From: Solirubrum puertoriconensis
GTDB taxonomy: Bacteria; Bacteroidota; Bacteroidia; Cytophagales; Hymenobacteraceae
NCBI RefSeq assembly: GCF_001483135.1
Contig: NZ_LNAL01000005.1
Location: forward strand, 124,001 to 188,000
DNA: 64,000 nt
Direction of reading: 5' to 3'
In this document: one piece after another, positions 1-64,000 of the stretch
Layout of the letters: every line of letters begins with the position of its first letter
Position numbering within the stretch: the first letter of the stretch is position 1
Translations under genes and position numbers: made by a program
The notes under the pieces: model-generated
Database searches by the model: none
Seen by the model: only the letters and a program-made list of their open reading frames with translations
Told to the model about the DNA's origin: nothing

Positions 1-2995
1 GCTGCTCCCCGTCCACAATGCCGGTGCCCAAGTACCAGGGGCCCCCCGCGCTGCCCTGGCCGGCCTGGGTAGTATTAACCCAGTACTCCAGGGTAAAGTC
101 TCCGCTGATGGGGCTGGGAATCCGCACCACGTCGTTGGTGCCGTCAAAAGCCAAGGCATTGCCCGGCCCGCTCATCAGCGTAAAGTTCGTAACCGTGGCC
201 GTTCCACCCGCCGTGGTGATGCTCACGCTGCCGCTGGCGGCCGCCGTAGCCGGAACGCGCACCAGCAGGCTGGTGCCGGAGTTGCTCACGATGTGATTCA
301 AGGCACTGGCGCCGTTAATGGTCAGGGCGGTGGGGGAGCCGAGGTTAGTGCCCGTCAAGGTTAGGCTCTGGCCCCGCCCGCCGGGGTTGGGCGCTACGCT
401 CGTGAGGGTTGGTGCCGGCAGCTGGTAGGTAATGGTGAAAGGGGCGGCGGCGCTGTTTCCGTTGCCGGCGGCGTCCACTGCGGCGTTGGCGGCGATGTTT
501 ACCGTCACGGCACCGGGAGCCGTGGGCGTAAGGCTAACGCTATAGGTAGCGCCCGCCCCGGATACGGCACCGGGGGTAGCGTTGGTAACGGTTAGGTCGG
601 CCGTTGAAAAGCCTGATACGCTTTCCGAGAACGTGATGAAAACCGGAATGGGCGTGGTGCTGGTCGGGTTGCTTGCAGTCGAGCTCATGCTTACCGTTGG
701 CGCGGTGGTGTCCAGCGTAAACGAATTGGTGTTGCTGTTGGCGCTCTGGCTCGCGCCGCTGCTTTGCGCCCGGGCGTAAACCGCGTGCGGGCCGCTGCTT
801 AGGGGAGCAGACTGCGTTAAACTCCAGGTGCCGGCCACTGTTGCCGTGGTCGTGCCGATGCTTGCCCCGTCCACGTACACGGTGACGGTGCTATTCGCCG
901 CGGCGGAGCCCTGGTACGTGGGGGTGTTGTCGTTGATGCTCGCGTTGTTGGCCGGGCTCGTGACAACCGGCGTCGCCGTGGCCGGCTGGTTGTAGGTGAT
1001 GCGGAACTGCGCGGCGGCGGTGTTGCCGTTGCCGGCCGCATCCGCCGCCACGTTAGCGGCGATGTTTACTGTGACGTTCCCGTTGGCAGTGGGAACGATG
1101 CTCAGGGAGTAGGTGGTCCCCGAGCCCGACAGCGACGCGACTGAACCGTTGCCTACCGTGACGTCAGCAATGCTAAAGCCGGTGACCGCCTCCGAGAAAG
1201 TGGCCGTAACCGGAATGGGGGAAGTGCTGGTGGGGTTGGCAGCGGTGGAGCTTAACACCACCGACGGGGCCGTGTCGTCCACGTCGGTTACGGTGATGGT
1301 GAACACCTTCTCAAACGTCAACCCCGGCGTGCCGCTGTCGGTGGTGCGCACGCGGATGCTGTAGCTGCTTTTAGCTTCGTAATCAAACGCGGCGGAAGCG
1401 CGCAGGCTGCTGCCCGCGATGTTAAAGGCGGCGTTGTCCGTGCTGCCCGCGCCCGTAACCAGGGCGTAGGTGAACGTGTTGCCGGCATCCGGATCGGTTG
1501 AGCTTAGGGTGCCCACCACGGTGTTGACGGGCTGGTTTTCGGCCACGGCCGCCGCGCTCAGCGCAATGTTGGTGGGGGGGCTGTTGGGGGGCGGTACAAC
1601 GCCGGCTTTGGCCACGTACATCATCCCGACCGGGGAAGCGGTGCGGTTAAGGCTGCCAAAGTTGACGGAACCACTAGAATAGGTGCCCGCCACGTAAGCC
1701 GAGCCGTTGTCGTCGGCGGCAATGCTCAAGCCTTCCTCGAAGTCGCTTCCCCCGGCTTGCAGGGCCCAGAGCCATTCGCCCTGGTCGTTGAGCTTGGCCA
1801 CGAAGATATCGTTGCTGCCGGTGTGGCTCAGGCCGTGAGTGCCGAAGGTGGCGCTGCCCGCAATGGCGCCCGTCACGTACACGTTGCCGCTCGCGTCGGC
1901 ATCAATGTCAAAACCCGTGTCGTCGTTAGTCCCCGTCGAGCCCCCGCGCACGGCCCAGCGCCAAACCCCGGCGCCGCTGGCCTTGGCTACGAATACGTCT
2001 CCGGTCGTAGTCGAAGTGTTGTTAATGGCGATACCCGGCCCGCCAAAGGTAACCGTGGCCATGCTGGTACCGGTTACGTACACGTCGCCCGAGGAACTTG
2101 CCGCTACGCCCTGGGCCACGTCACTGCCCGGGCCGTCGCCCTTGATGGCCCACAGCCAGTTGCCGTTGTTGTCCAGCTTGGCTAGTAAAATATCGTTGGT
2201 GCCGCCGTTGCTGGTCAGCGTTGTGCCGCCGAAGGTGGCGTTACCGGCATTGCGGAAGTTGCCGACCAGATAGATGTTGCCGGCCGCGTCCACGTCCAGT
2301 CCACGGCAGTAGTCCTGCCCATCGGCACCCCCGCCCCGCACTGACCAGACCCAGGTGCCGGCGCTGCTGAGCTTGGCCACGAAGATGTCGTTGCCCGTGC
2401 TGCCGGCCCGCGTTAAGCCCAGCGTACCCGCGTTGCCGAACGTCAGGTTGCCCTGGAAGTAGCCGCCCACAATCAAATCGTTGTTGGCATCCACGGCCAG
2501 GCCGGTGGCAAACTCGGTGCTGGCGCTGCCGGCCTTGGTAGACCACTGCAGCACGCCGCTGGTGTTGTACTTAGCAATAAAGATGTCCGCCGAGCCCGAG
2601 CTGGTGTGAGTCGTCGAGCCAATGGTGATGGAGCCCTGGTCGTAGGTGCCCGAAACGTACACGTCACCGTTTGGCGCTACGGCCAGACCGCGGGGAGAGT
2701 CGCTGGTGCCCGAAGGGATGGAGACGGCCCACAGCCAGGCGCCGCTGGACGTAAACTTGGAAAGCGTCACGTCGGAAGTGGAACTGCTAAGCGAGGTGGT
2801 GCCGAAGGTGTGCGAGCCGTTCATGCCTCCGAGCACGTACACGTTGCCAGCCGCGTCGGTGCGCACGGCTTGTCCCGAGGTCACGGTGGTGTTAACCGTG
2901 TTGTTTTTAGTGGGCTGCACGGCCCACTGCCAGGTTTGGGCGTGGGTGGTAAGCGCGAAGAAAAGGAAAAGAACGAGTAGAGGTGTGTGCCTCAT
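1..2995 (-). CDS. Giant secreted SBBP-repeat and Ig-like domain protein (C-terminal part outside window)
   Basis: I read one open frame on the minus strand from an ATG at 2993-2995 to the window edge (998 codons, no stop), so the gene is partial at its 3' end. It starts with a signal peptide (MRHTPLLVLFLFFALTTHAQ). Residues about 20-450 hold about eight repeats of roughly 55 residues of the type DIFVAKL...W.W..GG...D...GLAVDA.GNVYVTG, which are SBBP/beta-propeller-like repeats. Cadherin-like and bacterial Ig-like modules follow (STDPDAGNTFTYAL; two copies of TAPSVVLSSTAANPTSTSPIPV-type domains separated by an Ig domain), then an IPT/TIG domain (APTLTSVAPNPGGRGQSLTLTG). The visible end begins a LamG/concanavalin-like domain (TLEYWVN). 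Such proteins are usually exported by the type IX system and sit on the cell surface. The sorting domain would lie outside the window. Exact substrate or ligand unknown. Confidence 0.88.
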   Translation of the reverse strand, partial: MRHTPLLVLFLFFALTTHAQTWQWAVQPTKNNTVNTTVTSGQAVRTDAAGNVYVLGGMNGSHTFGTTSLSSSTSDVTLSKFTSSGAWLWAVSIPSGTSDSPRGLAVAPNGDVYVSGTYDQGSITIGSTTHTSSGSADIFIAKYNTSGVLQWSTKAGSASTEFATGLAVDANNDLIVGGYFQGNLTFGNAGTLGLTRAGSTGNDIFVAKLSSAGTWVWSVRGGGADGQDYCRGLDVDAAGNIYLVGNFRNAGNATFGGTTLTSNGGTNDILLAKLDNNGNWLWAIKGDGPGSDVAQGVAASSSGDVYVTGTSMATVTFGGPGIAINNTSTTTGDVFVAKASGAGVWRWAVRGGSTGTNDDTGFDIDADASGNVYVTGAIAGSATFGTHGLSHTGSNDIFVAKLNDQGEWLWALQAGGSDFEEGLSIAADDNGSAYVAGTYSSGSVNFGSLNRTASPVGMMYVAKAGVVPPPNSPPTNIALSAAAVAENQPVNTVVGTLSSTDPDAGNTFTYALVTGAGSTDNAAFNIAGSSLRASAAFDYEAKSSYSIRVRTTDSGTPGLTFEKVFTITVTDVDDTAPSVVLSSTAANPTSTSPIPVTATFSEAVTGFSIADVTVGNGSVASLSGSGTTYSLSIVPTANGNVTVNIAANVAADAAGNGNTAAAQFRITYNQPATATPVVTSPANNASINDNTPTYQGSAAANSTVTVYVDGASIGTTTATVAGTWSLTQSAPLSSGPHAVYARAQSSGASQSANSNTNSFTLDTTAPTVSMSSTASNPTSTTPIPVFITFSESVSGFSTADLTVTNATPGAVSGAGATYSVSLTPTAPGAVTVNIAANAAVDAAGNGNSAAAPFTITYQLPAPTLTSVAPNPGGRGQSLTLTGTNLGSPTALTINGASALNHIVSNSGTSLLVRVPATAAASGSVSITTAGGTATVTNFTLMSGPGNALAFDGTNDVVRIPSPISGDFTLEYWVNTTQAGQGSAGGPWYLGTGIVDGEQ

Positions 2996-3373
2996 AGAAA
3001 GGAAGTAAGCAGGCTAGGGTGTAGGGGTAAATCGGGGGATTAAGCCTGATTTACAAGGTGGTGGCGAGTAAGAAATTACCCTGCAAAAGTAGCGGCAATA
3101 GTCGAGCTTATCTTTCTGCTTTCATAAAACATCGGGTTATTTATATTTAACTGAACGCTTGGGGATAGCAGCAGCAGTTGACCGCGACGGGAAGAGGTGG
3201 TTGACTTGCTTATGAACCTGAATGTGAGCGGCTCACCAGCTCTGTACGCCTGGATTAGAACCCACTACACTAAGCCAACGGCGGGGTTGCGCTAACAACC
3301 CGTTTTGCCTACCTTAAGAACTCAGCCATCGTGCCTGGTGCGGTCGCACCGGCAAAGTGCTGCTCGGCCTGCT
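2996..3373. other. Intergenic region between divergent genes
   Basis: This 378 bp stretch separates the divergent adhesin-like gene and the amidohydrolase gene. It holds a candidate promoter box for the minus-strand gene (separate entry). I see no gene, repeat or stem-loop terminator in it. Confidence 0.6.
3084..3091 (-). promoter_or_regulatory. Candidate Bacteroidota -7 promoter box for the adhesin-like gene
   Basis: On the minus strand this reads TACTTTTG, an exact match to the Bacteroidota -7 consensus TAnnTTTG. It lies about 90 bp upstream of the start codon at 2995. No clear TTTG -33 box is visible at the expected spacing, so this is a candidate only. Confidence 0.35.
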
Positions 3374-4798
3374 ATGCTTCGTCTGCTCGCTTTCCTTTTG
3401 CTGCTGGTTTCCTTCCCGGGCCGGGCCCAGCAGCCCGCCACGGTTATCCAGCAGGTCAACGTTGTGGATGTGCGGTCGGGGCGCATCATGAAGGAGCAGA
3501 CGGTTGTGCTGCAAGGACGCTACATCACCCGTATCGGGCGCCGCGTAAGCCCGCCTGCGGGCGCGGTGGTGATCGACGGCCGCGGCAAGTACCTGATGCC
3601 CGGGCTCTGGGACATGCACTTTCACATGCGCGACAACATTGACCGCGGCTGGGAAATAAACGAAACCGTCTCCCTGCCGCTGATGCTGGCCAACGGCGTG
3701 ACCGGGGTGCGGTACATGGCCGGCAATGCGGGCTTGCTGGACCTGCGCCGAAAAGTGGAGAGCGGGCAGGTATTGGGGCCGCGCCTGGTGGTGTCTACCC
3801 CCATTCTGCAGGGGCGCCCCACCAAGCAAAAGCACCACTACTACCTGAGCAGCCCAGCCCGCGCCCGCCGGGCAATCGACTCCCTGGCCTCTTTGGGCTA
3901 CGACCTGGCCAAGGTATACACCTGCTGGCCCGACCCGGCGGTGCTGCAAGCCACCGCGCAGGCCTGCCGGCGCAACCGCTTGCCCATGGCGGGCCACGTG
4001 CCGGCCACCCTGACCGCGGCGCAGGCCGTTAAGCTGGGTTTCTCCAGCCTGGAGCACCTGCACGGGATACGCGAAGCCTATACCAGCACCGAAGCCGCGC
4101 TGGTAGCCTTTAACGCCGACGTGTGCATCACCCGCCGCTCCCTGTTCAAGGCCCTTGATTCCATTACGCACCAGCTCGTCACGCACTACGATGCCAAGGA
4201 GGGGGCCCGGTTGGCGCGGCTCATGAAGCGGCGCGGGGCCTACGCCACCCCGACGCAGGTCGTGGTCGACAACGTAGCCCTAAGCGACCAAGCCGACAGC
4301 CTGATCCAATTTCACCCGCATTACGCCCGCTATACCCCACCGGAGCTCCAAGCCCAGCTGCGCAAGGAGCAGGCGCCGGTTCTGGAAGCCCGAACGTTGG
4401 TGGGGGCAGTGAAAAGCGAAAATGCGTTCGCGGAGAAAGTGATCAGGGAGCTGCACCGGCAAGGCGTGCCCTTGTTGATTGGCACCGATGCCCCGATCGT
4501 GGCCTTGGTGCCGGGCTTTGCCGTGCACGATGAGATGGAGCGGCTGGCGCGCATCGGGGTTTCCAGCCGGGCGGTGTTGCAGGCCGCAACCCTGCATCCG
4601 GCCCGGCAACTGGGCCGCAGCCGGGAGCTCGGGCAGGTGGCCGTCGGCATGCTGGCTGATTTGCTGCTGCTAAACGCCAACCCGCTCGAAGACGTGAGCC
4701 ATACCCGCCAGCTCGCCGCGGTTGTGGTCAACGGGCGGGTGCTACAACAAAACGAGTTGAACCGCTTACTTGAGGAAGTGCAGGCGCGGTCCCATTAA
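3374..4798 (+). CDS. Secreted metal-dependent amidohydrolase
   Basis: A 474-residue protein of the amidohydrolase superfamily (imidazolonepropionase/prolidase-like branch, hydrolysing C-N bonds of unidentified substrates). I start it at 3374 rather than at the upstream ATG at 3305 because MLRLLAFLLLLVSFPGRAQ is a complete signal peptide only from there; the product should be periplasmic. The metal-site series is intact: HxH in GLWDMHFHM (about residues 82-84), the candidate carboxylated lysine in LAKVYT (about 180), His in AGHVPA (about 208), His in LEHLHG (about 228-230) and Asp in GTDAP (about 372). The C-terminal GQVAVGMLADLLLLNANPLEDV is the usual closing beta-sandwich of the family. Monocistronic by position. 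Substrate not predictable from sequence. Confidence 0.9.
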   Translation: MLRLLAFLLLLVSFPGRAQQPATVIQQVNVVDVRSGRIMKEQTVVLQGRYITRIGRRVSPPAGAVVIDGRGKYLMPGLWDMHFHMRDNIDRGWEINETVSLPLMLANGVTGVRYMAGNAGLLDLRRKVESGQVLGPRLVVSTPILQGRPTKQKHHYYLSSPARARRAIDSLASLGYDLAKVYTCWPDPAVLQATAQACRRNRLPMAGHVPATLTAAQAVKLGFSSLEHLHGIREAYTSTEAALVAFNADVCITRRSLFKALDSITHQLVTHYDAKEGARLARLMKRRGAYATPTQVVVDNVALSDQADSLIQFHPHYARYTPPELQAQLRKEQAPVLEARTLVGAVKSENAFAEKVIRELHRQGVPLLIGTDAPIVALVPGFAVHDEMERLARIGVSSRAVLQAATLHPARQLGRSRELGQVAVGMLADLLLLNANPLEDVSHTRQLAAVVVNGRVLQQNELNRLLEEVQARSH

Positions 4799-4830
4799 CT
4801 CTCTCCTTTCTGCTGAGCGACTGACCCAGA

Positions 4831-5508
4831 ATGGACAGGGCGCTTAATGTCTATAGTGCGCCCAAAATCAGGATCAGTAAACTTAGAAGCCACGCCGCGC
4901 GGGCAGTACCGCTGGGACTAAACGGGGGATTAGCGGCCGAGCTGCTGCTGCACCTGCTCCGGGACGGGGTAGCGGTTCCCGGTCTGGATCAGCACCTGCG
5001 GGTAAGCCTGCAACTGCTGTTAGGTGCCCGGCAGCCCGTTGATTTTCAGGCTGGCCTCTTCTCCGTGTTTCCTTACGAGCTGCGCGGATCGGCGGGTGAA
5101 CCCGCCATTAGCGCCGAGCTAAGCTGGCACCGCGGCGACTTAGGCCTGGCGCTGTTATTTTATGAAGCTGGCGCTGCGCTTGACGACCAGGAGTTGTTCA
5201 AAACCGCGGAGCTCGTAGGGGTTAATACTCTGCTGCGCACCTCACCGACGGATACCTTGGTAACAACCGCCGGGTGGCAGCAAGGAGCCGCCGGGCTGGT
5301 CAACCTGTACCAGCTGAGTGGCCAGCCCGCTTACCGGGCTGGCTACGACCACTGCCTGCGCCAGACGCAACTATGGCTGCCCGCGGCGTTACAATCGGAT
5401 CAGCAAGTGACTACCGGGGTCATATCCGATTCAATCCGGCTCGGCCTGGTGCTGATATCAGCCATGACCGGCAAAGAGCTGTCGTGGGAAAGCGCTCTGT
5501 TCTACTAA
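4831..5508 (+). CDS. LanC-like protein, shortened and without zinc ligands
   Basis: A 225-residue product that matches the C-terminal half of LanC-type lanthionine cyclases as I know them from Bacteroidota: SVFP...ELSWHRGDLGLALLFYEAG, then QQGAAGLVNLYQLSGQPAYRAGY, then a final SIRLGLVLISAMTGKELSWESALF. Active LanC proteins are about 400 residues and bind zinc through Cys in a WCxG motif and Cys-His in a CHG motif. Here these positions read SWHRG and GWQQG, so the three ligands appear to be missing. An N-terminal repeat (LNGGLAAELLLHLLRDG) is still recognisable, but the segment between it and SVFP looks shortened. No lanthipeptide precursor or dehydratase gene is nearby. It may be a decaying gene or a divergent non-catalytic paralogue; the start at 4831 is uncertain. 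Confidence 0.6.
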   Translation: MDRALNVYSAPKIRISKLRSHAARAVPLGLNGGLAAELLLHLLRDGVAVPGLDQHLRVSLQLLLGARQPVDFQAGLFSVFPYELRGSAGEPAISAELSWHRGDLGLALLFYEAGAALDDQELFKTAELVGVNTLLRTSPTDTLVTTAGWQQGAAGLVNLYQLSGQPAYRAGYDHCLRQTQLWLPAALQSDQQVTTGVISDSIRLGLVLISAMTGKELSWESALFY

Positions 5509-5755
5509 TCAACGCTGCCGTTGTTGGGCGTGAAGTAGCCATCAAACGCTCAACAATTGCCGATGTAGCCTCCGTCCGCGTTTTGCTGCACTTTCATGAG
5601 GTACTCACCTGTAGGGTTACCTGCTATGCATGCCCCCAGGGGTTGGCCGTCGACGTGCGCGGAGCTCTGCTGCGCGGCGGATTTGCCCTAGCGCGGGGTT
5701 CGGCCAAGTGGCAGACGCCGTTAACTTGCGCCGCAATTCTTCCTCCCCGTTTTCG

Positions 5756-6082
5756 ATGGCCTCCACGCCGAGCTTCGTTGATTTTGTTACCGGGCAACTG
5801 GCTAGCGCCTTGGAGGTGTCGGCCAAAAAGATGTTCGGCGAATACGGCTTGTACGCCGGCGGCAAGCTGTTTGGCTTGGTGTGCGACAACAAGCTGTTCA
5901 TTAAGCCTACCAATGCCGGCCGGGCCTTTCTGGGCGAAGTAGTCGAACAAGCGCCCTACGAGGGCGCGAAACCGGCTTTCCTGATCGAAGAAAAACTCGA
6001 GGACAGCCGCTGGCTCAGCGAACTGGTGCGGGTATCCTTGGCCGAACTGCCGGCGCCTAAAGCCAAGCCCGCGAAAGGCTGA
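5756..6082 (+). CDS. TfoX N-terminal domain protein
   Basis: A 108-residue protein that is a stand-alone TfoX-N domain: FVDFVTGQLASALEVSAKKMFGEYGLYAGGKLFGLVCDNKLFIKPT, followed by the family's short C-terminal part with EKLEDSRWLSELVRVSLAELP. I start at the ATG at 5756 because homology begins there; upstream in-frame codons read as low-complexity Arg/Ser-rich sequence. In Proteobacteria TfoX/Sxy regulates competence, but stand-alone TfoX-N proteins in Bacteroidota have no firmly known role. It ends in a Lys/Pro/Ala tail (LPAPKAKPAKG). It is the last clearly backbone gene before the accessory region. Confidence 0.85.
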   Translation: MASTPSFVDFVTGQLASALEVSAKKMFGEYGLYAGGKLFGLVCDNKLFIKPTNAGRAFLGEVVEQAPYEGAKPAFLIEEKLEDSRWLSELVRVSLAELPAPKAKPAKG

Positions 6083-6639
6083 TCGGGGCCCGACCCGCAG
6101 CGCCTCGGCGCGTTGCCGCGTGCGAAAAGCAGTCCCACCGCTGGCGGGTATGGGCACCGACAGGCAGGTGCCGGGTTACCGAACCCAGCTGGGCGCTCGT
6201 CTTGCCAAAGCAAAAAGGCGCGGGCGGCAAATAAGCCAGCTCGCTCCTGATTGATGGTTCGCAAAGGCCTAGCCAGCCAAAGCATTTGCCTTGAGGGCTC
6301 ACAACTTAGTACCGATAATACTTACTTATCGGTACTAACCATAAGAACATAAATAGTGACTAGCTTTAAAGCACACATAAATAATTTCGAGTCCTGTCCT
6401 CGTTACTTATAACAGAGAAAAGCCTCAGTAAGACAATGACTTACTCTAGCTTTTTCCATTCTGGGGAACGTATGGAGGAACTAAACCCAGCACTTATGAA
6501 GGTTTGGCCTCTCTTGCCCTGGGACCATGCATTGGGGTGGCGTTAGTATACCATCATCCCTAATGCCAGCTCAATAAGAGACTTATTAAAATAACCTTTA
6601 TTTCTCAGCCCATGAGTGCTGCAGATTGCTAGAGTCTTA
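6083..6639. other. Non-coding junction between backbone and accessory region
   Basis: The composition shifts from GC-rich to AT-rich at about 6300. The stretch contains the perfect inverted repeat at 6306-6338 (separate entry) and ends at the IS5-family element at 6640. I see no convincing gene; the short frames on the minus strand have no recognisable homology. Confidence 0.6.
6306..6338. repeat. Perfect 13 bp inverted repeat with 7 bp spacer; candidate recombinase core site (left)
   Basis: The arms are TTAGTACCGATAA and TTATCGGTACTAA around the spacer TACTTAC. The 13-7-13 architecture, with ATAA and TTAT at the inner edges of the arms, is that of tyrosine recombinase core sites (compare dif, lox and phage att cores). 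A sister site with 11 of 13 identical arm bases lies at 33824-33858, 52 bp upstream of a tyrosine recombinase gene. There is no T-run, so a terminator is unlikely. Confidence 0.6.
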
Positions 6640-6722
6640 GAGGCTGTTGGGGAATTGGTATTGAGGCAAAAGAAAACGAGCCAGTAAGTTGCGGCGGGAG
6701 TTCCTAGGCTCCCGGTCGCATT

Positions 6723-7484
6723 ATGGTTGACGGCTATCAACCCCTCACTGACTCGCAGTGGCAAGGTATGTCCCGGCTGCTACCGTTGCAACGCAAACGG
6801 CGCCTGTGCTTGCGGCGCGTGGTGGACGCGCTACGCTACGTGTGTCGTTCAGGCTGTCAGTGGCGGTGCCTGCCGGCGGCCTTTCCGAAATGGACCGCTG
6901 TGTATTACTACTTCCGGCGCTGGCATCAGGACGGCACGCTGCAGCACTTGAACCGGGGCCTGAACGAATTGGACCGCCAAGCGCAGGGGCAGGCGGCCAC
7001 GCCGGCGGTGCTGTGCCTGGACAGCCAAAGCGTCAAACTCGCCCCGCGTATTGCCGAGCACCGCGGCACCGACGGCGGCAAGTGCGCGGGCGGGCGCAAG
7101 CGGCAGCTGCTAGTGGACCGGCAAGGCCGGGTGTGGGCCTGCTGCGCGCACGCGGCCAACCAGCACGACAGCCGCGGCGCCGCGCCACTATTGCTGCAGC
7201 GGTGCCAGTGGGGGCCGCGCCTGACCACCGTCGTCACGGACCGCGCCTACCGCGGCCACTTTGCTGAAGGGCTCGTGGCCCGTGGCCTGCGCCACGAGGT
7301 GAGCAGCCGCCCGCCATCGACGCGCGGCTTTGTCCCGGTGGGCTGCCGCTGGGTAGTCGAACGTACCTTCGCGTGGCTCAACTTCTTCCGTCGGCTCGTC
7401 ATGGACTATGAGTATACGCCCGAAAGCCACGCCGCGTGGATCTTGTGGGCCAACGTTACCCTGTGCCTCAATCGGCTACTGTAA
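6723..7484 (+). CDS. IS5-family DDE transposase
   Basis: A 253-residue transposase of the IS5 group (IS427-like). The N-terminal domain reads YQPLTDSQWQGMSRLLP...RRVVDALRYVCRSGCQWRCLPAAFPKW. The DDE residues are visible in CLDSQSVK (first Asp), VVTDRAYRG (second Asp) and RWVVERTFAWLNFFRRL (Glu in the usual E-R spacing). Full length, with no frameshift, so probably active. It begins 83 bp inside the left terminal repeat. Confidence 0.93.
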   Translation: MVDGYQPLTDSQWQGMSRLLPLQRKRRLCLRRVVDALRYVCRSGCQWRCLPAAFPKWTAVYYYFRRWHQDGTLQHLNRGLNELDRQAQGQAATPAVLCLDSQSVKLAPRIAEHRGTDGGKCAGGRKRQLLVDRQGRVWACCAHAANQHDSRGAAPLLLQRCQWGPRLTTVVTDRAYRGHFAEGLVARGLRHEVSSRPPSTRGFVPVGCRWVVERTFAWLNFFRRLVMDYEYTPESHAAWILWANVTLCLNRLL

Positions 7485-7538
7485 TTCTTCAAAAGAGGCC
7501 CTTAGCTTTACTGACGTAGTCACTTATCGTAAACTAGT

Positions 7539-7967
7539 ATGGCGCTTTGGTGTGTGCATTCTAAGGGAATAAATCTGCGCCTGTGGCGTACGGGCTCCTA
7601 CAAGTTTCGAGTCGTTGAGGCCAGCAACAGAGAACCCGGGGACCTACTGACGAACTATGATTATATCCTCTTCCCCCGGAAGTACGAAGGAGCCCTGCGG
7701 ACTACCGGAGCGCAACTACAACTTACGCCTGTGACCGTGACGGATGAAGTACGAAAACTTGTGTGGCACCATTACCTCGAAGCAACCATCAAGCACGATA
7801 TCACTTCGGAGGAAATCAGTCGTGGCTCTCAAGTAGGTCCTGCCATTTTCCGTTATGGAGACCAGGACCCCAGCGTGTTTGTGTCTGATGCACTGAGAGC
7901 CACCCTCCAGCAAGTGCAAGGACAATCCCTACTGTTCAGCGCCGGCTTGTCTTTGTTCGGTGGCTAG
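7539..7967 (+). CDS. Hypothetical passenger protein inside the IS5-family element
   Basis: A 142-residue open frame lying between the transposase stop and the right terminal inverted repeat, on the same strand as the transposase. I do not recognise the product. It has no signal peptide or transmembrane segment; visible features are YKFRVVEASNREPGDLL, LFPRKYEGALRTTGAQL and a C-terminal QGQSLLFSAGLSLFGG. It is not part of the transposase, since the DDE domain is complete upstream. It could be a captured host gene or a mobile-element-specific accessory protein. Function unknown; whether it is really translated is uncertain. Confidence 0.5.
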   Translation: MALWCVHSKGINLRLWRTGSYKFRVVEASNREPGDLLTNYDYILFPRKYEGALRTTGAQLQLTPVTVTDEVRKLVWHHYLEATIKHDITSEEISRGSQVGPAIFRYGDQDPSVFVSDALRATLQQVQGQSLLFSAGLSLFGG

Positions 7968-8079
7968 GAGATGCGTGCGGGCGTAGTACGGCGAAAAACA
8001 AATTCCCCAACAGGCTCTTAGAGCAAGAAGTGCTGCACTACGTATCTTCTTATTTACACAGTAGACTTATTATTGCTTA

Positions 8080-8845
8080 GAACCTGTTTGGGAATTTAGG
8101 AAAGCGAATCAAGCAGAGCGTGACGTTGTCCCAAAGCGTCCAAGCGGCCCAGCTCTCGAGCGTGTACTCGTAGTTCATGACGAGACGGCGGAAGTAGTCG
8201 AGCCAGATGAAGCCGCGCTCTACCACCCAGCGGCAGCCCGCCGAAACGAAGCCGTTGGCTGAAGGCGGCCGACTACCGATTTCGTGCCGCAGGCCTCGTT
8301 AAAGTGGTCCTTCAGTGAAATGGCCATGTTATGCGTGGAAGGTGGTAATGGTTGTCACGCGCGGGCCCCAGGGTTGACGTTCTAATAGTATGCTTGCTGC
8401 CCCACGACTGTGGTGCTGGTTAGCCGCGTGTGAGCGTCAGGCCCCAATACGCCCATTCTTATCGACAAGCAGCTACCTTTTTCGCCCATTGACACGCATG
8501 TCACCGTCGGTGCCGGGGTCTTCGGTAACACGTGGACCTAGCTTGACGCTTTGACTGTCCAAGCACAGCATGGCCGGGGTGGCTTCTTGAGCGTGAGCTT
8601 GCCTGTCGGCCTCTTTCAGTGCTGGGTTCAGGCGCTGCAGTGTTCAGTCTTGTTGCCAGCGACGAAAGTAGTAGTCTACTTCTGTCCATTTTGGGAAAGC
8701 GTTAGGGAAGCAGCACCTTTGTCAGTCGGTGCGACACACGTAGAGTAAGACGTCAACAATTGCATGTAAGCACTACTACTGGCGCTTACTGTGTACCCGT
8801 AACCTCGCGTGCATTGCTTGCCACTGCGAGTCTGTGAGCTGTTAA
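8080..8845 (-). pseudogene. Decayed IS5-family transposase copy
   Basis: Reading the minus strand recovers, in broken frames, the same protein as the intact transposase upstream: LTDSQWQAM at about 8812-8840, LNPALKEADRQAHAQEATPAMLCLDSQSVKLG in the middle, and SAGCRWWVERGFIWLDYFRRLVMNYEYTLESWAAWTLWDNVTLCL near 8100-8260. Several stops and frameshifts interrupt it. The 3' end keeps a terminal repeat (GAACCTGTTTGGGAATTT at 8080-8097) similar to that of the neighbouring element; the other terminal repeat is not recognisable. It is a remnant and cannot encode a working enzyme. Confidence 0.8.
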
Positions 8846-10194
8846 CAGACGTTAACCTTACATATAGAACTTACTACCACATAAATCATTTTGCGCATAC
8901 ATCCTAACAGACACATCGCAGCTGTGAATCATTAAGTAGGCCTAGTACATGGGTGAATCATCTCGTGCGCACGTTACAGCCAGACGCCCAATGGTGTTGA
9001 CAGAGAGGCGAGACTAAAAACGCAGCGACAGCGAATGGATAGCTTGGGAAGAGCCTCTATATACATCCTTTGTACGCACTCTTGTCTTACAACCGCACTA
9101 TCAAGCGTGTGCCTTGTTTCATTGGAATGAACTTTTTAGTGAGCCAAGGAGGGCGTCGCCAGGACCTTCAACTAGTGAGTGGGAATGCCTTTTTCACTCA
9201 CTATGCTTAGCGCAGATTCACTTCCTTTAGACCCAGAATATGCCTGGAAGGCAATTTCCGTGCTAAAGCTGGTGGCTAGTGGGCTGATGCATGGCGGCGA
9301 GGTAGCGTTCGGCTCCATCCACAACTTAGTAAGCGACAGCGGTAAGATTATAAAGCCCAGCTTGACGACTATCACCCCCCCCTCTAACATAGGCATACGC
9401 TACTATGATCTGATCCGTGATGAGAACGTCACTAAGCTTGTCTAGCAGACAGAATGGTGAAGCCTTATTTATAAAACTTACCAGCCCACATTATGGGGTG
9501 ATCAAGTTATGCTGATATTTTACACCATGGAATGAGATTAAGATCAGGTGTTAAGCTCAAATTCTCAGCACTCCTTGATATCCGCCGGTTCCGGTAACAA
9601 TAGATATCCCAATTGGCTCTCAATGGCTTATTTATGTTTACCCCCACTTTAATTCCTAAACGCACTCTTAACCTTTTGGCAATTATTAATCCAGTATGTT
9701 CTCACTAGGTAACACAGTATGTTATCAAAAGCGCATAGGGCGGCTATAATAGTACTTGCAGGAAACATTACGCAAGCTATTTGCAATGCTGATAAGGCTT
9801 TCTCAATATATCATGAGCTTAACCTTGATGGGGCAATGGCGCAAATCGTATAAAGCTTCATCTGTATTCAGGAAATATTGATTATTAGAATACTGCAAAT
9901 GCCATACAAGGCTTTTTGCGATTTTGCTTTGAATTTCCAAGAATCTTAAGCGTATACTTTCTATGCCCACGAAGTGCTTAACTTCACAAGTTTTGCTGCT
10001 ACCTCACCCTTACGCAAGCTGTGTTTATTACAAATAATACGCTTACTTTATTAAACATTTGGCATTGCTAGAGCTTTGCCTGAACTAATAACCTAATCAA
10101 AAGGACTGAGGGAATGAGGTTTATTAGATACATTGAAAACATAAGTTTCTCCTAGTCAGCTCTTTAACAGAACTCTTTACACATCACACGTTGC
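8846..10194. other. AT-rich stretch without a recognisable gene
   Basis: About 1.35 kb of low-GC sequence between the decayed IS5 copy and the helicase cassette. One 88-codon open frame at 9179-9445 (plus) has no recognisable features and an 74-codon frame overlaps it on the other strand; I would not call either. I found no clear promoter, terminator or long repeat. The promoter of the downstream cassette should lie near its right end, but no good -33/-7 pair stands out. Confidence 0.5.
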
Positions 10195-11367
10195 ATGCGC
10201 TTTCAATTCGCCATTATATCCGAGCAAGATATCCTCAATTCCGCGGGTGGAATCGAGATGCTTGACGCTATCAGCTACGACGGTCCCCTCGACCAGTTGG
10301 TTACTGGCCGTCCAGGTTCAGGTAAAACAACTGTTTCGATAATGCGGGCTCGTCGCTTATTTGTAGAAAAAAAGCCTATCTTATTTTTAACCAAACACAA
10401 GCTCTTAGTCTATAGCTTACAGAATGCCTACCCAGGAGTTAATATCTATGGTCTTTATCGTTGGTTTAAAGATAAAACTGGTGATAATTTGTCGGCATAT
10501 CAAAACGGTTCAAAACTGCGGGAGAAGATTACAGATGACAAATATATATATGACGAAGTCTTAGTTGATGAAGGGCAAGATTTACCAGCGTACATTTTCG
10601 AAGCCTTGCCTCACAAGGGCAGACGCTTTTTAGTGGGCGCCGATACAGCTCAACGCATTGTTGAGAACGGTGCGACAGCCGCAGTTATCGAAAGGACCCT
10701 CGAAGAACAAGGAAGAAGTATTAGGCCAGTTGAACTACAATTCAATTATCGAAACTTTGTTGAAGTTTATGATTTTGCACGCCAATTCGTTCCAGAAATG
10801 GATGTCGCTCAGTCCGAAGTCATATTACAGAACACCACTAAAGGTAGGGGCGGGGCTGAGCGGCTACCGCGCATCATTCAAGTGTCCGATAAATTTGCTC
10901 AGTTGAGCAATATTCTTGAAGATAATAATGCTGTAAATATTGCAATAGTCCTTCCTAAGCAATCCGATGTTATAATTTATTACAATGAACTAAGCCATCG
11001 TGGTTTCGAATGCTCAGCTTACTACAATGGTATGCCTTCCCATCAGGAGCAAGCAGTTATGCGCAATATGCAAAGTATATTGATAACTACTTATGTATCA
11101 GTTAAAGGGCTTGAATTTCCTGTTGTTATTATGCCTGAAATGGAGCGTGCTCGATCCGACTCAGACTGGCAGAAAGGAAGCCACTATTACGTTGGCTGCA
11201 CGCGTGCTACAGAACGACTATATTTACTATACCAAGGTAATAATCTTCCCTCCTGTATTGCTGCCTTCCGGAAAGAATCCTATCGGCATCAACTTGTAGC
11301 TGAGACCAAGAATCAACCTCGTCTGCCGCAACCCCAACCGGCAACAACAGAGGACTTACCCTTCTAA
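10195..11367 (+). CDS. SF1 (UvrD/Rep-like) helicase-type ATPase
   Basis: A 390-residue compact superfamily 1 helicase-like protein. Motifs in order: Walker A VTGRPGSGKTT (about residues 36-46), Walker B LVDEGQD (about 122-128), a motif IV-like LQFNYRN, motif V TTYVSVKGLEFPVVI, and motif VI YVGCTRATERLYLLY. It is much shorter than UvrD (about 720 aa), lacking the 1B/2B insert domains; this fits the small helicases found with partner proteins in defence and conflict systems. It is the first gene of a tight cassette: the next start lies 12 bp after its stop. GC is much lower than in the backbone, pointing to transfer. Cytoplasmic; the nucleic acid substrate is unknown. Confidence 0.85.
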   Translation: MRFQFAIISEQDILNSAGGIEMLDAISYDGPLDQLVTGRPGSGKTTVSIMRARRLFVEKKPILFLTKHKLLVYSLQNAYPGVNIYGLYRWFKDKTGDNLSAYQNGSKLREKITDDKYIYDEVLVDEGQDLPAYIFEALPHKGRRFLVGADTAQRIVENGATAAVIERTLEEQGRSIRPVELQFNYRNFVEVYDFARQFVPEMDVAQSEVILQNTTKGRGGAERLPRIIQVSDKFAQLSNILEDNNAVNIAIVLPKQSDVIIYYNELSHRGFECSAYYNGMPSHQEQAVMRNMQSILITTYVSVKGLEFPVVIMPEMERARSDSDWQKGSHYYVGCTRATERLYLLYQGNNLPSCIAAFRKESYRHQLVAETKNQPRLPQPQPATTEDLPF

Positions 11368-11379
11368 CGAACAGCCACA

Positions 11380-13122
11380 ATGGCTAAATACACCAGACGT
11401 CCTGCACTCGCGCCACTCGAATCAGAGTTGTTCCACCTCCAGCAACACGAAGCAGCCTCGACTCCGTCTGCTGGTGACGAACGCGCATCGAAATATACCC
11501 GTTCAAATCAATACGAAAGAAAGACGACACCTAAAAATAAAATTAGGTATAATGTTTTTGATAAAAATAATACGTCTTTATATCTGCAAGTGCATATTGA
11601 AAATATTAGTAAATATCTCAATACAGGCCTGTTCTATCCTGTTAACTGGGAATTTGATTCCGTTTACAAAGAAAACAGAGAAAGTAGGCCTGACTTGCTC
11701 ACTCGCTTTCCTTATGCTCTTCCCTTATCTCCTGGCATTGTTAACAATTTCAGAGATTATGAGGTCTTAATTGAGTTAGCCTTAGTCGAAAATGAGAAAA
11801 ATTCACTTGAGCCCGTTGATGAAATTTTTTTATATCATGATGCCTTACCAGTATCTCGTATCCGTCAAATTATTTTCTCTAGAATAGAGGTAGCAAAAAA
11901 GTATATTGCTACTAGGGAGATTTATGATGATTTCTTCTTCCCTGATAGGTTAGTGTCTGTGCAATATGAGAACCTAGTGAAGGTTAGTTTATCTGGCAAG
12001 AGAGAGGAAAAAGGTGGAATATTTAATCACAATAATTATACTTTATTTATTGAAAAGTTTAATCAATATGATAGGATCTTAGGAATGTTAGCATTTATGA
12101 AAAACACTTCTCTTCTGCGAGCCAACCATACCGGATACTTAACGGATTGGGACGTTAGATTTACTTCTACCTTGGCTTTGATTAACGATGTTGGTCAAAC
12201 CAGTTCGGTTGGTATTAACTCTATAACAAAACTGTTTTTATCTAAGGATCCTGAGATAGTTAATCCTGCTCATACTGCACGGCAATACTTGTTAACTGAA
12301 ATAATCAAACATATTTATGCTGGTGGTACATTTAGTTACAGTTGGGCACGTAGTAAGATTGCTGCTATAAGTGAGTTAGTCACAGTTGCGGAGATATTTG
12401 AATTATTAGAGCAAGAAGGTGAAATGAATTACAGAAGGGCCATTGAGTTTATACGCTCATCAGCTCCTGTATCTCGTCCTGATTACAACTTGCCAATAAT
12501 ACTATTGATCTTGTTATGTAAGTTCAATAACAAGGCTCGAACTCACACAGATAAGCAAGCAGTTAGGATATATTTTAGTTCAGAGTTAAATGTTAGTGAA
12601 AATGAAATTGCTGCGTCAGCAGCTATTTTAGGGCTATACTATGGATATCAAAACTTAATTCGAGATGATAAAAATATTGATTTGAAAGATGTTGTTTTTG
12701 GAGCTGTTTCAATTCATATAAATAGGATAAAGCTTCAGCTAGAAAGGTTTTTGGATCGTTTCGTGGCAGAGAGCGTATTTCAATACACATTTAATGATAA
12801 AAAGACTTTGCCTAACGATTTCAAGTATTTGAGGACGAAGCACGACTATATTCCAAGATATCCTAATGTTCCTGTTGGTTATATCGATAATAAATATTCA
12901 GTACTAGCTGATCCAATAATCAGTGTATCTATTTCCCATTGGACGCCCTTTGTCAAATCATTGCCGCCGTCGGTACCCTTAGCTCATCCGGTGATACAAA
13001 TGTTGTCAATAATGGGTTTATCCATACCTAAAGAACTTATAGCTTCCCTATTAGATGCAATACCAAAAGAAAAACAAGAGCACGCGTTAAAATTACTAAA
13101 TGCTCCGGTTAACAAATTTTAA
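11380..13122 (+). CDS. Unknown 580-residue protein of the helicase-AlkB cassette
   Basis: I do not recognise this protein. The first 50 residues are polar and probably disordered (many Arg, Lys, Thr). A folded part begins with LYLQVHIENISKYLNTGLFYPV, which loosely recalls the opening of DarT/DUF4433-like domains (HI.N....L..GL), but I see too little further support to assign it. The rest is mixed alpha/beta then mostly helical, without signal peptide or membrane segments, and shows no nuclease, kinase or ATPase motif by eye. Very AT-rich coding sequence. It lies 12 bp after the helicase and only 3 bp before the methyltransferase gene, so it is almost certainly co-expressed and may be the effector or the target-recognition subunit (inference). 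Confidence 0.75.
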   Translation: MAKYTRRPALAPLESELFHLQQHEAASTPSAGDERASKYTRSNQYERKTTPKNKIRYNVFDKNNTSLYLQVHIENISKYLNTGLFYPVNWEFDSVYKENRESRPDLLTRFPYALPLSPGIVNNFRDYEVLIELALVENEKNSLEPVDEIFLYHDALPVSRIRQIIFSRIEVAKKYIATREIYDDFFFPDRLVSVQYENLVKVSLSGKREEKGGIFNHNNYTLFIEKFNQYDRILGMLAFMKNTSLLRANHTGYLTDWDVRFTSTLALINDVGQTSSVGINSITKLFLSKDPEIVNPAHTARQYLLTEIIKHIYAGGTFSYSWARSKIAAISELVTVAEIFELLEQEGEMNYRRAIEFIRSSAPVSRPDYNLPIILLILLCKFNNKARTHTDKQAVRIYFSSELNVSENEIAASAAILGLYYGYQNLIRDDKNIDLKDVVFGAVSIHINRIKLQLERFLDRFVAESVFQYTFNDKKTLPNDFKYLRTKHDYIPRYPNVPVGYIDNKYSVLADPIISVSISHWTPFVKSLPPSVPLAHPVIQMLSIMGLSIPKELIASLLDAIPKEKQEHALKLLNAPVNKF

Positions 13123-13125
13123 ATC

Positions 13126-14640
13126 ATGGATTTACTTGCATTGCAAGAACTCTTGTCATCTGCCTCTTCGCTGGTAGAACTAGATGAGTTGGTAGAAGAA
13201 TACGAATCGAAAATCATTCTTGCTTTACTCAATGCAGAAGTAACAACTCCAGAAGGGCTAAAATTGTTGGAAGCTACATATGGTGCATTCACAACTTCAG
13301 GTGCAGGTAGGTATTGGCTAAGGAACAACACGGTATCCAATGGTGTAGGTTTGCTGTTGCAAATGTTCGCCTTAGCCTATGAAAAAAGCAACGCTTATGC
13401 GAAAATTCGCACTATCGCGGCGCACCTTCCCCCTTCGTCCGTTCAAATCAGACTTAAAGCCTTATCAAAGATTTATACAGAAATTGGATTTGATAAAAAA
13501 GATTACCTCAATTACTTCGGAATTATCCTTGACTTGCTTTCATCAGCTCAATATGATGAGAATGAACCAGACGCTGACTATACTGGGTATGTTTTGCGGA
13601 TACTGCATATTTATAAAAGTAGAGGTGAAGAATCTTTGTCTACTATATCTAGCTACTTGTTAGAGTTTCAACAACTGTTTACGCACGAAACAAATATTGA
13701 AAAGTGGCCCTTACTTAAAAGGTATTCACCTCCAAGCGGCGGTATATTAGATATTACTCATGGATTTGATAGTGCACAAGCTGAGCCACAGCCATTGTCA
13801 CCCAGTGTTGTGTTCGAGTCACTATTCGATTCAAAAGTGTCTCAATTGCTACGTAAAGATTCAAGAACACCTGGAGGAAATCTAAGTAGTCCCTTGGGTC
13901 TTACCTCTAGCTATGCAAGACAGTATCTTCTTGAATTTGGGACAGCCGACTTTCGAAAATCATTCAGTGAATATTCTCCTGCCGATCGTGTGTTGATTTA
14001 TTGTCATTTCAACATGCGTAAGCACTATTTTACAACTTACTATATATATTCAGTTTTTGTGAGTAAACTAGCTCCGTTAATATATGAAAATAACAAATTA
14101 GTATTTCTAGATTTAGGATGTGGCCCTTTAACTTCTGGTTTGGCAATTGCTGATCTATTTGTGAATAGGTTTGGTAAACCTATTCCAATGCAGTATATTG
14201 GAGTCGATATTGCGCCTGCAATGCTTGATAAAGCGAGGGATTTCGCTACCGATAGCACATTGTTCTCAGCAAGTGAATTTTTTTTCCTTGTTGATTTCCA
14301 AGAGGTGCTGTCACTAATAACCGAGAGAATAGTGCGGAGCAACGAGGCAATCCTCATCAATGCTTCCTATCTCTTCGCCAGTTCATCCTTAATTGTAGAT
14401 GATCTAGCAGCGTTCGTTATTCAATTGCATACTAGATGCCCGACCTCCCCGATTTACTTCGTTTATCAAAACCCTGTTCACGAAGATAAGAATGCGAAGT
14501 ACCAGGAGTGGAAAACGCACTTGCCAGGTCTCAAAGTTGTTCATCATGCAAAGGAGCCCGTACAATACAGAACCAGAAGGTTTGGCGGCACTTCTGAACC
14601 TGAAACGGTACGATATGAACTTCTCACCTATGGAAGCTAG
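13126..14640 (+). CDS. Helical domain plus class I SAM-dependent methyltransferase
   Basis: A 504-residue protein. The first 300 residues are predicted helical and unrecognised (starts DLLALQELLSSASSLVELDELVEEYESK). The C-terminal part is a Rossmann methyltransferase: motif I LVFLDLGCGPLTSG (about residue 326 on), acidic motif II YIGVDIAPAMLDKARDF, and a later ILINASYLFASSS strand region. There is no DPPY or NPPF motif, so it is not an obvious adenine or cytosine N4 DNA methyltransferase, and no PC motif for a C5 enzyme; RNA, protein or small-molecule substrates are possible. Gaps to neighbours are 3 bp upstream and 4 bp downstream, so it belongs to one operon with the helicase and the AlkB-like gene. 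Confidence 0.8.
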   Translation: MDLLALQELLSSASSLVELDELVEEYESKIILALLNAEVTTPEGLKLLEATYGAFTTSGAGRYWLRNNTVSNGVGLLLQMFALAYEKSNAYAKIRTIAAHLPPSSVQIRLKALSKIYTEIGFDKKDYLNYFGIILDLLSSAQYDENEPDADYTGYVLRILHIYKSRGEESLSTISSYLLEFQQLFTHETNIEKWPLLKRYSPPSGGILDITHGFDSAQAEPQPLSPSVVFESLFDSKVSQLLRKDSRTPGGNLSSPLGLTSSYARQYLLEFGTADFRKSFSEYSPADRVLIYCHFNMRKHYFTTYYIYSVFVSKLAPLIYENNKLVFLDLGCGPLTSGLAIADLFVNRFGKPIPMQYIGVDIAPAMLDKARDFATDSTLFSASEFFFLVDFQEVLSLITERIVRSNEAILINASYLFASSSLIVDDLAAFVIQLHTRCPTSPIYFVYQNPVHEDKNAKYQEWKTHLPGLKVVHHAKEPVQYRTRRFGGTSEPETVRYELLTYGS

Positions 14641-14644
14641 TTTG

Positions 14645-15244
14645 ATGTCCCCTTCGCTCGTCCACGAATCGGACGAGCCACTGAGCACCGAACTGCCTCA
14701 AGGGGCACGGTATATGGCGGACTATTTGACTGTAAAGGAAGAACTTAAACTCCTTTCGTTGATTGACGCAGCTCCATGGCTCAATGACCTGAAACGGCGT
14801 GTTCAGCACTATGGCTACCGCTACGATTACCGTAGCCGCAACATCGACTATTCCATGTTCTTGGGCCCCTTGCCAGCATGGGCAGCCTATTTTGCTGTTG
14901 AGCTCTGCAAAGATGGACTAATGCCCACAATTGCTGATCAAGTAATTGTTAACGAATACTTGCCTGGCCAAGGCATTGCGCCGCACATCGACTGTACTCC
15001 GTGCTTCGAGGACGCTATTGTGTCAATCAGCTTAGGTTCCAGCTGCATTATGAACCTCATTAACGCTGCTGGCACTGAGCAAATTGACGTACCGTTAGCA
15101 CCCAGGAGCGTCATTTCATTGACGGAAGATTCCAGATACAAGTGGAAGCATGGAATCAAATCAGTGAAGAGTGACCTGATTGATAATGTCCGAGTGGAAC
15201 GTGGCAGACGAGTTTCTCTTACTTTCCGCAAGGTCAAACTTTAG
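14645..15244 (+). CDS. AlkB-like 2-oxoglutarate/Fe(II) dioxygenase
   Basis: About 199 residues from the ATG at 14645, chosen because a GGAAG element lies 8 bp before it and the previous gene stops at 14640; in-frame ATGs at 14630 and 14615 are alternatives that would overlap the methyltransferase gene. The fold signature is AlkB: GARYMADYLTVKEELKLLSLID, NEYLPGQGIAPHIDCTPCFED (HxD iron ligands, about residue 116), a distal His in YKWKHGI, and the 2-oxoglutarate-binding arginines in RGRRVSLTFRKV. AlkB enzymes oxidatively remove methyl groups from nucleic acid bases. Its position as the last gene after a methyltransferase suggests paired writing and erasing of a mark, or repair of self damage (inference). 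Confidence 0.85.
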   Translation: MSPSLVHESDEPLSTELPQGARYMADYLTVKEELKLLSLIDAAPWLNDLKRRVQHYGYRYDYRSRNIDYSMFLGPLPAWAAYFAVELCKDGLMPTIADQVIVNEYLPGQGIAPHIDCTPCFEDAIVSISLGSSCIMNLINAAGTEQIDVPLAPRSVISLTEDSRYKWKHGIKSVKSDLIDNVRVERGRRVSLTFRKVKL

Positions 15245-15329
15245 GTTAAACCATTCCCTGAAAGGCTTCAAACCCAAAGCCCCGCGCAGCATTAGTGAAA
15301 AGCATTCAGCTACTCGGGCTTACTACCTA

Positions 15330-16562
15330 ACCTGACATAATTTCTTCCAACGAGTTGAAAGTGCCGGACTGCTTCACGCTCCTTTCGTCGTCATAGCACC
15401 GGCAGCTTGCTTGCGTCGCGGCTGTATGGCGGCAAAACTCACAGTACCTAACTGTGCAGTTTATTAAGCGCATCGATTTCGGCCAGAAAGCTCGACCCGC
15501 CGTACAGCAAGCGCTGCGTTGGTAAAAATGCTCAGCTGTTGTCCCTATAGCTCCTAGACGCCTAATAGAACGCCCGCTTTCATTTACTCGGTGCCCAGCT
15601 GACACAGCCGATACAGTGCGGCCCGACCATAACGTAATAGCTCGCTGGTAGCGGGTGGTAGAGTGAGTACCGTCGAGTGCGTGTGGGGGGGTGGATACGA
15701 ACTGATTCGGTTCTGGCTGAACACCTTGAGCAAGTGTGCGGCCGAGTGCCGCCGCAGATTCTCAGCTGCACGTTGAGAAAACGCGCCCACAGCTCAAAGC
15801 ACGTCCTAGTACTCTGTTAGTGGCTGCTCAAAGGTGCGAGTGCAAGCAATATTCTGCCGGATCAATGAGCCATCTTCGCTTGCCGCTAGTTCGTAGCACG
15901 CATACACCTTCAGCTCGCACACGAGACGTACGCCCACCACGCCTCCCATACACTGGCCAACTGTGCGGCCGTACGTATCTGGTGTGTGGAGCTTCTGGGC
16001 ATAGCGGTAGCCAATGCTCCACACGTCCCTTTATGGCGACCTGCTCCAGGGCCCAGCGTCTCGCTACCTTGTCTGGTCAGTAAAGCATGCCGCTTAACAC
16101 TGACTGCTTCTTCGCTACGCGGTTGATCAGCTTGGCTAGGGCCTTAAACGGAACCACGCCTACGTGGGATGGAATGTGCGTGGGCTGCCGCACCAGCTGT
16201 GCGTAAACACCCAAATCGCCGTGCCACTGCACCATACCTTCTCACCCAAGTAATGCCTCGTCAATGGAGCAGAATTCCAGCTCAGGCGCCAGTTGGGCGA
16301 GTTGCCCCATCACGCGGCGTGCCAAATCGCCACAGAGGCTATAGTTCGAGGAAAGTACTCATATCAGGTGGCGGCGCAGCAGGTCTTTAACATGGAAGTA
16401 TGGTTACCCCATCTTCAGCATTAAGGCTTTTGCTTCGGCCGAGCGAGAAATGATGCACCCTTCGTTGTTGCTGAGTACCACGACGGGTAAATCTTCCAAA
16501 GCCGGGTTAATAGCCTGATCGCAAGAAACGCAGAAGTTATTGCAGTCTACGAGCGCGAACAT
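15330..16562 (-). pseudogene. umuC: Decayed umuC (DNA polymerase V catalytic subunit)
   Basis: Translating the minus strand from the ATG at 16560-16562 gives MFALVDCNNF and SNNEGCIISRSAEAKALMLKMG followed by a stop; further down come VPFKALAKLINRVAKKQ, a GIGRQYA-like SIGYRYAQKLH with RTFEQPLTEY, ENLRRHSAAHLLKVF and finally SPALSTRW-like sequence near 15340. This is the full order of UmuC (Y-family polymerase, about 420 aa), but the reading frame is broken by several stops and frameshifts. The total length (about 1.23 kb) is close to an intact gene, so decay is by point changes and small indels, not by deletion. I see no umuD partner upstream. Confidence 0.8.
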
Positions 16563-16815
16563 GCTCGTGAAGCTTTCCATTCAAGGGCGCGAAGGCCGTC
16601 AAGTGGCAGGGGGGCCGTGGTATCAGGCCACAGCAGGCTCCAATGGATAAGGGTCATAAACCCCCAAGCTATGGCAATCCATGGCTGGTAGGTATTCCCC
16701 TTTCTATTTAGCTGTCCGGCAGCAAAAAAATAGCGATACCCTAGAGATGCTGCGCCAGGAATGCCACCTTTACTGTTCAATGCCGTCCCCAAAGGACTTA
16801 CTTGTCTTAGCTTAC

Positions 16816-17208
16816 ATGAAACACCACGAGGTGGTCGCTGCCGTCATTCAGAACGGCGATCAAATTCTTTGCCTGCAGCGCGGGCCCAGCAAGTACCATT
16901 ACATCGCCCACAAGTGGGAGTTTCCAGGGGGTAAAGTTGAGCCCGGCGAAACCCAAGAGCAGGCAATCATCCGGGAAATTCACGAAGAATTGGGTTTGCA
17001 GGTTGACGTACGCGCTGCTTTTTTAACCGTCGAGCACGAATACCCCGACTTTAAAATTACCATGCACAGCTTGTTATGTACCCCCGCCGGCGGAGAGCTC
17101 GTGCTTACCGAACACGTGGGCTATCAATGGCTACCCGCCTCAGGCTTGCTTAGCTTGGACTGGGCTGCCGCTGACCTGCCCATAGTTGATAAGCTGATGG
17201 CCCAGTAA
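16816..17208 (+). CDS. Nudix (MutT-like) nucleoside triphosphate pyrophosphohydrolase
   Basis: A 130-residue Nudix hydrolase that cleaves (d)NTPs to monophosphate and pyrophosphate. The Nudix box is complete: GGKVEPGETQEQAIIREI with EELGL following, after the usual ILCLQRGPSKYHYIAHKWEFPGG strand. I start at 16816 (MKHHEVVAAVI), where family similarity begins; the longer frame from 16681 adds unrelated sequence. The helicase gene starts 11 bp after its stop, so the two are co-transcribed. Nudix genes of this type are often adjacent to DUF3427 helicases. Role in the cassette unknown; sanitising or depleting a nucleotide signal are possibilities. Confidence 0.88.
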   Translation: MKHHEVVAAVIQNGDQILCLQRGPSKYHYIAHKWEFPGGKVEPGETQEQAIIREIHEELGLQVDVRAAFLTVEHEYPDFKITMHSLLCTPAGGELVLTEHVGYQWLPASGLLSLDWAAADLPIVDKLMAQ

Positions 17209-17219
17209 GCGGGATTGGA

Positions 17220-20117
17220 ATGACAGCTGTTCTTTCCGGGGAATTATTGGCCGGTCTGCAACGGGGCTTTATGGATGCGGGGCTGCCAGCCTCCGAAGCG
17301 TTCCTGCCCCAGCTTTTGATAAACCACCAGGCCCACGGCAAGACGGTGCTCGCGGCTTTGCACAAGCACTTAGCTGAGTGCGAGGAGTTCTGGTTTTCGG
17401 TGGCCTTTGCTACTAAAGGCGGAGTGGCAACCCTACTGCACCTGCTGCAAGAACTCGAGCGCCGCCGAATCAAGGGCCGGGTGTTGGTCTCGCAGTACCA
17501 GAATTTCACCCAGCCGGAGGCGCTGCGCGCGCTGTTGCAGTTTAGCAACCTCGAGCTGCGCATCGCCACCCAGGGCAACTTCCACGCGAAAGGGTACTTG
17601 TTTAAAAAGCGCGGCACTTATGATGTCTGTATTGGCAGCAGCAACCTCACCGATAGCGCCCTTAGGTCTAATAAAGAATGGAACCTGCAAGTCTCGGCTA
17701 CGCCCGCCAGTGAGCTCTTGCAAACGGTACTGGCTACATTCGAGGACGAATTTACCCAAGCGGTTCCCGTCACCGAGGACTTCTTAACGGCTTACGAGCA
17801 GATCTATCACGCGCAGTTCAAACTCGCCGCTCGTTTAAGGGCTCAGGTGAGTTTAGAAACTACGGCTGCGGTGAAACCTAACGCTATGCAGCGCGAGGCG
17901 CTGCACAACCTCGCGGCGCTACGAGTGAAGGGAGAACAGCGAGCCTTGTTGATCTCCGCGACGGCGACTGGCAAAACGTACCTGTCGGCTTTTGATGCGC
18001 AAGCGTGCGGGGCTAAACGCGTGTTGTTTGTGGTACACCGCAATAACATCGCCCAAACGGCCAGACGCACGTTTCAGCAAGTGTTTGGGCATAGCCGGAG
18101 CACGGGTATGTACTCGGGTAATCGGCGCGAGGCAGAAGCGGACTTTGTGTTTAGCACAGTCCAAACAGTAGCGCAGGAAAACCACTTGCGTCAGTTTGCC
18201 CCGAACCACTTCGACTATATCGTCATCGACGAAACGCACCGCTCAGGAGCGGAGTCCTACCGACGCTTGCTCGACTATTTTCGCCCTAAGTTTTTGCTCG
18301 GGATGACAGCCACTCCTGAGCGTACGGATGGCTACGACGTATTTCAGCATTTCGACCACAACATAGCCTACGAGATTCGCTTGCAGCGGGCTTTGGCGGA
18401 GGACATGCTCGCTCCCTTCCACTACTTTGGCGTTACGGACGTGACAGTGGATGGGGAAGTGGTAAACGAGGCCGCTGCTTTCAATCAACTCGTGGCGGTG
18501 GAGCGCGTGGAGCACATCTTAACAAAGGCTCGATTCTACGGCTGCGACGATGGCCAAGTGCGAGGGCTGGTGTTTTGCCGGAACGTGGAAGAAAGCCGCG
18601 CTATCTCGGCCGCTTTCAACGCCCGGGGCTTGCGCAGCGTAGCGCTAGACGGTAGCAGCAGCGAAACCCTACGTGCAGAGGCGATCTCACGCCTTGAAAG
18701 CGACGTCTTGGCGGAGCGCATTGACTACATTTTCACGGTCGACATCTTCAACGAAGGCATCGACATACCGCGGGTTAACCAGGTGATCATGCTGCGGCCC
18801 ACCCAGTCCGCCATTGTCTTCGTGCAGCAGTTGGGCAGGGGGTTGCGCAAGGCTGAAGGCAAAGAACACCTCACAGTTATTGATTTCATCGGCAACTACC
18901 AAAACAACTACTTGGTGCCAATCGCCCTATTTGGGGACACCACTTACAACAAGGACACGTTGCGCAAGCTCATGGTGGGTGGTAGCAGCATGCTGCCGGG
19001 TGCCTCTACTATCAATTTCGACCAAATCGCTCAACAACGCATTTTCGCAGCTATTGATCGGGCAACCTTGGATGGTAAGAAAGAGCTGGTGCAGGACTAC
19101 AAGCTGCTCAGGTTTAAGCTAGGCCGCATTCCCACCATGGTGGACTTTCTCGAGCACGGTGCCCGAGATCCTTTCATGTATGTCACGAGAGCGGGCTCGT
19201 ACTTTAACTTTGTGGCGGGACTCGAGCCGAGTATGCAGGGGCAGTTAAGCCCCACGGAATGCCGTCTGCTTGAGCTGATTTCCACATTTATTGCGAATGC
19301 CAAGCGCATCGAAGAAGTGCTCCTGCTTGAGTTACTACTGCCGGGCAACCCGGTAAAGCTAGAGGACCTCAACTTAGCCTTATCCCTGCAGTTTAATCGG
19401 CAAGCCAGCGTAGCCACGCTAACTTCTTGCCTGCGCAACCTCAATTTCGCCTTTATCCGGCAAACCACGCCCGTTGTGGAAGAAGCGGATGGGGTTATTT
19501 CGCTGGTCCCCTCGTTTGCCGCCATGGTTTCCAAAGCCATTTTCGGGGAGTACTTGCGCGATGTGCTCGCTTTTGCGCGCGCCCGCTACTCGGGCTACGC
19601 CGCGCAAAGCCCTTATGTTGACGGCTTTTTTCTCTACCAGAAATATTCGCGTCAGGACGTATGCCGCATCCTAAACTGGGACCAGGACGAAAGCTCCACC
19701 GTGTATGGGTACAAAGTAAAACACGGCTCCTGTCCCATTTTCGTGAACTACCACAAGGAGGAGGACATCACGGACAGTACCAAATACGAGGAGGGCTTCG
19801 CGGATCACCGGGAGTTTCACTGGATGTCCAAGTCCAACCGCAAACTGACCAGTCCGGAGATTGTCGCGATGCAAAACCACGCTGCGACGAACTTGCGCCT
19901 GCCTTTATTCATCAAGAAGAGCAACGGCGAGGGCGCCGATTTCTACTACATGGGCGAGGTGAGCCCTGTCTCCTTTGAGCAAAGTTCATTGGCCAAAGGC
20001 AACGGTGAGACCGTTCCAGTAGTCAAAGTTGTGTTTTACTTGGCACAGCCAGTGGCCGACGCGATGTTCACGTATCTGACCTCATCCGAGCATAGCTTAG
20101 GCCTAGCGAATGCTTAA
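17220..20117 (+). CDS. PLD-domain SF2 helicase with DUF3427
   Basis: A 965-residue three-part protein. The N-terminal domain is phospholipase D-like with HxK in GNFHAKGYLF (about residues 119-128) and IGSSNLTDSAL after it, as in PLD nucleases. The middle is a superfamily 2 helicase: ATATGKTYLS (Walker A, about 247), VIDETHRSGA (DExH, about 336), GMTATPER, and QLGRGLRKAEG (motif VI, about 536). The C-terminal domain from about residue 780 matches DUF3427 (YGYKVKHGSCPIFVNYHK...YEEGFADHREFHWMSKSN). Proteins of this architecture are known from many bacteria and are commonly considered DNA-processing or defence enzymes. It sits between the Nudix and HNH genes with 11 bp gaps on both sides. Confidence 0.9.
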   Translation: MTAVLSGELLAGLQRGFMDAGLPASEAFLPQLLINHQAHGKTVLAALHKHLAECEEFWFSVAFATKGGVATLLHLLQELERRRIKGRVLVSQYQNFTQPEALRALLQFSNLELRIATQGNFHAKGYLFKKRGTYDVCIGSSNLTDSALRSNKEWNLQVSATPASELLQTVLATFEDEFTQAVPVTEDFLTAYEQIYHAQFKLAARLRAQVSLETTAAVKPNAMQREALHNLAALRVKGEQRALLISATATGKTYLSAFDAQACGAKRVLFVVHRNNIAQTARRTFQQVFGHSRSTGMYSGNRREAEADFVFSTVQTVAQENHLRQFAPNHFDYIVIDETHRSGAESYRRLLDYFRPKFLLGMTATPERTDGYDVFQHFDHNIAYEIRLQRALAEDMLAPFHYFGVTDVTVDGEVVNEAAAFNQLVAVERVEHILTKARFYGCDDGQVRGLVFCRNVEESRAISAAFNARGLRSVALDGSSSETLRAEAISRLESDVLAERIDYIFTVDIFNEGIDIPRVNQVIMLRPTQSAIVFVQQLGRGLRKAEGKEHLTVIDFIGNYQNNYLVPIALFGDTTYNKDTLRKLMVGGSSMLPGASTINFDQIAQQRIFAAIDRATLDGKKELVQDYKLLRFKLGRIPTMVDFLEHGARDPFMYVTRAGSYFNFVAGLEPSMQGQLSPTECRLLELISTFIANAKRIEEVLLLELLLPGNPVKLEDLNLALSLQFNRQASVATLTSCLRNLNFAFIRQTTPVVEEADGVISLVPSFAAMVSKAIFGEYLRDVLAFARARYSGYAAQSPYVDGFFLYQKYSRQDVCRILNWDQDESSTVYGYKVKHGSCPIFVNYHKEEDITDSTKYEEGFADHREFHWMSKSNRKLTSPEIVAMQNHAATNLRLPLFIKKSNGEGADFYYMGEVSPVSFEQSSLAKGNGETVPVVKVVFYLAQPVADAMFTYLTSSEHSLGLANA

Positions 20118-20128
20118 TTCGGCAACGT

Positions 20129-21301
20129 ATGGTGTTTGATACTACCGACGGGGAGCGCGCCATCGCCACCATACTGAAGCACGACAACAAAACCACGAGT
20201 TATAAGATTGCCTTACTGCGGGCCATCAACGACTTGGTGTTGGCTTACCCAGATTTAAGCGCGGTACCCCACGGCGTAGCGATACCCTTACGGCGTATTG
20301 CCGAGCTGTGGATAGCGTATTATTGGCCCTTTACCGATGAAATTCAGCCCATCTACCAAGGTGCGCGTTCAGAACGGCAGGGCGTTATTCGCAACGACCT
20401 AAGCTTTAGGCCAGCCCTGAACCGGTTGCGGGCCGAGTGGCAGAAAGTCATTAAGCTCAGCGTGCTCCCTTCCGATGGGTTTTTCCTGGTCTCGGATATG
20501 CGCACCCCGCGCCGGCGTGCGACTTATGATCCTACCCTGCAAAAAGCCTACGACGCGGCAGTTACTAGCATCGCCACTGCGGTACAGATGCCTATTCGGT
20601 ATGCTGGTCCCGAGCAATGGAGCGTCTTTGCCAAACCTGCTCGCCTCTTTAGCCTGCCTGCTTCTGTCACCCCTTTGCCCGGCACGGCCTCCCAGGAGGT
20701 TTGCGTGGTGGTGGCGGCGAATCTGTGGGCAGGGTTTCACCGCTTGTCTCTCTACATTGAAGCCTTGAGCATTCACGAGTGGTGTCTGTTCACCGAAGGC
20801 GTAGCGCAAAGGGATGAATACTCGCCTTCCCGCGGCGATATCTATAGCTTGCTGACGGCTCGCCCAGATAACCGACGTCCCTTAAGCTGGGAGCGTAATG
20901 AAGTCGACATTCTCTTGCATGAACAGGTGCCGTTTACCTGTCCCTGGACGCGCAAGCCGATTCGCACCTCCCGGGATTACGATTTAGATCATCTGCTGCC
21001 CTTAGCTGTGTACCCGGTAAATGAGCTGTGGAATCTGTTGCCAGTAGATAAGGAGTTCAATCAGCATCTCAAACGCGACCGCGTGCCGTCCAGCCAACGC
21101 CTCCAGGAAGCTGTTCCCTGGCTTGCATCCGCCTACCACAACTATCAACAATCCGCCAAGTTAGGTCGCGCGGTACAAGAAGATGCGGCCTTGCGGTTTA
21201 CCGCAGTCGGAGCAAATTCAAGCTTTGCCGTAGATCTAGCGTACCGTGCTGTAAATTTTATCGATCGGGTGGCAGTAGCACGGTACGTGCAGCGTTTTTA
21301 A
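20129..21301 (+). CDS. HNH endonuclease-domain protein
   Basis: A 390-residue protein with an unrecognised N-terminal two thirds and a C-terminal HNH nuclease motif at about residues 265-315: EQVPFTCPWTRKPI, then YDLDHLLPLAVYPVNELWNLLPVD and FNQHLKRDRVPS. The DH pair, the Asn of the N-x-W-N-L-L segment and the final His form the expected metal site; the first CxxC half is reduced to one Cys. The early segment ELWIAYYWPFTDEIQPIYQGA is typical of HNH proteins encoded beside DUF3427 helicases. It is the last gene of the Nudix-helicase-HNH operon and is convergent with the DUF2075 gene. Probable role: DNA cleavage in a defence cassette (inference). Confidence 0.82.
   Translation: MVFDTTDGERAIATILKHDNKTTSYKIALLRAINDLVLAYPDLSAVPHGVAIPLRRIAELWIAYYWPFTDEIQPIYQGARSERQGVIRNDLSFRPALNRLRAEWQKVIKLSVLPSDGFFLVSDMRTPRRRATYDPTLQKAYDAAVTSIATAVQMPIRYAGPEQWSVFAKPARLFSLPASVTPLPGTASQEVCVVVAANLWAGFHRLSLYIEALSIHEWCLFTEGVAQRDEYSPSRGDIYSLLTARPDNRRPLSWERNEVDILLHEQVPFTCPWTRKPIRTSRDYDLDHLLPLAVYPVNELWNLLPVDKEFNQHLKRDRVPSSQRLQEAVPWLASAYHNYQQSAKLGRAVQEDAALRFTAVGANSSFAVDLAYRAVNFIDRVAVARYVQRF
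21241..21297 (+). terminator. Possible intrinsic terminator overlapping the end of the HNH gene
   Basis: GTACCGTGCT (21241-21250) is complemented exactly by AGCACGGTAC (21277-21286), with a 26 nt loop, followed after ten bases by a run of five T at the stop codon. The long loop makes it weak. It would end the Nudix-helicase-HNH transcript before the convergent gene. Confidence 0.3.
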
Positions 21302-21626
21302 CTAGTTCATAAAGTATATCCAGCGCAAGCAGCTCAAATACAAGATTTGAAACTGCGGCGAAGGGCAGTTGCTGCAATCTGAATGCTTTGGCTGAACCAC
21401 CTCATGATGCTAGTTTCATCCAGAACATATCCGTCATAGCTAACGGTAGGCAAGTTTTATGCAAAAGCGATTTGGGTGGCACTGCTAGATGAGTAAAACA
21501 AAGACTACCAATTACTATTATTAGAAAAGCTCTACATAGGAATCAAGCATAGTTAAGGCTAAGCTACTCGTACATTTTCCGACTCTTTTAGCTTTGCGAA
21601 GTATCTGGTTGGAGTTCATGCTAGCA
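21302..21626. other. Spacer between two convergent operons
   Basis: This 325 bp AT-richer stretch lies between the stop of the HNH gene and the stop of the DUF2075 gene. I see no gene in it and no strong stem-loop. Confidence 0.5.
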
Positions 21627-23534
21627 TTATACCGCTACCATCAGATTCTGTGCTTTTTCCTGAGCCGAGACCAGGGCGAGTTGGCTTCTGAAATACTCCT
21701 CGGTCTCCTGGTCAGTGAAGTACACGTAGCATCCCAGCATACCGCGCGTCATAAGCGTGCGATAGGTATTCTTGATGATGCTGTCAAGTTGAACAGCCGT
21801 TTCCTCAGGGCGCAGTTGGCTTAGTTGTTTATAGCCTTTCACGGTCATATCGGATTTCGCGCGCTTACTGGCATCGGTAACCACTTGCCCGTTTCGCACC
21901 ACCAAGTCGGGACCGACGATTACCCCTACATAGTCCACTTCCAGGCCTTGGCAGGTATGGATGCAGCCGATTTCCCGTACCGAATCCGGGTTCATGATCC
22001 ACAGGCCGCCGTCTTGCGTCAAGTTCCAGCGGATGGCGAAGTCATGCTCGGGCAGCACCACGTCGTACACACCCTCCAACACTTTTTTCTTGTTGGGCCA
22101 GGTCCAGCAATAGCCCGCCACGAGGCGGGCCTTGTTGCGTTCCCGGTTTTTGGCTTCGATGATATCCCGCAGCTCATGCGGACTGCTGACCACTTGAAAC
22201 TCAAACCCCAAAGTCTCCGGCTGGTACGCTTCCGTATTCGGAATCTGCAGTACCTGGTCCAACCAATTCAGATAAGCCACCGAGCCGTTGCAGCGAAATT
22301 GGGAGGCCAGCTGTAGCTCGTGCACTTCCGCACCTTCCGCTTTTGCCCACGCTTTGATTTCTTCCCGGCTGCCAATATCCTTTAAGTGGACGCGCTGTTT
22401 TTCGTCAATGAAGAAGACGGTAACCCTTGCAGCGTGGATGAGTTCCTTGATTTGGTTTTCCCCAAGGTTGCCGTACAAGCCCGACTTCTCGTTTAGCCGG
22501 TGGCTTTCGTCGACAATCAAGGACTCGAAAGTGTTCGCTTCCGTATTGGTAAAGGCCCCTGAACCCACAAACAAGTTGGAGATCCGACCTTTGGTTAGCG
22601 AGCCGCTGAGCTTGTTGGAATAAACGTCTCGGGGGGCGGCATTTTTGGTGACGTATTGGACCGGTTTCTGCTGGTTGGTTATCGCCACCAGCAGGTTGAT
22701 CGCTACTACCGATTTTCCGGTGCCAGGCCCCCCTTCAACAATCAGGACCTTCTTGCCCCCATTGGGGTTTGAGTTAATAAGTTGCAGGGCTGTTTCGTGA
22801 ACCACCTTCTGGTCGTCCACCAACACAAATTCGCGGTTGCCGCCCAGCATGGCGACGAGGCTATCCGCCAAGCTCTTGCTGGGCCGCAGCTTTCCCGCGT
22901 CAATGCGTTCCATTATGCCCGTCGCATCCCCGCGCTGGATGCGCTCCTTGATATAGGCTCGGAACTTCAGCGCATCACCTTGGAAGAAAATGGGCGCTAA
23001 TGCCACGTGGTGGGCGTACGCCTCGCCGGCAAGCACCTCATCTTGGGCATAGTTATGTAAGTAGGCGCAGGGGTGCAGTTCAATATTTTCTTCTTGAACC
23101 GTCAAATTGAAATCCTGCAAAAGGGCGGCGTAAGACCAAGCTTGGTACGAAGGGTGGGTAACCTCGCGCTGGCTACCGTTTAAAAAAGTGCGCACCACGG
23201 CGTCTTTGCCCGTTGCCGATGCCTGTTGCCATTGCTTCAACTCCACAATGATGACTTGGTCCACGCCAGCCGAGTTTTGGCCGGTCAATACAAAGTCGAT
23301 CAACTTACCGGAATGCGGCAATTTGTACTCGATGCATACCCCGCAGTCGTTCGGGATTTCAGCGTCCTGCAAGAGCAAGGCCATGGCCTGTAGCGAGTGC
23401 TTCCACGCCGCCACCTGAGATTTTCCAGCACCATGTTTTAGCTTCTCCTGAACTAGCCCCAGGACAATTTCATCGATGGCGTTGGTAAGAATATCCTCGA
23501 GGAATTGGGATTTGCTTTTGTGATAAACAATCAT
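21627..23534 (-). CDS. PD-(D/E)XK nuclease-like plus DUF2075 SF1 helicase
   Basis: A 635-residue protein. The N-terminal about 200 residues resemble a PD-(D/E)XK nuclease: CIEYKLPHSGKLIDFVLTG with IIVELKQW (Asp and E-x-K). The rest is a DUF2075 helicase/ATPase: VEGGPGTGKSVVAINLL (Walker A), LIVDESHRLN (Walker B), FFIDEKQRV, LASQFRCNGS, IHTCQGLEVDYVGVIVGPDL and TLMTRGMLGCYVYF (motifs V and VI). DUF2075 proteins are frequent in defence islands and are related to the helicase half of some Schlafen-like proteins. It is encoded 2 bp after a MazG-like gene and is convergent with the Nudix-helicase-HNH operon. Cytoplasmic; probable role in nucleic acid processing or defence. Confidence 0.87.
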   Translation of the reverse strand: MIVYHKSKSQFLEDILTNAIDEIVLGLVQEKLKHGAGKSQVAAWKHSLQAMALLLQDAEIPNDCGVCIEYKLPHSGKLIDFVLTGQNSAGVDQVIIVELKQWQQASATGKDAVVRTFLNGSQREVTHPSYQAWSYAALLQDFNLTVQEENIELHPCAYLHNYAQDEVLAGEAYAHHVALAPIFFQGDALKFRAYIKERIQRGDATGIMERIDAGKLRPSKSLADSLVAMLGGNREFVLVDDQKVVHETALQLINSNPNGGKKVLIVEGGPGTGKSVVAINLLVAITNQQKPVQYVTKNAAPRDVYSNKLSGSLTKGRISNLFVGSGAFTNTEANTFESLIVDESHRLNEKSGLYGNLGENQIKELIHAARVTVFFIDEKQRVHLKDIGSREEIKAWAKAEGAEVHELQLASQFRCNGSVAYLNWLDQVLQIPNTEAYQPETLGFEFQVVSSPHELRDIIEAKNRERNKARLVAGYCWTWPNKKKVLEGVYDVVLPEHDFAIRWNLTQDGGLWIMNPDSVREIGCIHTCQGLEVDYVGVIVGPDLVVRNGQVVTDASKRAKSDMTVKGYKQLSQLRPEETAVQLDSIIKNTYRTLMTRGMLGCYVYFTDQETEEYFRSQLALVSAQEKAQNLMVAV

Positions 23535-23536
23535 AG

Positions 23537-23869
23537 TTATAGCTCGTCGTATTTGGTGGCCGTGCCTTTGGCTTTGCTAATGGGGTATTTTTCGGCGTTG
23601 CGGGCGATCTTTTCTTGCATGAGCTGCTCGATATCCCAGCCGTATTTGTCGGCGAGTTGCACGGCGTAGAGCAGCACATCGGCCAGCTCTTCCCGCACTT
23701 TGTTCGGGTTAGCGGCCTCGGGTAACTTCCACAAAAATTGCTCGTTGAGCTCGGCAGCTTCAATGCTTAGGGCCAAGGCGAGGTCCTTGGGATTGTGAAA
23801 TTGGGCCCAATCTCGCTCGTCGCGAAATTGCCGTAGTTGTTGCAGGATGTGTTCTAAACCGGAGCTCAT
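23537..23869 (-). CDS. MazG-like nucleotide pyrophosphohydrolase
   Basis: A 110-residue all-alpha NTP pyrophosphohydrolase of the MazG-like (RS21-C6/iMazG) type. The metal-binding motif is complete: LALALSIEAAELNEQFLW (E-x-x-E) and REELADVLLYAVQLADKYGWD (E-x-x-D). These enzymes hydrolyse (d)NTPs, in some cases modified nucleotides. It is the first gene of a two-gene operon with the DUF2075 nuclease-helicase, 2 bp apart. This pairing is common in my knowledge of bacterial genomes, so the two probably act in one pathway. Confidence 0.88.
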   Translation of the reverse strand: MSSGLEHILQQLRQFRDERDWAQFHNPKDLALALSIEAAELNEQFLWKLPEAANPNKVREELADVLLYAVQLADKYGWDIEQLMQEKIARNAEKYPISKAKGTATKYDEL

Positions 23870-24237
23870 AGGTGGGAAAAGGTAGCGGCAGGGTAAGGTA
23901 TTAAACCAAGCTTAGGTCCCGACTTAATAATGGTTGGCTAATAGAAAGCCGAGCAACAGTAGCCGTTCTACAAATCTGCACATTCGTTGGGCTCGTTGTA
24001 GCGCCTTCTGCGCTCCGCGCAAGAAGAATTTATGCTATGCTTCGGTTGAGGCGAGTGAAGATTTAAATAGCCATGTCCAGCTTGCCTTGCTGCCAAGATA
24101 TCTGGGTTCAGGATGGCTAAGCAAGCACGTTTCGGGAACGCACGGAAGGCAAAAGATCAGTGCTGACCCGGATTGCACCTTTTAAAGGCTGCCAGTACTT
24201 TGCCAAGCTTAATTACCCCAAAACCCTTAGAAGTTGA
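23870..24237. other. Intergenic region between divergent genes
   Basis: This 368 bp stretch separates the MazG-like gene (minus) and the SH3 protein gene (plus), so promoters for both should lie here. I could not identify a convincing -33/-7 pair. An 83-codon frame inside it (23934-24185) has no recognisable features. Confidence 0.5.
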
Positions 24238-24768
24238 ATGAAGCCACTTCTACTATTACTCCTCTCTTCTAATTTGCTCATTAGCGGGCCCGTAGATAAC
24301 AATCCGACCCGAGCATCCAAGAAACCTGGTCTTGCTCACTTGGGTCGTTGTACGGGCAGTGCTTACTGCAGCGCTTGTAGTAATTGCAGTCGCTGCGCGC
24401 ACTGTGTTAGCGGAGGTACCTGTGGGGTATGTGCAGCCCCGGTTTCGTATAAGCCCACCAGAAGGGCCACTACTCCTTCCCGTAGCAGCCGCAGCCGCTC
24501 CAGCAGCGGCAACCCGTACTCCGCTCCAGCTCGCACTTACAATTCGCTTGCCGAAGGGAACGTGTACTTTGTCGCAGCTAGCACCCTTAACCTTCGGGCG
24601 AAGCCTGCCGCAGATGCAAAAATCCTGGCAGTTCTAAATCGTAACGATGTAATTACCATTCTTGAACTGACCAATGACAAGTGGGTTCAGGTACGTTTTG
24701 GCGCGGGTAGTAACGAGGTGATTGGCTATTTATCCCGCGTTTACCTGTCCTCTAACATGACCTACTGA
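24238..24768 (+). CDS. Secreted Cys-rich protein with C-terminal SH3b domain
   Basis: A 176-residue exported protein: hydrophobic signal segment MKPLLLLLLSSNLLISG, then a Cys-rich block at about residues 38-62 with the spacing C-x5-C-x2-C-x2-C-x2-C-x2-C-x5-C-x2-C (eight Cys), then a Ser/Arg-rich linker, then a bacterial SH3b domain (YFVAASTLNLRAKPAADAKILAVLNRNDVITILE...WVQVRF...GYLSRVYL). SH3b domains usually bind peptidoglycan or cell wall peptides. The Cys block is a known feature of Bacteroidota SH3 proteins, of unknown role. No operon partner. Confidence 0.75.
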   Translation: MKPLLLLLLSSNLLISGPVDNNPTRASKKPGLAHLGRCTGSAYCSACSNCSRCAHCVSGGTCGVCAAPVSYKPTRRATTPSRSSRSRSSSGNPYSAPARTYNSLAEGNVYFVAASTLNLRAKPAADAKILAVLNRNDVITILELTNDKWVQVRFGAGSNEVIGYLSRVYLSSNMTY

Positions 24769-24810
24769 GTAGCATCCGCAGCTTAGCAGACCTCAATTTC
24801 CGCTTCCGCG

Positions 24811-25965
24811 CTAGCAAACCACTTCCGCAAGTCTCGAAAGCAGTTTATGCCGATCGACCGCGGCCTCGGCAATCATGGCTTCAACCAAGGCACTTATATT
24901 ATTAGCATGCTGGAATTGTACTTCTACTGGCAGGCGTTCGAAGTGGCCTAATCCAGAAGCGTGGAACAATCGCCAGCCAAAGTTGTAATTGTTGCTTTTG
25001 AAACCGTGATTGATGCTTTTGATTAGGGCTACAAGCTGGGTAACTACTTCGGTAGGCGCATCGTCCCCTTCCAAAGTAGTCACCCGAAAGCTGTAGTGAA
25101 AACCATCCCTATCACAGCCCACTCCTAAGCGGATGCGGTATTTTAACGCTAAGATGATTGGATTGGGAAAGCTTGTCTCCCAGGCAGCGAATAGTGCTTC
25201 TTTTAGCCTTGCGGTCGTTTCCTGCTGAATGTGTTCGAAGACGTTGCGACAATGCGCGGCGCTCTCGAAACTAGCGAGGTCGGAAAGTAAGAGCTGTTTG
25301 GTTTCTGCGTGCATGAAGTTCTGCGGAGTATTGCCCGTCAGGTAATTGATCAAGTTCAGATACTGGCGTAGGGTTTCCCGTACCAGTGGATAGGCTGAGG
25401 CCGCCAGGCAGCAACCTTCTAACCATTTAGCAATATCCTTTCCGTACGAACACAATTGGTAGTCAGCCGGAGATAGCCTTCCCGTAGCCTCTTCACTGGG
25501 AGCGCTACCATCCAAGGTTAGGTACAGCAGCTTAGCGGTTGGCTTATAGGCGCAGTAGCGGGCGAGTTGATTGGGTTGATCGCCGGCGTAGATCTTGTTT
25601 TCGATCATTATGCACTGATCGCCAGCCGCGGACTCTAGATATAAGTCAACGCGTCCACCCAGGTCGTAGCCGTCATTGATACGCCCAACGGGGTACTCGA
25701 TCCGCAGTTTCGCTCCCTTAGGCTCAAACTCAGGAACGTTCACGGTCTTGATAAACAACCGTAGAAAAGCATCCCCCAATCCATGGCTCCCAGCGGGGTT
25801 CAGCAGCTCCCCTAAAAAAGCCGAGTGCGTGCGTACTTCATTACTCTCGAGCTTAAGAATCCGAAAGACATTAAAGTTTTCGCCGCTAAGGAGGTTTACT
25901 TTTCGTTGGGTTCGGGCCAGGGCGCTTACTTGATTAAGCAAACGGGCTACTTCGGGAACACGCAT
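24811..25965 (-). CDS. PD-(D/E)XK nuclease superfamily protein
   Basis: A 384-residue protein of the PDDEXK_4 type. The N-terminal region reads NFNVFRILKLESNEVRTHSAFLGELLNPAGSHGLGDAFLRLFI, the usual opening of this family, and the catalytic core follows: GGRVDLYLES (Asp), QCIMIENKIYAGDQPNQLARYCAY (E-x-K then QL..Y). The C-terminal part (GVGCDRDGFHYSFRV) is family-specific. Such proteins are found in prophages and defence regions; the substrate is not known. The gene begins 5 bp after the stop of the secreted YwqK-like gene, so the two look co-transcribed, which is an unusual pairing of an exported and a cytoplasmic protein. Confidence 0.82.
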   Translation of the reverse strand: MRVPEVARLLNQVSALARTQRKVNLLSGENFNVFRILKLESNEVRTHSAFLGELLNPAGSHGLGDAFLRLFIKTVNVPEFEPKGAKLRIEYPVGRINDGYDLGGRVDLYLESAAGDQCIMIENKIYAGDQPNQLARYCAYKPTAKLLYLTLDGSAPSEEATGRLSPADYQLCSYGKDIAKWLEGCCLAASAYPLVRETLRQYLNLINYLTGNTPQNFMHAETKQLLLSDLASFESAAHCRNVFEHIQQETTARLKEALFAAWETSFPNPIILALKYRIRLGVGCDRDGFHYSFRVTTLEGDDAPTEVVTQLVALIKSINHGFKSNNYNFGWRLFHASGLGHFERLPVEVQFQHANNISALVEAMIAEAAVDRHKLLSRLAEVVC

Positions 25966-25970
25966 AGCTT

Positions 25971-26897
25971 TTATTTACAAGCCTGCGTTAGGGCTGACAC
26001 CGAGACGGTGGCTGTAGCCGAAGTCATCGAATTATCGTTATTCACACAGATGTACAAACGCTCGGTGCCGGGTTGCACCGTCATTTGACGCGTTTCCTGG
26101 CAAATGTTAGCCGCCACTCGGTAGCACCGATTGGTGTCTTTGATGTAGCCTTTCGTTTCGACAAATTGAAGCGCGTCGTTAGGATTATCCGTGATATACC
26201 AATGGCATTTAGTGCTTTTGGTCGGGGCAGTTGACTGTCCTTGGGCAGCCATAACCTTGGAGCCGGCCATCAGTGCCGTAGCCGTGGACATGGTAGGATC
26301 AATCACTATTGATGATAAAGCCAAAGCAGTGCTCCAACTTACGGGGGGCTCGCCTTCATCCCGAATATCAAGCTTGTACACGAAGCCAGCCGTATTGGCT
26401 GGCAGTATAACCTCAAACACCTTGCGGCTGCTACCCTCGTTATAATAAGAATGCAACTTGCCGGTACTGGTTTCTAAAGCTGGCTGGTAGACGTACCGGC
26501 ATTTGACCGGCTTTCCATCTTCGCGCCACTCTTGAAAGTCGCGCTGCTTTTGCCCTTGCACGTAAGTGCCCCGCGATTGCAGCCGCCCATTTTGGTACCA
26601 AGAGGTACACAATCCAGTAGCCACATCGGGATTCTCCCCGGCCAGCTTTCCTTCCCACTGTTTCTTCCAGGAAGGCAAATAATAATCTCGAACTGTACCG
26701 ATTGTGTTACCCGCAGCGTCGTGACGAGCTATTCGGGCGTACACGCGGTCTTCAGGGATATTAGTACGCTCCCAATCTTGATCAAAATAAGCAGTGTCAA
26801 CTGGGGCTAAATTAGCTGTGGTTGACGCGGTGGTCTGACCATAACCTGCAATGGATGCTAAACAGAGAAAGGTGGGTAAGTAGAAGTTTCGAATCAT
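25971..26897 (-). CDS. Secreted YwqK/MORN-like repeat protein
   Basis: A 308-residue exported protein with signal peptide MIRNFYLPTFLCLASIAGYGQ. The middle shows MORN/YwqK-like phrases: GLCTSWYQNGRLQSRGTYVQGQKQRDFQEWREDGKP and GKLHSYYNEGSSRKVFEV. The C-terminal third is unrecognised and contains four scattered Cys that may form disulphides. Proteins with these repeats are common in Bacteroidota envelopes; some are annotated as YwqK antitoxins, but no YwqJ-like toxin is present here. It precedes the PD-(D/E)XK gene by 5 bp. Confidence 0.65.
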   Translation of the reverse strand: MIRNFYLPTFLCLASIAGYGQTTASTTANLAPVDTAYFDQDWERTNIPEDRVYARIARHDAAGNTIGTVRDYYLPSWKKQWEGKLAGENPDVATGLCTSWYQNGRLQSRGTYVQGQKQRDFQEWREDGKPVKCRYVYQPALETSTGKLHSYYNEGSSRKVFEVILPANTAGFVYKLDIRDEGEPPVSWSTALALSSIVIDPTMSTATALMAGSKVMAAQGQSTAPTKSTKCHWYITDNPNDALQFVETKGYIKDTNRCYRVAANICQETRQMTVQPGTERLYICVNNDNSMTSATATVSVSALTQACK

Positions 26898-27731
26898 CTA
26901 GGAGAGCAAAAGGTGGAGGCAAAAACTTAGTCAGCGCAAGCAAACCTGTGGAAGGGAATTTGAGCCTGGATGCTTTGTATCTATCTGTTCAGCCGTCGTG
27001 ATCAACTCCAAGGGGCAGCAGTGCTTCGGCGATTGGTTTAGCTTAGCAATTAAAGCTCGGCCCAATTGCCGGTGCCGGTATTGGGATCGCTAGTCAGTAG
27101 CTAAAGAAATTGCGCAAATCTATTGAGGGGCTCTAAAGCTTGGCAATAAGGAATTCACGCGCGTGTTGAGGGCATTGCGTATAGCAGAAGTATGCGGAGT
27201 AAGTCCGGTCAGGCCGATCCTGGTAGGCCGAAGCAGTCACGGCAGGTGAAGCAAAATCTAAATAGAAACCGCGAGCGCTTTGAGCTCAACACTTCACCTT
27301 GGCAAGTTTAATCGAAAGGACGGTTTCCTACCAAGGTTATAAATAGATCAAGCTTAAAAGCTCATTTGATAATGATCATTTAATACCCTAGCACAGAGAT
27401 GACTTAGGCACCACCCCAGGATGCTTTTAAGGTAAACAGGTAGTAATTTGCACCTGAAAAGACTGAGAAGGCGATATACCACGGGAAACTGATTGCAGAG
27501 TTAGCTAATGTATAATTTTAACCAGGTGTCGCAACAGTAAACTCAACAATTCACAACAAAAATAGAGACAAATAAAAACCTCTACAATATAACTAATGCA
27601 GTAATTTATATATCTTATCAAAGACATGACCGGAGCAGTAGTTGAGATGGTAAGCCTACTGTCGAGCTGAATAATAACCTTCAGCCTAACCATGAAGAGG
27701 TAGCTAGTTCGAGAAGCATTTTCAAAATGCC
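26898..27731. other. Long intergenic region between divergent secreted-protein genes
   Basis: About 830 bp between the YwqK-like gene and the leucine-rich-repeat operon. The right half is AT-rich. A weak -7-like element TAATTTG lies near 27451. I found no gene, inverted repeat or RNA gene that I can support. Confidence 0.5.
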
Positions 27732-30527
27732 ATGGAACGCAATTTTTACTTAAGCTCAGCACGAAAATCCATTTTCGTGTTAACGTTTTTATTGATAAAA
27801 GTAGGCAGCAGTCTAGCCCAGGATACTATTTACAAAGTTGATGGAGATTCCATTGAGGGAACAATAAAGTCGGCTTCAAAAGCAGGAGTAATTTATACCA
27901 GCCAGACCCAGGCAAAAGATAGTACGAACAGAACCATAGCTAGCAAAGACATACGTAAAATCATGTACGCTCACGGAAGGATTGAATACTTCCAATCCGC
28001 CACTGCAGCCAGTGATAGTACAAGGAGAACGTCGCTTCAGCGATCAGTCCCTAGGTATGATGTCATACATACAACTTACGGAAGCCATTTTGAGGCGCTT
28101 ATCCATAAGGTTGACGATCAGACCATAACCTATTCTTGCCCGGCAAACAAAGAGCTTACTACCATCAAATTAGCCGACGTATCAGCCGTACATTTTAAAC
28201 GAGCGGACAGCCTGCGCTCCACGCTTGGCACCCTCACTACCATTGCAAAAAACTCCCTTAAACGGGATACAACTCAAGCCCGCCTTCCGGCAACCACCAG
28301 CGGGGTTCTGATCGAAAAAGGAATAGCTGATGGGGACTCAACTAACCTTGCTGCCGACATTACCCCCTCTGATAGTGCGCAATGGACGAAGATCGAGGTG
28401 GAGAATGTAGAACCAATAAAGGTCAAACTTGCTTTGCTTGCGCCCGCGTCCCATAAAGCAAACCTTGTTGCTTTTAAAGGATCTGCAGCTTCATCCTTAG
28501 CTGCAAAAACAGAAGATAAGAAGTACTCTCAGCCGAGCCCTGCGTTGAGGTCAGGTAGCAGGAACCCGGATGCAGAAGGCAGCTCGCCGAGCATACCAAG
28601 GACTGGCTACGCGGATCCAGATTCCGTTTACGTAGCTGTTATCCGGGGACCCCATCTGTTTAGCTCCCAACAGAAAGTGGATCCTCAAACAGTTGAGTTA
28701 TTGAATTTGCATAATTCAGGATTGGATGCCTTACCCGCATCGGTAAAAGCAATGCCGAAACTCAAGGCGATAAACTTGAGCAACAATCATTTCAAAGCAT
28801 TTCCTACTGAATTGTTTGATTTGCCTAATTTAGAATATGTATGGTTGGATAATGTCGGTCTACAAAGTTTAATCCTGAGCCCTGATCTTATCACGAAGCT
28901 TTTAAAGTCAAGAATTGCATTCATCTCAGTATGCAACAACACTAAACTAAGCAAAGTAAATTCATTAATATTTACTTTGCCGGAGCTACAAGAAATAAGG
29001 TTAAAGGATAATAAGATATCTCAGATTTCATTAACCAAGAAAGCTGACCTGTCAAAGTCAAAGATTCACAAAATTGACCTTAGTGGCAACAAGCTTACTG
29101 CCGCACCTGTCTTATTAACCAAGCTACCAACCCTTAGGGATATAAATCTAAGCAATAACACTATTGTCACACTGGACGACAAATTTATGGAGACTAAAAC
29201 CTTAAGAAAGGTTTCCATTGCAAGTAATCCTTTAGCCGGGTTGCCAGCAAGCATTGTTAAGCTTAAGGACTTGAATGAGCTAGACCTGGCCAATACAATG
29301 CTAATAGGCTTGCCGGATTCAATAGGCACCTTGAACAATTTAACGAAATTAACACTGCCTAGTTCAGTGCTATATTTCCCAAAAAGTTTTAGCAAGCTTA
29401 AAAAACTAACTGATTTGACGTTAAAGCCAAGCTTATCTAATTCAAAACTTGCTGGTTTTCCAACTGAAATAACTCAGTGCACAAGGTTAAAACGGCTTGA
29501 TGTATCAGGTATTTCAATTAGCGCTTTCCCTAAAGAGATTGGTAATTTACAACGTTTGGAATACCTGTATGCTCAGAGATGTGAGCTAAATAGCTTGCCA
29601 GAGGAACTGTTTAAGCTTCCTCGCTTGAAGGTGCTTGACGTAAGCCGCAACTATTTAAAGGTGCTCCCAGCAAACTTTGGGGATCTAAAAAGCTTACGGG
29701 AGATCAGCTTGGAAGCACAACCAATTGAAAGCAACTCGCTATTAGCGCTTCGCCGGGGGCTACCTAGAACCGCAATCCGGTATTTAGACGCGGATTTCGG
29801 CGCTCATTTTGAAAGCGCTGCAATACCAGAATCGCTTATCCCAGGGTTTCAGAAGCTATATGCGGCCTGTGATGCAGGGGAGCCGAACGCGTTCTTTGAA
29901 CTAGGAAATTTCTTCGCAACAAACAGGGATTATGGCTATGCAGTAAAAGCCTATAAAGTAGTAGCCGAGAATGCAAGTTTACAAGGAACAGGTAAAGCCA
30001 TGCTGTGCCAAATGAGCATTGCCAATATATACGACGATATCAATAATGTAAAGCCATACAGCTCCCCTTACAAACGTAAGCTATATATAGACTACGACGA
30101 TTATTTAAAGAATTCTTCAAATAACCGCGCTTTCTTATCCTATTTACAAATAAGCCGCATAAGAGCGCTTGATGAAGTTGGTAAAGAAGTTAGAAAGCAG
30201 GCAATGCTAAAGGCTAGCGTAATCAGTAATGAAATTGCTGAGAATTTAGAAAAGATATACGAAGCCAACAACGAAGAAATCGAACGTTTAATAAGTACTG
30301 CGGGGGGGATGAAGAACCTATCCGCAACTGGTGAAAAGGTGATGAGTGATGGGTTAATCTCAAACAGTCAAGCTGGCGTGGCAATTGGGGGCGCAGCTAA
30401 TTTGATCGGTGCCCTATCCGCTTCATCAAAAGACAACAAGGCGGAAAGGTATAAAGCCATGAATTTAAGACTGCAAAGTGAAATCATAAACCTCAAGCAG
30501 CAGGCTCACGACCTGTTACCCAAATGA
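27732..30527 (+). CDS. Secreted leucine-rich-repeat protein
   Basis: A 931-residue exported protein; a signal peptide ends at about residue 30 (...LTFLLIKVGSSLAQ). Residues about 30-160 hold two copies of a small beta module (DTIYKVDGDSIEGTIKS...IASKDIRKIMY and YDVIHTTYGSHFEALIHKVDDQTITY). A low-complexity Ser/Pro linker follows. From about residue 320 to 690 come about fifteen leucine-rich repeats of 21-24 residues (LKAINLSNNHFKAFPTELFDLPNLEYVWLDN and so on). The C-terminal part is helical, with a short Gly/Ala-rich hydrophobic segment (GVAIGGAANLIGALSAS). LRRs mediate protein binding; the partner is unknown. Its stop overlaps the start of the next gene in ATGA, implying translational coupling. 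Confidence 0.8.
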   Translation: MERNFYLSSARKSIFVLTFLLIKVGSSLAQDTIYKVDGDSIEGTIKSASKAGVIYTSQTQAKDSTNRTIASKDIRKIMYAHGRIEYFQSATAASDSTRRTSLQRSVPRYDVIHTTYGSHFEALIHKVDDQTITYSCPANKELTTIKLADVSAVHFKRADSLRSTLGTLTTIAKNSLKRDTTQARLPATTSGVLIEKGIADGDSTNLAADITPSDSAQWTKIEVENVEPIKVKLALLAPASHKANLVAFKGSAASSLAAKTEDKKYSQPSPALRSGSRNPDAEGSSPSIPRTGYADPDSVYVAVIRGPHLFSSQQKVDPQTVELLNLHNSGLDALPASVKAMPKLKAINLSNNHFKAFPTELFDLPNLEYVWLDNVGLQSLILSPDLITKLLKSRIAFISVCNNTKLSKVNSLIFTLPELQEIRLKDNKISQISLTKKADLSKSKIHKIDLSGNKLTAAPVLLTKLPTLRDINLSNNTIVTLDDKFMETKTLRKVSIASNPLAGLPASIVKLKDLNELDLANTMLIGLPDSIGTLNNLTKLTLPSSVLYFPKSFSKLKKLTDLTLKPSLSNSKLAGFPTEITQCTRLKRLDVSGISISAFPKEIGNLQRLEYLYAQRCELNSLPEELFKLPRLKVLDVSRNYLKVLPANFGDLKSLREISLEAQPIESNSLLALRRGLPRTAIRYLDADFGAHFESAAIPESLIPGFQKLYAACDAGEPNAFFELGNFFATNRDYGYAVKAYKVVAENASLQGTGKAMLCQMSIANIYDDINNVKPYSSPYKRKLYIDYDDYLKNSSNNRAFLSYLQISRIRALDEVGKEVRKQAMLKASVISNEIAENLEKIYEANNEEIERLISTAGGMKNLSATGEKVMSDGLISNSQAGVAIGGAANLIGALSASSKDNKAERYKAMNLRLQSEIINLKQQAHDLLPK

Positions 30528-31759
30528 GTTATGACTATAAAGGGATGATTGCGGTAACGTGCATGGCGCTTCTGTACCCTGTTACGGTAGTGGCCCAAAT
30601 GCCAGACCGTGCGCAATACCAGAGTTCTTTTGATGACTGCAATGCGGAACGTAACAAAATGGTATCCGAGCTTACTAACATGCGAGCCGAGAAGGAAACC
30701 ATCCTCCGTGAATACCGACAAGGTCAATTTTGCAGTGATTGTCGCCGAAGTAAAACGGAAGTCGAACGCCAAGACAAGATTTCGTTTGGCCAACACATCG
30801 CTTCCGCTAAAGGGCGCCACATAATCAGCGCGACACAGGAACAACTAAACGCCAAAGAACAGGAGCTTAATGACAAGATCCATCAAAAAGAAGTTGATGT
30901 AGATTCTAAGCGGCTCGATTGCGAAAAAATAGCGAGTAATTATCAACAAGCTCACAAGCAAGCAGTCGATGAAGAGCAGCGAAGGTTCCAAGAAGAGCAA
31001 GCAGCCGAACAAAACCGTCGGTTAGCCGAACAAGCGCGCCAACAAGCTCTAATGGATGCTAGTCTAGAGCGCTTGAACCAAAGGCTGGCCGAAAATTCCG
31101 CCGAAACTGATAGAAGGTTAGCCGAATTTAGGGCCACCAGCAGAATGGATAATCTCCCCGCTTACGATAAGGACTATGCCCAATCCTTACAAGTTAGCAA
31201 CAAAAACGAACTGGCTGACAAAGCCTTTGATGGAGGGCAAAATCAATATTTAGTTAATTCTACCAAGGAGTATTTAATTGATAAACTAAATTCTTTAAAA
31301 GATGCATATTTAGACCAGTTTAAGGAACAGGCAAACATTCAACTCTTCGGCTCTGATTACAACGACAGACCAGAAAGCAATACCCAAGTTTGGTCGTTCG
31401 AAGATCAGGTCCGCTCCGATATTATCCATAACATTAAATCCCGAATCCTTCAATGGGATAAAGCGGGGAGCGGGGTACTAAGTAAAATTTACGAGCCATA
31501 CCGTGCGGCGCAGGCAGAACTCAGCCTTTACGAAGAAAGGACTCTAGACCAGTTCAACGAGGAGAACACGAATTTTATGATGTCTGGGATTAATGGGGTG
31601 ACTACCACAGAAGACGAGGTCGCATTTTCGCAAAACAGCGAAACCTTCATGGCAAATGTACCCAAGCGTTTTATTGGAGTGCTAAGAAAATGGTTGACTC
31701 GGGGCCGTTATAATCACGTAGATGAGTTAATACGTTCTAATTCGCCCAACAATGAGTAA
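30524..31759 (+). CDS. Exported coiled-coil protein coupled to the LRR gene
   Basis: A 411-residue protein, with a hydrophobic N-terminus that fits a signal peptide (MIAVTCMALLYPVTVVAQ). Residues about 25-205 form a long charged coiled coil rich in Glu, Gln and Arg (QEQLNAKEQELNDKI, EEQRRFQEEQAAEQNRRLAEQ), with a Cys pair in FCSDCRR. The C-terminal half is helical and unrecognised. Start overlaps the previous stop by 4 bp and its own end overlaps the next gene by 8 bp, so all three are one translationally coupled unit. Function unknown. Confidence 0.7.
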   Translation: MSYDYKGMIAVTCMALLYPVTVVAQMPDRAQYQSSFDDCNAERNKMVSELTNMRAEKETILREYRQGQFCSDCRRSKTEVERQDKISFGQHIASAKGRHIISATQEQLNAKEQELNDKIHQKEVDVDSKRLDCEKIASNYQQAHKQAVDEEQRRFQEEQAAEQNRRLAEQARQQALMDASLERLNQRLAENSAETDRRLAEFRATSRMDNLPAYDKDYAQSLQVSNKNELADKAFDGGQNQYLVNSTKEYLIDKLNSLKDAYLDQFKEQANIQLFGSDYNDRPESNTQVWSFEDQVRSDIIHNIKSRILQWDKAGSGVLSKIYEPYRAAQAELSLYEERTLDQFNEENTNFMMSGINGVTTTEDEVAFSQNSETFMANVPKRFIGVLRKWLTRGRYNHVDELIRSNSPNNE

Positions 31760-32582
31760 AGCTTCGAAGCTCTGGGTGCTAGCCTTGGGAATAGGCCTCA
31801 TCTTCCAACACGCTTGTTGGGCGCAAAACAAAGACATTGGACAACTAATAGCGAATAACAAAGGCTACGTATCAAACGCTTACCCTAAATCTAATTTAAT
31901 TCAAAGTTTCTCTGTTATGGAGCCGGGAATCGTCTTAACTCCGGTTTTTGGCGGTATTTACATGGCAGGCTGGAACAAATGGTTGATCAAGCCATCTGTC
32001 AACAACAAAATTCAAAGTATAAACTACTGCCGAGCTGATTCAATTATTCAATTTATAGCGCTTGATAGCACCAAAGCTTCGCTATACTTCGTCGATAATG
32101 TAAATAATGAAACAGTTATCAAATCAGTTGCAACCCTTGAAAGAGGTATTTACGATTTGAAAGCGATTTCGTCAGGGCTGATTTGGATATGGGGTCAGAA
32201 GTCTGGCAAATGGACATTATGGAGATATGCCTCGAGTAAACTCCGGGAGATATACTCAACAAATCAAGTAATAGTTGATGTTGATATCATCAACTCAGAT
32301 AACATCATTCTTGCAACTGCCAACAGTATCATTACGGTAGGAGTATATCGAAAGCCGGTTGAAATCATAAACACGACATCTCACATTGATGGGTTGGCCT
32401 TACACCACGACGGAACCCTGTTTGTGTCTACCCATCAGGGCGTAGTTCAATATCTATCCCCGGAGAGTGACTCAGATGCCGAAGTAATTACGTACGGAAT
32501 ACACGGCCGATTAAAACGGTTCAAAAACAAACTTTACATTTTGTGGAAAGAAAATAATACAGTATTAGAGCTGAATATATAA
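31752..32582 (+). CDS. Secreted beta-propeller-like protein, third gene of the LRR operon
   Basis: A 276-residue exported protein with signal peptide MSKASKLWVLALGIGLIFQHACWAQ. The mature part is built of short beta-rich repeats (GLIWIWGQKSGKWTLWRYAS, GLALHHDGTLFVSTHQGVVQYLSPE), as in beta-propeller/NHL or gluconolactonase-like folds, but no catalytic motif is recognisable. It overlaps the preceding gene by 8 bp. Probably works in the envelope with the LRR and coiled-coil proteins (inference from coupling). Confidence 0.65.
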   Translation: MSKASKLWVLALGIGLIFQHACWAQNKDIGQLIANNKGYVSNAYPKSNLIQSFSVMEPGIVLTPVFGGIYMAGWNKWLIKPSVNNKIQSINYCRADSIIQFIALDSTKASLYFVDNVNNETVIKSVATLERGIYDLKAISSGLIWIWGQKSGKWTLWRYASSKLREIYSTNQVIVDVDIINSDNIILATANSIITVGVYRKPVEIINTTSHIDGLALHHDGTLFVSTHQGVVQYLSPESDSDAEVITYGIHGRLKRFKNKLYILWKENNTVLELNI

Positions 32583-32799
32583 TCCGCACTATTAAATGCT
32601 CGTTTCAATACTTTGCAACCAAGGCTAGTAGCAAAGGGTAATCAGACCTTTGAAAAAAACGGTATCGTTTGTCAAAGACTAACGCCCACCCTTAGCATGT
32701 AGGGTAATACTGTTGCGGCCGCCGCTCTTTGGGTCGAAAAGAAGAAGTATGACCTGTCTCGGATTAGATTTTGCCTGAGCAGGTAGTGAGCGGCATTGG

Positions 32800-33771
32800 T
32801 TACAAGCCCAACTTGCTAGCTGCATTGTGCTCGCGAATGTTGTCCAGTCGAGTATAGCGACGTACCATAGTCGAGGTTTTGTGCTTCGTCTGGTTCATCA
32901 CGGCTGAGTCATCAGCGCCAGCCAGCTTGGCAATGGTGACAAACGAAGCCCGCAGCGAGTGCGCCGTAAACGAAGTTCCTAAATACCGCTGCACGATTAG
33001 GTTCACGTGCTTATCAGTTAACCGTCTTTCCGAAGGTTGGCCATTTCGCTTAATAGAAATCAATACCGGGCCGTTAACGCGGTCTAATTGCTTAACCCAA
33101 GCGCGTAATGTGCGGATAGGACAAATTGCCAGCTCCGGGGAATAAAAAATTGCCTTCTCCTCTGCTTCACCTAACTGATTAGTTTTGCTTTTAGCAAGTT
33201 CAATAATTAATCCTTCTTCTGAGAATAACAAATTTTCAATATTCAGGGCCGATAATTCTGAGCGGCGAAATGCACCACTGAAACCTAACAATAAAATTAC
33301 TTTATCCCGTAAACCTGCTGGCGTCGACACGTCGATGTTTTTTACTACTCGCTTAAATACCGCAAGCGAAAATGCCGGCGCCTGCTTCTGCCTAATTCCC
33401 TTAACGCGAGCAATACCCTGCAGCAGTACCTTGAATTTCTTTTCATCCGTCGGCGAATCAAACCCGCCCAACGAATGTGCTTTGGCAATAGCCGCGCAAT
33501 GCCGCTCGATGGTCGCGTATTTCTTTCCCGATTCGGCTAAATAAGTCACAAACCCCGCCAGCGTGTCCACCGATGCCGGCAGCGGCCCCAGCCCGTGCTC
33601 CGCGCACCAGGCGCCAAAGCGCTTCAAGTCTCCCGCATAAGCCTTGGCCGTATTGGCCGCGCCCGCTAAACCCGCCTCGACATACTTAGCCGTGTGTTCT
33701 GCCAGCTCAGCCAGGGCGGGCGAAGAAACAACAGTAGTGCTCAGTTCGGTGGACTGCGCCATAGTAGTCAT
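32800..33771 (-). CDS. Tyrosine recombinase/integrase
   Basis: A 323-residue site-specific recombinase. The N-terminal SAM-like DNA-binding domain is visible (TAKAYAGDLKRFGAWCAEHGL). The catalytic residues are all present: Arg in SGAFRRSELSAL, Lys in the beta-hairpin LIIELAKSKTNQLG, H-x-x-R in AHSLRASFVTIA, His in NQTKHKTSTMVRRYTRL with the nucleophilic Tyr at the end. It breaks and rejoins DNA through a 3'-phosphotyrosine. The start lies 52 bp from the perfect inverted repeat at 33824-33858, the arrangement expected for a recombinase next to its own core site. It sits at the right edge of the accessory region. An in-frame ATG three codons later is an alternative start. Confidence 0.93.
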   Translation of the reverse strand: MTTMAQSTELSTTVVSSPALAELAEHTAKYVEAGLAGAANTAKAYAGDLKRFGAWCAEHGLGPLPASVDTLAGFVTYLAESGKKYATIERHCAAIAKAHSLGGFDSPTDEKKFKVLLQGIARVKGIRQKQAPAFSLAVFKRVVKNIDVSTPAGLRDKVILLLGFSGAFRRSELSALNIENLLFSEEGLIIELAKSKTNQLGEAEEKAIFYSPELAICPIRTLRAWVKQLDRVNGPVLISIKRNGQPSERRLTDKHVNLIVQRYLGTSFTAHSLRASFVTIAKLAGADDSAVMNQTKHKTSTMVRRYTRLDNIREHNAASKLGL

Positions 33772-33823
33772 ATATAATTAAGGAGTGGTCGAGCCTAAAT
33801 GCAGCTCGACAATGCAAGATACA

Positions 33824-33858
33824 ATTAGGTCCGATAAGTAAACCTTATCGGACCTAAT
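33824..33858. repeat. Perfect 14 bp inverted repeat with 7 bp spacer; candidate recombinase core site (right)
   Basis: The arms are ATTAGGTCCGATAA and TTATCGGACCTAAT around GTAAACC. Eleven of the inner thirteen arm bases match the site at 6306-6338, and CCGATAAGTAA is shared when the left site is read on its other strand. The spacer halves differ beyond GTAA. The site lies directly upstream of the tyrosine recombinase gene and could serve both as recombination core and as an operator for it. Confidence 0.65.
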
Positions 33859-34341
33859 CTTTCGTCACCGGCCTAACTACTGGCTTACCCATGCTTCTTC
33901 CCGGGAATAGTCAGAAAGGCAGCTAAACACCGCATCTTAAAGCTTAGCCAAGAGCAAAAGGTGAAATAAGCCTTGTACAAGCCTTCTAAGCACGGCAGGC
34001 CATTAGTCGAACAAATCACTAGGCCGCCAATGAGATCGTCGATTCTAGCCGGGTTTCTGTCGATCTAATTTCATATTGAATAAACACAAAACTGATTTTG
34101 ACTAAGTGAATGACGGGCGCAATTTACCCTGGTCATTATACCGAGCCGTGGAATGAGGCATTAGCAAGTGATAGCCTTTGCCCAGACCAAAGTTCAATCT
34201 ATTTGGAAATATCCAATCAGTAAGTGAAGGTTGAAGTTGCTTGCGGGTGGGTAATCCGAATGGTACAATTTCTACGTTTTGCTCCAGCACATACTTGGCG
34301 GATAGCTTACAACGGGCTTGGAAAAAGCGTATTCACGGGTG

Positions 34342-34349
34342 TAGTTTTG
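34342..34349 (+). promoter_or_regulatory. Candidate Bacteroidota promoter -7 box
   Basis: TAGTTTTG matches TAnnTTTG exactly and a TTG at 34318-34320 lies 21 bp before it, near -33 spacing. The next convincing start codon is 430 bp downstream (34778), so the leader would be long; chance occurrence is possible. Confidence 0.3.
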
Positions 34350-34777
34350 CACTCCGCTTCAATTTACGTTCCTCCCTTGCTGCTTTGCTTTAGCCGCGTG
34401 CCCTTCTGCGCCCCGCTCCAGCAGCAAGCCCCTGCACCAATTGCATTTTACCTTCACCCGCACTGAATGACCAACCTTTACGCTAGAGCTTGACCCTCAT
34501 TCAGATATTGCTGCTAAGCCCAGCCCCGCGCACGGCTGATAAGTAGCTTCTCCGCGGCCTACCCTGGTATAGGCAGGAGTTTTCCCGGAACCTGCCGCGC
34601 TGAGCGGCCCGGGTTTGCCGTGAAGTACCCTTTCCTGCAGCCGCCCACGTTTGTCGGTGCCGCTCGGTAATGCATGCCCCCGCTCTGAATGAGGGGCGGC
34701 TTACCTGGGTCAGCTGCCGGTCAGCTGACTTGCGTCCTCATTCTCGCCCAACAGTCCCTACCTACCCTTGCAACCTT

Positions 34778-37357
34778 ATGAGGCAACTCATTACCCTATT
34801 GCTTTTGCTTTTTGTCTCCACCCTAACGCGGGGGCAATCCTACAAGGGCACTCAATCGCTTAGCTACGAAACGCCGTTTAGCAAAAACGGCCTCCGCTAT
34901 ACTCAGCTTGCCCTAAGCTGGGAAGTGCAGAAGCCCGGCTTCTTCGGCGATATCGTTGTCATCTTCGATGCTTCCGCTTCCCCGAACTACACCGAATACA
35001 TTTACCAGGGCAAGCCTTACTACAGCCACGGCGAGGAAGAGTCCGTGTTCCGCAGAGTTCGCGTAACCTCCTTCCGGGTTCGGGCCCGCGTGGAAGGTCC
35101 CGGCTACAACGAAGAGGTCGTGCTCGACGGCGTGCTGGGTATGGGTGGCGGGGCCTTTTTCGGCAATTCCAAGTACTTGCTGGATGCCAAAACCAAGGAA
35201 GCCGCGGATGTTAAAAACTGGACGGTAACCCCCTTGTCGGTAATCGACGTAAGCTGGGACGGCGGCTGGGATCTGCAGCAACTCATTGATCGCAAGGCCT
35301 CGGAGCAGCGCAAGCAGGAAGCCTTTGCTCAGGCTCAGAACGCCGGCCAGGAGGCCGCCGGTCGGCAGGACTGGGTTGGAGCCATTCGGGAGTTCGAAAA
35401 AGCCAAGCGCATCGCCCCCGCTAATTCCGGCATCGACGAGCGCATTGCCCACGCAAAGGAGCAGCAGCAGAAAAAAGGCTTGAAAGAGCGCTACGAGGAC
35501 TTACTGCAAGCCGCCCGGCAGGCGGAGGGCCGAAATGATAAAGCCGGCGCCAAGCGCCTGTACGATCAGGCCGCCGCTACCGGCCACGACGACCCGGCCG
35601 CAAGCCAGGCCAGCGAGCGAATTGCCCGCCAGCTTGCCGAGGATGACAAGCGCCGCCAGGAAGAGCTGGCTGCTAAGGAAGCCGAAGAGGAAGCCAACAC
35701 CCGTCAGCTGGCCGAAACGAAAGAAAAGCAGCTGCAGGAACAAAAGGAAAAACTGGAAGCCCTAAAGCAGGCTCAGGCCGCGGCGGCGGCGGCGCGGCAC
35801 GACTCCCTGCGCCTGGCCATGGCTGCGGATGAACAGCGCAAGTGGGATGAGGCCCGGCAGAAGCAGCTGGCAGAAGCCAAGGCCCAGGAGGAAGCAGAAG
35901 AGAAAAAGCGCGAGGAAGAACTGCAGGCCGATGCTGCCGAGCGCCGGGAAAATGATAAGGCCTACATCGCCTACGCGGAGCAGAACATGGCCTACGATCC
36001 CGAGAAATACGCTCAGGCGCGCCTCGAAGCGCGCCAAGCCTACGACGCTGCTAACGAGGTCAAGCCTTACGAAGCCTTGCAACTCCAACGGGAGTGGTGG
36101 GATAACAATGCCTACATCCAGGTCATTGCCGACGAGCTTTACGAAACCCAGCGCCAGGACAACCAGCAGCGGTATGTATCCCGACTCTACGAGGAACACG
36201 CCGCTTTCAACAAAGCCAAGTTCCTGTACATCGCCGCATTGGAATTTGTAGATCGCGGCAGCTCCCAGCACCAGCACCTGCTCAAGCAGATCGAGCAATG
36301 CAACAAGGAGATTGACTTCAACAAGGTGCAGCAAAAAGGCTCCTATCGCATGGAGGTAAACCGCCGCAAGTACCGCGAGCAGGCAAAGATGATGGCCATC
36401 GCGCAGCAGCGAGCGGTTAATCACGACCGGGCCGCCGCTGCATTCCTCATCTACGAAATGCAGACTCCCGAGGGAGGAAACCGCTCCGAGCATGTCCTGG
36501 ATAAAATGGCCTTCGAGGAGAGGCTGAACAAAGCCGATGCCCAGTATAAGCAGGACGCTGCCATTACCGGGATGGGCCAGGCGGTCACGACGAATGTGCT
36601 TTTCGATGAAAACAAGGTGGCCGAGGTCGCGCAGGAAGGCGCATTTATGATCAATGCCCGCCTGGGTGGGTTGATCTCCATTGAGAACACGCCCATGCTG
36701 ATGAACCACACCTCCGATGTCAGCATGCCGGAAACCAAAACGGATGATTTGATGACGATCCCCTTCTTTGGGGCGCTGGACATCTGGATCCGGCGTTCCC
36801 GGCTGGTCGACTTTGGCATCAGCGGGGGCGCCAGCATGGGAGTGTTTCCCATGAAGGGCATCGCGGCGTTTACTTTTTCCTGGCATGGCAAAGCCCGCCT
36901 GGACTTTGGCGGTAAGCGGTTCAAGCTAGCGCAAACCGTGGAACACATCTCCCGTTACGGCAGCCAAACGGTGGACTACGACGTGATCCATTCGGAAAAC
37001 AACCCTTATTACCAGTTCCAGAACCACACCGCAACCGGGGAATTTGACTACACCGTGCTGCGCGTAGGCACCGGTATCAAGTTGGATTTGTCGGATAAGT
37101 ACGACGACCAGTTTGTCCTTGTGCAGGTGTTTGCCGAGAATCCTTCGTTCTATCCGGGCTCCCTGCTGCAGGATCGCGTCTACTCTTACCGGGCCGAAGG
37201 TCAATTCGGTTCCGGGGTCGGCTTCACCTTGGCTTTTGCCCAGAACTACGTGGTAGCAGGCCAAAAGGAGTACCGGATCAACGAGCCTAAAAATCATCAC
37301 TACTGGAATCTACAGCTGTCCAAAACCTGGACCCTGTTTAACAGCCACGCGCAGTAG
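34778..37357 (+). CDS. Large exported coiled-coil/TPR envelope protein
   Basis: An 859-residue protein. I start at 34778 (MRQLITLLLLLFVSTLTRGQ, a signal peptide) rather than the upstream ATG at 34670. A beta-rich N-terminal domain (residues about 20-160) is followed by a TPR-like segment (AGRQDWVGAIREFEKAKRIAP), a long Ala/Glu/Gln/Lys coiled coil (about 220-390; EELAAKEAEEEANTRQ and similar), a helical middle, and a C-terminal region of alternating beta strands (FGALDIWIRRSRLVDFGISGG...) that could be a small outer-membrane barrel. I do not recognise a named family. The lipoprotein gene 33 bp downstream is probably in the same operon. Confidence 0.7.
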   Translation: MRQLITLLLLLFVSTLTRGQSYKGTQSLSYETPFSKNGLRYTQLALSWEVQKPGFFGDIVVIFDASASPNYTEYIYQGKPYYSHGEEESVFRRVRVTSFRVRARVEGPGYNEEVVLDGVLGMGGGAFFGNSKYLLDAKTKEAADVKNWTVTPLSVIDVSWDGGWDLQQLIDRKASEQRKQEAFAQAQNAGQEAAGRQDWVGAIREFEKAKRIAPANSGIDERIAHAKEQQQKKGLKERYEDLLQAARQAEGRNDKAGAKRLYDQAAATGHDDPAASQASERIARQLAEDDKRRQEELAAKEAEEEANTRQLAETKEKQLQEQKEKLEALKQAQAAAAAARHDSLRLAMAADEQRKWDEARQKQLAEAKAQEEAEEKKREEELQADAAERRENDKAYIAYAEQNMAYDPEKYAQARLEARQAYDAANEVKPYEALQLQREWWDNNAYIQVIADELYETQRQDNQQRYVSRLYEEHAAFNKAKFLYIAALEFVDRGSSQHQHLLKQIEQCNKEIDFNKVQQKGSYRMEVNRRKYREQAKMMAIAQQRAVNHDRAAAAFLIYEMQTPEGGNRSEHVLDKMAFEERLNKADAQYKQDAAITGMGQAVTTNVLFDENKVAEVAQEGAFMINARLGGLISIENTPMLMNHTSDVSMPETKTDDLMTIPFFGALDIWIRRSRLVDFGISGGASMGVFPMKGIAAFTFSWHGKARLDFGGKRFKLAQTVEHISRYGSQTVDYDVIHSENNPYYQFQNHTATGEFDYTVLRVGTGIKLDLSDKYDDQFVLVQVFAENPSFYPGSLLQDRVYSYRAEGQFGSGVGFTLAFAQNYVVAGQKEYRINEPKNHHYWNLQLSKTWTLFNSHAQ

Positions 37358-37390
37358 CAATCATCCAATCGCCTTTCGCCTCAACCTGAC

Positions 37391-37792
37391 ATGAAATCGC
37401 TAGTACTATTCCTGCTAACCAGCCTGCTGCTGCTTGCTTCGGCCTGCAACGAGGACTCTTACCTGGAAGGCTTTGGCCCGGCCACCCCCACGGGGGGCAC
37501 CGGTGGCCCCACCGGTCCGAGCGTGGGCCGGATTACCCTGTACTGCACGAACACCAAGCTGGATTACTGCGGAAACCTCACCGTGTACGTGGATAACAAC
37601 TACAAGGGCGAGATTGCCGACCGGGCCACCAACACCCCCGCTTGCGGGGCCAATGGCAACCGGGTGCTTACCCTGGAGCTGCCCGTGGGTTCGCACAGCT
37701 TCTCTATCAGTAGCACCACGTCCAACTGCCTGCGGTATACTTTTACCGCATCGGTAAGCAAGAATTCCTGCTCCCTAAAGGAAATGCAGTAA
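37391..37792 (+). CDS. Small Cys-containing lipoprotein
   Basis: A 133-residue protein with a lipoprotein signal: MKSLVLFLLTSLLLLASAC, lipobox Cys at residue 19. After a Gly/Thr/Pro linker there is one small beta domain (ITLYCTNTKLDYCGNLTVYVDNNYKGEIAD...ELPVGSHSFSI) with six Cys in the mature part, probably disulphide-bonded. The beta pattern resembles PEGA/carrier-like small domains. It follows the coiled-coil envelope gene by 33 bp and ends 30 bp before a strong bidirectional terminator. Function unknown. Confidence 0.75.
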   Translation: MKSLVLFLLTSLLLLASACNEDSYLEGFGPATPTGGTGGPTGPSVGRITLYCTNTKLDYCGNLTVYVDNNYKGEIADRATNTPACGANGNRVLTLELPVGSHSFSISSTTSNCLRYTFTASVSKNSCSLKEMQ

Positions 37793-37822
37793 TCAGGCGG
37801 GGGCTCGCGTCCCTTACCTGCA

Positions 37823-37878
37823 CCCCGCAAAACAACCGGCCCGGATTCAGCTGAATCCGGGCCGGTTGTTTTGCGGGG
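37823..37878. terminator. Bidirectional terminator, perfect 56 bp palindrome
   Basis: The 28 bp left arm (37823-37850) is the exact reverse complement of the right arm (37851-37878), centred on CAGCTG with no unpaired loop. It lies between the stops of the convergent lipoprotein and ketosynthase genes, and the GCAAAACAA / TTGTTTTGC ends give short U-runs in both directions, so it can terminate both transcripts. Confidence 0.8.
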
Positions 37879-37987
37879 GGTGACCTCACGTTCCCGCCTG
37901 CGGGTTGTAAAGCGCAGTGGCAGCACCCGCACCTGCTCTGGGACAACTACGGTTTAAAGAACTGGTGTCCGGTCAGCGAGGAGCGGA

Positions 37988-39061
37988 TTAGTACTGGTAC
38001 ACAATGGCGTTGATGTTCATGCCTGCCCCGACGGAAGCCAGCACCACCTTGTCGCCAGGCGCGACGGTGTGCTGGCCCAGCTCGCCGCGCTGCAGCAGGT
38101 CCAGCAGCGTGGGCACGGTCGCCACCGAGCTGTTGCCAAGCCAGGAAATCGTCATGGGCATCAGCTCGTCCAAGTCCGGCTTGGGCAAACCGTAGAGCTT
38201 GAACAGCCGCTCCATGATGGCGGCGTCCATTTTCTCGTTGGCCTGGTGAATAAACACCTTGCGAATTTCGGTTAGCGGCACCTCGGCCTTTTCCAACGCC
38301 CGGCGCACGACCAAGGGCACCTGCTGCAGGGCAAACTCGTAAAGCTTGCGGCCTTCCATTTTCAGGTAGCGGTCCGCCGCCATTTCCGGCTCGGGAGCAA
38401 AGGAGCGGTCCATCTTCAGCAGGGCGGCCATGTCCACCGCGTGGGTTTGGCTGTGGTGCGCCAGTATGCCCGCCGTGCCTTCCGTGCGGGCTTCCAGCAC
38501 CACCGCCCCGGCCCCGTCGCTGAACAGCATGGAGTCCCGATCGGCCGAATCCACCACCCGCGAAAGGGTTTCGGTGCCGATTACCAGGCAGCGGCGGGCA
38601 TCTCCGCTGCGCAGGTAGTAGCTGGCCTGAATCAGTCCTTCTACCCAGCCCGGGCAGCCAAATACCACGTCGTAGGCCACGCAGTCCGGGTTGGTAATGC
38701 CCAGCCGGGCTTTGATGCGGGTGGCCAGGGAAGGTACCATGTCCGTGCGGTTGCTGCCCGCTTGCACGTCCCCGAAATTGTGCGCTACGATAATGTAGTC
38801 CAATGTCTCGGGATCCAGCCCCCCGTTTAGGGTGGCAGCTTCCGCGGCGTGGAAACCCAGATCGGAGGCGTGCTGCTCGGGCAGGGCGTAGCGGCGGGCG
38901 GCAATGCCGGTAATGGCCTGAAAGCGCTCCATAGTCAGCGCGGGGTCCTGCTCGATTACCCGGCCGTCCTTGTTAAAGAAGCGGGTGGATAAAAACGCCT
39001 CGTTGGCGACAATGGTCGAAGGAATGTAGCTGCCGGTGGCAACGATAACGGGACGAATCAT
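37988..39061 (-). CDS. 3-oxoacyl-ACP synthase III-like (FabH family) enzyme
   Basis: A 357-residue thiolase-fold ketosynthase. I start at 39061 (MIRPVIVATGSYIPSTIVANEAFL), the normal beginning of the family; the longer frame adds unrelated residues. The catalytic triad of FabH is present: Cys in VFGCPGWVEG, His in FIHQANEKMD and Asn in SWLGNSSVATVP. FabH condenses an acyl-CoA with malonyl-ACP. A GAGMN C-terminal signature is also present. This subfamily in Bacteroidota is often outside the fatty acid operon, so it may serve a special lipid or pigment route. Monocistronic by position, convergent with the lipoprotein gene. Confidence 0.88.
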   Translation of the reverse strand: MIRPVIVATGSYIPSTIVANEAFLSTRFFNKDGRVIEQDPALTMERFQAITGIAARRYALPEQHASDLGFHAAEAATLNGGLDPETLDYIIVAHNFGDVQAGSNRTDMVPSLATRIKARLGITNPDCVAYDVVFGCPGWVEGLIQASYYLRSGDARRCLVIGTETLSRVVDSADRDSMLFSDGAGAVVLEARTEGTAGILAHHSQTHAVDMAALLKMDRSFAPEPEMAADRYLKMEGRKLYEFALQQVPLVVRRALEKAEVPLTEIRKVFIHQANEKMDAAIMERLFKLYGLPKPDLDELMPMTISWLGNSSVATVPTLLDLLQRGELGQHTVAPGDKVVLASVGAGMNINAIVYQY

Positions 39062-39334
39062 AGGTGAAGGGCCTCCGGCAGCAGCGCCCGGAGAAAGTAA
39101 GTGGAGAAGCAGCGTGGCTAGCAACCCTGGCGGCAATCCAGCCCGCGGTGAGCTAACTGCCCGGTTGCTAGCCCAACGCTAACAAGGTAAGGCCCGACTT
39201 TGCATTGTGAAACCGTAACCCGAATAATCATTTTTTCTCCAGCGCTCCCGGTAGCAGTTAAATGCACCCTCAACCCTTGGCCACCGTTGGGCTAACCAGC
39301 GCCGCAGTGGTCAGGCGGGGTTGTCAGGAAGTGG

Positions 39335-41167
39335 CTACTTACCGAGCTGCCGGAGTTTGTCGGCGCACTCCTTATCCTCGGGGTTAAGCCGAAGGACCGT
39401 TTGGTAGGCGGCGATGGCGCCGGCCTTATCGCCCCGGCGCAGCTGCAGGTCGCCCCAGCGGGCGTGGGCGACGGCGGACTGCGGGTATTGCTCCAGCGCC
39501 AACCTTAGCAGCCCTTCGGCGGCGTGCAGTTGGGCGGGGCGGCGGTTTAGCTGCTCGTAGGCCATGTAGGTGAGCTGGTACTCGCCGAGCTTCAAGGCCC
39601 GGTAGGCCGCCACCGCCTCCGGGATGCGGCCGGCGCGCAGCAGCTCGTTTGGCAGCAGGGAGTCGGGCGCGAGCCGCGGCATCACCTGCTCGCTGCCCAC
39701 CATTTTAAAGCCGGTGATTTCCCCGGCAAAATTGCGGACAAAGGTTCCGCGCAGGGCGTAGTCGGTAAAGGCCAGCGTATCGCGCGCCACCGGTACGGCC
39801 AGGATGGGCGGGCCGGCGTTGATGGTTTCCTGCAGGTAGTCGCCCGCCGGGCTGAAAGCGATTACTTCGTCGGGACCACGCTGGAATCGGCCGGCGTAAC
39901 CGGCTTGCGTGGCGGCGGGCAGCGTGACCGGTTGAATGGGCGCCGGCAGCAGGTCCGGCCAACCGTACACCCGGGCAACCGCCCGGCGCAGCTCCTTGCC
40001 CAGCTCCGCCGCTCCGCCGTCGTTGTTCATCATGATAACCACGCCGTGCCCACCTTCTACGCTGCCCAGAAAGTAGGTTAGAAAGCCGGCGTTCACCCCG
40101 GTGTGCTCGAAGTACAAGCTTTCCGGACCGCGGCGATCGGCACGCTGCAGCAGAAACAAGCCCAGGCCCATCTGCTCCCGGTACACACCGCCGGCCACGT
40201 CTACCTGCGGGGTCAGCATGGCCTGCGCCGTAGCCTGCCGCAGCACCTGGCCGCGGCCGCGGTAAGCCTGCTGAATCTCGATCATAAACCGGGCTAAGTC
40301 CGCCGGGGTGCTGTAGAGCCCGGCCGCGGCCTGTTGGGGGTAGACGTAGGGCATGCCCTTAAACCAGGCATTTTCCGAGTACGCCCACGCCGCGCGGGGC
40401 TGCAGCGCCGCGGGCAGCGGCTGCGCGAATGTGGTGCTGCGCATGCGCAGGGGGGCAAACAGCTGCGCCGCGGTAAAGTCCGCCAGGTCCTGGCCGGTTT
40501 GCTCCGCCAAAGCAAGCTGCGCGACCATGTAGCCGCCACCTGAATACTGGAAGCCGCTGCCCGGCAGCTGGTTTACTCCCACCGGGCGGCTTTCGGCCAC
40601 TGGCTGCCCGCTGACAATGTCCAGAATGGTGGGCAAGGCTTGCTTGTCGGGCGTGAACCCCCAGTACGACGCCTGGGTAGTTCCCGCCTGGTGGCTGAGC
40701 AGCATACGCAGGGTCACGGCCCGCTGCCGGGTGAACTCATTCTCCGGCAACTGCCAGGACTTGAGGTAGGAGTTGATCGGCGCGTCCAGGTTCATGCGCC
40801 CTTCCTGCACCAGCAGCAGCGACGCCGCCGCGGCGAGCGGCTTGGAGACGGAGCCCGCGGAGAAGAGGGTCGTTGGCGTAACGGGCAAGCGCTTAGTGGT
40901 GTCGGCCCAGCCGTAGGCCTTCGTCCAATCAACGCGGAAGTTGTCGACCACGGCAATGCTCAGCCCGGGTACGCGGTGGTGCCGCATGCGCTCCTGCAGG
41001 TTCCAGCCCGGCAGGCCCTGCACCGGCACGTAGGGCAAGAGGCTGTTTTCAACCAGGCGAATGCGGGCGGCCTTATTTCGGGGCAATGCACCCTGCGCGC
41101 ACGCCTCGCCGCGGATCAGGCCAGCGGCCAGTAGCAGGGGCCAGAAGCGAATCACTTTTCCAGGCAT
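39335..41167 (-). CDS. Secreted serine hydrolase (beta-lactamase/PBP-like) with C-terminal TPRs
   Basis: A 610-residue exported protein. The start at 41167 gives MPGKVIRFWPLLLAAGLIRGEACAQ as signal peptide. The serine beta-lactamase/DD-peptidase fold shows FSAGSVSKPLAAAASLLLVQEG (S-x-x-K nucleophile), YSGGGYMVAQL (Y-x-G motif) and EHTGVNAGF (H-x-G, third motif). A lipocalin-like or DUF3471-like module follows, then about two tetratricopeptide repeats (HARWGDLQLRRGDKAGAIAAYQTVLRLNP). Family members are esterases, peptidases or penicillin-binding-like proteins; the substrate cannot be told from sequence. Monocistronic by position. Confidence 0.88.
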   Translation of the reverse strand: MPGKVIRFWPLLLAAGLIRGEACAQGALPRNKAARIRLVENSLLPYVPVQGLPGWNLQERMRHHRVPGLSIAVVDNFRVDWTKAYGWADTTKRLPVTPTTLFSAGSVSKPLAAAASLLLVQEGRMNLDAPINSYLKSWQLPENEFTRQRAVTLRMLLSHQAGTTQASYWGFTPDKQALPTILDIVSGQPVAESRPVGVNQLPGSGFQYSGGGYMVAQLALAEQTGQDLADFTAAQLFAPLRMRSTTFAQPLPAALQPRAAWAYSENAWFKGMPYVYPQQAAAGLYSTPADLARFMIEIQQAYRGRGQVLRQATAQAMLTPQVDVAGGVYREQMGLGLFLLQRADRRGPESLYFEHTGVNAGFLTYFLGSVEGGHGVVIMMNNDGGAAELGKELRRAVARVYGWPDLLPAPIQPVTLPAATQAGYAGRFQRGPDEVIAFSPAGDYLQETINAGPPILAVPVARDTLAFTDYALRGTFVRNFAGEITGFKMVGSEQVMPRLAPDSLLPNELLRAGRIPEAVAAYRALKLGEYQLTYMAYEQLNRRPAQLHAAEGLLRLALEQYPQSAVAHARWGDLQLRRGDKAGAIAAYQTVLRLNPEDKECADKLRQLGK

Positions 41168-41591
41168 AGGTGTAGGAGGCAAACGGCAATTCCAGTTGGA
41201 GCGCACTAAAGGGGAAGCAGTTGACGGGGCGGGACCCTATGCCCCTGCTTTAGTAACCCGCTTGTTAACCGGTTTAACAGCCAGGTGTGCGGCTACCCCT
41301 GAATCTCACGGTAATTGCAGATAACCAGGTGCCTGGCAAATGGTTAAGCTGATGTGCCCCTTAAACAAAGGGTTCTAGCCGGTACAGCCCCGGAGCCTAA
41401 GTGATTGCTCCCCGCTTAGGCACTTGCGCGTTCATTTTGGTAGCCCGGAGTAGCCACGCCTAGGTAGCACCGGTAGTGGGAAAGGCTGACCGATTCCGGC
41501 TAACAGTCAGCATAACAGTACCAGGACAGCTGCGTATTCAGTGCTGGCTTTGTTCCGCAACTTCCACCACCAGCTTCTACCACCTCATCCC
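41168..41591. other. Intergenic region between divergent genes
   Basis: About 420 bp between the serine hydrolase and the sugar dehydrogenase genes. Promoters for both should lie here, but I found no clear -33/-7 pair, and no gene or strong hairpin. Confidence 0.5.
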
Positions 41592-42878
41592 ATGAATCAA
41601 TGCCGCCTACTTAGCGCTTCCGTCCTTCTGCTGGTTGGTTTCAGCATGGCCTGCAACCGCTCCGGCCAGGAGCAGCGTGCTCAGCAGGTGGGTGCAGCAC
41701 CGGAGCAGTCCACCACCGCTACCGGCCGCTCTCCCCTCGAAACCCGCGATGCCAACGTGCCCGAACAGCGTCCGACTTTCCCCGAACAAACCCGGGCCGC
41801 TGCACTGCCGGCAAGTCCGGCTGTAGCGGTAACGGTGCTGGCCAAGGGGCTTTCGCACCCCTGGGCCGTAGAACCGCTACCCAACGGCGATTTGCTGATT
41901 ACGGAGAAGCCGGGCAGGCTGCGCATTGTCTCGGCCACGGGCCAGCTTGGGGCGCCCATCCAGGGGCTCCCCGCGGTCTATGCCACCGGACAGGGCGGGC
42001 TGCTTGACGTAGCGCTAAGCCCCAACTTCTCGGCCGACCAGACGATTTACTGGTCGTTTTCCGAGCCCCGGGGCGCTAAAGGCAACGCTACCAGCGTGGC
42101 CAAGGGCGTGCTTTCCGCCGACCGGCAGCGCCTGGAGCGGGTGCGGGTCATCTTCCGCGCCCTGCCCGCCTACGACGGCGACAAGCACTACGGCTCCCGT
42201 CTCGCCTTCGGGCCCGATGGCCTGCTGTACGTCAGCCTGGGGGAACGCTCGGACCTCGGAATCCGGCCCCAGGCCCAGCAGTTAAACAGCCACATGGGCA
42301 AGACTCTCCGGCTCACTTCCGAAGGCCAGCCGGCGCCGGGCAATCCGTTTATCGGGCAAGCCGGCGCGCTGCCCGAAATCTGGACGGTTGGGCAGCGCAA
42401 CGTGCAATCCCTGGCCTTTGACGCGAGTGGACAGCTGTGGTCCGTGGACATGGGCCCGCAGGGGGGCGACGAGCTAAACCGCCTCGAGGGGGGCAAGAAC
42501 TACGGTTGGCCCCTGGTGACCTTCGGGGAGGAGTACTCCGGCGAGCCCGTCCCCAATGCCGTGACCACCAAGGCCGGCTTCGTGGACCCGGTGTATTATT
42601 GGGACCCGGTCATCGCGCCCTCGGGGGCGCAGTTCTACTCAGGCGAAGCGTTTCCGGCCTGGCGCGGCAACCTGTTTGTCGGCGCCCTCAAGGACCGGGA
42701 GTTGGTACGCCTGCAGCTTGAAAAGGGCCGCGTGACGGGCGAGGAGCGCCTGCTTTCAGACCGCAAGCAGCGCATTCGGGATGTGCGCCAGGGACCCGAT
42801 GGTGCCTTGTACGTGGTCACGGATGAGTCCGACGGAGAACTATGGAGAATTGCTCCTTCGGCCGGGCCTAAGAAATAA
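41592..42878 (+). CDS. PQQ-dependent aldose sugar dehydrogenase lipoprotein
   Basis: A 428-residue lipoprotein. I start at 41592 (MNQCRLLSASVLLLVGFSMAC), which gives a lipobox Cys at residue 21. The rest is a six-bladed beta-propeller of the glucose/sorbosone dehydrogenase family: LSHPWAVEPLPNGDLLITEKPGRLR, QGGLLDVALSP, YDGDKHYGSRLAFGPDGLLYVSLGER, GNPF..QAGALPEIWTVGQRNVQSLAFD and GPQGGDELNRLEGGKNYGWP. Such enzymes oxidise aldoses using pyrroloquinoline quinone in the periplasm; the cofactor is not made by genes in this window. Monocistronic. Confidence 0.9.
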   Translation: MNQCRLLSASVLLLVGFSMACNRSGQEQRAQQVGAAPEQSTTATGRSPLETRDANVPEQRPTFPEQTRAAALPASPAVAVTVLAKGLSHPWAVEPLPNGDLLITEKPGRLRIVSATGQLGAPIQGLPAVYATGQGGLLDVALSPNFSADQTIYWSFSEPRGAKGNATSVAKGVLSADRQRLERVRVIFRALPAYDGDKHYGSRLAFGPDGLLYVSLGERSDLGIRPQAQQLNSHMGKTLRLTSEGQPAPGNPFIGQAGALPEIWTVGQRNVQSLAFDASGQLWSVDMGPQGGDELNRLEGGKNYGWPLVTFGEEYSGEPVPNAVTTKAGFVDPVYYWDPVIAPSGAQFYSGEAFPAWRGNLFVGALKDRELVRLQLEKGRVTGEERLLSDRKQRIRDVRQGPDGALYVVTDESDGELWRIAPSAGPKK

Positions 42879-43069
42879 TAATGGCGCTAGTCAGGAAAAT
42901 AGCTCCGGGCCCTTCTTGCTTGCCTGATGCCCCGGCAGCGGGTCGCAGTGACCAGCCGCCCGCTGATGGCGCTAAAGCAGGCGGGCGGTAGCAGGACACT
43001 ACAGAACGCCCGTTGCCGCGCAGTTGGGTAGGTTGGGCAGACCAACCACTTTCGGCTGCTCACTTTGCT

Positions 43070-45937
43070 ATGGCTAACCGTACGCTGCGCTGGCTTTGCT
43101 GCTGGCTGCTGATGGGCTTGTCGCCTGCCCTATGGGCACAACCCGCCCCCACCAAACAGGTGCAATACCTTTCGGGCACCGACAACACCCACACCAAAAC
43201 CTGGGATTTTTACTGCACCGGCGGGCGGCAAAGCGGCTATTGGACGAGCATTCAGGTGCCTTCGTGCTGGGAGCAGCAGGGCTTCGGCGCCTACAACTAC
43301 GGCCGCGACTACAAAACCTACGGCAAGAATTTCCGCTTCGCTGACGAGCAGGGCCGCTACCGCCACCCGTTCAGCGTGCCGGCTGATTGGCGCCAGAAGC
43401 AAGTGTTCATTGTGTTCGAGGGCTCGATGACGGACACCGAAGTAAAAGTGAACGGGCAGTTGGCCGGGCCCATTCACCAGGGCGCGTTTTACCGCTTTCG
43501 CTACGACATTACCGATAAGCTCAAGCCCGGCCAGCCCAACTTGCTGGAAGTTACCGTAAGCAAGATGTCGGCCGACGCCTCCGTGAACAACGCCGAGCGC
43601 CTGGCCGACTACTGGGTGTTTGGCGGCATCTTCCGGCCGGTATACCTCGAGGCCTTTCCGCGGCAGTTTATCTCTCACACCGCCATTGATGCGCGCGCCG
43701 ATGGGGTCTTCGCCCTGAACGCCTCCCTGCGCGGCCTGCAGCAGCCCGCCCAAGTACAGGCCGAAATCCTCGACGCGACGGGCAAAGTAATTAGCTCGGC
43801 CACCGCCCCGGTGCAGCCCGGCGATACGCTGGTTCACCTGGCCACCAAGATCAGCCAGCCCAAGCGCTGGACCTCGGAGACGCCCCACCTCTACCGCGTG
43901 CGCCTCACGCTACGCGCCGGCGAGCGGGTGCTGTACCAAACAGCCGAGCGGTTTGGCTTCCGCACCATCGAAATCAGGCGCGGCAGGGGCATTTCCGTGA
44001 ACGGCACGCAGGTGAAGCTCAAGGGCATCAACCGCCACAGTTGGTGGCCCGAAACCGGCCGCACCCTCAACAACGAAATTCACTTGCTTGATGTGAAGCT
44101 CATCAAGGAGATGAACATGAACGCGGTGCGCATGGCGCATTACCCGCCCGATAAGCACTTCCTGGAGCTGTGCGACTCCCTGGGTCTGTACGTGCTCGAT
44201 GAGCTGGCCGGCTGGCAAAAGGCCTACAGCACCAAAGCCGGCGCGCCCTTGGTGCGCGAAATGGTGCAGCGCGATGCCAACCACCCCAGCATCCTGTTCT
44301 GGAGCAACGGCAACGAAGGCGGCACCAACAAGCAGCTCGACGACCACTTTGCCCGCTACGACCTCTCGCGCCGGCCCGTAATCCATGCTCACCACCGCCC
44401 CGGCAACCAGCACAACGGCATTGACTGCAACCACTACGAAAACTACTACAGCACCCAGAAGATCCTCGCCGATTCGCTTATCTACCTGCCCACCGAGTTC
44501 CTGCACGCCCAGGACGACGGCGGCGCTGCCGTGGGCCTGCAGGAGATGTGGGAGCTGCACTGGCAGGCGCCGCGCTCGGGCGGCGGCTTTCTGTGGGCCC
44601 TGGTGGATGAAGGCCTGGTGCGTACCGACCTGCGCAACATCATCGACGTAAACGGCGTGAACGCGCCCGACGGCGTGGTGGGCCCGCACCGCGAAAAAGA
44701 AGGCAGCTTCTTTGCCATTCGCGAAATCTTCTCCCCTATTCGCATCACGCTGGCGCAGCTGCCCGCCAAGTTCAAGGGCGTGATCGAGGTCGAGAACCGC
44801 TACCACTTTACCAACCTAGGGCAATGCCACTTTCAGTGGGAGCTGCTGAACTACCGCAGGCCCGGCGAAGCCTTGGCCGGCTCGGTGGCGGGCCCACGGG
44901 GCAAAGTGACCAGCCCCAACGTAGCGCCGCTGGCGAAGGGCAAACTAAAGCTGGAGCTGCCCAACAACTGGCAGCAGTACGACGCCCTGCAGCTCTCGGC
45001 CTACGACCCGCAGCAGAACCTGGTGTACAAATGGGTGTGGCCAACCGGTGCCCCCGCTAAGGTGCTGGAGGGCGTGGTGGCGTTGCCCGCCCAGCAGGTC
45101 GTAGAGAAAGCCGAAACCGACTCTACCCTTACGCTTAAAGCCGCTAACATCACGGTTACCTTCAGCAAGCTCAACGGCCGCATTACCGGCCTGCGCGGCA
45201 ACAACGGCGACAAACTATCCTTCGGCAACGGCCCCGTGATGGCGGCCGGTACGGCCCGCTTCGTGGGCCTGCAGCACCGCACCGAGGCGGGCGGCGAAGT
45301 AATTGAAGCGCGCTACGAGGGCGACCTGAAAGCGCTGCGCTGGAAGATGTACGGCTCGGGCTGGCTACAGCTCGATTACGAGTACGCGCTGCAGGGCGAC
45401 TTTCCGTTTGCCGGCCTCAGCTTCAGCTACCCCGAAAACTACGTGCTCGGGGCCAAGTGGCTGGGCAAAGGCCCGTACCGCGTCTGGAAAAACCGTCTGC
45501 AGGGCGTAACAACCAACGTGTGGGAAAACGCCTACAACAACACCCAAACTGGTGCCGCGCCGTGGCTGTACCCCGAGTTCAAGGGCTACTTTGCCGACAT
45601 CAGCTGGCTTGAAATGAACACCGTGGAAGGCAAGTTTCTGGTGGCTACGCCCGACCCCGGTTTGTACGTGCGGCTCTTCGAGTTCTACGGCCTGTCGGGC
45701 GTGAAGCCGTTTCCGCCGCTGCCCACCGGTAACTTGTCGTTCCTCGATGCCATCCCGCCCCTCGGCACCAAGCTTGCCCTCAACATCGATGCCGACACCA
45801 GAAACCTAGGGCCGCAAAGCGAGCTGAACCACCTGAGCGGCCGCCGCAAGCGCACCTTGTACTTCTTCTTCGGGCTGCCCAAACCCACCGCCAAGCCCCA
45901 GCCCTACACCGCTCCGGCCAAAGACGACCTGTTCTGA
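43070..45937 (+). CDS. Glycoside hydrolase family 2 beta-galactosidase-like enzyme
   Basis: A 955-residue exported GH2 enzyme; the start at 43070 gives MANRTLRWLCCWLLMGLSPALWAQ as signal peptide. Domain order: sugar-binding jelly roll (WTSIQVPSCWEQQGFGAYNYG), Ig-like beta-sandwich, TIM barrel with FRTIEIRRGRGISVNGTQVKLKGINRHSWWPETGR, acid/base region LFWSNGNEGG (Asn-Glu), and a candidate nucleophile in LPTEFLHA, then two further beta domains. GH2 enzymes remove beta-linked galactose, glucuronic acid or mannose. Context beside pectin enzymes suggests action on galactan side chains of rhamnogalacturonan-I. It stops 1 bp from the stop of the convergent GH105 gene. Confidence 0.9.
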   Translation: MANRTLRWLCCWLLMGLSPALWAQPAPTKQVQYLSGTDNTHTKTWDFYCTGGRQSGYWTSIQVPSCWEQQGFGAYNYGRDYKTYGKNFRFADEQGRYRHPFSVPADWRQKQVFIVFEGSMTDTEVKVNGQLAGPIHQGAFYRFRYDITDKLKPGQPNLLEVTVSKMSADASVNNAERLADYWVFGGIFRPVYLEAFPRQFISHTAIDARADGVFALNASLRGLQQPAQVQAEILDATGKVISSATAPVQPGDTLVHLATKISQPKRWTSETPHLYRVRLTLRAGERVLYQTAERFGFRTIEIRRGRGISVNGTQVKLKGINRHSWWPETGRTLNNEIHLLDVKLIKEMNMNAVRMAHYPPDKHFLELCDSLGLYVLDELAGWQKAYSTKAGAPLVREMVQRDANHPSILFWSNGNEGGTNKQLDDHFARYDLSRRPVIHAHHRPGNQHNGIDCNHYENYYSTQKILADSLIYLPTEFLHAQDDGGAAVGLQEMWELHWQAPRSGGGFLWALVDEGLVRTDLRNIIDVNGVNAPDGVVGPHREKEGSFFAIREIFSPIRITLAQLPAKFKGVIEVENRYHFTNLGQCHFQWELLNYRRPGEALAGSVAGPRGKVTSPNVAPLAKGKLKLELPNNWQQYDALQLSAYDPQQNLVYKWVWPTGAPAKVLEGVVALPAQQVVEKAETDSTLTLKAANITVTFSKLNGRITGLRGNNGDKLSFGNGPVMAAGTARFVGLQHRTEAGGEVIEARYEGDLKALRWKMYGSGWLQLDYEYALQGDFPFAGLSFSYPENYVLGAKWLGKGPYRVWKNRLQGVTTNVWENAYNNTQTGAAPWLYPEFKGYFADISWLEMNTVEGKFLVATPDPGLYVRLFEFYGLSGVKPFPPLPTGNLSFLDAIPPLGTKLALNIDADTRNLGPQSELNHLSGRRKRTLYFFFGLPKPTAKPQPYTAPAKDDLF

Positions 45938-45938
45938 C

Positions 45939-47144
45939 CTAGGGCAGTGGCTTCGTGGCCTGCTCCATTTCGAGGCTGGCCATGATGAACGGCCCCACGC
46001 CCTTGAAGTCGTTTTGCTGCAGGGGCTCGGAGAGGTAGTACTCGTAGCTGCCGTCGCGGTAGGGCGTGCCGCCCAGGCCGCCCACGCTCACAGTGCCGTT
46101 CAGGGTCAGGGTTCCGTCGGCTTCTTCCTGCACAAATTGCTTCAGGATGCCCTGGTAGCCTTTGCGGGCCGCGTTGGCATATTTTTTATCGAGGTAGCCG
46201 AGGCGCACGCCCTTTTGCAACGCGTACACGAACATGCACGAAGCCGAGGCTTCCACGTAGTTGCCCGGCCGCCCGCCCTGGTCGGACACCTGCCACCAGC
46301 AGCCGGTTTTGGGGTCCTGGTACTTCACGAGCACGGGCGCAAGGCGCTGCAGGTAGCGCACCAGGTTTTGGCGCTCGGGATGATTCGGGGGAAAATAGTC
46401 GAGTACATCCACCAAAGCCATGGCGTACCAGCCCATGCCGCGCCCCCAAAAGTTGGGCGAGAGGCCGGTTTGCTTGTTGGCCCACCTCTGCTCCCGGCTT
46501 TCGTCCCAGCCATGGTAGAGCAAGCCGGTTTTGGCGTCTACCAGGTGTTTTTCCACCAAGGCAAACTGCTTGGCTACGTGGCTATAGCCTTCGGGCTGCT
46601 TGAACACCCGGCTGTACTCGGCCGCGAACGGCTCGGCCATGTACAGCCCATCGAGCCACATTTGGTGCGGGTAGCGCTTTTTGTGCCAGTAGCCGCCTTC
46701 CTTGGTGCTGGGCTGCGCCTCTAGCTGCTGCTGCAAGGTTTGCGCAGCCTGCTTGTACTGCTCGCGGCGGGGCAAATTTGGTTGCTGCATCAGCGTGAGC
46801 AGCACCCGCCCCGCGTTGATGTTGTCGAGGTTGTAATCCTCGCGCTTGTAGCGCTGAATGCTGCCGTCGGGGTTGATGGCCTGATCCATGGTGCGCACCA
46901 CGTAGTTGAGGTAGCGGGGCTGGCCGGTGCGCTGCCACACGCGCTCTACGGCCTTGAGCATAAGGCCATGCTCGTAGCCCCAGCGGGCGGCTTTGTTGCG
47001 CACGGCCGGCACGCTATCGGGGTACCACCGCATAAACGAATCGGCCATGCGTACGGACCACGGTTTGGCAGCCGGAGCCTGGGCCGCAGCCAACTGATTT
47101 ACGAGCAGCAGTAAGGCTAATAGCACAATTTGGTAGCGCGTCAT
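45939..47144 (-). CDS. Unsaturated rhamnogalacturonyl hydrolase, GH105
   Basis: A 401-residue exported enzyme; start at 47144 gives MTRYQIVLLALLLLVNQLAAAQ. It matches the (alpha/alpha)6-barrel GH105/YteR family: RWGYEHGLMLKAVERVW, MDQAINPDGSIQRYKREDYNLDNINAGRVLL, and the catalytic Asp region MWLDGLYMAEPFAAEYS, followed by HGWDESREQRWANKQTGLSPNFWGRGMGWYAMALVDVLD. It removes the unsaturated galacturonyl residue left by lyases on rhamnogalacturonan oligomers. First gene downstream end of the minus-strand pectin cluster. Confidence 0.93.
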   Translation of the reverse strand: MTRYQIVLLALLLLVNQLAAAQAPAAKPWSVRMADSFMRWYPDSVPAVRNKAARWGYEHGLMLKAVERVWQRTGQPRYLNYVVRTMDQAINPDGSIQRYKREDYNLDNINAGRVLLTLMQQPNLPRREQYKQAAQTLQQQLEAQPSTKEGGYWHKKRYPHQMWLDGLYMAEPFAAEYSRVFKQPEGYSHVAKQFALVEKHLVDAKTGLLYHGWDESREQRWANKQTGLSPNFWGRGMGWYAMALVDVLDYFPPNHPERQNLVRYLQRLAPVLVKYQDPKTGCWWQVSDQGGRPGNYVEASASCMFVYALQKGVRLGYLDKKYANAARKGYQGILKQFVQEEADGTLTLNGTVSVGGLGGTPYRDGSYEYYLSEPLQQNDFKGVGPFIMASLEMEQATKPLP

Positions 47145-47256
47145 ACTTAAGCAAATGCCCGCACGGAGCATGGTTGATGGTTGTGAAAAACCCAAGCCCT
47201 GATTACCAACCGACCTTCAAAGACCCTATCCAGCGTCCTGAAGCCGCATAGTCAGG

Positions 47257-47265
47257 CAAAAGGTA
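47257..47265 (-). promoter_or_regulatory. Weak candidate promoter box upstream of the GH105 gene
   Basis: On the minus strand this reads TACCTTTTG, close to the -7 consensus TAnnTTTG with one extra T. It lies 113 bp upstream of the GH105 start. No -33 box is clear. Confidence 0.25.
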
Positions 47266-47374
47266 AATCCGTTTAGGATAAATCTTTGCCTTTTGCAAGC
47301 GCAGTTGGTAGGGCTTCGGATGGTAACCGGGTTTGCTGGGAGTCGCTAAGCGGCAGGTCGCAATGCCTAAGCGG

Positions 47375-49036
47375 CTATTGCCGGGCCAGCGTCAACACTT
47401 TCTTCTTCACGCCGGCGCCGTATTCAACCGCCTGCCTAGACTTGCTGGCATCGGTGTTGCGCAGTTGGACGTTCCGGGCTTTTTCGGCGCCCGACACGCG
47501 CAGCAGTACGGCGGCATCGGGTGCGTACCGGATACCATCCAGCTCAACGTTTTGGCTGTTGTGCACTTCCATCACCGGATCCGTGTCGCGGCTGAGGAAG
47601 GTCACGTTCCTAAGCCGAATCTTCTCGGCCTCGATGCACACCAGGCCTTTGTTGCTTTGCAGCACGGCGTTGTCCAGGATGATTTCCTGAATGGCGCGCT
47701 CGGGCAGCCCGCGCACCATCAGGCCGGTGCGGGCGCCGTTGCAGGTAATGTTGCGCATCGCGATTTTGCGGAACAGCGGTGTTCCCTCCCCCACGGGCAG
47801 GGCGGGCGAAACGGGTCGCTCCTTGGAGCCGGCCACCTGCGGCGTGGGGTCTTTGATCATGTAGTACATGTCGAACAGAATGGCCTCGTTCAGAATGTCC
47901 TTCATGTCCACGTTCTCGATGAAGATGTTCTCGACCACGCCGCCGCGGCCGCGCGTGGTTTTAAAGCGCAGGCCAATATCGGTGCCAATGCAGGTGAGGT
48001 TCTGCACGTGGATGTTGCGCGCCCCGCCCGACATTTCGGAGCCGATTACGAAGCCGCCGTGGGCGCGGTACACCGTGCAGTTGCGCACCAGAATGTTCTC
48101 GGTGGGCATGGCGCGCTGCCGTCCCTGCTCGTTGCGGCCCGACTTGATGCAGATGGCATCGTCGCCCACGTCGAAAATGCAGTTCTCCACCAGCGCCCGG
48201 TTGATCGACTCCAGGTCGAGGGCGTCGGTGTTGGGCGTGTAGGGGCCGTTGCGCACGGTTACGTTGCGCACTACCACGTCCTGGCTCATCATGGGGTGCA
48301 GCGTCCAGGCCGGAGAGTTCTGAAACGTAACCCCCTCAAGGAGAATGCGCTGGCACCGGTCGAGTGCCAAAAAATCGGGCCGCAGGTGGTCCTTTATTTC
48401 CTCGAAGTCCTGGATGTTCTGCTTTTCGGGGGTAAGCACGCCGGCTTCCTTGGTGGTGGCGCCTTGCAGACCCTGCGCCGAGGGGTACCAGCGGTCCTGC
48501 TTTTCGTTTAGCACGCCGCCCGAGGCCACCAGCTGCTTCCACTCGCTTTCGGTGCTGCGGCCTTTCTGCACCATCCACCAGGCCTCGCCCGCGCCATCGA
48601 TGATGCCGTGCCCCGTAACGGCTACGTTTTGCAGATTCTGGCCGTAGATGAGGGCCTGGTTGCGCACGGCAGCCAATCCTTCCCAGTTGGTTTTAATCAG
48701 CTTGTAATCGGAGCGCTGATCGGAAAACTGCAGCAAAGCGCCGCGGGCCACGTGCAGGTTCACGTTGGAACGCAACTCCAGGCCAGCGGTGCGCCAGTGC
48801 CCGCGCGGCACCAGTACCACGCCCCCGCCGACTTTGCTGCAGGCCTCAATGGCCTGCTGAATGGCGGCTGTGTTGGCCGTTACGCCATCGGGCACGGCGC
48901 CGTACTTGGTAATGGCAAACGTATCGGCCCGAAACTGAGTGAGGTTTACCTTGGGCAAGGTGGGCGCAAAGCTCTGCGCGGCGGCTGAGCCGGCCGTTAG
49001 CAGCAGGGCGGAAAGTATCGGAAGGGCTTTTTGCAT
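47375..49036 (-). CDS. Polygalacturonase/rhamnogalacturonan hydrolase, GH28
   Basis: A 553-residue exported right-handed beta-helix enzyme (signal peptide MQKALPILSALLLTAGSAAAQ). The GH28 active-site series is complete: PNTDALDLES (N-T-D), VGDDAICIKSG (D-D), AHGGFVIGSEMSG (H-G-G) and LRFKTTRGRGG (R-x-K). The front end has FAITKYGAVPDGVTANTAAIQQAI, typical of the family. It hydrolyses internal alpha-1,4-galacturonan or rhamnogalacturonan bonds by inversion. Part of the minus-strand pectin cluster between the GH105 gene and a six-hairpin glycosidase gene. Confidence 0.94.
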   Translation of the reverse strand: MQKALPILSALLLTAGSAAAQSFAPTLPKVNLTQFRADTFAITKYGAVPDGVTANTAAIQQAIEACSKVGGGVVLVPRGHWRTAGLELRSNVNLHVARGALLQFSDQRSDYKLIKTNWEGLAAVRNQALIYGQNLQNVAVTGHGIIDGAGEAWWMVQKGRSTESEWKQLVASGGVLNEKQDRWYPSAQGLQGATTKEAGVLTPEKQNIQDFEEIKDHLRPDFLALDRCQRILLEGVTFQNSPAWTLHPMMSQDVVVRNVTVRNGPYTPNTDALDLESINRALVENCIFDVGDDAICIKSGRNEQGRQRAMPTENILVRNCTVYRAHGGFVIGSEMSGGARNIHVQNLTCIGTDIGLRFKTTRGRGGVVENIFIENVDMKDILNEAILFDMYYMIKDPTPQVAGSKERPVSPALPVGEGTPLFRKIAMRNITCNGARTGLMVRGLPERAIQEIILDNAVLQSNKGLVCIEAEKIRLRNVTFLSRDTDPVMEVHNSQNVELDGIRYAPDAAVLLRVSGAEKARNVQLRNTDASKSRQAVEYGAGVKKKVLTLARQ

Positions 49037-49094
49037 GGTGGGGTGGATGCGCCTGAGCGCGCTGGGGTAAATGGGTTGTGGCAGGCGGTGGCAC

Positions 49095-51239
49095 CTAGGG
49101 CATGGGCTTCAGGCCCTCCCACTTCACCGTCCAGCCCGTCGGGATGCCGGGGTTGGGCGTTTTGTTGCCGTCGTAGCCGGCGCACATAAGCGCCACGGCG
49201 GCTAGTAGCCCGCCGTTGCCGGGCAGGTACACGCGCAGTCGGTCATCCTGGAAGTTGTGCCCGTTGGGCAGGTAGGTGTTCGTGCGGATTGGCATTAGCA
49301 GCGCATCCACGGCTTTGTCGGGGAGCCCCAGGCGAGTAGCCGTCATGGAGGTCATCGGGAAATCCCAGCCCCAGGTGTGGTTCCAGGTCCAGTCCTTCCA
49401 CACCAAGTCGAAAGTGCGACGCATGGTGTTGGCATCCTGTTGCCCGGTGACGGGCATCATACCTAGGGCACCCAATACCGAGGGGTGGTCGGTTTTGAAC
49501 TCGGGGTTGGTGTAAGAGTCGGTGGCGCTTTCGGTGGCCAGGTACACGCCGCCTGCTTCGGGCAGCTTCGAGAGCTTTTGCAGCACGGCATCCCACTTTT
49601 GGTTGCGCGGCAAACCGGCCCGCTTGCGCCACTCCTGGGCGGTGTTCAGGGCCCAGTTCCAGTACACCAGCTCGTAGGTGGGATTAAAGGTTTCTTCGGC
49701 CTTAAAGCGCTCCTGCGCCGGAATGAGGCCTTTGCCGAGGATGAAGCGGTCCTTCTCCTTTTCATAGAAGGGGTACGAGGCCATGAAATCGGCGGTGGCA
49801 AACACCAGGTCCTGGTACTTCTTCTGCACAGCGGCGGTATTCCGGTCGCGGCGCACCAGCTCGGCCATGTGGATGAAGTGCGGCTGCTGCCAGATCAGGA
49901 ACGCGCCCACCGACGACGGTGCTTCACGGCCCTCGTTGTCGGTCATTTTTTGCCAGCGCACCCCCTCGAAACCTTGCCGTTGGGCAATGGCTTTGGCCCC
50001 GGCTACAATCTCGGGGCGCAGGTACCAGTCGAGGCTTTTCTCGAGCAGCTCGGTGCGGCCCCACAGCCCGTAGTGCATGGCGTGCCACCAGTGCATTTCG
50101 AGGTGGGGCTTGCCAAACCAGCTGTTGTAGGTAAGGCCGGTTTCTTGCGGCGGAAACTGCCCGGTTTCCTGCGACCGGATGAGGTACTGCGACAAAATCA
50201 TGCGGCGCTCCAGCTCCTTGGCGCGCGGGTCGGCGGTGGCCCCGAAGTCAATAGCTCCGCCACTTTGCCAGAAAGCTTTCCACTTGCTTTGGCTGTTTTT
50301 CTGGGCGTCGGCAAACGTGGGCACAGCGCCTAGGTCGCGGCTGGCAAAGCGGGTGCCCAGCTCCAGCACGTCCTGCTTGCCGCCGGGCGTTAGCACAAAT
50401 TCGTGGGGTTGGCCTTGCGCGAGCTTGGCGTCGCCGCTCCAGCCGAAGCTCACAAAGTACTGGTCGTTGTCGAGGCGGTGCGACACTACCGCGCCCTTGC
50501 CCTTTTGCGACTCGATACGCGACGTGTGCTTGTCGGCGTGCTGGTAGTTTACGCCTTCGTCCGTCCACTCGGCCGTGGGGTACGGCAGGCGTAGGGCTAC
50601 TTTCAGCCGCTGTTGCCGCAGCAGCGGCGACTTCACTTGCACGGCCACGAGGTCCTGCTCCTGGTGGCCCACCGTCAGCACGTCAACGGGCGTGCCTTCG
50701 AGGGTAAAATGGCTGCGGATTTCGCCCGTCCAGGGGTTCAGCTCCTGCCGAATGTCGCGCAGGTCTTTGATGGTGGCGCGCGAGCCGTCTTTCTTCAGCA
50801 GAACAAACCCTAGGTTGCCCAGCTGCAGGCGGTGCGGGTTGGCCCGTAGGAAATCCACCGCGCCTTTGTTGCGCTCGGGGGCTTTCACCTGCACCGTGTA
50901 GGGGATCTTGCGGCCGTTGAGGTCGTAGGTGCGTTGGGCCTCCTCCACCTGGTAGTTCTGGGTGTTCGGGAAGCTGTGCCAGCCCCACTCCGACTGCGTA
51001 CCCAGGGGCACGCCCTTCTGGTAGTACTCCGGAAAGCTCTGCAGGCCGGTAATGTCGGTGGTGAAGGCAAAAGCGCCGTTGCCTACGGTGAGCGACGACA
51101 ACGAATCGGTACGGGTGTTCAGCACTTTGTGGCGCTCAACCACGGCTTGCCGGTTGATGGCCTGCGCCAGCCCCTGAGTGCTGGTCAGGGCTACGGCACC
51201 TAGGCCAAGCAACGAAAGAAAAAGGCGGTTCGGGAACAT
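49095..51239 (-). CDS. Six-hairpin (GH65-like) glycosidase of the pectin cluster
   Basis: A 714-residue exported protein with signal peptide MFPNRLFLSLLGLGAVALTSTQGLAQ. It has a beta-sandwich N-terminal domain (SSLTVGNGAFAFTTDITGLQSFPEYY) and an (alpha/alpha)6 barrel (MILSQYLIRSQETGQFPPQETGLTYNSWFGKPHLEMHWWHAMHYGLWGR, FNPTYELVYWNWALNTAQEWRKRAGLP, NHTWGWDFPMTSMTATRLGLPDKA). The layout recalls GH65 and related clan members, but I cannot name the CAZy family. Acidic residues in HLEMHWWHA and GWDFPM are candidate catalytic ones. Operon with its neighbours. Confidence 0.7.
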   Translation of the reverse strand: MFPNRLFLSLLGLGAVALTSTQGLAQAINRQAVVERHKVLNTRTDSLSSLTVGNGAFAFTTDITGLQSFPEYYQKGVPLGTQSEWGWHSFPNTQNYQVEEAQRTYDLNGRKIPYTVQVKAPERNKGAVDFLRANPHRLQLGNLGFVLLKKDGSRATIKDLRDIRQELNPWTGEIRSHFTLEGTPVDVLTVGHQEQDLVAVQVKSPLLRQQRLKVALRLPYPTAEWTDEGVNYQHADKHTSRIESQKGKGAVVSHRLDNDQYFVSFGWSGDAKLAQGQPHEFVLTPGGKQDVLELGTRFASRDLGAVPTFADAQKNSQSKWKAFWQSGGAIDFGATADPRAKELERRMILSQYLIRSQETGQFPPQETGLTYNSWFGKPHLEMHWWHAMHYGLWGRTELLEKSLDWYLRPEIVAGAKAIAQRQGFEGVRWQKMTDNEGREAPSSVGAFLIWQQPHFIHMAELVRRDRNTAAVQKKYQDLVFATADFMASYPFYEKEKDRFILGKGLIPAQERFKAEETFNPTYELVYWNWALNTAQEWRKRAGLPRNQKWDAVLQKLSKLPEAGGVYLATESATDSYTNPEFKTDHPSVLGALGMMPVTGQQDANTMRRTFDLVWKDWTWNHTWGWDFPMTSMTATRLGLPDKAVDALLMPIRTNTYLPNGHNFQDDRLRVYLPGNGGLLAAVALMCAGYDGNKTPNPGIPTGWTVKWEGLKPMP

Positions 51240-51320
51240 GGGCGGAGGGCAATGCGGCGCTGCTGAAAGCGCCTGGGTGGGGCTTGCTGGGCGCGGTGGC
51301 TCCCAGCAGGCAAACTGAGG

Positions 51321-54300
51321 TTAATTGCGGTTGAGGGTCACGCTCATCAGGCCGATTACCACATCGTTGGCTAGGGCGCGCACGGTGAGGCTTTTGAGTT
51401 TTTTGCTCGGGTCGAGGGGTAAATCGAGCACGGTAGCGGCCCCGCCCTCAACGGTGCGGGTGCTGAAGCCTTTGATGCTGCCGTACTCCTTGAACTCGCG
51501 CGTGATCAGGCCCGATTTCAGGTGCACGCGGAAAGGCTTGGGCGCGCCCGTCTGGAAGGCAAAGCCGTCGTCGGCGTAGTCCTGCTCAATGGGCCACCAC
51601 GTGTCGGGGTTGCGCAGCGGCAGCGTAGCGGTGCTCCCATCGCTGTACTGCACCACCACCTCGCCATTGGTTAGCTGGCTTTGCATGGGGTTGGTGGAGC
51701 CGGCCATCAGCAGGTAGGCGTGCGAGGCGCGGCCTTTCAGGGGCACGGTTGCCTGCTCGGGGTAATTATCCCACTGCGACACGAACAGGATGTTCTTGGC
51801 GCCAGCCGCGCCGGGCGTTTGCAGCGGCACGCCCACGGGCAGTTGTATCTCGTTGTTGGCGCCGGCTTTCTGGCGCAGCCCCGCGTCGTCGATCTTGGGC
51901 AGCACGAGCGGGTAGCACCAGTTGCCGATGCCCTGCGTGGGCAGCTGCAGCGTGGGACCCGCCGGCCGCGGCGACACGTACTTGTCGGCCCGGAAGATGT
52001 TGCCGACCTCGTCGTTGAAGTAGCGCCCTAGGTCAACTTTCTCCCACTTGCTGGTGACAGCGGCGGGGCGCGTCCAGGTCAGGAGTTGCTGGGTAGCCAC
52101 GGGCTGGCCGTTTACCTGCAGGCTGAGGTGGTTGCGGCCGGTACTGGCGTGAGCGGCCGGAATGGTAATCAGCTCGGAAGCACCTAGGGCCGCGGCGGTT
52201 ACGTTGGTGGTGTAAGCCGCTTTGCCGTGGTTTAGCTGCAGCTTGCCTTGCAGCGGCGTGCCCGCATAGTTCTGCACCCGGAAGCGCAGCGAGCCATCGG
52301 CCTGCTCGGTGTAGCCCACGATTTCAGCGGTGGGTTTCACGCGCAGGCGCAGCGGCTCCCACCACGACAGCGCGCCCTGCTGCAGCTGCACGAAAGCCGT
52401 GCGGCTGCCCTGCTCGCCCGCTACCTGGGCCGTTAGCTCGCCACCGCTGGTGCGCACCTCCCGCAGCACTTGCTGCGGGTCGAATACCTTCAGGATACTC
52501 GCCTGCGGGAAACGGGCCGCGTACGTGCTGCCGCGGGGGTAAACCGTTTCGGGAGCGGCTACGGCAGGTGCCTCGCCCTGCCAGTAAATTTCAACCACGT
52601 AATTGCTAGCGGGCTCGGCAGCAATTTCGATGGTGGGGCGCCCTACCGCATCGGGCAGGTTTTTCCACTCCGCGGGGCGGCCGTTTACCTGCACGCCCTG
52701 CACGTTGGCAGCGCGGGCGGGCACTTGCAGGCGCAGCTTGAGCGGCTGCGGCAAGCGCGAGGCCAGGGTGTAGGTTTCGCGGGTGCCCTCGCGCCGGAAG
52801 TCGAAGCTGACATCGGGCACCGTGAGGGCCGCCTGGTTCCAGGCCGAAGGCAGGCCGGGGCGCACCAGCAGCGTGCCGCTGAGCGCGTCGGGCCGGATGC
52901 CGAACAAGCCCTCCACCAACGAGCGGGCCGCTACGCCAATGGGGTCGGCAAAGTCGCGGTAAAGCTCGCCGCGGTTGGCATCGTAAAACGATACCTGCTG
53001 AAAGTTGCCGGGACTGGAGCCCAGGTACATGCTTTCGAGCAGGGCGCTTTTCCAGAGCTTAAACGCTTCGTCGGCGCGGCCGGCCTGCCAATTGGCCAGC
53101 GTGGTGTGCAGCACCTCGGCCAGGGCCACGTTGTTGATGGACCAATCGTAGGGCTGCCAGTTGGTGGTTGAAAGCAGGTAGTAGCCGTCGTCGGACAGGC
53201 CGGCGGCGCGCACGGGTATGCGCGGCAGCTCGCTTTCCACGTAGCGCAGTGCCTGATAGGCCTGAAAAGCATCGGGCACCTCCGAGTCGAGGGCGTGGTA
53301 CACTGTCCAGAGCCCCGCTGCGGGGTGCAGCTGTTTCAGACCTAGGGCATCCTGGTACTCGGCGTACCAACCCTTGGCGGGCATCCAGAGGCGCGAGTTA
53401 AGAGCTTGCTTGATGCGGGCCGCCTCCTGGCGGTACGGCGCGGGGTCCTGGCCGATGCGCGAGGCCAGTTCGGCGGCCATCTGGTTGGCCAGGTAGTTAT
53501 AGGCCGAGGAGTGCGTAACGCCGCCGCCACTGTACTGCAGCGCATCGGAAGCCCAAATGGCGGCGTAAGCGTCGTAAAGCCCATCGCCGTCGGGGTCGAA
53601 GTTGCGCTTTTCCCAAGCCAGGTGGCGGCTGAGCACCGGCCACATCTCGCGCACAAAGCCTAGGTCGCCGGTCCAGCGCAAGTGGCGCAGCAGCTCGTCG
53701 ATGAACACCAGGTTCATGTCGTAGTGGTGCGGGCGGAAGTCGCCGCCGGGGTTGCGGCTGATGTAGCCCCGGCTGAATACCGCGTTGCCTAGCTTCTCCT
53801 GGTGGCGGGCCAGGTTCAGGGCCGTATCCATGGCTACCGGGCCAATTTCGGGCTGCTCCAGCTGCGACTGCGCGTAGGCTCGAAAGTGCTGCCTGGCGCG
53901 GTCGTGCCAGCCCAGCGGATCGGCGGCGTAGGGGCCGCGCCAGCCGTTCAGGCGCATGCGCCAAGCCACCGCGCCGTGCATGTACGAGGGCTCCTCCCAA
54001 ATGGCATCGGCGGCTACGCTAAGCGCCCCACCCAGGGTATTCAGGAAAGGATCGGGCGTGCTCACCTTCACGCGGCCGGTTAGCTGCCGCCGGGCCTGCT
54101 CGGCGGCGGTAAAGGCTCTAGGCAAATCAGCGTAGCGCAGCGGGGTGCTCTTGGCCGAGGCCACTTCAGGAGCTTTCAGCACCGCGAAGTACAGTGCCTC
54201 GCCTTGCTTCACTCCTACTTGCCCAGCTACAGCCGGTGCATCAGCCACGCTAGCGGCCCACAGCGCCGCGGGCGTTTCCTGCTGGGTAGCATTGGTAACC

Positions 54301-55061
54301 CGGAGCTTGCTTTGCGTGGGCATCACTCCTTGGAGCTGCCGGCGCGCGGCGGTACCGTTCGGGGCTTTTACTTCGGCGCCGTAGGCCAGCGCAAAGCTGC
54401 TGCCGCTGAGCGTAATGCTGTTGCCGCGGCAGTTTTCGGGCTTGAGGTAGAAGTTTGATTCCGGGTCGGCGCCGATGTCGCCGTCGCGGCTGAACTTTTT
54501 ACCTGTTACGCCGCCAAACGCCCACACAAAGCTTACCTGATTGGGCGCTACGTTTTGAAACTCGGCCTTCACCAACGCACCCTCGGCATCGGCCATGGCC
54601 AGCACCGTGAGCAGCAGCCGGCCCTGGGCACCTAGGATTGGATCCTGGATTTCATAGAGCATGGCGCCGGGGCGGTAGCGCGCCTCAATCTGGCTGGCTT
54701 GCGTAAGCCACTTGCTTTGCCCGCCGGCCAGCAAGCCAAACTTCAGATTACCACCCATGCCCGGCAGGTACAAAGCAAACTCGGGCAGGTCGCCGGCTTC
54801 CACCCGGAAGGCCGTGTTCGTGCCGTAGAGGGCGCGCGTAAACCGCCGGTTGCCGTTCCGGATAACGAAATCCTCGCCCTCGGGCTGGTAGCGCAGGCTG
54901 CGTGGCTGGTGGTGCCACAGCCCAGGCTCGGCAGCTACTTGCACTTGCGCCTGGGCAGGCGTTGCCAGCAGCGCTAAGCCAGCTAGCAGCAGCTGCCAGG
55001 TGCGGTTAGCCTTGGGTAAACGGGTTGCGGCCGGGTGGGCGCCGAAGCGGCTTCTGCTCAT
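51321..55061 (-). CDS. DUF4450-type large glycoside-hydrolase-like protein
   Basis: A 1246-residue exported protein. The signal segment lies after a basic lead (NRTWQLLLAGLALLATPAQAQ), so the real start may be at a codon inside the first 20 residues. N-terminal part matches the DUF4450 family (WHHQPRSLRYQPEGEDFVIRNGNRRFTRALYG), the centre is an (alpha/alpha)6 barrel (AIWEEPSYMHGAVAWRMRLNGWRGPYAADPLGWHDRARQHF, WASDALQYSGGGVTHSSAYNYLANQMAAELA, DWSINNVALAEVLHTTLANWQAG) and the last 300 residues are beta-sandwich domains. Its place directly behind SusD in a pectin cluster suggests action on rhamnogalacturonan side chains or backbone; activity not known to me. Confidence 0.75.
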   Translation of the reverse strand: MSRSRFGAHPAATRLPKANRTWQLLLAGLALLATPAQAQVQVAAEPGLWHHQPRSLRYQPEGEDFVIRNGNRRFTRALYGTNTAFRVEAGDLPEFALYLPGMGGNLKFGLLAGGQSKWLTQASQIEARYRPGAMLYEIQDPILGAQGRLLLTVLAMADAEGALVKAEFQNVAPNQVSFVWAFGGVTGKKFSRDGDIGADPESNFYLKPENCRGNSITLSGSSFALAYGAEVKAPNGTAARRQLQGVMPTQSKLRVTNATQQETPAALWAASVADAPAVAGQVGVKQGEALYFAVLKAPEVASAKSTPLRYADLPRAFTAAEQARRQLTGRVKVSTPDPFLNTLGGALSVAADAIWEEPSYMHGAVAWRMRLNGWRGPYAADPLGWHDRARQHFRAYAQSQLEQPEIGPVAMDTALNLARHQEKLGNAVFSRGYISRNPGGDFRPHHYDMNLVFIDELLRHLRWTGDLGFVREMWPVLSRHLAWEKRNFDPDGDGLYDAYAAIWASDALQYSGGGVTHSSAYNYLANQMAAELASRIGQDPAPYRQEAARIKQALNSRLWMPAKGWYAEYQDALGLKQLHPAAGLWTVYHALDSEVPDAFQAYQALRYVESELPRIPVRAAGLSDDGYYLLSTTNWQPYDWSINNVALAEVLHTTLANWQAGRADEAFKLWKSALLESMYLGSSPGNFQQVSFYDANRGELYRDFADPIGVAARSLVEGLFGIRPDALSGTLLVRPGLPSAWNQAALTVPDVSFDFRREGTRETYTLASRLPQPLKLRLQVPARAANVQGVQVNGRPAEWKNLPDAVGRPTIEIAAEPASNYVVEIYWQGEAPAVAAPETVYPRGSTYAARFPQASILKVFDPQQVLREVRTSGGELTAQVAGEQGSRTAFVQLQQGALSWWEPLRLRVKPTAEIVGYTEQADGSLRFRVQNYAGTPLQGKLQLNHGKAAYTTNVTAAALGASELITIPAAHASTGRNHLSLQVNGQPVATQQLLTWTRPAAVTSKWEKVDLGRYFNDEVGNIFRADKYVSPRPAGPTLQLPTQGIGNWCYPLVLPKIDDAGLRQKAGANNEIQLPVGVPLQTPGAAGAKNILFVSQWDNYPEQATVPLKGRASHAYLLMAGSTNPMQSQLTNGEVVVQYSDGSTATLPLRNPDTWWPIEQDYADDGFAFQTGAPKPFRVHLKSGLITREFKEYGSIKGFSTRTVEGGAATVLDLPLDPSKKLKSLTVRALANDVVIGLMSVTLNRN

Positions 55062-55080
55062 CCTCTCAGGGGTAAGAAAA

Positions 55081-55118
55081 CGGCCCGGATACTCTTCTGA
55101 CTAAAGATATCCGGGCCG
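55081..55118 (-). terminator. Intrinsic terminator after susD
   Basis: CGGCCCGGATA (55081-55091) pairs exactly with TATCCGGGCCG (55108-55118) around a 16 nt loop. On the minus strand the stem is followed by GTTTTCTTA, a U-run. It lies 24 bp after the susD stop and before the DUF4450 gene, so it can end or attenuate the susCD message relative to the enzyme genes. Confidence 0.7.
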
Positions 55119-55141
55119 AGTACTAGGTATGCTGCCAGCGG

Positions 55142-56662
55142 TTAGTAGCCCGGATTCTGCTCGTACAGGTACGAAGAGGCAGCCAGCTCCTGCTGCGGCA
55201 CGGGGTACAACACATCGTTAGCGTTGAGTGGCTTACGAATGCGGTTGCGGGTATCTTCCTTGGCAATCCAGTCGTTCATCACGGTCAGCATCTGGCCGGT
55301 GCGCACCAGATCGTGCCAGCGCAGGCCTTCGCCGGCAAACTCGCGGCGGCGCTCCTCGAGCAGGGTGCTGAGGTTAACGCTGGTGAGCGGGGCGGTAATG
55401 CCCGCGCGGGTGCGAATCTGATTTACGATGGTGAGGGCCTCGGCCTGGCTGCCGCCCCCACCCTGCAAAATGCACTCGGCCTTGAGCAGCAAGATGTCGG
55501 CGTAGCGCATCACGATGAAGTTGATGGGCCAGTCGGTGCGCGAGGTGCCGCGCTTAGGCCCGTCGATGTACTTCTTGAAAGCGGCGCGCGATTCGGTAAC
55601 GCCACCACCGGTGTAGCCGATCTGGTAGGTAAACGCCTTGCGCTGGTCGCCGGTCGGGTACGAGCGCAGCAGGTCGTCGGCGGCGGCCCGCAGCTCGTCG
55701 CCGGTGCCGAAGGTAGTACCCACCCCGATGGAGGCGAAGTAGTTGTTGTTGACTAGGATGGACGGATAACCGGCTCCCAGGCCCGTGCCGCCGCTCAGGT
55801 ACTGAATATCAAATACCACCTCGCGGTTCCCTTCGTTGGTGTACGAGAACACGTTGGCGTAGGGGCTGCCGGCCGTACCGGCCGCGGTAACGAGCGAGTA
55901 CTGGTTGCTGGCAATTACCTCGTTCAGCAGGCGCAGGGCGGTGGCGTAGTCGTTGGTGCCCAGGCCGGGGCCCTGGATGTTGTAGGTAGCACCCGAGCGC
56001 GTCATGTAAGTAAGCGCCAGGAAGCCCTTAGCGGCACCCGAAGTAACCCGACCGGCCTCGGCGGCGGGGTAGCTGGCGGGCAGGTTGGCCGCGGCGTACT
56101 CCAGGTCGGCAATCATCAGGTTATAGATGTCGGCCACGTTGGCGCGCTGGATTTTGGCGACTTCCTGCGGCTCCAGCGGCTTGTCGATCAGCGGCACGCG
56201 GCCGAAGTAGCGCACCAGATCGAGGTAGAAAAACGCACGCAGAAAACGGGCTTGCGCCTCGGTGCGCTTGCGCAGGTCCTCCGTGAGTACCGAGCTGTTT
56301 TTCTCGAGCTGATCGAGCAGCACGTTGGCGCGGTAAATCCCTAGGTAGTCAGCGCTCCAGGTATCGGCCGGGTACTCATTGGCCACAATGCCAGTGGAGA
56401 AGTTGTTGATGGGCTCCCAGGTGCGCAGACCCTGCGTGCTCACGCCGTAAATGTTGTCGGAGCGGGTTTCCGACATAGTCAGCGTGCGGTCGGGGTAGTT
56501 GCGCAGGGCGCTGTACACCGCCGTCAAGCCCTGGTTGAAATCGTCGGGCGACTTGTAGAACGTGGGCACCGAGCCGGACGAGATGGGCGCCTGATCCAGG
56601 TCTTCGCAGCCGGTGGCGGTGAAGAGCGCGGCGGCCGCAAGCAGGAGAAAAATCTTTTTCAT
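55142..56662 (-). CDS. susD: SusD/RagB-family glycan-binding lipoprotein
   Basis: A 506-residue outer-membrane lipoprotein: MKKIFLLLAAAALFTATGCEDLDQAP gives a lipobox Cys at residue 19. SusD features follow: YKSPDDFNQGLTAVYSALRNY, NVLLDQLEKN, AQARFLRAFFYLDLVRYFGRVPLIDKPL, and the C-terminal RREFAGEGLRWHDLVRTGQM and LYPVPQQELAASSYLYEQNPGY. It forms the lid of the SusC porin and delivers oligosaccharides. It lies 95 bp after susC in the same operon and is followed by pectin enzymes, which predicts a rhamnogalacturonan-type ligand. Confidence 0.95.
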   Translation of the reverse strand: MKKIFLLLAAAALFTATGCEDLDQAPISSGSVPTFYKSPDDFNQGLTAVYSALRNYPDRTLTMSETRSDNIYGVSTQGLRTWEPINNFSTGIVANEYPADTWSADYLGIYRANVLLDQLEKNSSVLTEDLRKRTEAQARFLRAFFYLDLVRYFGRVPLIDKPLEPQEVAKIQRANVADIYNLMIADLEYAAANLPASYPAAEAGRVTSGAAKGFLALTYMTRSGATYNIQGPGLGTNDYATALRLLNEVIASNQYSLVTAAGTAGSPYANVFSYTNEGNREVVFDIQYLSGGTGLGAGYPSILVNNNYFASIGVGTTFGTGDELRAAADDLLRSYPTGDQRKAFTYQIGYTGGGVTESRAAFKKYIDGPKRGTSRTDWPINFIVMRYADILLLKAECILQGGGGSQAEALTIVNQIRTRAGITAPLTSVNLSTLLEERRREFAGEGLRWHDLVRTGQMLTVMNDWIAKEDTRNRIRKPLNANDVLYPVPQQELAASSYLYEQNPGY

Positions 56663-56757
56663 CGGGAATGTCGAGAGGAAGTGACAGGTGCGCAGGTGAC
56701 CGGGAACCAGTGGCTTAAGCCGGGCGTGTTCCCGGTCAGGTGTTACCTGTTACTTAT

Positions 56758-59700
56758 TTAGAAAGTCACGTTCAGGCCAAGGGTCATCGATTTAGTCAGG
56801 GGCAATCCGCCGTAGTCGGTGCCTACCGAGAAGCCGCTCCCGCCCGTGTCGGAGTTCACGGCATCCACGTTGTAGCCGCCGCGGTAAGTGTCGTGCCCGA
56901 AGAAGTTTTCGGCCGACACGTAGATGCGGGCCCCCTGCGCCACCCGCTTGCTAATGAGGTTGCCGAGGTTGTAACCCAGGGTGATGTTGCGTACCCGCAC
57001 GTAGTTGGTGGAGTACAGCCAGGAGTCGCTCTTCAGGGGCGAGAAGTTGGTAACGGCTTTGCCCCGTTCCCCGGCGCCGGGGTTTTCCTCGCTGCGCCAC
57101 CGGTCGCGCTGCAGGCCCAGTACGTTCTGCGGCACGCCCATGCCGCTGTTATCAATTGCCCGGCCGATTAGCGAGTACAGCTGCCCGCCGTTCTGGCCCT
57201 GCACCAACACGCTTAAATCGAAGCCTTTGTAGCTGAAGCTGTTGGTGATGCCCCAAGTGTACTTGGGGTTAGGCTGGCCGATGATTACGCGGTCTTTGTC
57301 GGTGATTACGCCGTCGCCGTTTGCATCGAGGTACTTCGGGTCACCCACGGTCTGCCCCTGGATAATCGGCACCTGGCTGTCCATATCGGCCTGCGACAAA
57401 ATGCCCGTCTGCTTGATGGCGTAGAACACGTACATCGGCTGGCCCACCATCAGCAGGGTGCTGGAAGCGCCGTAGGGCGAGGCAATTTCGATGGTGGCGT
57501 CGCCGGGCCCTAGGTGCTTGACCTCGTTCTGGTTGTGGGCGAAGTTGAGGGAGGTATTCCACTCAAAGCCGCCGGTGTTCAGGTTGCGGGTTTTCAGCTC
57601 CACTTCCCAGCCGCGGTTCTGCACCTCGCCGATGTTAACCAGCTGCGACTCGAAGCCCGAGGCGCTCGGCACCGGCAAACGCAGCAGCAAATCCTGGCTG
57701 GTTTTAGTGTAGTAGTCAAACGAACCGTAGATGCGGTTCTTGAACAGGCCGTAATCCACGCCTACGTCGATGGTGCGCGACTTCTCCCAGCGCAATTGGG
57801 CGTTGGGCGAGGCGTTGGGCGCCTGGCCGGCCGCCAGCGTACCGGTGGTGCTGGCCGTGCCGCCGAAGGTGTAGTTGTAGATGCCCAGGGTAGCAATGCT
57901 GCTGTAGTCGCCGATGCCGTTGTTGCCCGACATACCAAAGCTGCCGCGTAGTTTCAGGTCGCTGATGGCAGGCATACCCTGCATAAAGCTTTCCTGCGAG
58001 ATGCGCCAGCCCACCGAGCCGGCCGGGAAAATGCCCCAGCGCCGCTCCTGGCCAAAGCGCGAGGACCCGTCGCGGCGGACGCTGGCCGTAAACAGGTACT
58101 TGCCGTCGAAGGAGTACTGCACGCGGCCAAACACCGATTGCAGCACGTTTTGGGTTTCGGAAGTGCCGTTGTCGGCGGTGCCGGTGATGTTGGTAGCGCC
58201 GTTGAGCGTGGTAACCGCTCCGTTTACAAACCCGCCCGACGACTTCAGCTTGTCGGTTTCGGTTTTAAAGAAGTTGTAGGAGTAGCCGCCCAGTACCGCG
58301 AGGTCGTGCTTATCGGCAATGACCTTGTTGTACGACAGGGTGTTTTCGTTCACGAAGGCCTGCCGGCGGTAGCCGCTGTAGGTACCCGTGGCCCCGCCGC
58401 CGATAAGCCGGGAGTTGGGGATATAGGACTTGGCGCGCGAGTCGGTGTTGTCGAGGTTTACCGAAACCCGGCCGCGCAGGCCCTTGATGAACTCGTACTC
58501 GCCGAAGAGCGTGCTGAGGGTGCGGAAGTTGGTGGTGCGCTGCTGGCGGTTTTGCAGCTCGCCCACCGGGCTGATGCTGGTGCCGGCCCAGGCGTACCGG
58601 TCGTTGTCGCCGTAGTTGGTGTACACGCCGGCCGAGGCTTCGGCCACCGGCACCATCGTGATAAACTTCTGGGCGAGGTTGTCCTTGCCTTCCACGCCGG
58701 GGTCGCGCGACACGGAGTAGGTCGGCGTCACGTTCAGGCCAAACTTCAGCTTATCGGAGGCAATTACCTCCATGTTGGCGCGGGCCGAGTAGCGCTTGTA
58801 GTCCACACCAATTACAATGCCCTGCTGATCGGTGTAGTTGCCCGAAACGTAGTAGTTGACGTTGTTGGTCGCGCCGCTGGCCGATACCTGGTAGTTCTGC
58901 ACCTTGCCAGTCCGGAAAATCTCGTCCTGCCAATCGATGTAGGCCAGGCCGGGGTGGCCGGGCTCAAACCACCGGTCGTCGGTCATAAGCGAGGTGTTCA
59001 CGGTGCCGGGCGCCAGGCCCAGAATCTGGCGGCGCTGCTCGTTGGTTTGGCCGGCCGTGCGGTTCGGGCCCGATTTCACCCAGTTGGTGTTGATAATTTC
59101 GGTGGCGCGCTCCACCCACTCCTCGGCCGAGAGCAAGTCGAGCTTCTTAGCCATCATCGACACCCCGGCGTAGGTGTTGAAGTTGATTTGCGGCTTGCCC
59201 GTTTTGCCGCGCTTGGTGGTTACCAGCACCACCCCGTTGGCCGCGCGCGAGCCGTAGATGGCGGCCGCCGCGGCGTCTTTCAGCACCTCGATGCGCTCAA
59301 TGTCGTTGGGGTTGATGTTGTCTAGCGGGCTGCCGGTGTTGTAGTTGCCGTTGCCGTTGGGCGAGGTAGCCTCGAGCGGAAAGCCGTCGATAACGTACAG
59401 GGGCTGGTTGTTGGCCGTGATGGAGCCGTTGCCGCGCACCTGAACGTTGAAGCCGCGGCCCGGCAGGCCGGTGTTCTGTTGCACCTGTACGCCAGCCAGC
59501 TGCCCGATGAGCGCCTGATCGACGCGGATAATGGGGCGCTCCTCCAGCTTGGTAGCATCGAGTGTAGCAATGGCGCCGGTAACGTCGGCTTTCTTTTGCG
59601 TACCGTAGCCCACTACCAGTACTTCCTCGAGGGCTTTGGTGTCTTCCTTCAGGGTTACGCTTAGCGTGGTTTCACCCGTGAAGCTTCGCTCGACGGACTG

Positions 59701-59988
59701 AAAGCCTACGTAGCTAAATACCAGCGTACCGCCGGTTTCGGGCACCGACAGCGTAAAGCTGCCATCAACGCCGGTGCTCACGCCGATGGTGGTGCCCTTC
59801 AGCGCCACCGTAACGCCCGGCAGGCCTTCGCCTTTTTCGGACACTACTTTACCCGTGAGTTGCCATTGTACCGGCGATAGGACCGTTGTTGCAAGGGCTT
59901 GGTGCGGTACCAGGCCCGGCGCAGCCAGCAGCAGCAGCGACAAAGCTGCCTGGGGCTGATACCGTTGCCAACCGTAGATTTTTTTCAT
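56758..59988 (-). CDS. susC: SusC/RagA-family TonB-dependent outer-membrane transporter
   Basis: A 1076-residue TonB-linked outer-membrane protein. After a signal sequence comes a CarboxypepD_reg-like domain (LTGKVVSEKGEGLPGVTVALKGTT, about residues 45-115), the SusC plug (EEVLVVGYGTQKKADVTGAIATLDATKLEERP, VRGNGSITANNQPLYVIDGFPLE, GSRAANGVVLVTTKRGKTG) and a 22-strand barrel ending in an aromatic residue (MTLGLNVTF). With SusD it imports glycan oligomers using TonB energy. First gene of the pectin-utilisation operon on the minus strand; no ECF-sigma/anti-sigma or two-component regulator is in the window. Confidence 0.96.
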   Translation of the reverse strand: MKKIYGWQRYQPQAALSLLLLAAPGLVPHQALATTVLSPVQWQLTGKVVSEKGEGLPGVTVALKGTTIGVSTGVDGSFTLSVPETGGTLVFSYVGFQSVERSFTGETTLSVTLKEDTKALEEVLVVGYGTQKKADVTGAIATLDATKLEERPIIRVDQALIGQLAGVQVQQNTGLPGRGFNVQVRGNGSITANNQPLYVIDGFPLEATSPNGNGNYNTGSPLDNINPNDIERIEVLKDAAAAAIYGSRAANGVVLVTTKRGKTGKPQINFNTYAGVSMMAKKLDLLSAEEWVERATEIINTNWVKSGPNRTAGQTNEQRRQILGLAPGTVNTSLMTDDRWFEPGHPGLAYIDWQDEIFRTGKVQNYQVSASGATNNVNYYVSGNYTDQQGIVIGVDYKRYSARANMEVIASDKLKFGLNVTPTYSVSRDPGVEGKDNLAQKFITMVPVAEASAGVYTNYGDNDRYAWAGTSISPVGELQNRQQRTTNFRTLSTLFGEYEFIKGLRGRVSVNLDNTDSRAKSYIPNSRLIGGGATGTYSGYRRQAFVNENTLSYNKVIADKHDLAVLGGYSYNFFKTETDKLKSSGGFVNGAVTTLNGATNITGTADNGTSETQNVLQSVFGRVQYSFDGKYLFTASVRRDGSSRFGQERRWGIFPAGSVGWRISQESFMQGMPAISDLKLRGSFGMSGNNGIGDYSSIATLGIYNYTFGGTASTTGTLAAGQAPNASPNAQLRWEKSRTIDVGVDYGLFKNRIYGSFDYYTKTSQDLLLRLPVPSASGFESQLVNIGEVQNRGWEVELKTRNLNTGGFEWNTSLNFAHNQNEVKHLGPGDATIEIASPYGASSTLLMVGQPMYVFYAIKQTGILSQADMDSQVPIIQGQTVGDPKYLDANGDGVITDKDRVIIGQPNPKYTWGITNSFSYKGFDLSVLVQGQNGGQLYSLIGRAIDNSGMGVPQNVLGLQRDRWRSEENPGAGERGKAVTNFSPLKSDSWLYSTNYVRVRNITLGYNLGNLISKRVAQGARIYVSAENFFGHDTYRGGYNVDAVNSDTGGSGFSVGTDYGGLPLTKSMTLGLNVTF

Positions 59989-60484
59989 GGTCTATCGAGA
60001 GAAGTTGAGTGGGATGGCACTGAATTCTTGGCCCAAACTATTTTCCATCTCTACCGAAACCTTCCTGTAGACTACTGTTTGGATTCGCAATCCCCGGAAT
60101 TCATCTTTTTCATCTGGCATTGCACTCCGCCCGGGAGCGGTTAAACCGCCCCTGTTTTTGGTCATATTCCTACCACAGCCGCTCAGTGCAATCCTTAAAC
60201 CTAGGGTAATACCGATTATAGCCAACTATTTTTTGCGTCCTGCATGCAGCTTGCAGGAGGGTACCCGAGAGGCTAACCCGACCCAAGCAGGTGTTTAGAT
60301 TCTTTGCAAAGCAGGCTTCCCCCTGCTCAGTGCAAGCACTGGGTAATCCTAAGGCAGCTACACCTGGCCAAGTTGCTAGAGTCGTATGCTGCCGTAGCAG
60401 CGTCAAGAATCAGCGCTCTGTTGGGGCAGTAATCAGGTGAGTAGCCTCCTCATGCAAGCACAATTCCACCATCACCTAGGCCAC
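59989..60484. other. Promoter region of the susCD operon
   Basis: About 500 bp between susC and the rhaT terminator, no gene seen. TAGTTTG on the minus strand at 60034-60040, with TTTC about 16 bp further upstream, is a weak promoter candidate. A short inverted repeat CCTGCA/TGCAGG lies near 60240-60258. Confidence 0.4.
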
Positions 60485-60485
60485 A

Positions 60486-60524
60486 AAACAAGAGCGGGCA
60501 GCCAGTGGCTGCCCGCTCTTGTTT
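60486..60524 (-). terminator. Intrinsic terminator after rhaT
   Basis: AAACAAGAGCGGGCAGCCA (60486-60504) is the exact reverse complement of the sequence at 60506-60524, leaving one central base. On the minus strand the stem ends in a U-rich TTGTTTTGTGG. It lies 43 bp beyond the stop of the transporter gene. Confidence 0.78.
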
Positions 60525-60566
60525 CACTCACTTATGCGGTAATCGGCGCGTGGATAATTCGAATGT

Positions 60567-61691
60567 TCAATGCCGGTCTACTACGTTTTGCACTGGGGCT
60601 ACTTCGGGTGCCGGGGCGCTGCTGGGGGCGGGGGCTTTAGCCTCGGCCTGCGGCTGCGAGCCCAGGTAGTTGCCGTAGCCCACAATTACCGTGGAGAGCA
60701 CCACCGCCACAATGCCCGCCGTAACGGTGCGCATGGTGAGGCGGTTGGCCCCGCGCCACTCGTGCAGGTACAAGCCCCATAGCGAGCTGAAGGTGATGAT
60801 AAAGGCCATGTGCAGCGTCCAGCCCGAAAAGCGGAAGTCGCCCAGCTGCGTATCTCCCATGCCATAGAAAAAGAACTGCAGGTACCAGGTAAGGCCGGCC
60901 AGTGCACAAAAGAAGATGTTTCGCGCAATGGGCGCCGACACGTTGGTGTAGTCGGAGAAGGTTTTGTTGCGGAAGTTGAGGTACAGGCACCACAACCCGT
61001 TGGTGGTAAGCCCGCCAAGCAGGATTACCACCAGAATGGCGTTGTTCTTATACAAAGGGTCGGCGCCGTGCTGCACGGCCAGCTCGGCAATGCCTTGCCC
61101 GGCATCGAGGCCAAACGACATGCAGGCGCTCATCACGCCCGAGAAAATGGCCACAAGCAAACCCTTGCGCAGGTCGAACTCGGCAATAGAGGCGCGCTTT
61201 TCTTCCGCCGACAGCGACTTTTCCTTCATCACGCCGGCCAAGCCGCAAATCAGGATACCGGCTACGCACACCACCAGGCCCATCAGCACCGCGCGGCCCG
61301 AGTCGGAGCCCATCAGCTGGCCAAACTCGGCTTTCCAGATGGGCGGCATCACGGTGCCAAATACGGCGCACAGGCCCAGCGTAACCGCCATGCCCAACGA
61401 CAGCCCCAGGTAGCGCATGGCCAAGCCAAAGGTGAGGCCGCCAAAACCCCAGAGCGCGCCCCAGATGTAGGACCACAACAAGTCGGAAGTGGAGGCTTCC
61501 TGGAGTACGCCCAGCAGATCAGGAACCGTGAGGGCCCCCAGCACGATCGGGGCAATCAGCCACGAGACAATGCCGCCGACCAGCCAGTAGCTTTCCCAGG
61601 CCCAGCCCTTAACTTTTTTGTAGGGCAAATAAAAACTGCCGGAGGCGAACCCTCCGACCGCGTGCAGAATAACTCCCCAGATTACAGCCAT
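60567..61691 (-). CDS. rhaT: L-rhamnose/H+ symporter RhaT
   Basis: A 374-residue inner-membrane protein with ten hydrophobic segments. It opens with the family signature IWGVILHAVGGFASGSFYLPYKKVKGWAWESYW, and further blocks match RhaT: WGALWGFGGLTFGLAMRYLGLSLGMAVTLGLCAVFGTVMPP, IFSGVMSACMSFGLDAGQGIAELA, GLTWYLQFFFYGMGDTQLG, and SSLWGLYLHEWRG. I start at 61691 because the homology does. It imports L-rhamnose with a proton, feeding the aldolase pathway encoded divergently 233 bp away. The last 25 residues form a Pro/Ala tail without family match. Confidence 0.95.
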   Translation of the reverse strand: MAVIWGVILHAVGGFASGSFYLPYKKVKGWAWESYWLVGGIVSWLIAPIVLGALTVPDLLGVLQEASTSDLLWSYIWGALWGFGGLTFGLAMRYLGLSLGMAVTLGLCAVFGTVMPPIWKAEFGQLMGSDSGRAVLMGLVVCVAGILICGLAGVMKEKSLSAEEKRASIAEFDLRKGLLVAIFSGVMSACMSFGLDAGQGIAELAVQHGADPLYKNNAILVVILLGGLTTNGLWCLYLNFRNKTFSDYTNVSAPIARNIFFCALAGLTWYLQFFFYGMGDTQLGDFRFSGWTLHMAFIITFSSLWGLYLHEWRGANRLTMRTVTAGIVAVVLSTVIVGYGNYLGSQPQAEAKAPAPSSAPAPEVAPVQNVVDRH

Positions 61692-61868
61692 ATGCGAGGT
61701 GGTTTTAAGCAAATCTGTTCTTTACCCCAGGGCTAACTCTCCTGCTCCCTCCTGAAAATGCGAAAACGATTGCAGGACCCTTCCGCCGCCAAATCACTGC
61801 CGCCAACGGTTGCATTATTTTACTGGAAAGCAGGAGAGTGCAGGAGGTTGACCCCGGAGCGAGCGGCG

Positions 61869-61875
61869 TACTTTG
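61869..61875 (+). promoter_or_regulatory. Candidate promoter -7 box for the rhamnulose-phosphate aldolase gene
   Basis: TACTTTG is one base short of TAnnTTTG and a TTG at 61848-61850 lies 18 bp upstream, near the expected -33 spacing. The start codon is 50 bp further on. Confidence 0.4.
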
Positions 61876-61924
61876 TTTCGAAGCTTACCACTACTGCTCT
61901 ACTGGAATTCAACCGAGGCACAAT

Positions 61925-64000
61925 ATGGAAAAAACGCTCACCTTTCAGCACGTCAGCTACCTCTGGGACGATGCGAAAGCGCTTGAATTAAGCGGCGACG
62001 AAGTAGCTCTGTTTCTCTACCGCTCCAACCTGCTTGGGGCCGATTTGCGCCTCACCAACTACGCCGGCGGCAATACCTCCTGCAAAATTACCGCTACCGA
62101 CCCCGTGACGGGCGAGCCGGCCGACGTGATGTGGGTAAAAGGCTCGGGCGGCGATATTGGCACGCTCACCAAAGCCGGCTGCGCCAACCTCTACGTAGAC
62201 AAGCTGCACGCCCTGAAAAACCGCTACCGCGGCCTCGCGCACGAAGACGAAATGGTGGCTTTGTTCGACCACTGCCTGTTCGACCCGAAGTGCGCTGCGC
62301 CTTCCATTGATACCCCGCTGCACGGCCTGCTGCCCTTTAAGCACATCGACCACCTGCACCCCGATGCCCTCATTGCCATTGCCGCCAGCAAAGACGGCGA
62401 GCAGATTATGAAGGAAATCTGGGGCGACACAATGGCCTGGATTCCGTGGCAGCGTCCCGGTTTCGACCTGGGGCTGCAGCTCGAGGCTACCGTGAAAAAC
62501 AACCCCGGCATTCGGGGCGTCATTCTGGGTGGGCACGGCTTGTTTACCTGGGGCGAAACCTCCTACGAGTGCTACCTGAACACGCTGGAGGTAATTGAGC
62601 AGGCGGCTGCTTACCTGCAGGAGAACTTCGGCCAAAAGCGCCCGGTGTTCGGCGGGGTTAAGCTGCAAAACGGCCCCGATGCGGCTACCCGCCGCAAGTA
62701 CGCCGCCGAAGTGCTGCCTACCCTGCGCGGCCTGGCCTCGAGCCACCGCCGCATGCTGGGCCACTACACCGACGATGCCCGCGTGCTGGAGTTTGTGAAC
62801 TCGCACGACTTGCCGCGCCTGGCCCGGCTGGGCACCTCCTGCCCCGACCACTTCCTGCGCACCAAAATCCGGCCGCTGGTGCTCGACCCGGCTCAAATGC
62901 ACCAGCCCCTGCCGGCCGTGAAGGAGTACCTGCAGGAGCAGTTCGAGGCCTACCGCCAAGATTATACCGCGTACTACGAGCGCTGCAAGCACCCCGATTC
63001 CCCGGCCCGCCGCGACCCTAATCCGGTGGTGATTTTGTGGCCCGGCGTGGGCATGTTCACCTTCGCCAAGGACAAGCAGACGGCCCGGGTATCAGCCGAG
63101 TTCTACACCAACGCCATCAACGTGATGCGCGGGGCCGAGGCCGTGTCGGAGTACCAGGGCCTGCCCGAGCAGGAAGCCTTCGACATTGAGTACTGGCTGC
63201 TCGAAGAAGCTAAGCTGCAGCGCATGCCCAAGCCCAAGTCGCTGTCGGGCCAGGTGGCCTACGTGACGGGCGGCACCGGCGGCATTGGCAAGGCTATCTG
63301 CGAAGTGCTGCTGCAAAACGGCGCCTGCGTAGTGGCCGTCGACCGCGACCGGCTCGAGGAAACCCAAACCGAGCTGCGCCAGCGCTACGGCAAAGACCAC
63401 GCCCTCACCGCGGCCATCGATGTAACGAGCGCCGAGGCCATTGCCAGTTCGCTGCAACAAGCCGTGCTGCAGTTTGGCGGCGTCGATGTGGTGGTGAACT
63501 GCGCCGGCCTGAGCATCTCTAAGCCCCTAGGCGAAACCAGCCAGGCCGACTGGGACTTGCTGCAGGATGTGCTGGTGAAAGGCCAGTTCCTGGTAACGCA
63601 GCAGGCCGTGGAAATTCTGCGGGCGCAGCAGCTGGGCGGCCACGTGGTAAACATCGCCAGCAAAAACGGCTTGGTAGCCGGCCCCAACAATGTGGGCTAC
63701 GGCACCGCCAAAGCAGCCCAGCTGCACATGTCGCGCCTGCTGGCTGCCGAACTGGGTCCCGATAAGATTCGCGTGAACACCGTGAACCCCGACGCCGTGC
63801 TGCGCGGCAGCAAAATTTGGGAAGGCGACTGGGCCGCTGGCCGCGCCAAGGCCTACGGAGTTTCGGTAGAGGACCTGCCCGCTCACTACGCCAAGCGCAC
63901 CCTGCTCGGCGAAGAAGTACTGGCCGAAGACATTGCCAAGGCGGTGCTGGTCTTCGTGGATGGCTCGCTAAGCAAATCGACCGGCAACGTGCTGAACGTA
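61925..64000 (+). CDS. Bifunctional rhamnulose-1-phosphate aldolase/lactaldehyde-type short-chain dehydrogenase (3' end cut)
   Basis: The visible 692 residues begin with MEKTLTFQHVSYLWDD and run without stop to the window edge; the full protein should be about 700. The N-terminal half is a class II aldolase (NYAGGNTSCKI, DTPLHGLLPFKHIDHLHPDALI, GVILGGHGLFTWG, with His metal ligands). The second half is a short-chain dehydrogenase: TGGTGGIGKAICEVLL (NAD binding), NCAGLSISKP, Ser in VNIASKNGLVAG, and Tyr-x-x-x-Lys in VGYGTAKAA. It splits L-rhamnulose-1-phosphate into dihydroxyacetone phosphate and L-lactaldehyde and oxidises the aldehyde. Cytoplasmic; divergent from rhaT. Confidence 0.95.
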   Translation, partial: MEKTLTFQHVSYLWDDAKALELSGDEVALFLYRSNLLGADLRLTNYAGGNTSCKITATDPVTGEPADVMWVKGSGGDIGTLTKAGCANLYVDKLHALKNRYRGLAHEDEMVALFDHCLFDPKCAAPSIDTPLHGLLPFKHIDHLHPDALIAIAASKDGEQIMKEIWGDTMAWIPWQRPGFDLGLQLEATVKNNPGIRGVILGGHGLFTWGETSYECYLNTLEVIEQAAAYLQENFGQKRPVFGGVKLQNGPDAATRRKYAAEVLPTLRGLASSHRRMLGHYTDDARVLEFVNSHDLPRLARLGTSCPDHFLRTKIRPLVLDPAQMHQPLPAVKEYLQEQFEAYRQDYTAYYERCKHPDSPARRDPNPVVILWPGVGMFTFAKDKQTARVSAEFYTNAINVMRGAEAVSEYQGLPEQEAFDIEYWLLEEAKLQRMPKPKSLSGQVAYVTGGTGGIGKAICEVLLQNGACVVAVDRDRLEETQTELRQRYGKDHALTAAIDVTSAEAIASSLQQAVLQFGGVDVVVNCAGLSISKPLGETSQADWDLLQDVLVKGQFLVTQQAVEILRAQQLGGHVVNIASKNGLVAGPNNVGYGTAKAAQLHMSRLLAAELGPDKIRVNTVNPDAVLRGSKIWEGDWAAGRAKAYGVSVEDLPAHYAKRTLLGEEVLAEDIAKAVLVFVDGSLSKSTGNVLNV

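What the first reader, a model, noticed from the sequence alone, without database searches (positions are those of the whole stretch)
10195..15244. Candidate undescribed four-gene system: SF1 helicase, unknown protein, methyltransferase, AlkB dioxygenase
Four genes on one strand are separated by 12, 3 and 4 bp, are strikingly AT-rich against the GC-rich genome, and sit in a region with other defence-type genes. The domains I can see are a minimal SF1 helicase (Walker A/B, motifs V, VI intact), an unassigned 580 aa protein, a class I methyltransferase with an unassigned helical N-terminal domain, and an AlkB-like Fe/2-oxoglutarate dioxygenase. A methyl-adding and a methyl-removing enzyme with a helicase in one operon does not match any defence system I know by name.
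Basis: partly seen in the sequence, partly recalled or inferred. Interest (0 to 1): 0.82.

Follow-up and report, generated by a model that had tools for sequence, protein, structure and literature searches.

The report
Helicase, ADP-ribosyltransferase, methylase, AlkB defence operon
Four bacterial genes that travel together as one unit, probably against viruses or plasmids, pair a helicase and an ADP-ribosyltransferase-type protein with a methyl-adding enzyme and an AlkB-type enzyme, and the last two also turn up attached to other defence machinery.

Summary
In detail: four intact ORFs at 10195-15244, gaps 12, 3 and 4 bp, AT-rich. The "unassigned" 580 aa protein is a Pfam 2CompART protein (ADP-ribosyltransferase fold), whose helical half matches Pfam 2CompARG in 16 of 27 aligned homologues. 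The cassette is not chance: helicase and ART adjacent in 29 of 29 non-redundant ART loci, with methyltransferase domain and a fourth gene in 26 of 29, all Bacteroidota. It is missing from 7 of 7 same-genus genomes and lies in a defence island. (1) The methyltransferase domain plus fourth gene is a portable pair, also fused to a DNA2-like nuclease-helicase, beside a reverse transcriptase, and beside type III-B CRISPR. (2) The fourth slot holds ALKBH8-like AlkB, ALKBH3-like AlkB, or DUF1848, switching even between close relatives. Best reading: a mobile anti-invader operon, helicase-ART effector plus a nucleobase methyl-write / oxidative-erase pair. Defence role likely; ART catalysis and write-erase chemistry are inferred. 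The domains are known; no description of the operon turned up in ten paper searches, but one likely source could not be read.

The parts
10195..11367 (+). Minimal SF1 (UvrD/HelD/GajB-like) helicase, 390 aa, without NERD domain
   Evidence: Viral_helicase1, UvrD_C above cut-off; PADLOC C3a187 NERD+UvrD 6e-17, GajB 4e-13, RTasNERD-Hel 1e-12; family profile to PDB: HelD, UvrD, GajB. Walker A, DExQD and motif VI in 29 of 29 helicases, window included.
11380..13122 (+). ART-fold protein, 580 aa: low-confidence N-terminus (1-60), 2CompART domain (67-194), helical ADP-ribose-glycohydrolase-like region (about 217-475)
   Evidence: PF22546 E 2.1e-15; of 27 aligned proteins (window included) 27 match PF22546, 16 match PF22545 2CompARG (the window protein does not at E 0.1), 4 match SAP; AlphaFold2 model, mean pLDDT 73.6; Foldseek top DarT and Tpt1, then ARH3, best E 0.015 (none at 0.001).
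13126..14640 (+). Class I SAM methyltransferase, 504 aa: helical N-terminal domain (MTN, about 1-222) and methyltransferase domain (MTC, about 224-504)
   Evidence: searches (Methyltransf_31/25, below curated cut-off; PADLOC C3a159 1.3e-16), model mean pLDDT 87.3 (pTM 0.59), Foldseek (172 PDB matches at E<=0.001; the 50 listed are mostly SAM methyltransferases), (MTN matched only in helicase-ART loci; MTC in all contexts).
14645..15244 (+). AlkB-family Fe(II)/2-oxoglutarate dioxygenase, ALKBH8-like, 199 aa
   Evidence: PF13532 4.5e-19 (scanned with the longer start); PDB ALKBH8 3thp E 1.2e-26, next 3.9e-10; H114, D116, H169, R189.

Best explanation
A horizontally moving anti-invader operon of Bacteroidota. 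SHOWN: gene content, synteny, co-inheritance, accessory distribution, exchange of parts. INFERRED: (1) the SF1 helicase engages and opens invader nucleic acid, most likely DNA; (2) the ART-fold protein, held to it, is the effector and acts on that strand in the manner of DarT (or on RNA in the manner of Tpt1), its glycohydrolase-like half acting as brake or ADP-ribose reader; (3) the methyltransferase, docked to the same complex through its helical N-terminal domain, methylates nucleobases on the exposed strand; (4) the fourth enzyme (AlkB, or DUF1848 in its place) undoes that methylation on host nucleic acid, so MT and gene 4 are a writer-eraser pair that other defence effectors also borrow. 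My confidence by step: identity of components 0.9 (ART catalysis itself 0.6), defence role 0.75, MT and gene 4 acting on one substrate in sequence 0.7, write-erase of a nucleobase methyl as stated 0.35.
For: Synteny: helicase next to ART in 29 of 29 ART loci, with MTC and gene 4 in 26 of 29 (16 of the 29 were found through the MT and so are biased); among the 13 genomes that are the window's or were found through the ART: 13 of 13 and 10 of 13. Distance matrices co-vary (24 loci, 0 of 2000 permutations for each pair). Gene 4 is in the same cluster as MTC in 40 of 43 loci whatever the effector (this sample is mostly MT-found), and both are missing in L016 and L017. Slot filled by ALKBH8-like, ALKBH3-like (L013 E 5e-42) or DUF1848; L039 and L050 are 69/76/62% identical in nuclease/helicase/MTC regions yet carry AlkB versus DUF1848, as expected for enzymes doing one job on one MT product. 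The alternative effector of the same pair is a PD-(D/E)XK + DNA2-like helicase, pointing to DNA. Defence setting: window island; PglZ and BrxL beside L018, BrxL beside L017, DrmA and DrmB beside L016; type III-B CRISPR and a reverse transcriptase beside the pair. Precedent (recalled): ALKBH3 works with the ASCC3 helicase on single strands.
Against: No function was measured anywhere. ART chemistry is unsure: the candidate catalytic Glu (E132) is E in only 20 of 27, the Arg of the NR motif varies, D105 and P157 are the invariant residues; profile comparison with DarT is not significant. The glycohydrolase-like half does not show the DDTDT motif of canonical members and does not align significantly with them, so an ADP-ribose 'eraser' is doubtful. 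The window's AlkB resembles ALKBH8, which (recalled) hydroxylates a tRNA wobble base and does not demethylate. AlkBs of this family (36-38% identical) also occur without MT, helicase or ART neighbours: 3 of the 4 related genomes whose AlkB surroundings I fetched (L098-L100; the fourth, L097, has an MTC fragment). At the place where I put MT motif IV it reads NASYLF, not a DNA-MTase motif such as NPPY (recalled), and its target is unknown. No convincing phage or viral carrier.
Confidence: 0.4

Rival explanations
1. Sequential hypermodification: the MT and the ALKBH8-like enzyme build one modified nucleobase (for example at tRNA position 34, as Trm9/ALKBH8 do in eukaryotes), which protects host RNA or DNA from the system's own effector, or is what the effector reads.
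For: The window AlkB's nearest solved relative is ALKBH8 by 16 orders of magnitude. Faint CmoA (tRNA cmo5U34) similarity of MTs: L013's MT to TIGR00740 at E 7e-5 and the MT profile to CmoA chains at E 0.4-0.6. In two cyanobacterial plasmids the pair follows an AAA_33 P-loop protein with KTI12 matches (E 1.1e-9 and 2.5e-6). Elongator's Elp3 is a radical SAM enzyme, as DUF1848 may be (roles of Elp3, KTI12, Trm9 recalled).
Against: L013 and L014 carry an ALKBH3-like enzyme (L013), a demethylase type (recalled); CmoA and KTI12 matches are weak or generic and the window's own MT shows no CmoA match; DUF1848 has no sequence match to a solved radical SAM protein.
Confidence: 0.25
2. Restriction-modification logic: MT (with AlkB) marks host DNA, helicase-ART attacks unmarked DNA.
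For: MT, helicase and effector in one operon; MT fused to a nuclease-helicase in the alternative system.
Against: L016 has helicase and ART without MTC, and no other methyltransferase appeared in 8 of its 10 neighbouring ORFs scanned (6 with Pfam, 2 with PADLOC only). L017 likewise in 4 neighbours scanned, but its MT is truncated and may be a broken copy. AlkB has no place in ordinary R-M.
Confidence: 0.12
3. DarTG-like toxin-antitoxin module: ART toxin restrained by its own glycohydrolase-like half, activated on infection; MT and AlkB are add-ons such as repair of collateral damage.
For: 2CompART plus 2CompARG in one protein in 16 of 27; DarT top Foldseek match, weak; MTC and AlkB absent in L016 and L017.
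Against: Helicase present in 29 of 29; glycohydrolase active-site motif not seen; MTC and gene 4 present in 26 of 29 and co-varying with the ART, so hardly optional.
Confidence: 0.15
4. Ordinary nucleic-acid repair operon unrelated to conflict.
For: AlkB and helicase are repair-type proteins; DUF1848 looks to me (recalled, untested) like spore-photoproduct-lyase-type enzymes.
Against: Patchy: PF22546 in 8 of 204 genomes of the family including the window's, 0 of 7 others of the genus; AT-rich, in an island with an integrase and defence genes; fast ART divergence (median identity 21%).
Confidence: 0.07

Closest known systems
Pfam 2CompART (PF22546) / 2CompARG (PF22545)
   Same: 27 of 27 aligned ART proteins match 2CompART, 16 of 27 also 2CompARG
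   Different: These are domain names only; their source paper was not read here, so I cannot say whether its authors listed the helicase, MT and AlkB neighbours. The window protein itself does not reach 2CompARG.
DarT / DarTG
   Same: Among the nearest solved ART folds by Foldseek, weakly (E 0.015 and up); possible nucleic-acid target
   Different: No Pfam DarT match, profile comparison not significant; no macro-domain partner among the four proteins; works with a helicase, MT and dioxygenase
Gabija (GajB) and NERD-UvrD helicases of PADLOC (C3a187, RTasNERD-Hel)
   Same: Helicase core
   Different: No GajA among the four proteins, no NERD domain; different partners
PADLOC C3a159 methyltransferase and RTasDUF1848 (accessories of type III CRISPR and of defence reverse transcriptases; the first expansion is my reading, DRT is PADLOC's own label)
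   Same: MTC and DUF1848 match them; cyanobacterial loci show the pair beside Cmr genes and beside an RT
   Different: Here the pair belongs to a helicase-ART operon
ALKBH8 / ALKBH3
   Same: Two of the gene 4 types
   Different: ALKBH8 fuses AlkB to a Trm9-like methyltransferase (recalled); here the MT is separate and not clearly Trm9-like
DNA2 (nuclease-helicase)
   Same: Alternative effector fused to the same MTC has a PD-(D/E)XK-type region and a Upf1/DNA2-like helicase
   Different: Extra N-terminal region and MTC at the C-terminus; not in the window

Membership tests
2CompART (PF22546) | Sequence match above curated cut-off | tested here: met
   57.4 bits against cut-off 27; 27 of 27 aligned proteins match at E 0.1 or better
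2CompARG (PF22545) | Sequence match | tested here: inconclusive
   16 of 27 aligned proteins match, the window protein does not at E 0.1; Foldseek lists ARH3 at E 0.12 and 0.17
Active ADP-ribosylglycohydrolase | Metal-binding DDTDT-type motif | tested here: inconclusive
   Not seen in A7 when set beside canonical A10, but the two profiles do not align significantly
Active ADP-ribosyltransferase | Conserved catalytic glutamate and NAD-binding residues | tested here: inconclusive
   E132 in 20 of 27; D105 and P157 in 27 of 27; R160 in 24 of 27; which residues are catalytic is my assignment
DarT | DarT profile match or significant profile-profile match | tested here: not met
   No DarT match; hhalign E 0.091 and 0.14
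Gabija | GajA nuclease together with GajB | tested here: not met
   No GajA hit among the four proteins or the ten further window proteins scanned
SF1 helicase | Walker A, Walker B, motifs V and VI | tested here: met
   Walker A, DExQD and motif VI in 29 of 29
AlkB dioxygenase | HxD...H iron ligands and Arg for 2-oxoglutarate | tested here: met
   Window H114, D116, H169, R189; pattern in 37 of 38 AlkB proteins, the other (L054) has HxD and a later H but a different residue after it
Restriction-modification | Modification enzyme always accompanies the effector | tested here: inconclusive
   L016 lacks MTC and no other methyltransferase was found in 8 of 10 neighbouring ORFs; one clear case only
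Anti-phage defence system | Reduces phage or plasmid success | not testable with these tools
   Only context: island and patchy distribution
ALKBH8-type tRNA wobble modification | Acts on tRNA position 34 | not testable with these tools
   Sequence nearness only
Radical SAM (for DUF1848 in the fourth slot) | CxxxCxxC cluster motif | tested here: met
   4 of 4 members aligned have CxxxCxxC near the C-terminus; no PDB match, so the fold is unproven

The most novel reading that the evidence does not exclude
The methyltransferase domain with its AlkB/DUF1848 partner is a portable 'nucleobase write-and-erase' module of prokaryotic immunity: lesion-type methylation is used as a weapon (or toggle) on invader nucleic acid, the oxidative or radical enzyme is the antidote, and the module is plugged into unrelated effectors (helicase-ART, DNA2-like nuclease-helicase, defence reverse transcriptase, type III CRISPR).
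Probability: 0.28. Interest if true: 0.88.

Novelty: new variant of a known kind. Interest (0 to 1): 0.64.

Why it matters
It would add base alkylation and its direct reversal to the chemistry of bacterial immunity, give a role to bacterial ALKBH8-like AlkBs and to DUF1848, and explain why different defence loci (type III CRISPR, a defence-type RT) carry the same orphan methyltransferase. If AlkB and DUF1848 truly replace each other, the shared substrate becomes directly testable.

Tried and rejected
Single-protein scan of genome contigs with the ART found nothing: the family is too divergent. My first reading of the 1438-1485 aa ORFs as helicase-ART-MT fusions was wrong: no ART signal above noise; they carry a PD-(D/E)XK-type region, a DNA2-like helicase and MTC. 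hhalign of the ART against DarT and against canonical glycohydrolases: not significant. ART against plasmids and phages: no match. AlkB and the short MT (L059) against phages: none. MT against plasmids: 3 Picosynechococcus records; DUF1848 against plasmids: 2 records, one (Parabacteroides) not looked at further. MT in viral contigs: one weak contig, L064, in which my profiles then matched nothing. Rfam over 6.5-34 kb: none. The VIA structure comparison was not available.

Literature: ten searches listed no paper that I could tie to this operon; I judged most from listings. Passages only were read, by term search, in PMC9503650, PMC7159879, PMC8195603, PMC10853773, PMC12839542, PMC4012209 and PMC7824862; no paper was read whole. 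The paper I recall as the possible source of the 2CompART name (Burroughs and Aravind, J Bacteriol 2020) is not held, so an earlier description cannot be excluded.

Rows dropped before the counts: L027, L033, L037, L031 and L067, as the same contigs or genome as L019, L015, L020, L065 and L066. L036 and L038, and L048 and L051, look near-identical but are kept as different species. L038 was left out of the 24 loci.
Full report
WHAT IS THERE. Four intact ORFs on the plus strand at 10195-11367, 11380-13122, 13126-14640 and 14645-15244 are separated by 12, 3 and 4 bp. GC is 35-44% there against 59-67% in 1-6 kb and 38-60 kb. The window is contig C5 124001-188000 of a 4.8 Mb genome. Two same-family genomes have contigs of the same lengths as Hymenobacter ruricola (L027) and Rufibacter glacialis (L033) records, so the host is a Hymenobacteraceae bacterium by inference. 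The operon sits in an island: a type IV restriction enzyme (17220-20117) with an HNH gene, a Schlafen-group-3 helicase, a PD-(D/E)XK protein and a phage-type integrase follow within 20 kb.

THE FOUR PROTEINS. (1) Helicase: UvrD/HelD/GajB-like SF1, without the NERD domain of its nearest PADLOC models. (2) The 580 aa protein is a Pfam 2CompART protein (57.4 bits, cut-off 27). Of 27 aligned proteins, window included, 27 match that family, 16 also match 2CompARG, an ADP-ribose glycohydrolase-like domain (the window protein does not), and 4 match SAP. An AlphaFold2 model from 27 sequences (mean pLDDT 73.6) gives DarT and Tpt1 as top Foldseek matches and ARH3 next, all weak (best E 0.015, none at 0.001). 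Active-site conservation is mixed: D105 and P157 in 27 of 27, R160 in 24, E132 in 20. Profile comparisons with DarT and with canonical glycohydrolases are not significant. I therefore call it an ART-fold protein whose transferase activity is likely but unproven, and whose glycohydrolase-like half may be inactive. (3) The methyltransferase has two parts: a helical N-terminal domain (MTN), matched only in helicase-ART loci, and a class I SAM domain (MTC) shared with all other contexts (model; fold matches). (4) AlkB: nearest solved structure ALKBH8 (E 1.2e-26), next 3.9e-10; iron and 2-oxoglutarate residues present.

CONSERVATION. ART-first sampling: PF22546 in 8 of 204 genomes of the family including the window's, and in 0 of 7 others of the genus; in 4 of 395 across the phylum including the window's; an ART alignment in 4 of 395 of the class including the window's and one already seen. 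That gives 13 genomes: helicase next to ART in 13 of 13; MTC and a fourth gene in 10 of 13. L016 and L017 lack both (L017 keeps MTN); L021 has DUF1848 upstream but its contig ends inside the ART. MT-first sampling of the 84,980 species genomes gave 37 loci. Merged and made non-redundant: 29 ART loci, helicase adjacent in 29, helicase + MTC + gene 4 in 26 (25 AlkB, 1 DUF1848). Of the 25, 20 have helicase-ART-MT-AlkB on one strand in that order, two have AlkB just upstream on the same strand and three have it upstream on the other strand. Distances of the four proteins co-vary over 24 loci (Mantel r 0.95 helicase-ART, 0.91 helicase-MT, 0.91 ART-MT, 0.80 MT-AlkB, 0.64 helicase-AlkB, 0.59 ART-AlkB; 0 of 2000 permutations each). 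The lower AlkB values fit its exchangeability. All ART loci found are Bacteroidota; other phyla could not be sampled for the ART (one search failed).

THE MT-AlkB PAIR IS PORTABLE. Gene 4 lies in the same cluster as MTC in 40 of 43 MTC loci (38 AlkB, 2 DUF1848; exceptions L056, L062 at a contig end, and the weak L063). Contexts besides helicase-ART: MTC fused to a PD-(D/E)XK-type region and a DNA2-like helicase in 8 proteins of 1438-1485 aa, seven followed by AlkB and one by DUF1848. The nuclease pattern GRLD...ELKSG...NHxxQ...Y is visible in the alignment of all 8; strict patterns caught GRLD in 8, the ELKSG spacing in 6 and NHxxQxxxY in 7 of 8; Pfam named the nuclease in one of the two proteins scanned (L050, E 1.3e-4). 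Further: three Picosynechococcus plasmids with an AAA_33/WYL-type protein (Pfam for two, annotation for the third) plus MT plus AlkB, one beside a reverse transcriptase and two beside a type III-B CRISPR locus; MT-AlkB without these partners in a Poribacteria MAG (L059). PADLOC's entries C3a159 and RTasDUF1848 match MTC and DUF1848. Going the other way, from AlkB: 6 of 58 relatives have this AlkB including the window's; of the four others whose surroundings I fetched, one (L097) has an MTC fragment next to it and three (36-38% identical AlkB) have no MT, helicase or ART nearby. So this AlkB family also exists outside the pair.

THE FOURTH SLOT IS EXCHANGEABLE. ALKBH8-like AlkB in most; ALKBH3-like AlkB upstream of the helicase in L013 and L014 (L013: E 5e-42 to ALKBH3; both alike); DUF1848 in L021, L022 and L050, with CxxxCxxC in 4 of 4 DUF1848 members compared. 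L039 and L050 are 69, 76 and 62% identical over nuclease, helicase and MTC regions, yet one has AlkB and the other DUF1848. The simplest reading is that both act on the MT's product. A Planktothrix plasmid carries DUF1848 and an AlkB one gene apart on opposite strands.

MECHANISM. The two alternative effectors (helicase-ART; nuclease-helicase) look made for nucleic acid, probably DNA. The MT-gene 4 pair is absent together in L016 and L017 and is not tied to one effector. The ALKBH3-like variant favours removal of a base methyl; the ALKBH8-like majority allows hydroxylation instead (substrates recalled). I commit to write-erase at 0.35, with hypermodification as the main rival at 0.25. R-M logic is weakened by L016 having helicase and ART but no methyltransferase in 8 of 10 neighbouring ORFs scanned; L017's MT is cut short just after MTN and may be a broken copy, so it counts less.

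AGAINST THE READING. Nothing functional was tested; ART residues vary; no convincing phage carriers were seen; the MT's target class is unknown; the KTI12 and CmoA hints towards tRNA are weak. Whether the operon is already in print is open: ten paper searches found none that I could tie to it (listed in Tried and rejected), but the Pfam names show that someone has looked at the ART protein, and the paper I recall as possible source is not held.

Noticed in passing
window 27732-32582 (+), integrase 32800-33771 (-): Three overlapping AT-rich genes (931 aa leucine-rich-repeat protein, then 411 and 276 aa proteins without Pfam or PADLOC match at E 0.001) next to a phage-type integrase: a possible further uncharacterised system.
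   Followed up: no
window 16681-21301 (+): Nudix protein (PADLOC PDC-S07), type IV methyl-directed restriction enzyme with PLD, helicase and DUF3427 domains, and an HNH protein in a row.
   Followed up: partly
window 21627-25965 (-): Schlafen-group-3 helicase protein (635 aa) and PD-(D/E)XK protein of PADLOC PDC-S26.
   Followed up: partly
window 16122-16550 (-): Decayed Y-family DNA polymerase gene with three stops inside, about 0.9 kb downstream of the cassette.
   Followed up: partly
window 6822-7183 and 8396-8757: Inverted pair, 70% complementary over 362 nt, one arm inside ORF 6723-7484, which reads to me like a transposase (not searched); then about 2.2 kb without long ORFs before the helicase, no Rfam match.
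   Followed up: partly
window 35546-35638 (-): ARAGORN calls a tRNA-Ala inside the long ORF 34670-37357; may be spurious or an integration target.
   Followed up: no
L039, L040, L041, L046, L048, L049, L050, L051: PD-(D/E)XK-type region + DNA2-like helicase + methyltransferase in one protein of 1438-1485 aa, followed by AlkB or DUF1848: looks like an unnamed defence system.
   Followed up: partly
[not shown]
   Followed up: partly
L068 5738-9405, L069 3732-9414, L096 4738-8405: Cyanobacterial plasmids with AAA_33/WYL-type protein + MT + AlkB beside type III-B CRISPR or a reverse transcriptase.
   Followed up: partly
L028 9082-10393, L029 186-1500, L097 5830-8212: N-terminally shortened MT plus full-length AlkB; in L097 an integrase/transposase-like ORF lies just upstream (my reading): probable remnants of such cassettes.
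   Followed up: no
L059 661-2680: Poribacterial MT-AlkB pair preceded by a HicB-like antitoxin gene.
   Followed up: no
L066 and L067: One genome (G691) has the same cassette on two contigs with identical match scores: a true duplicate or an assembly artefact.
   Followed up: no
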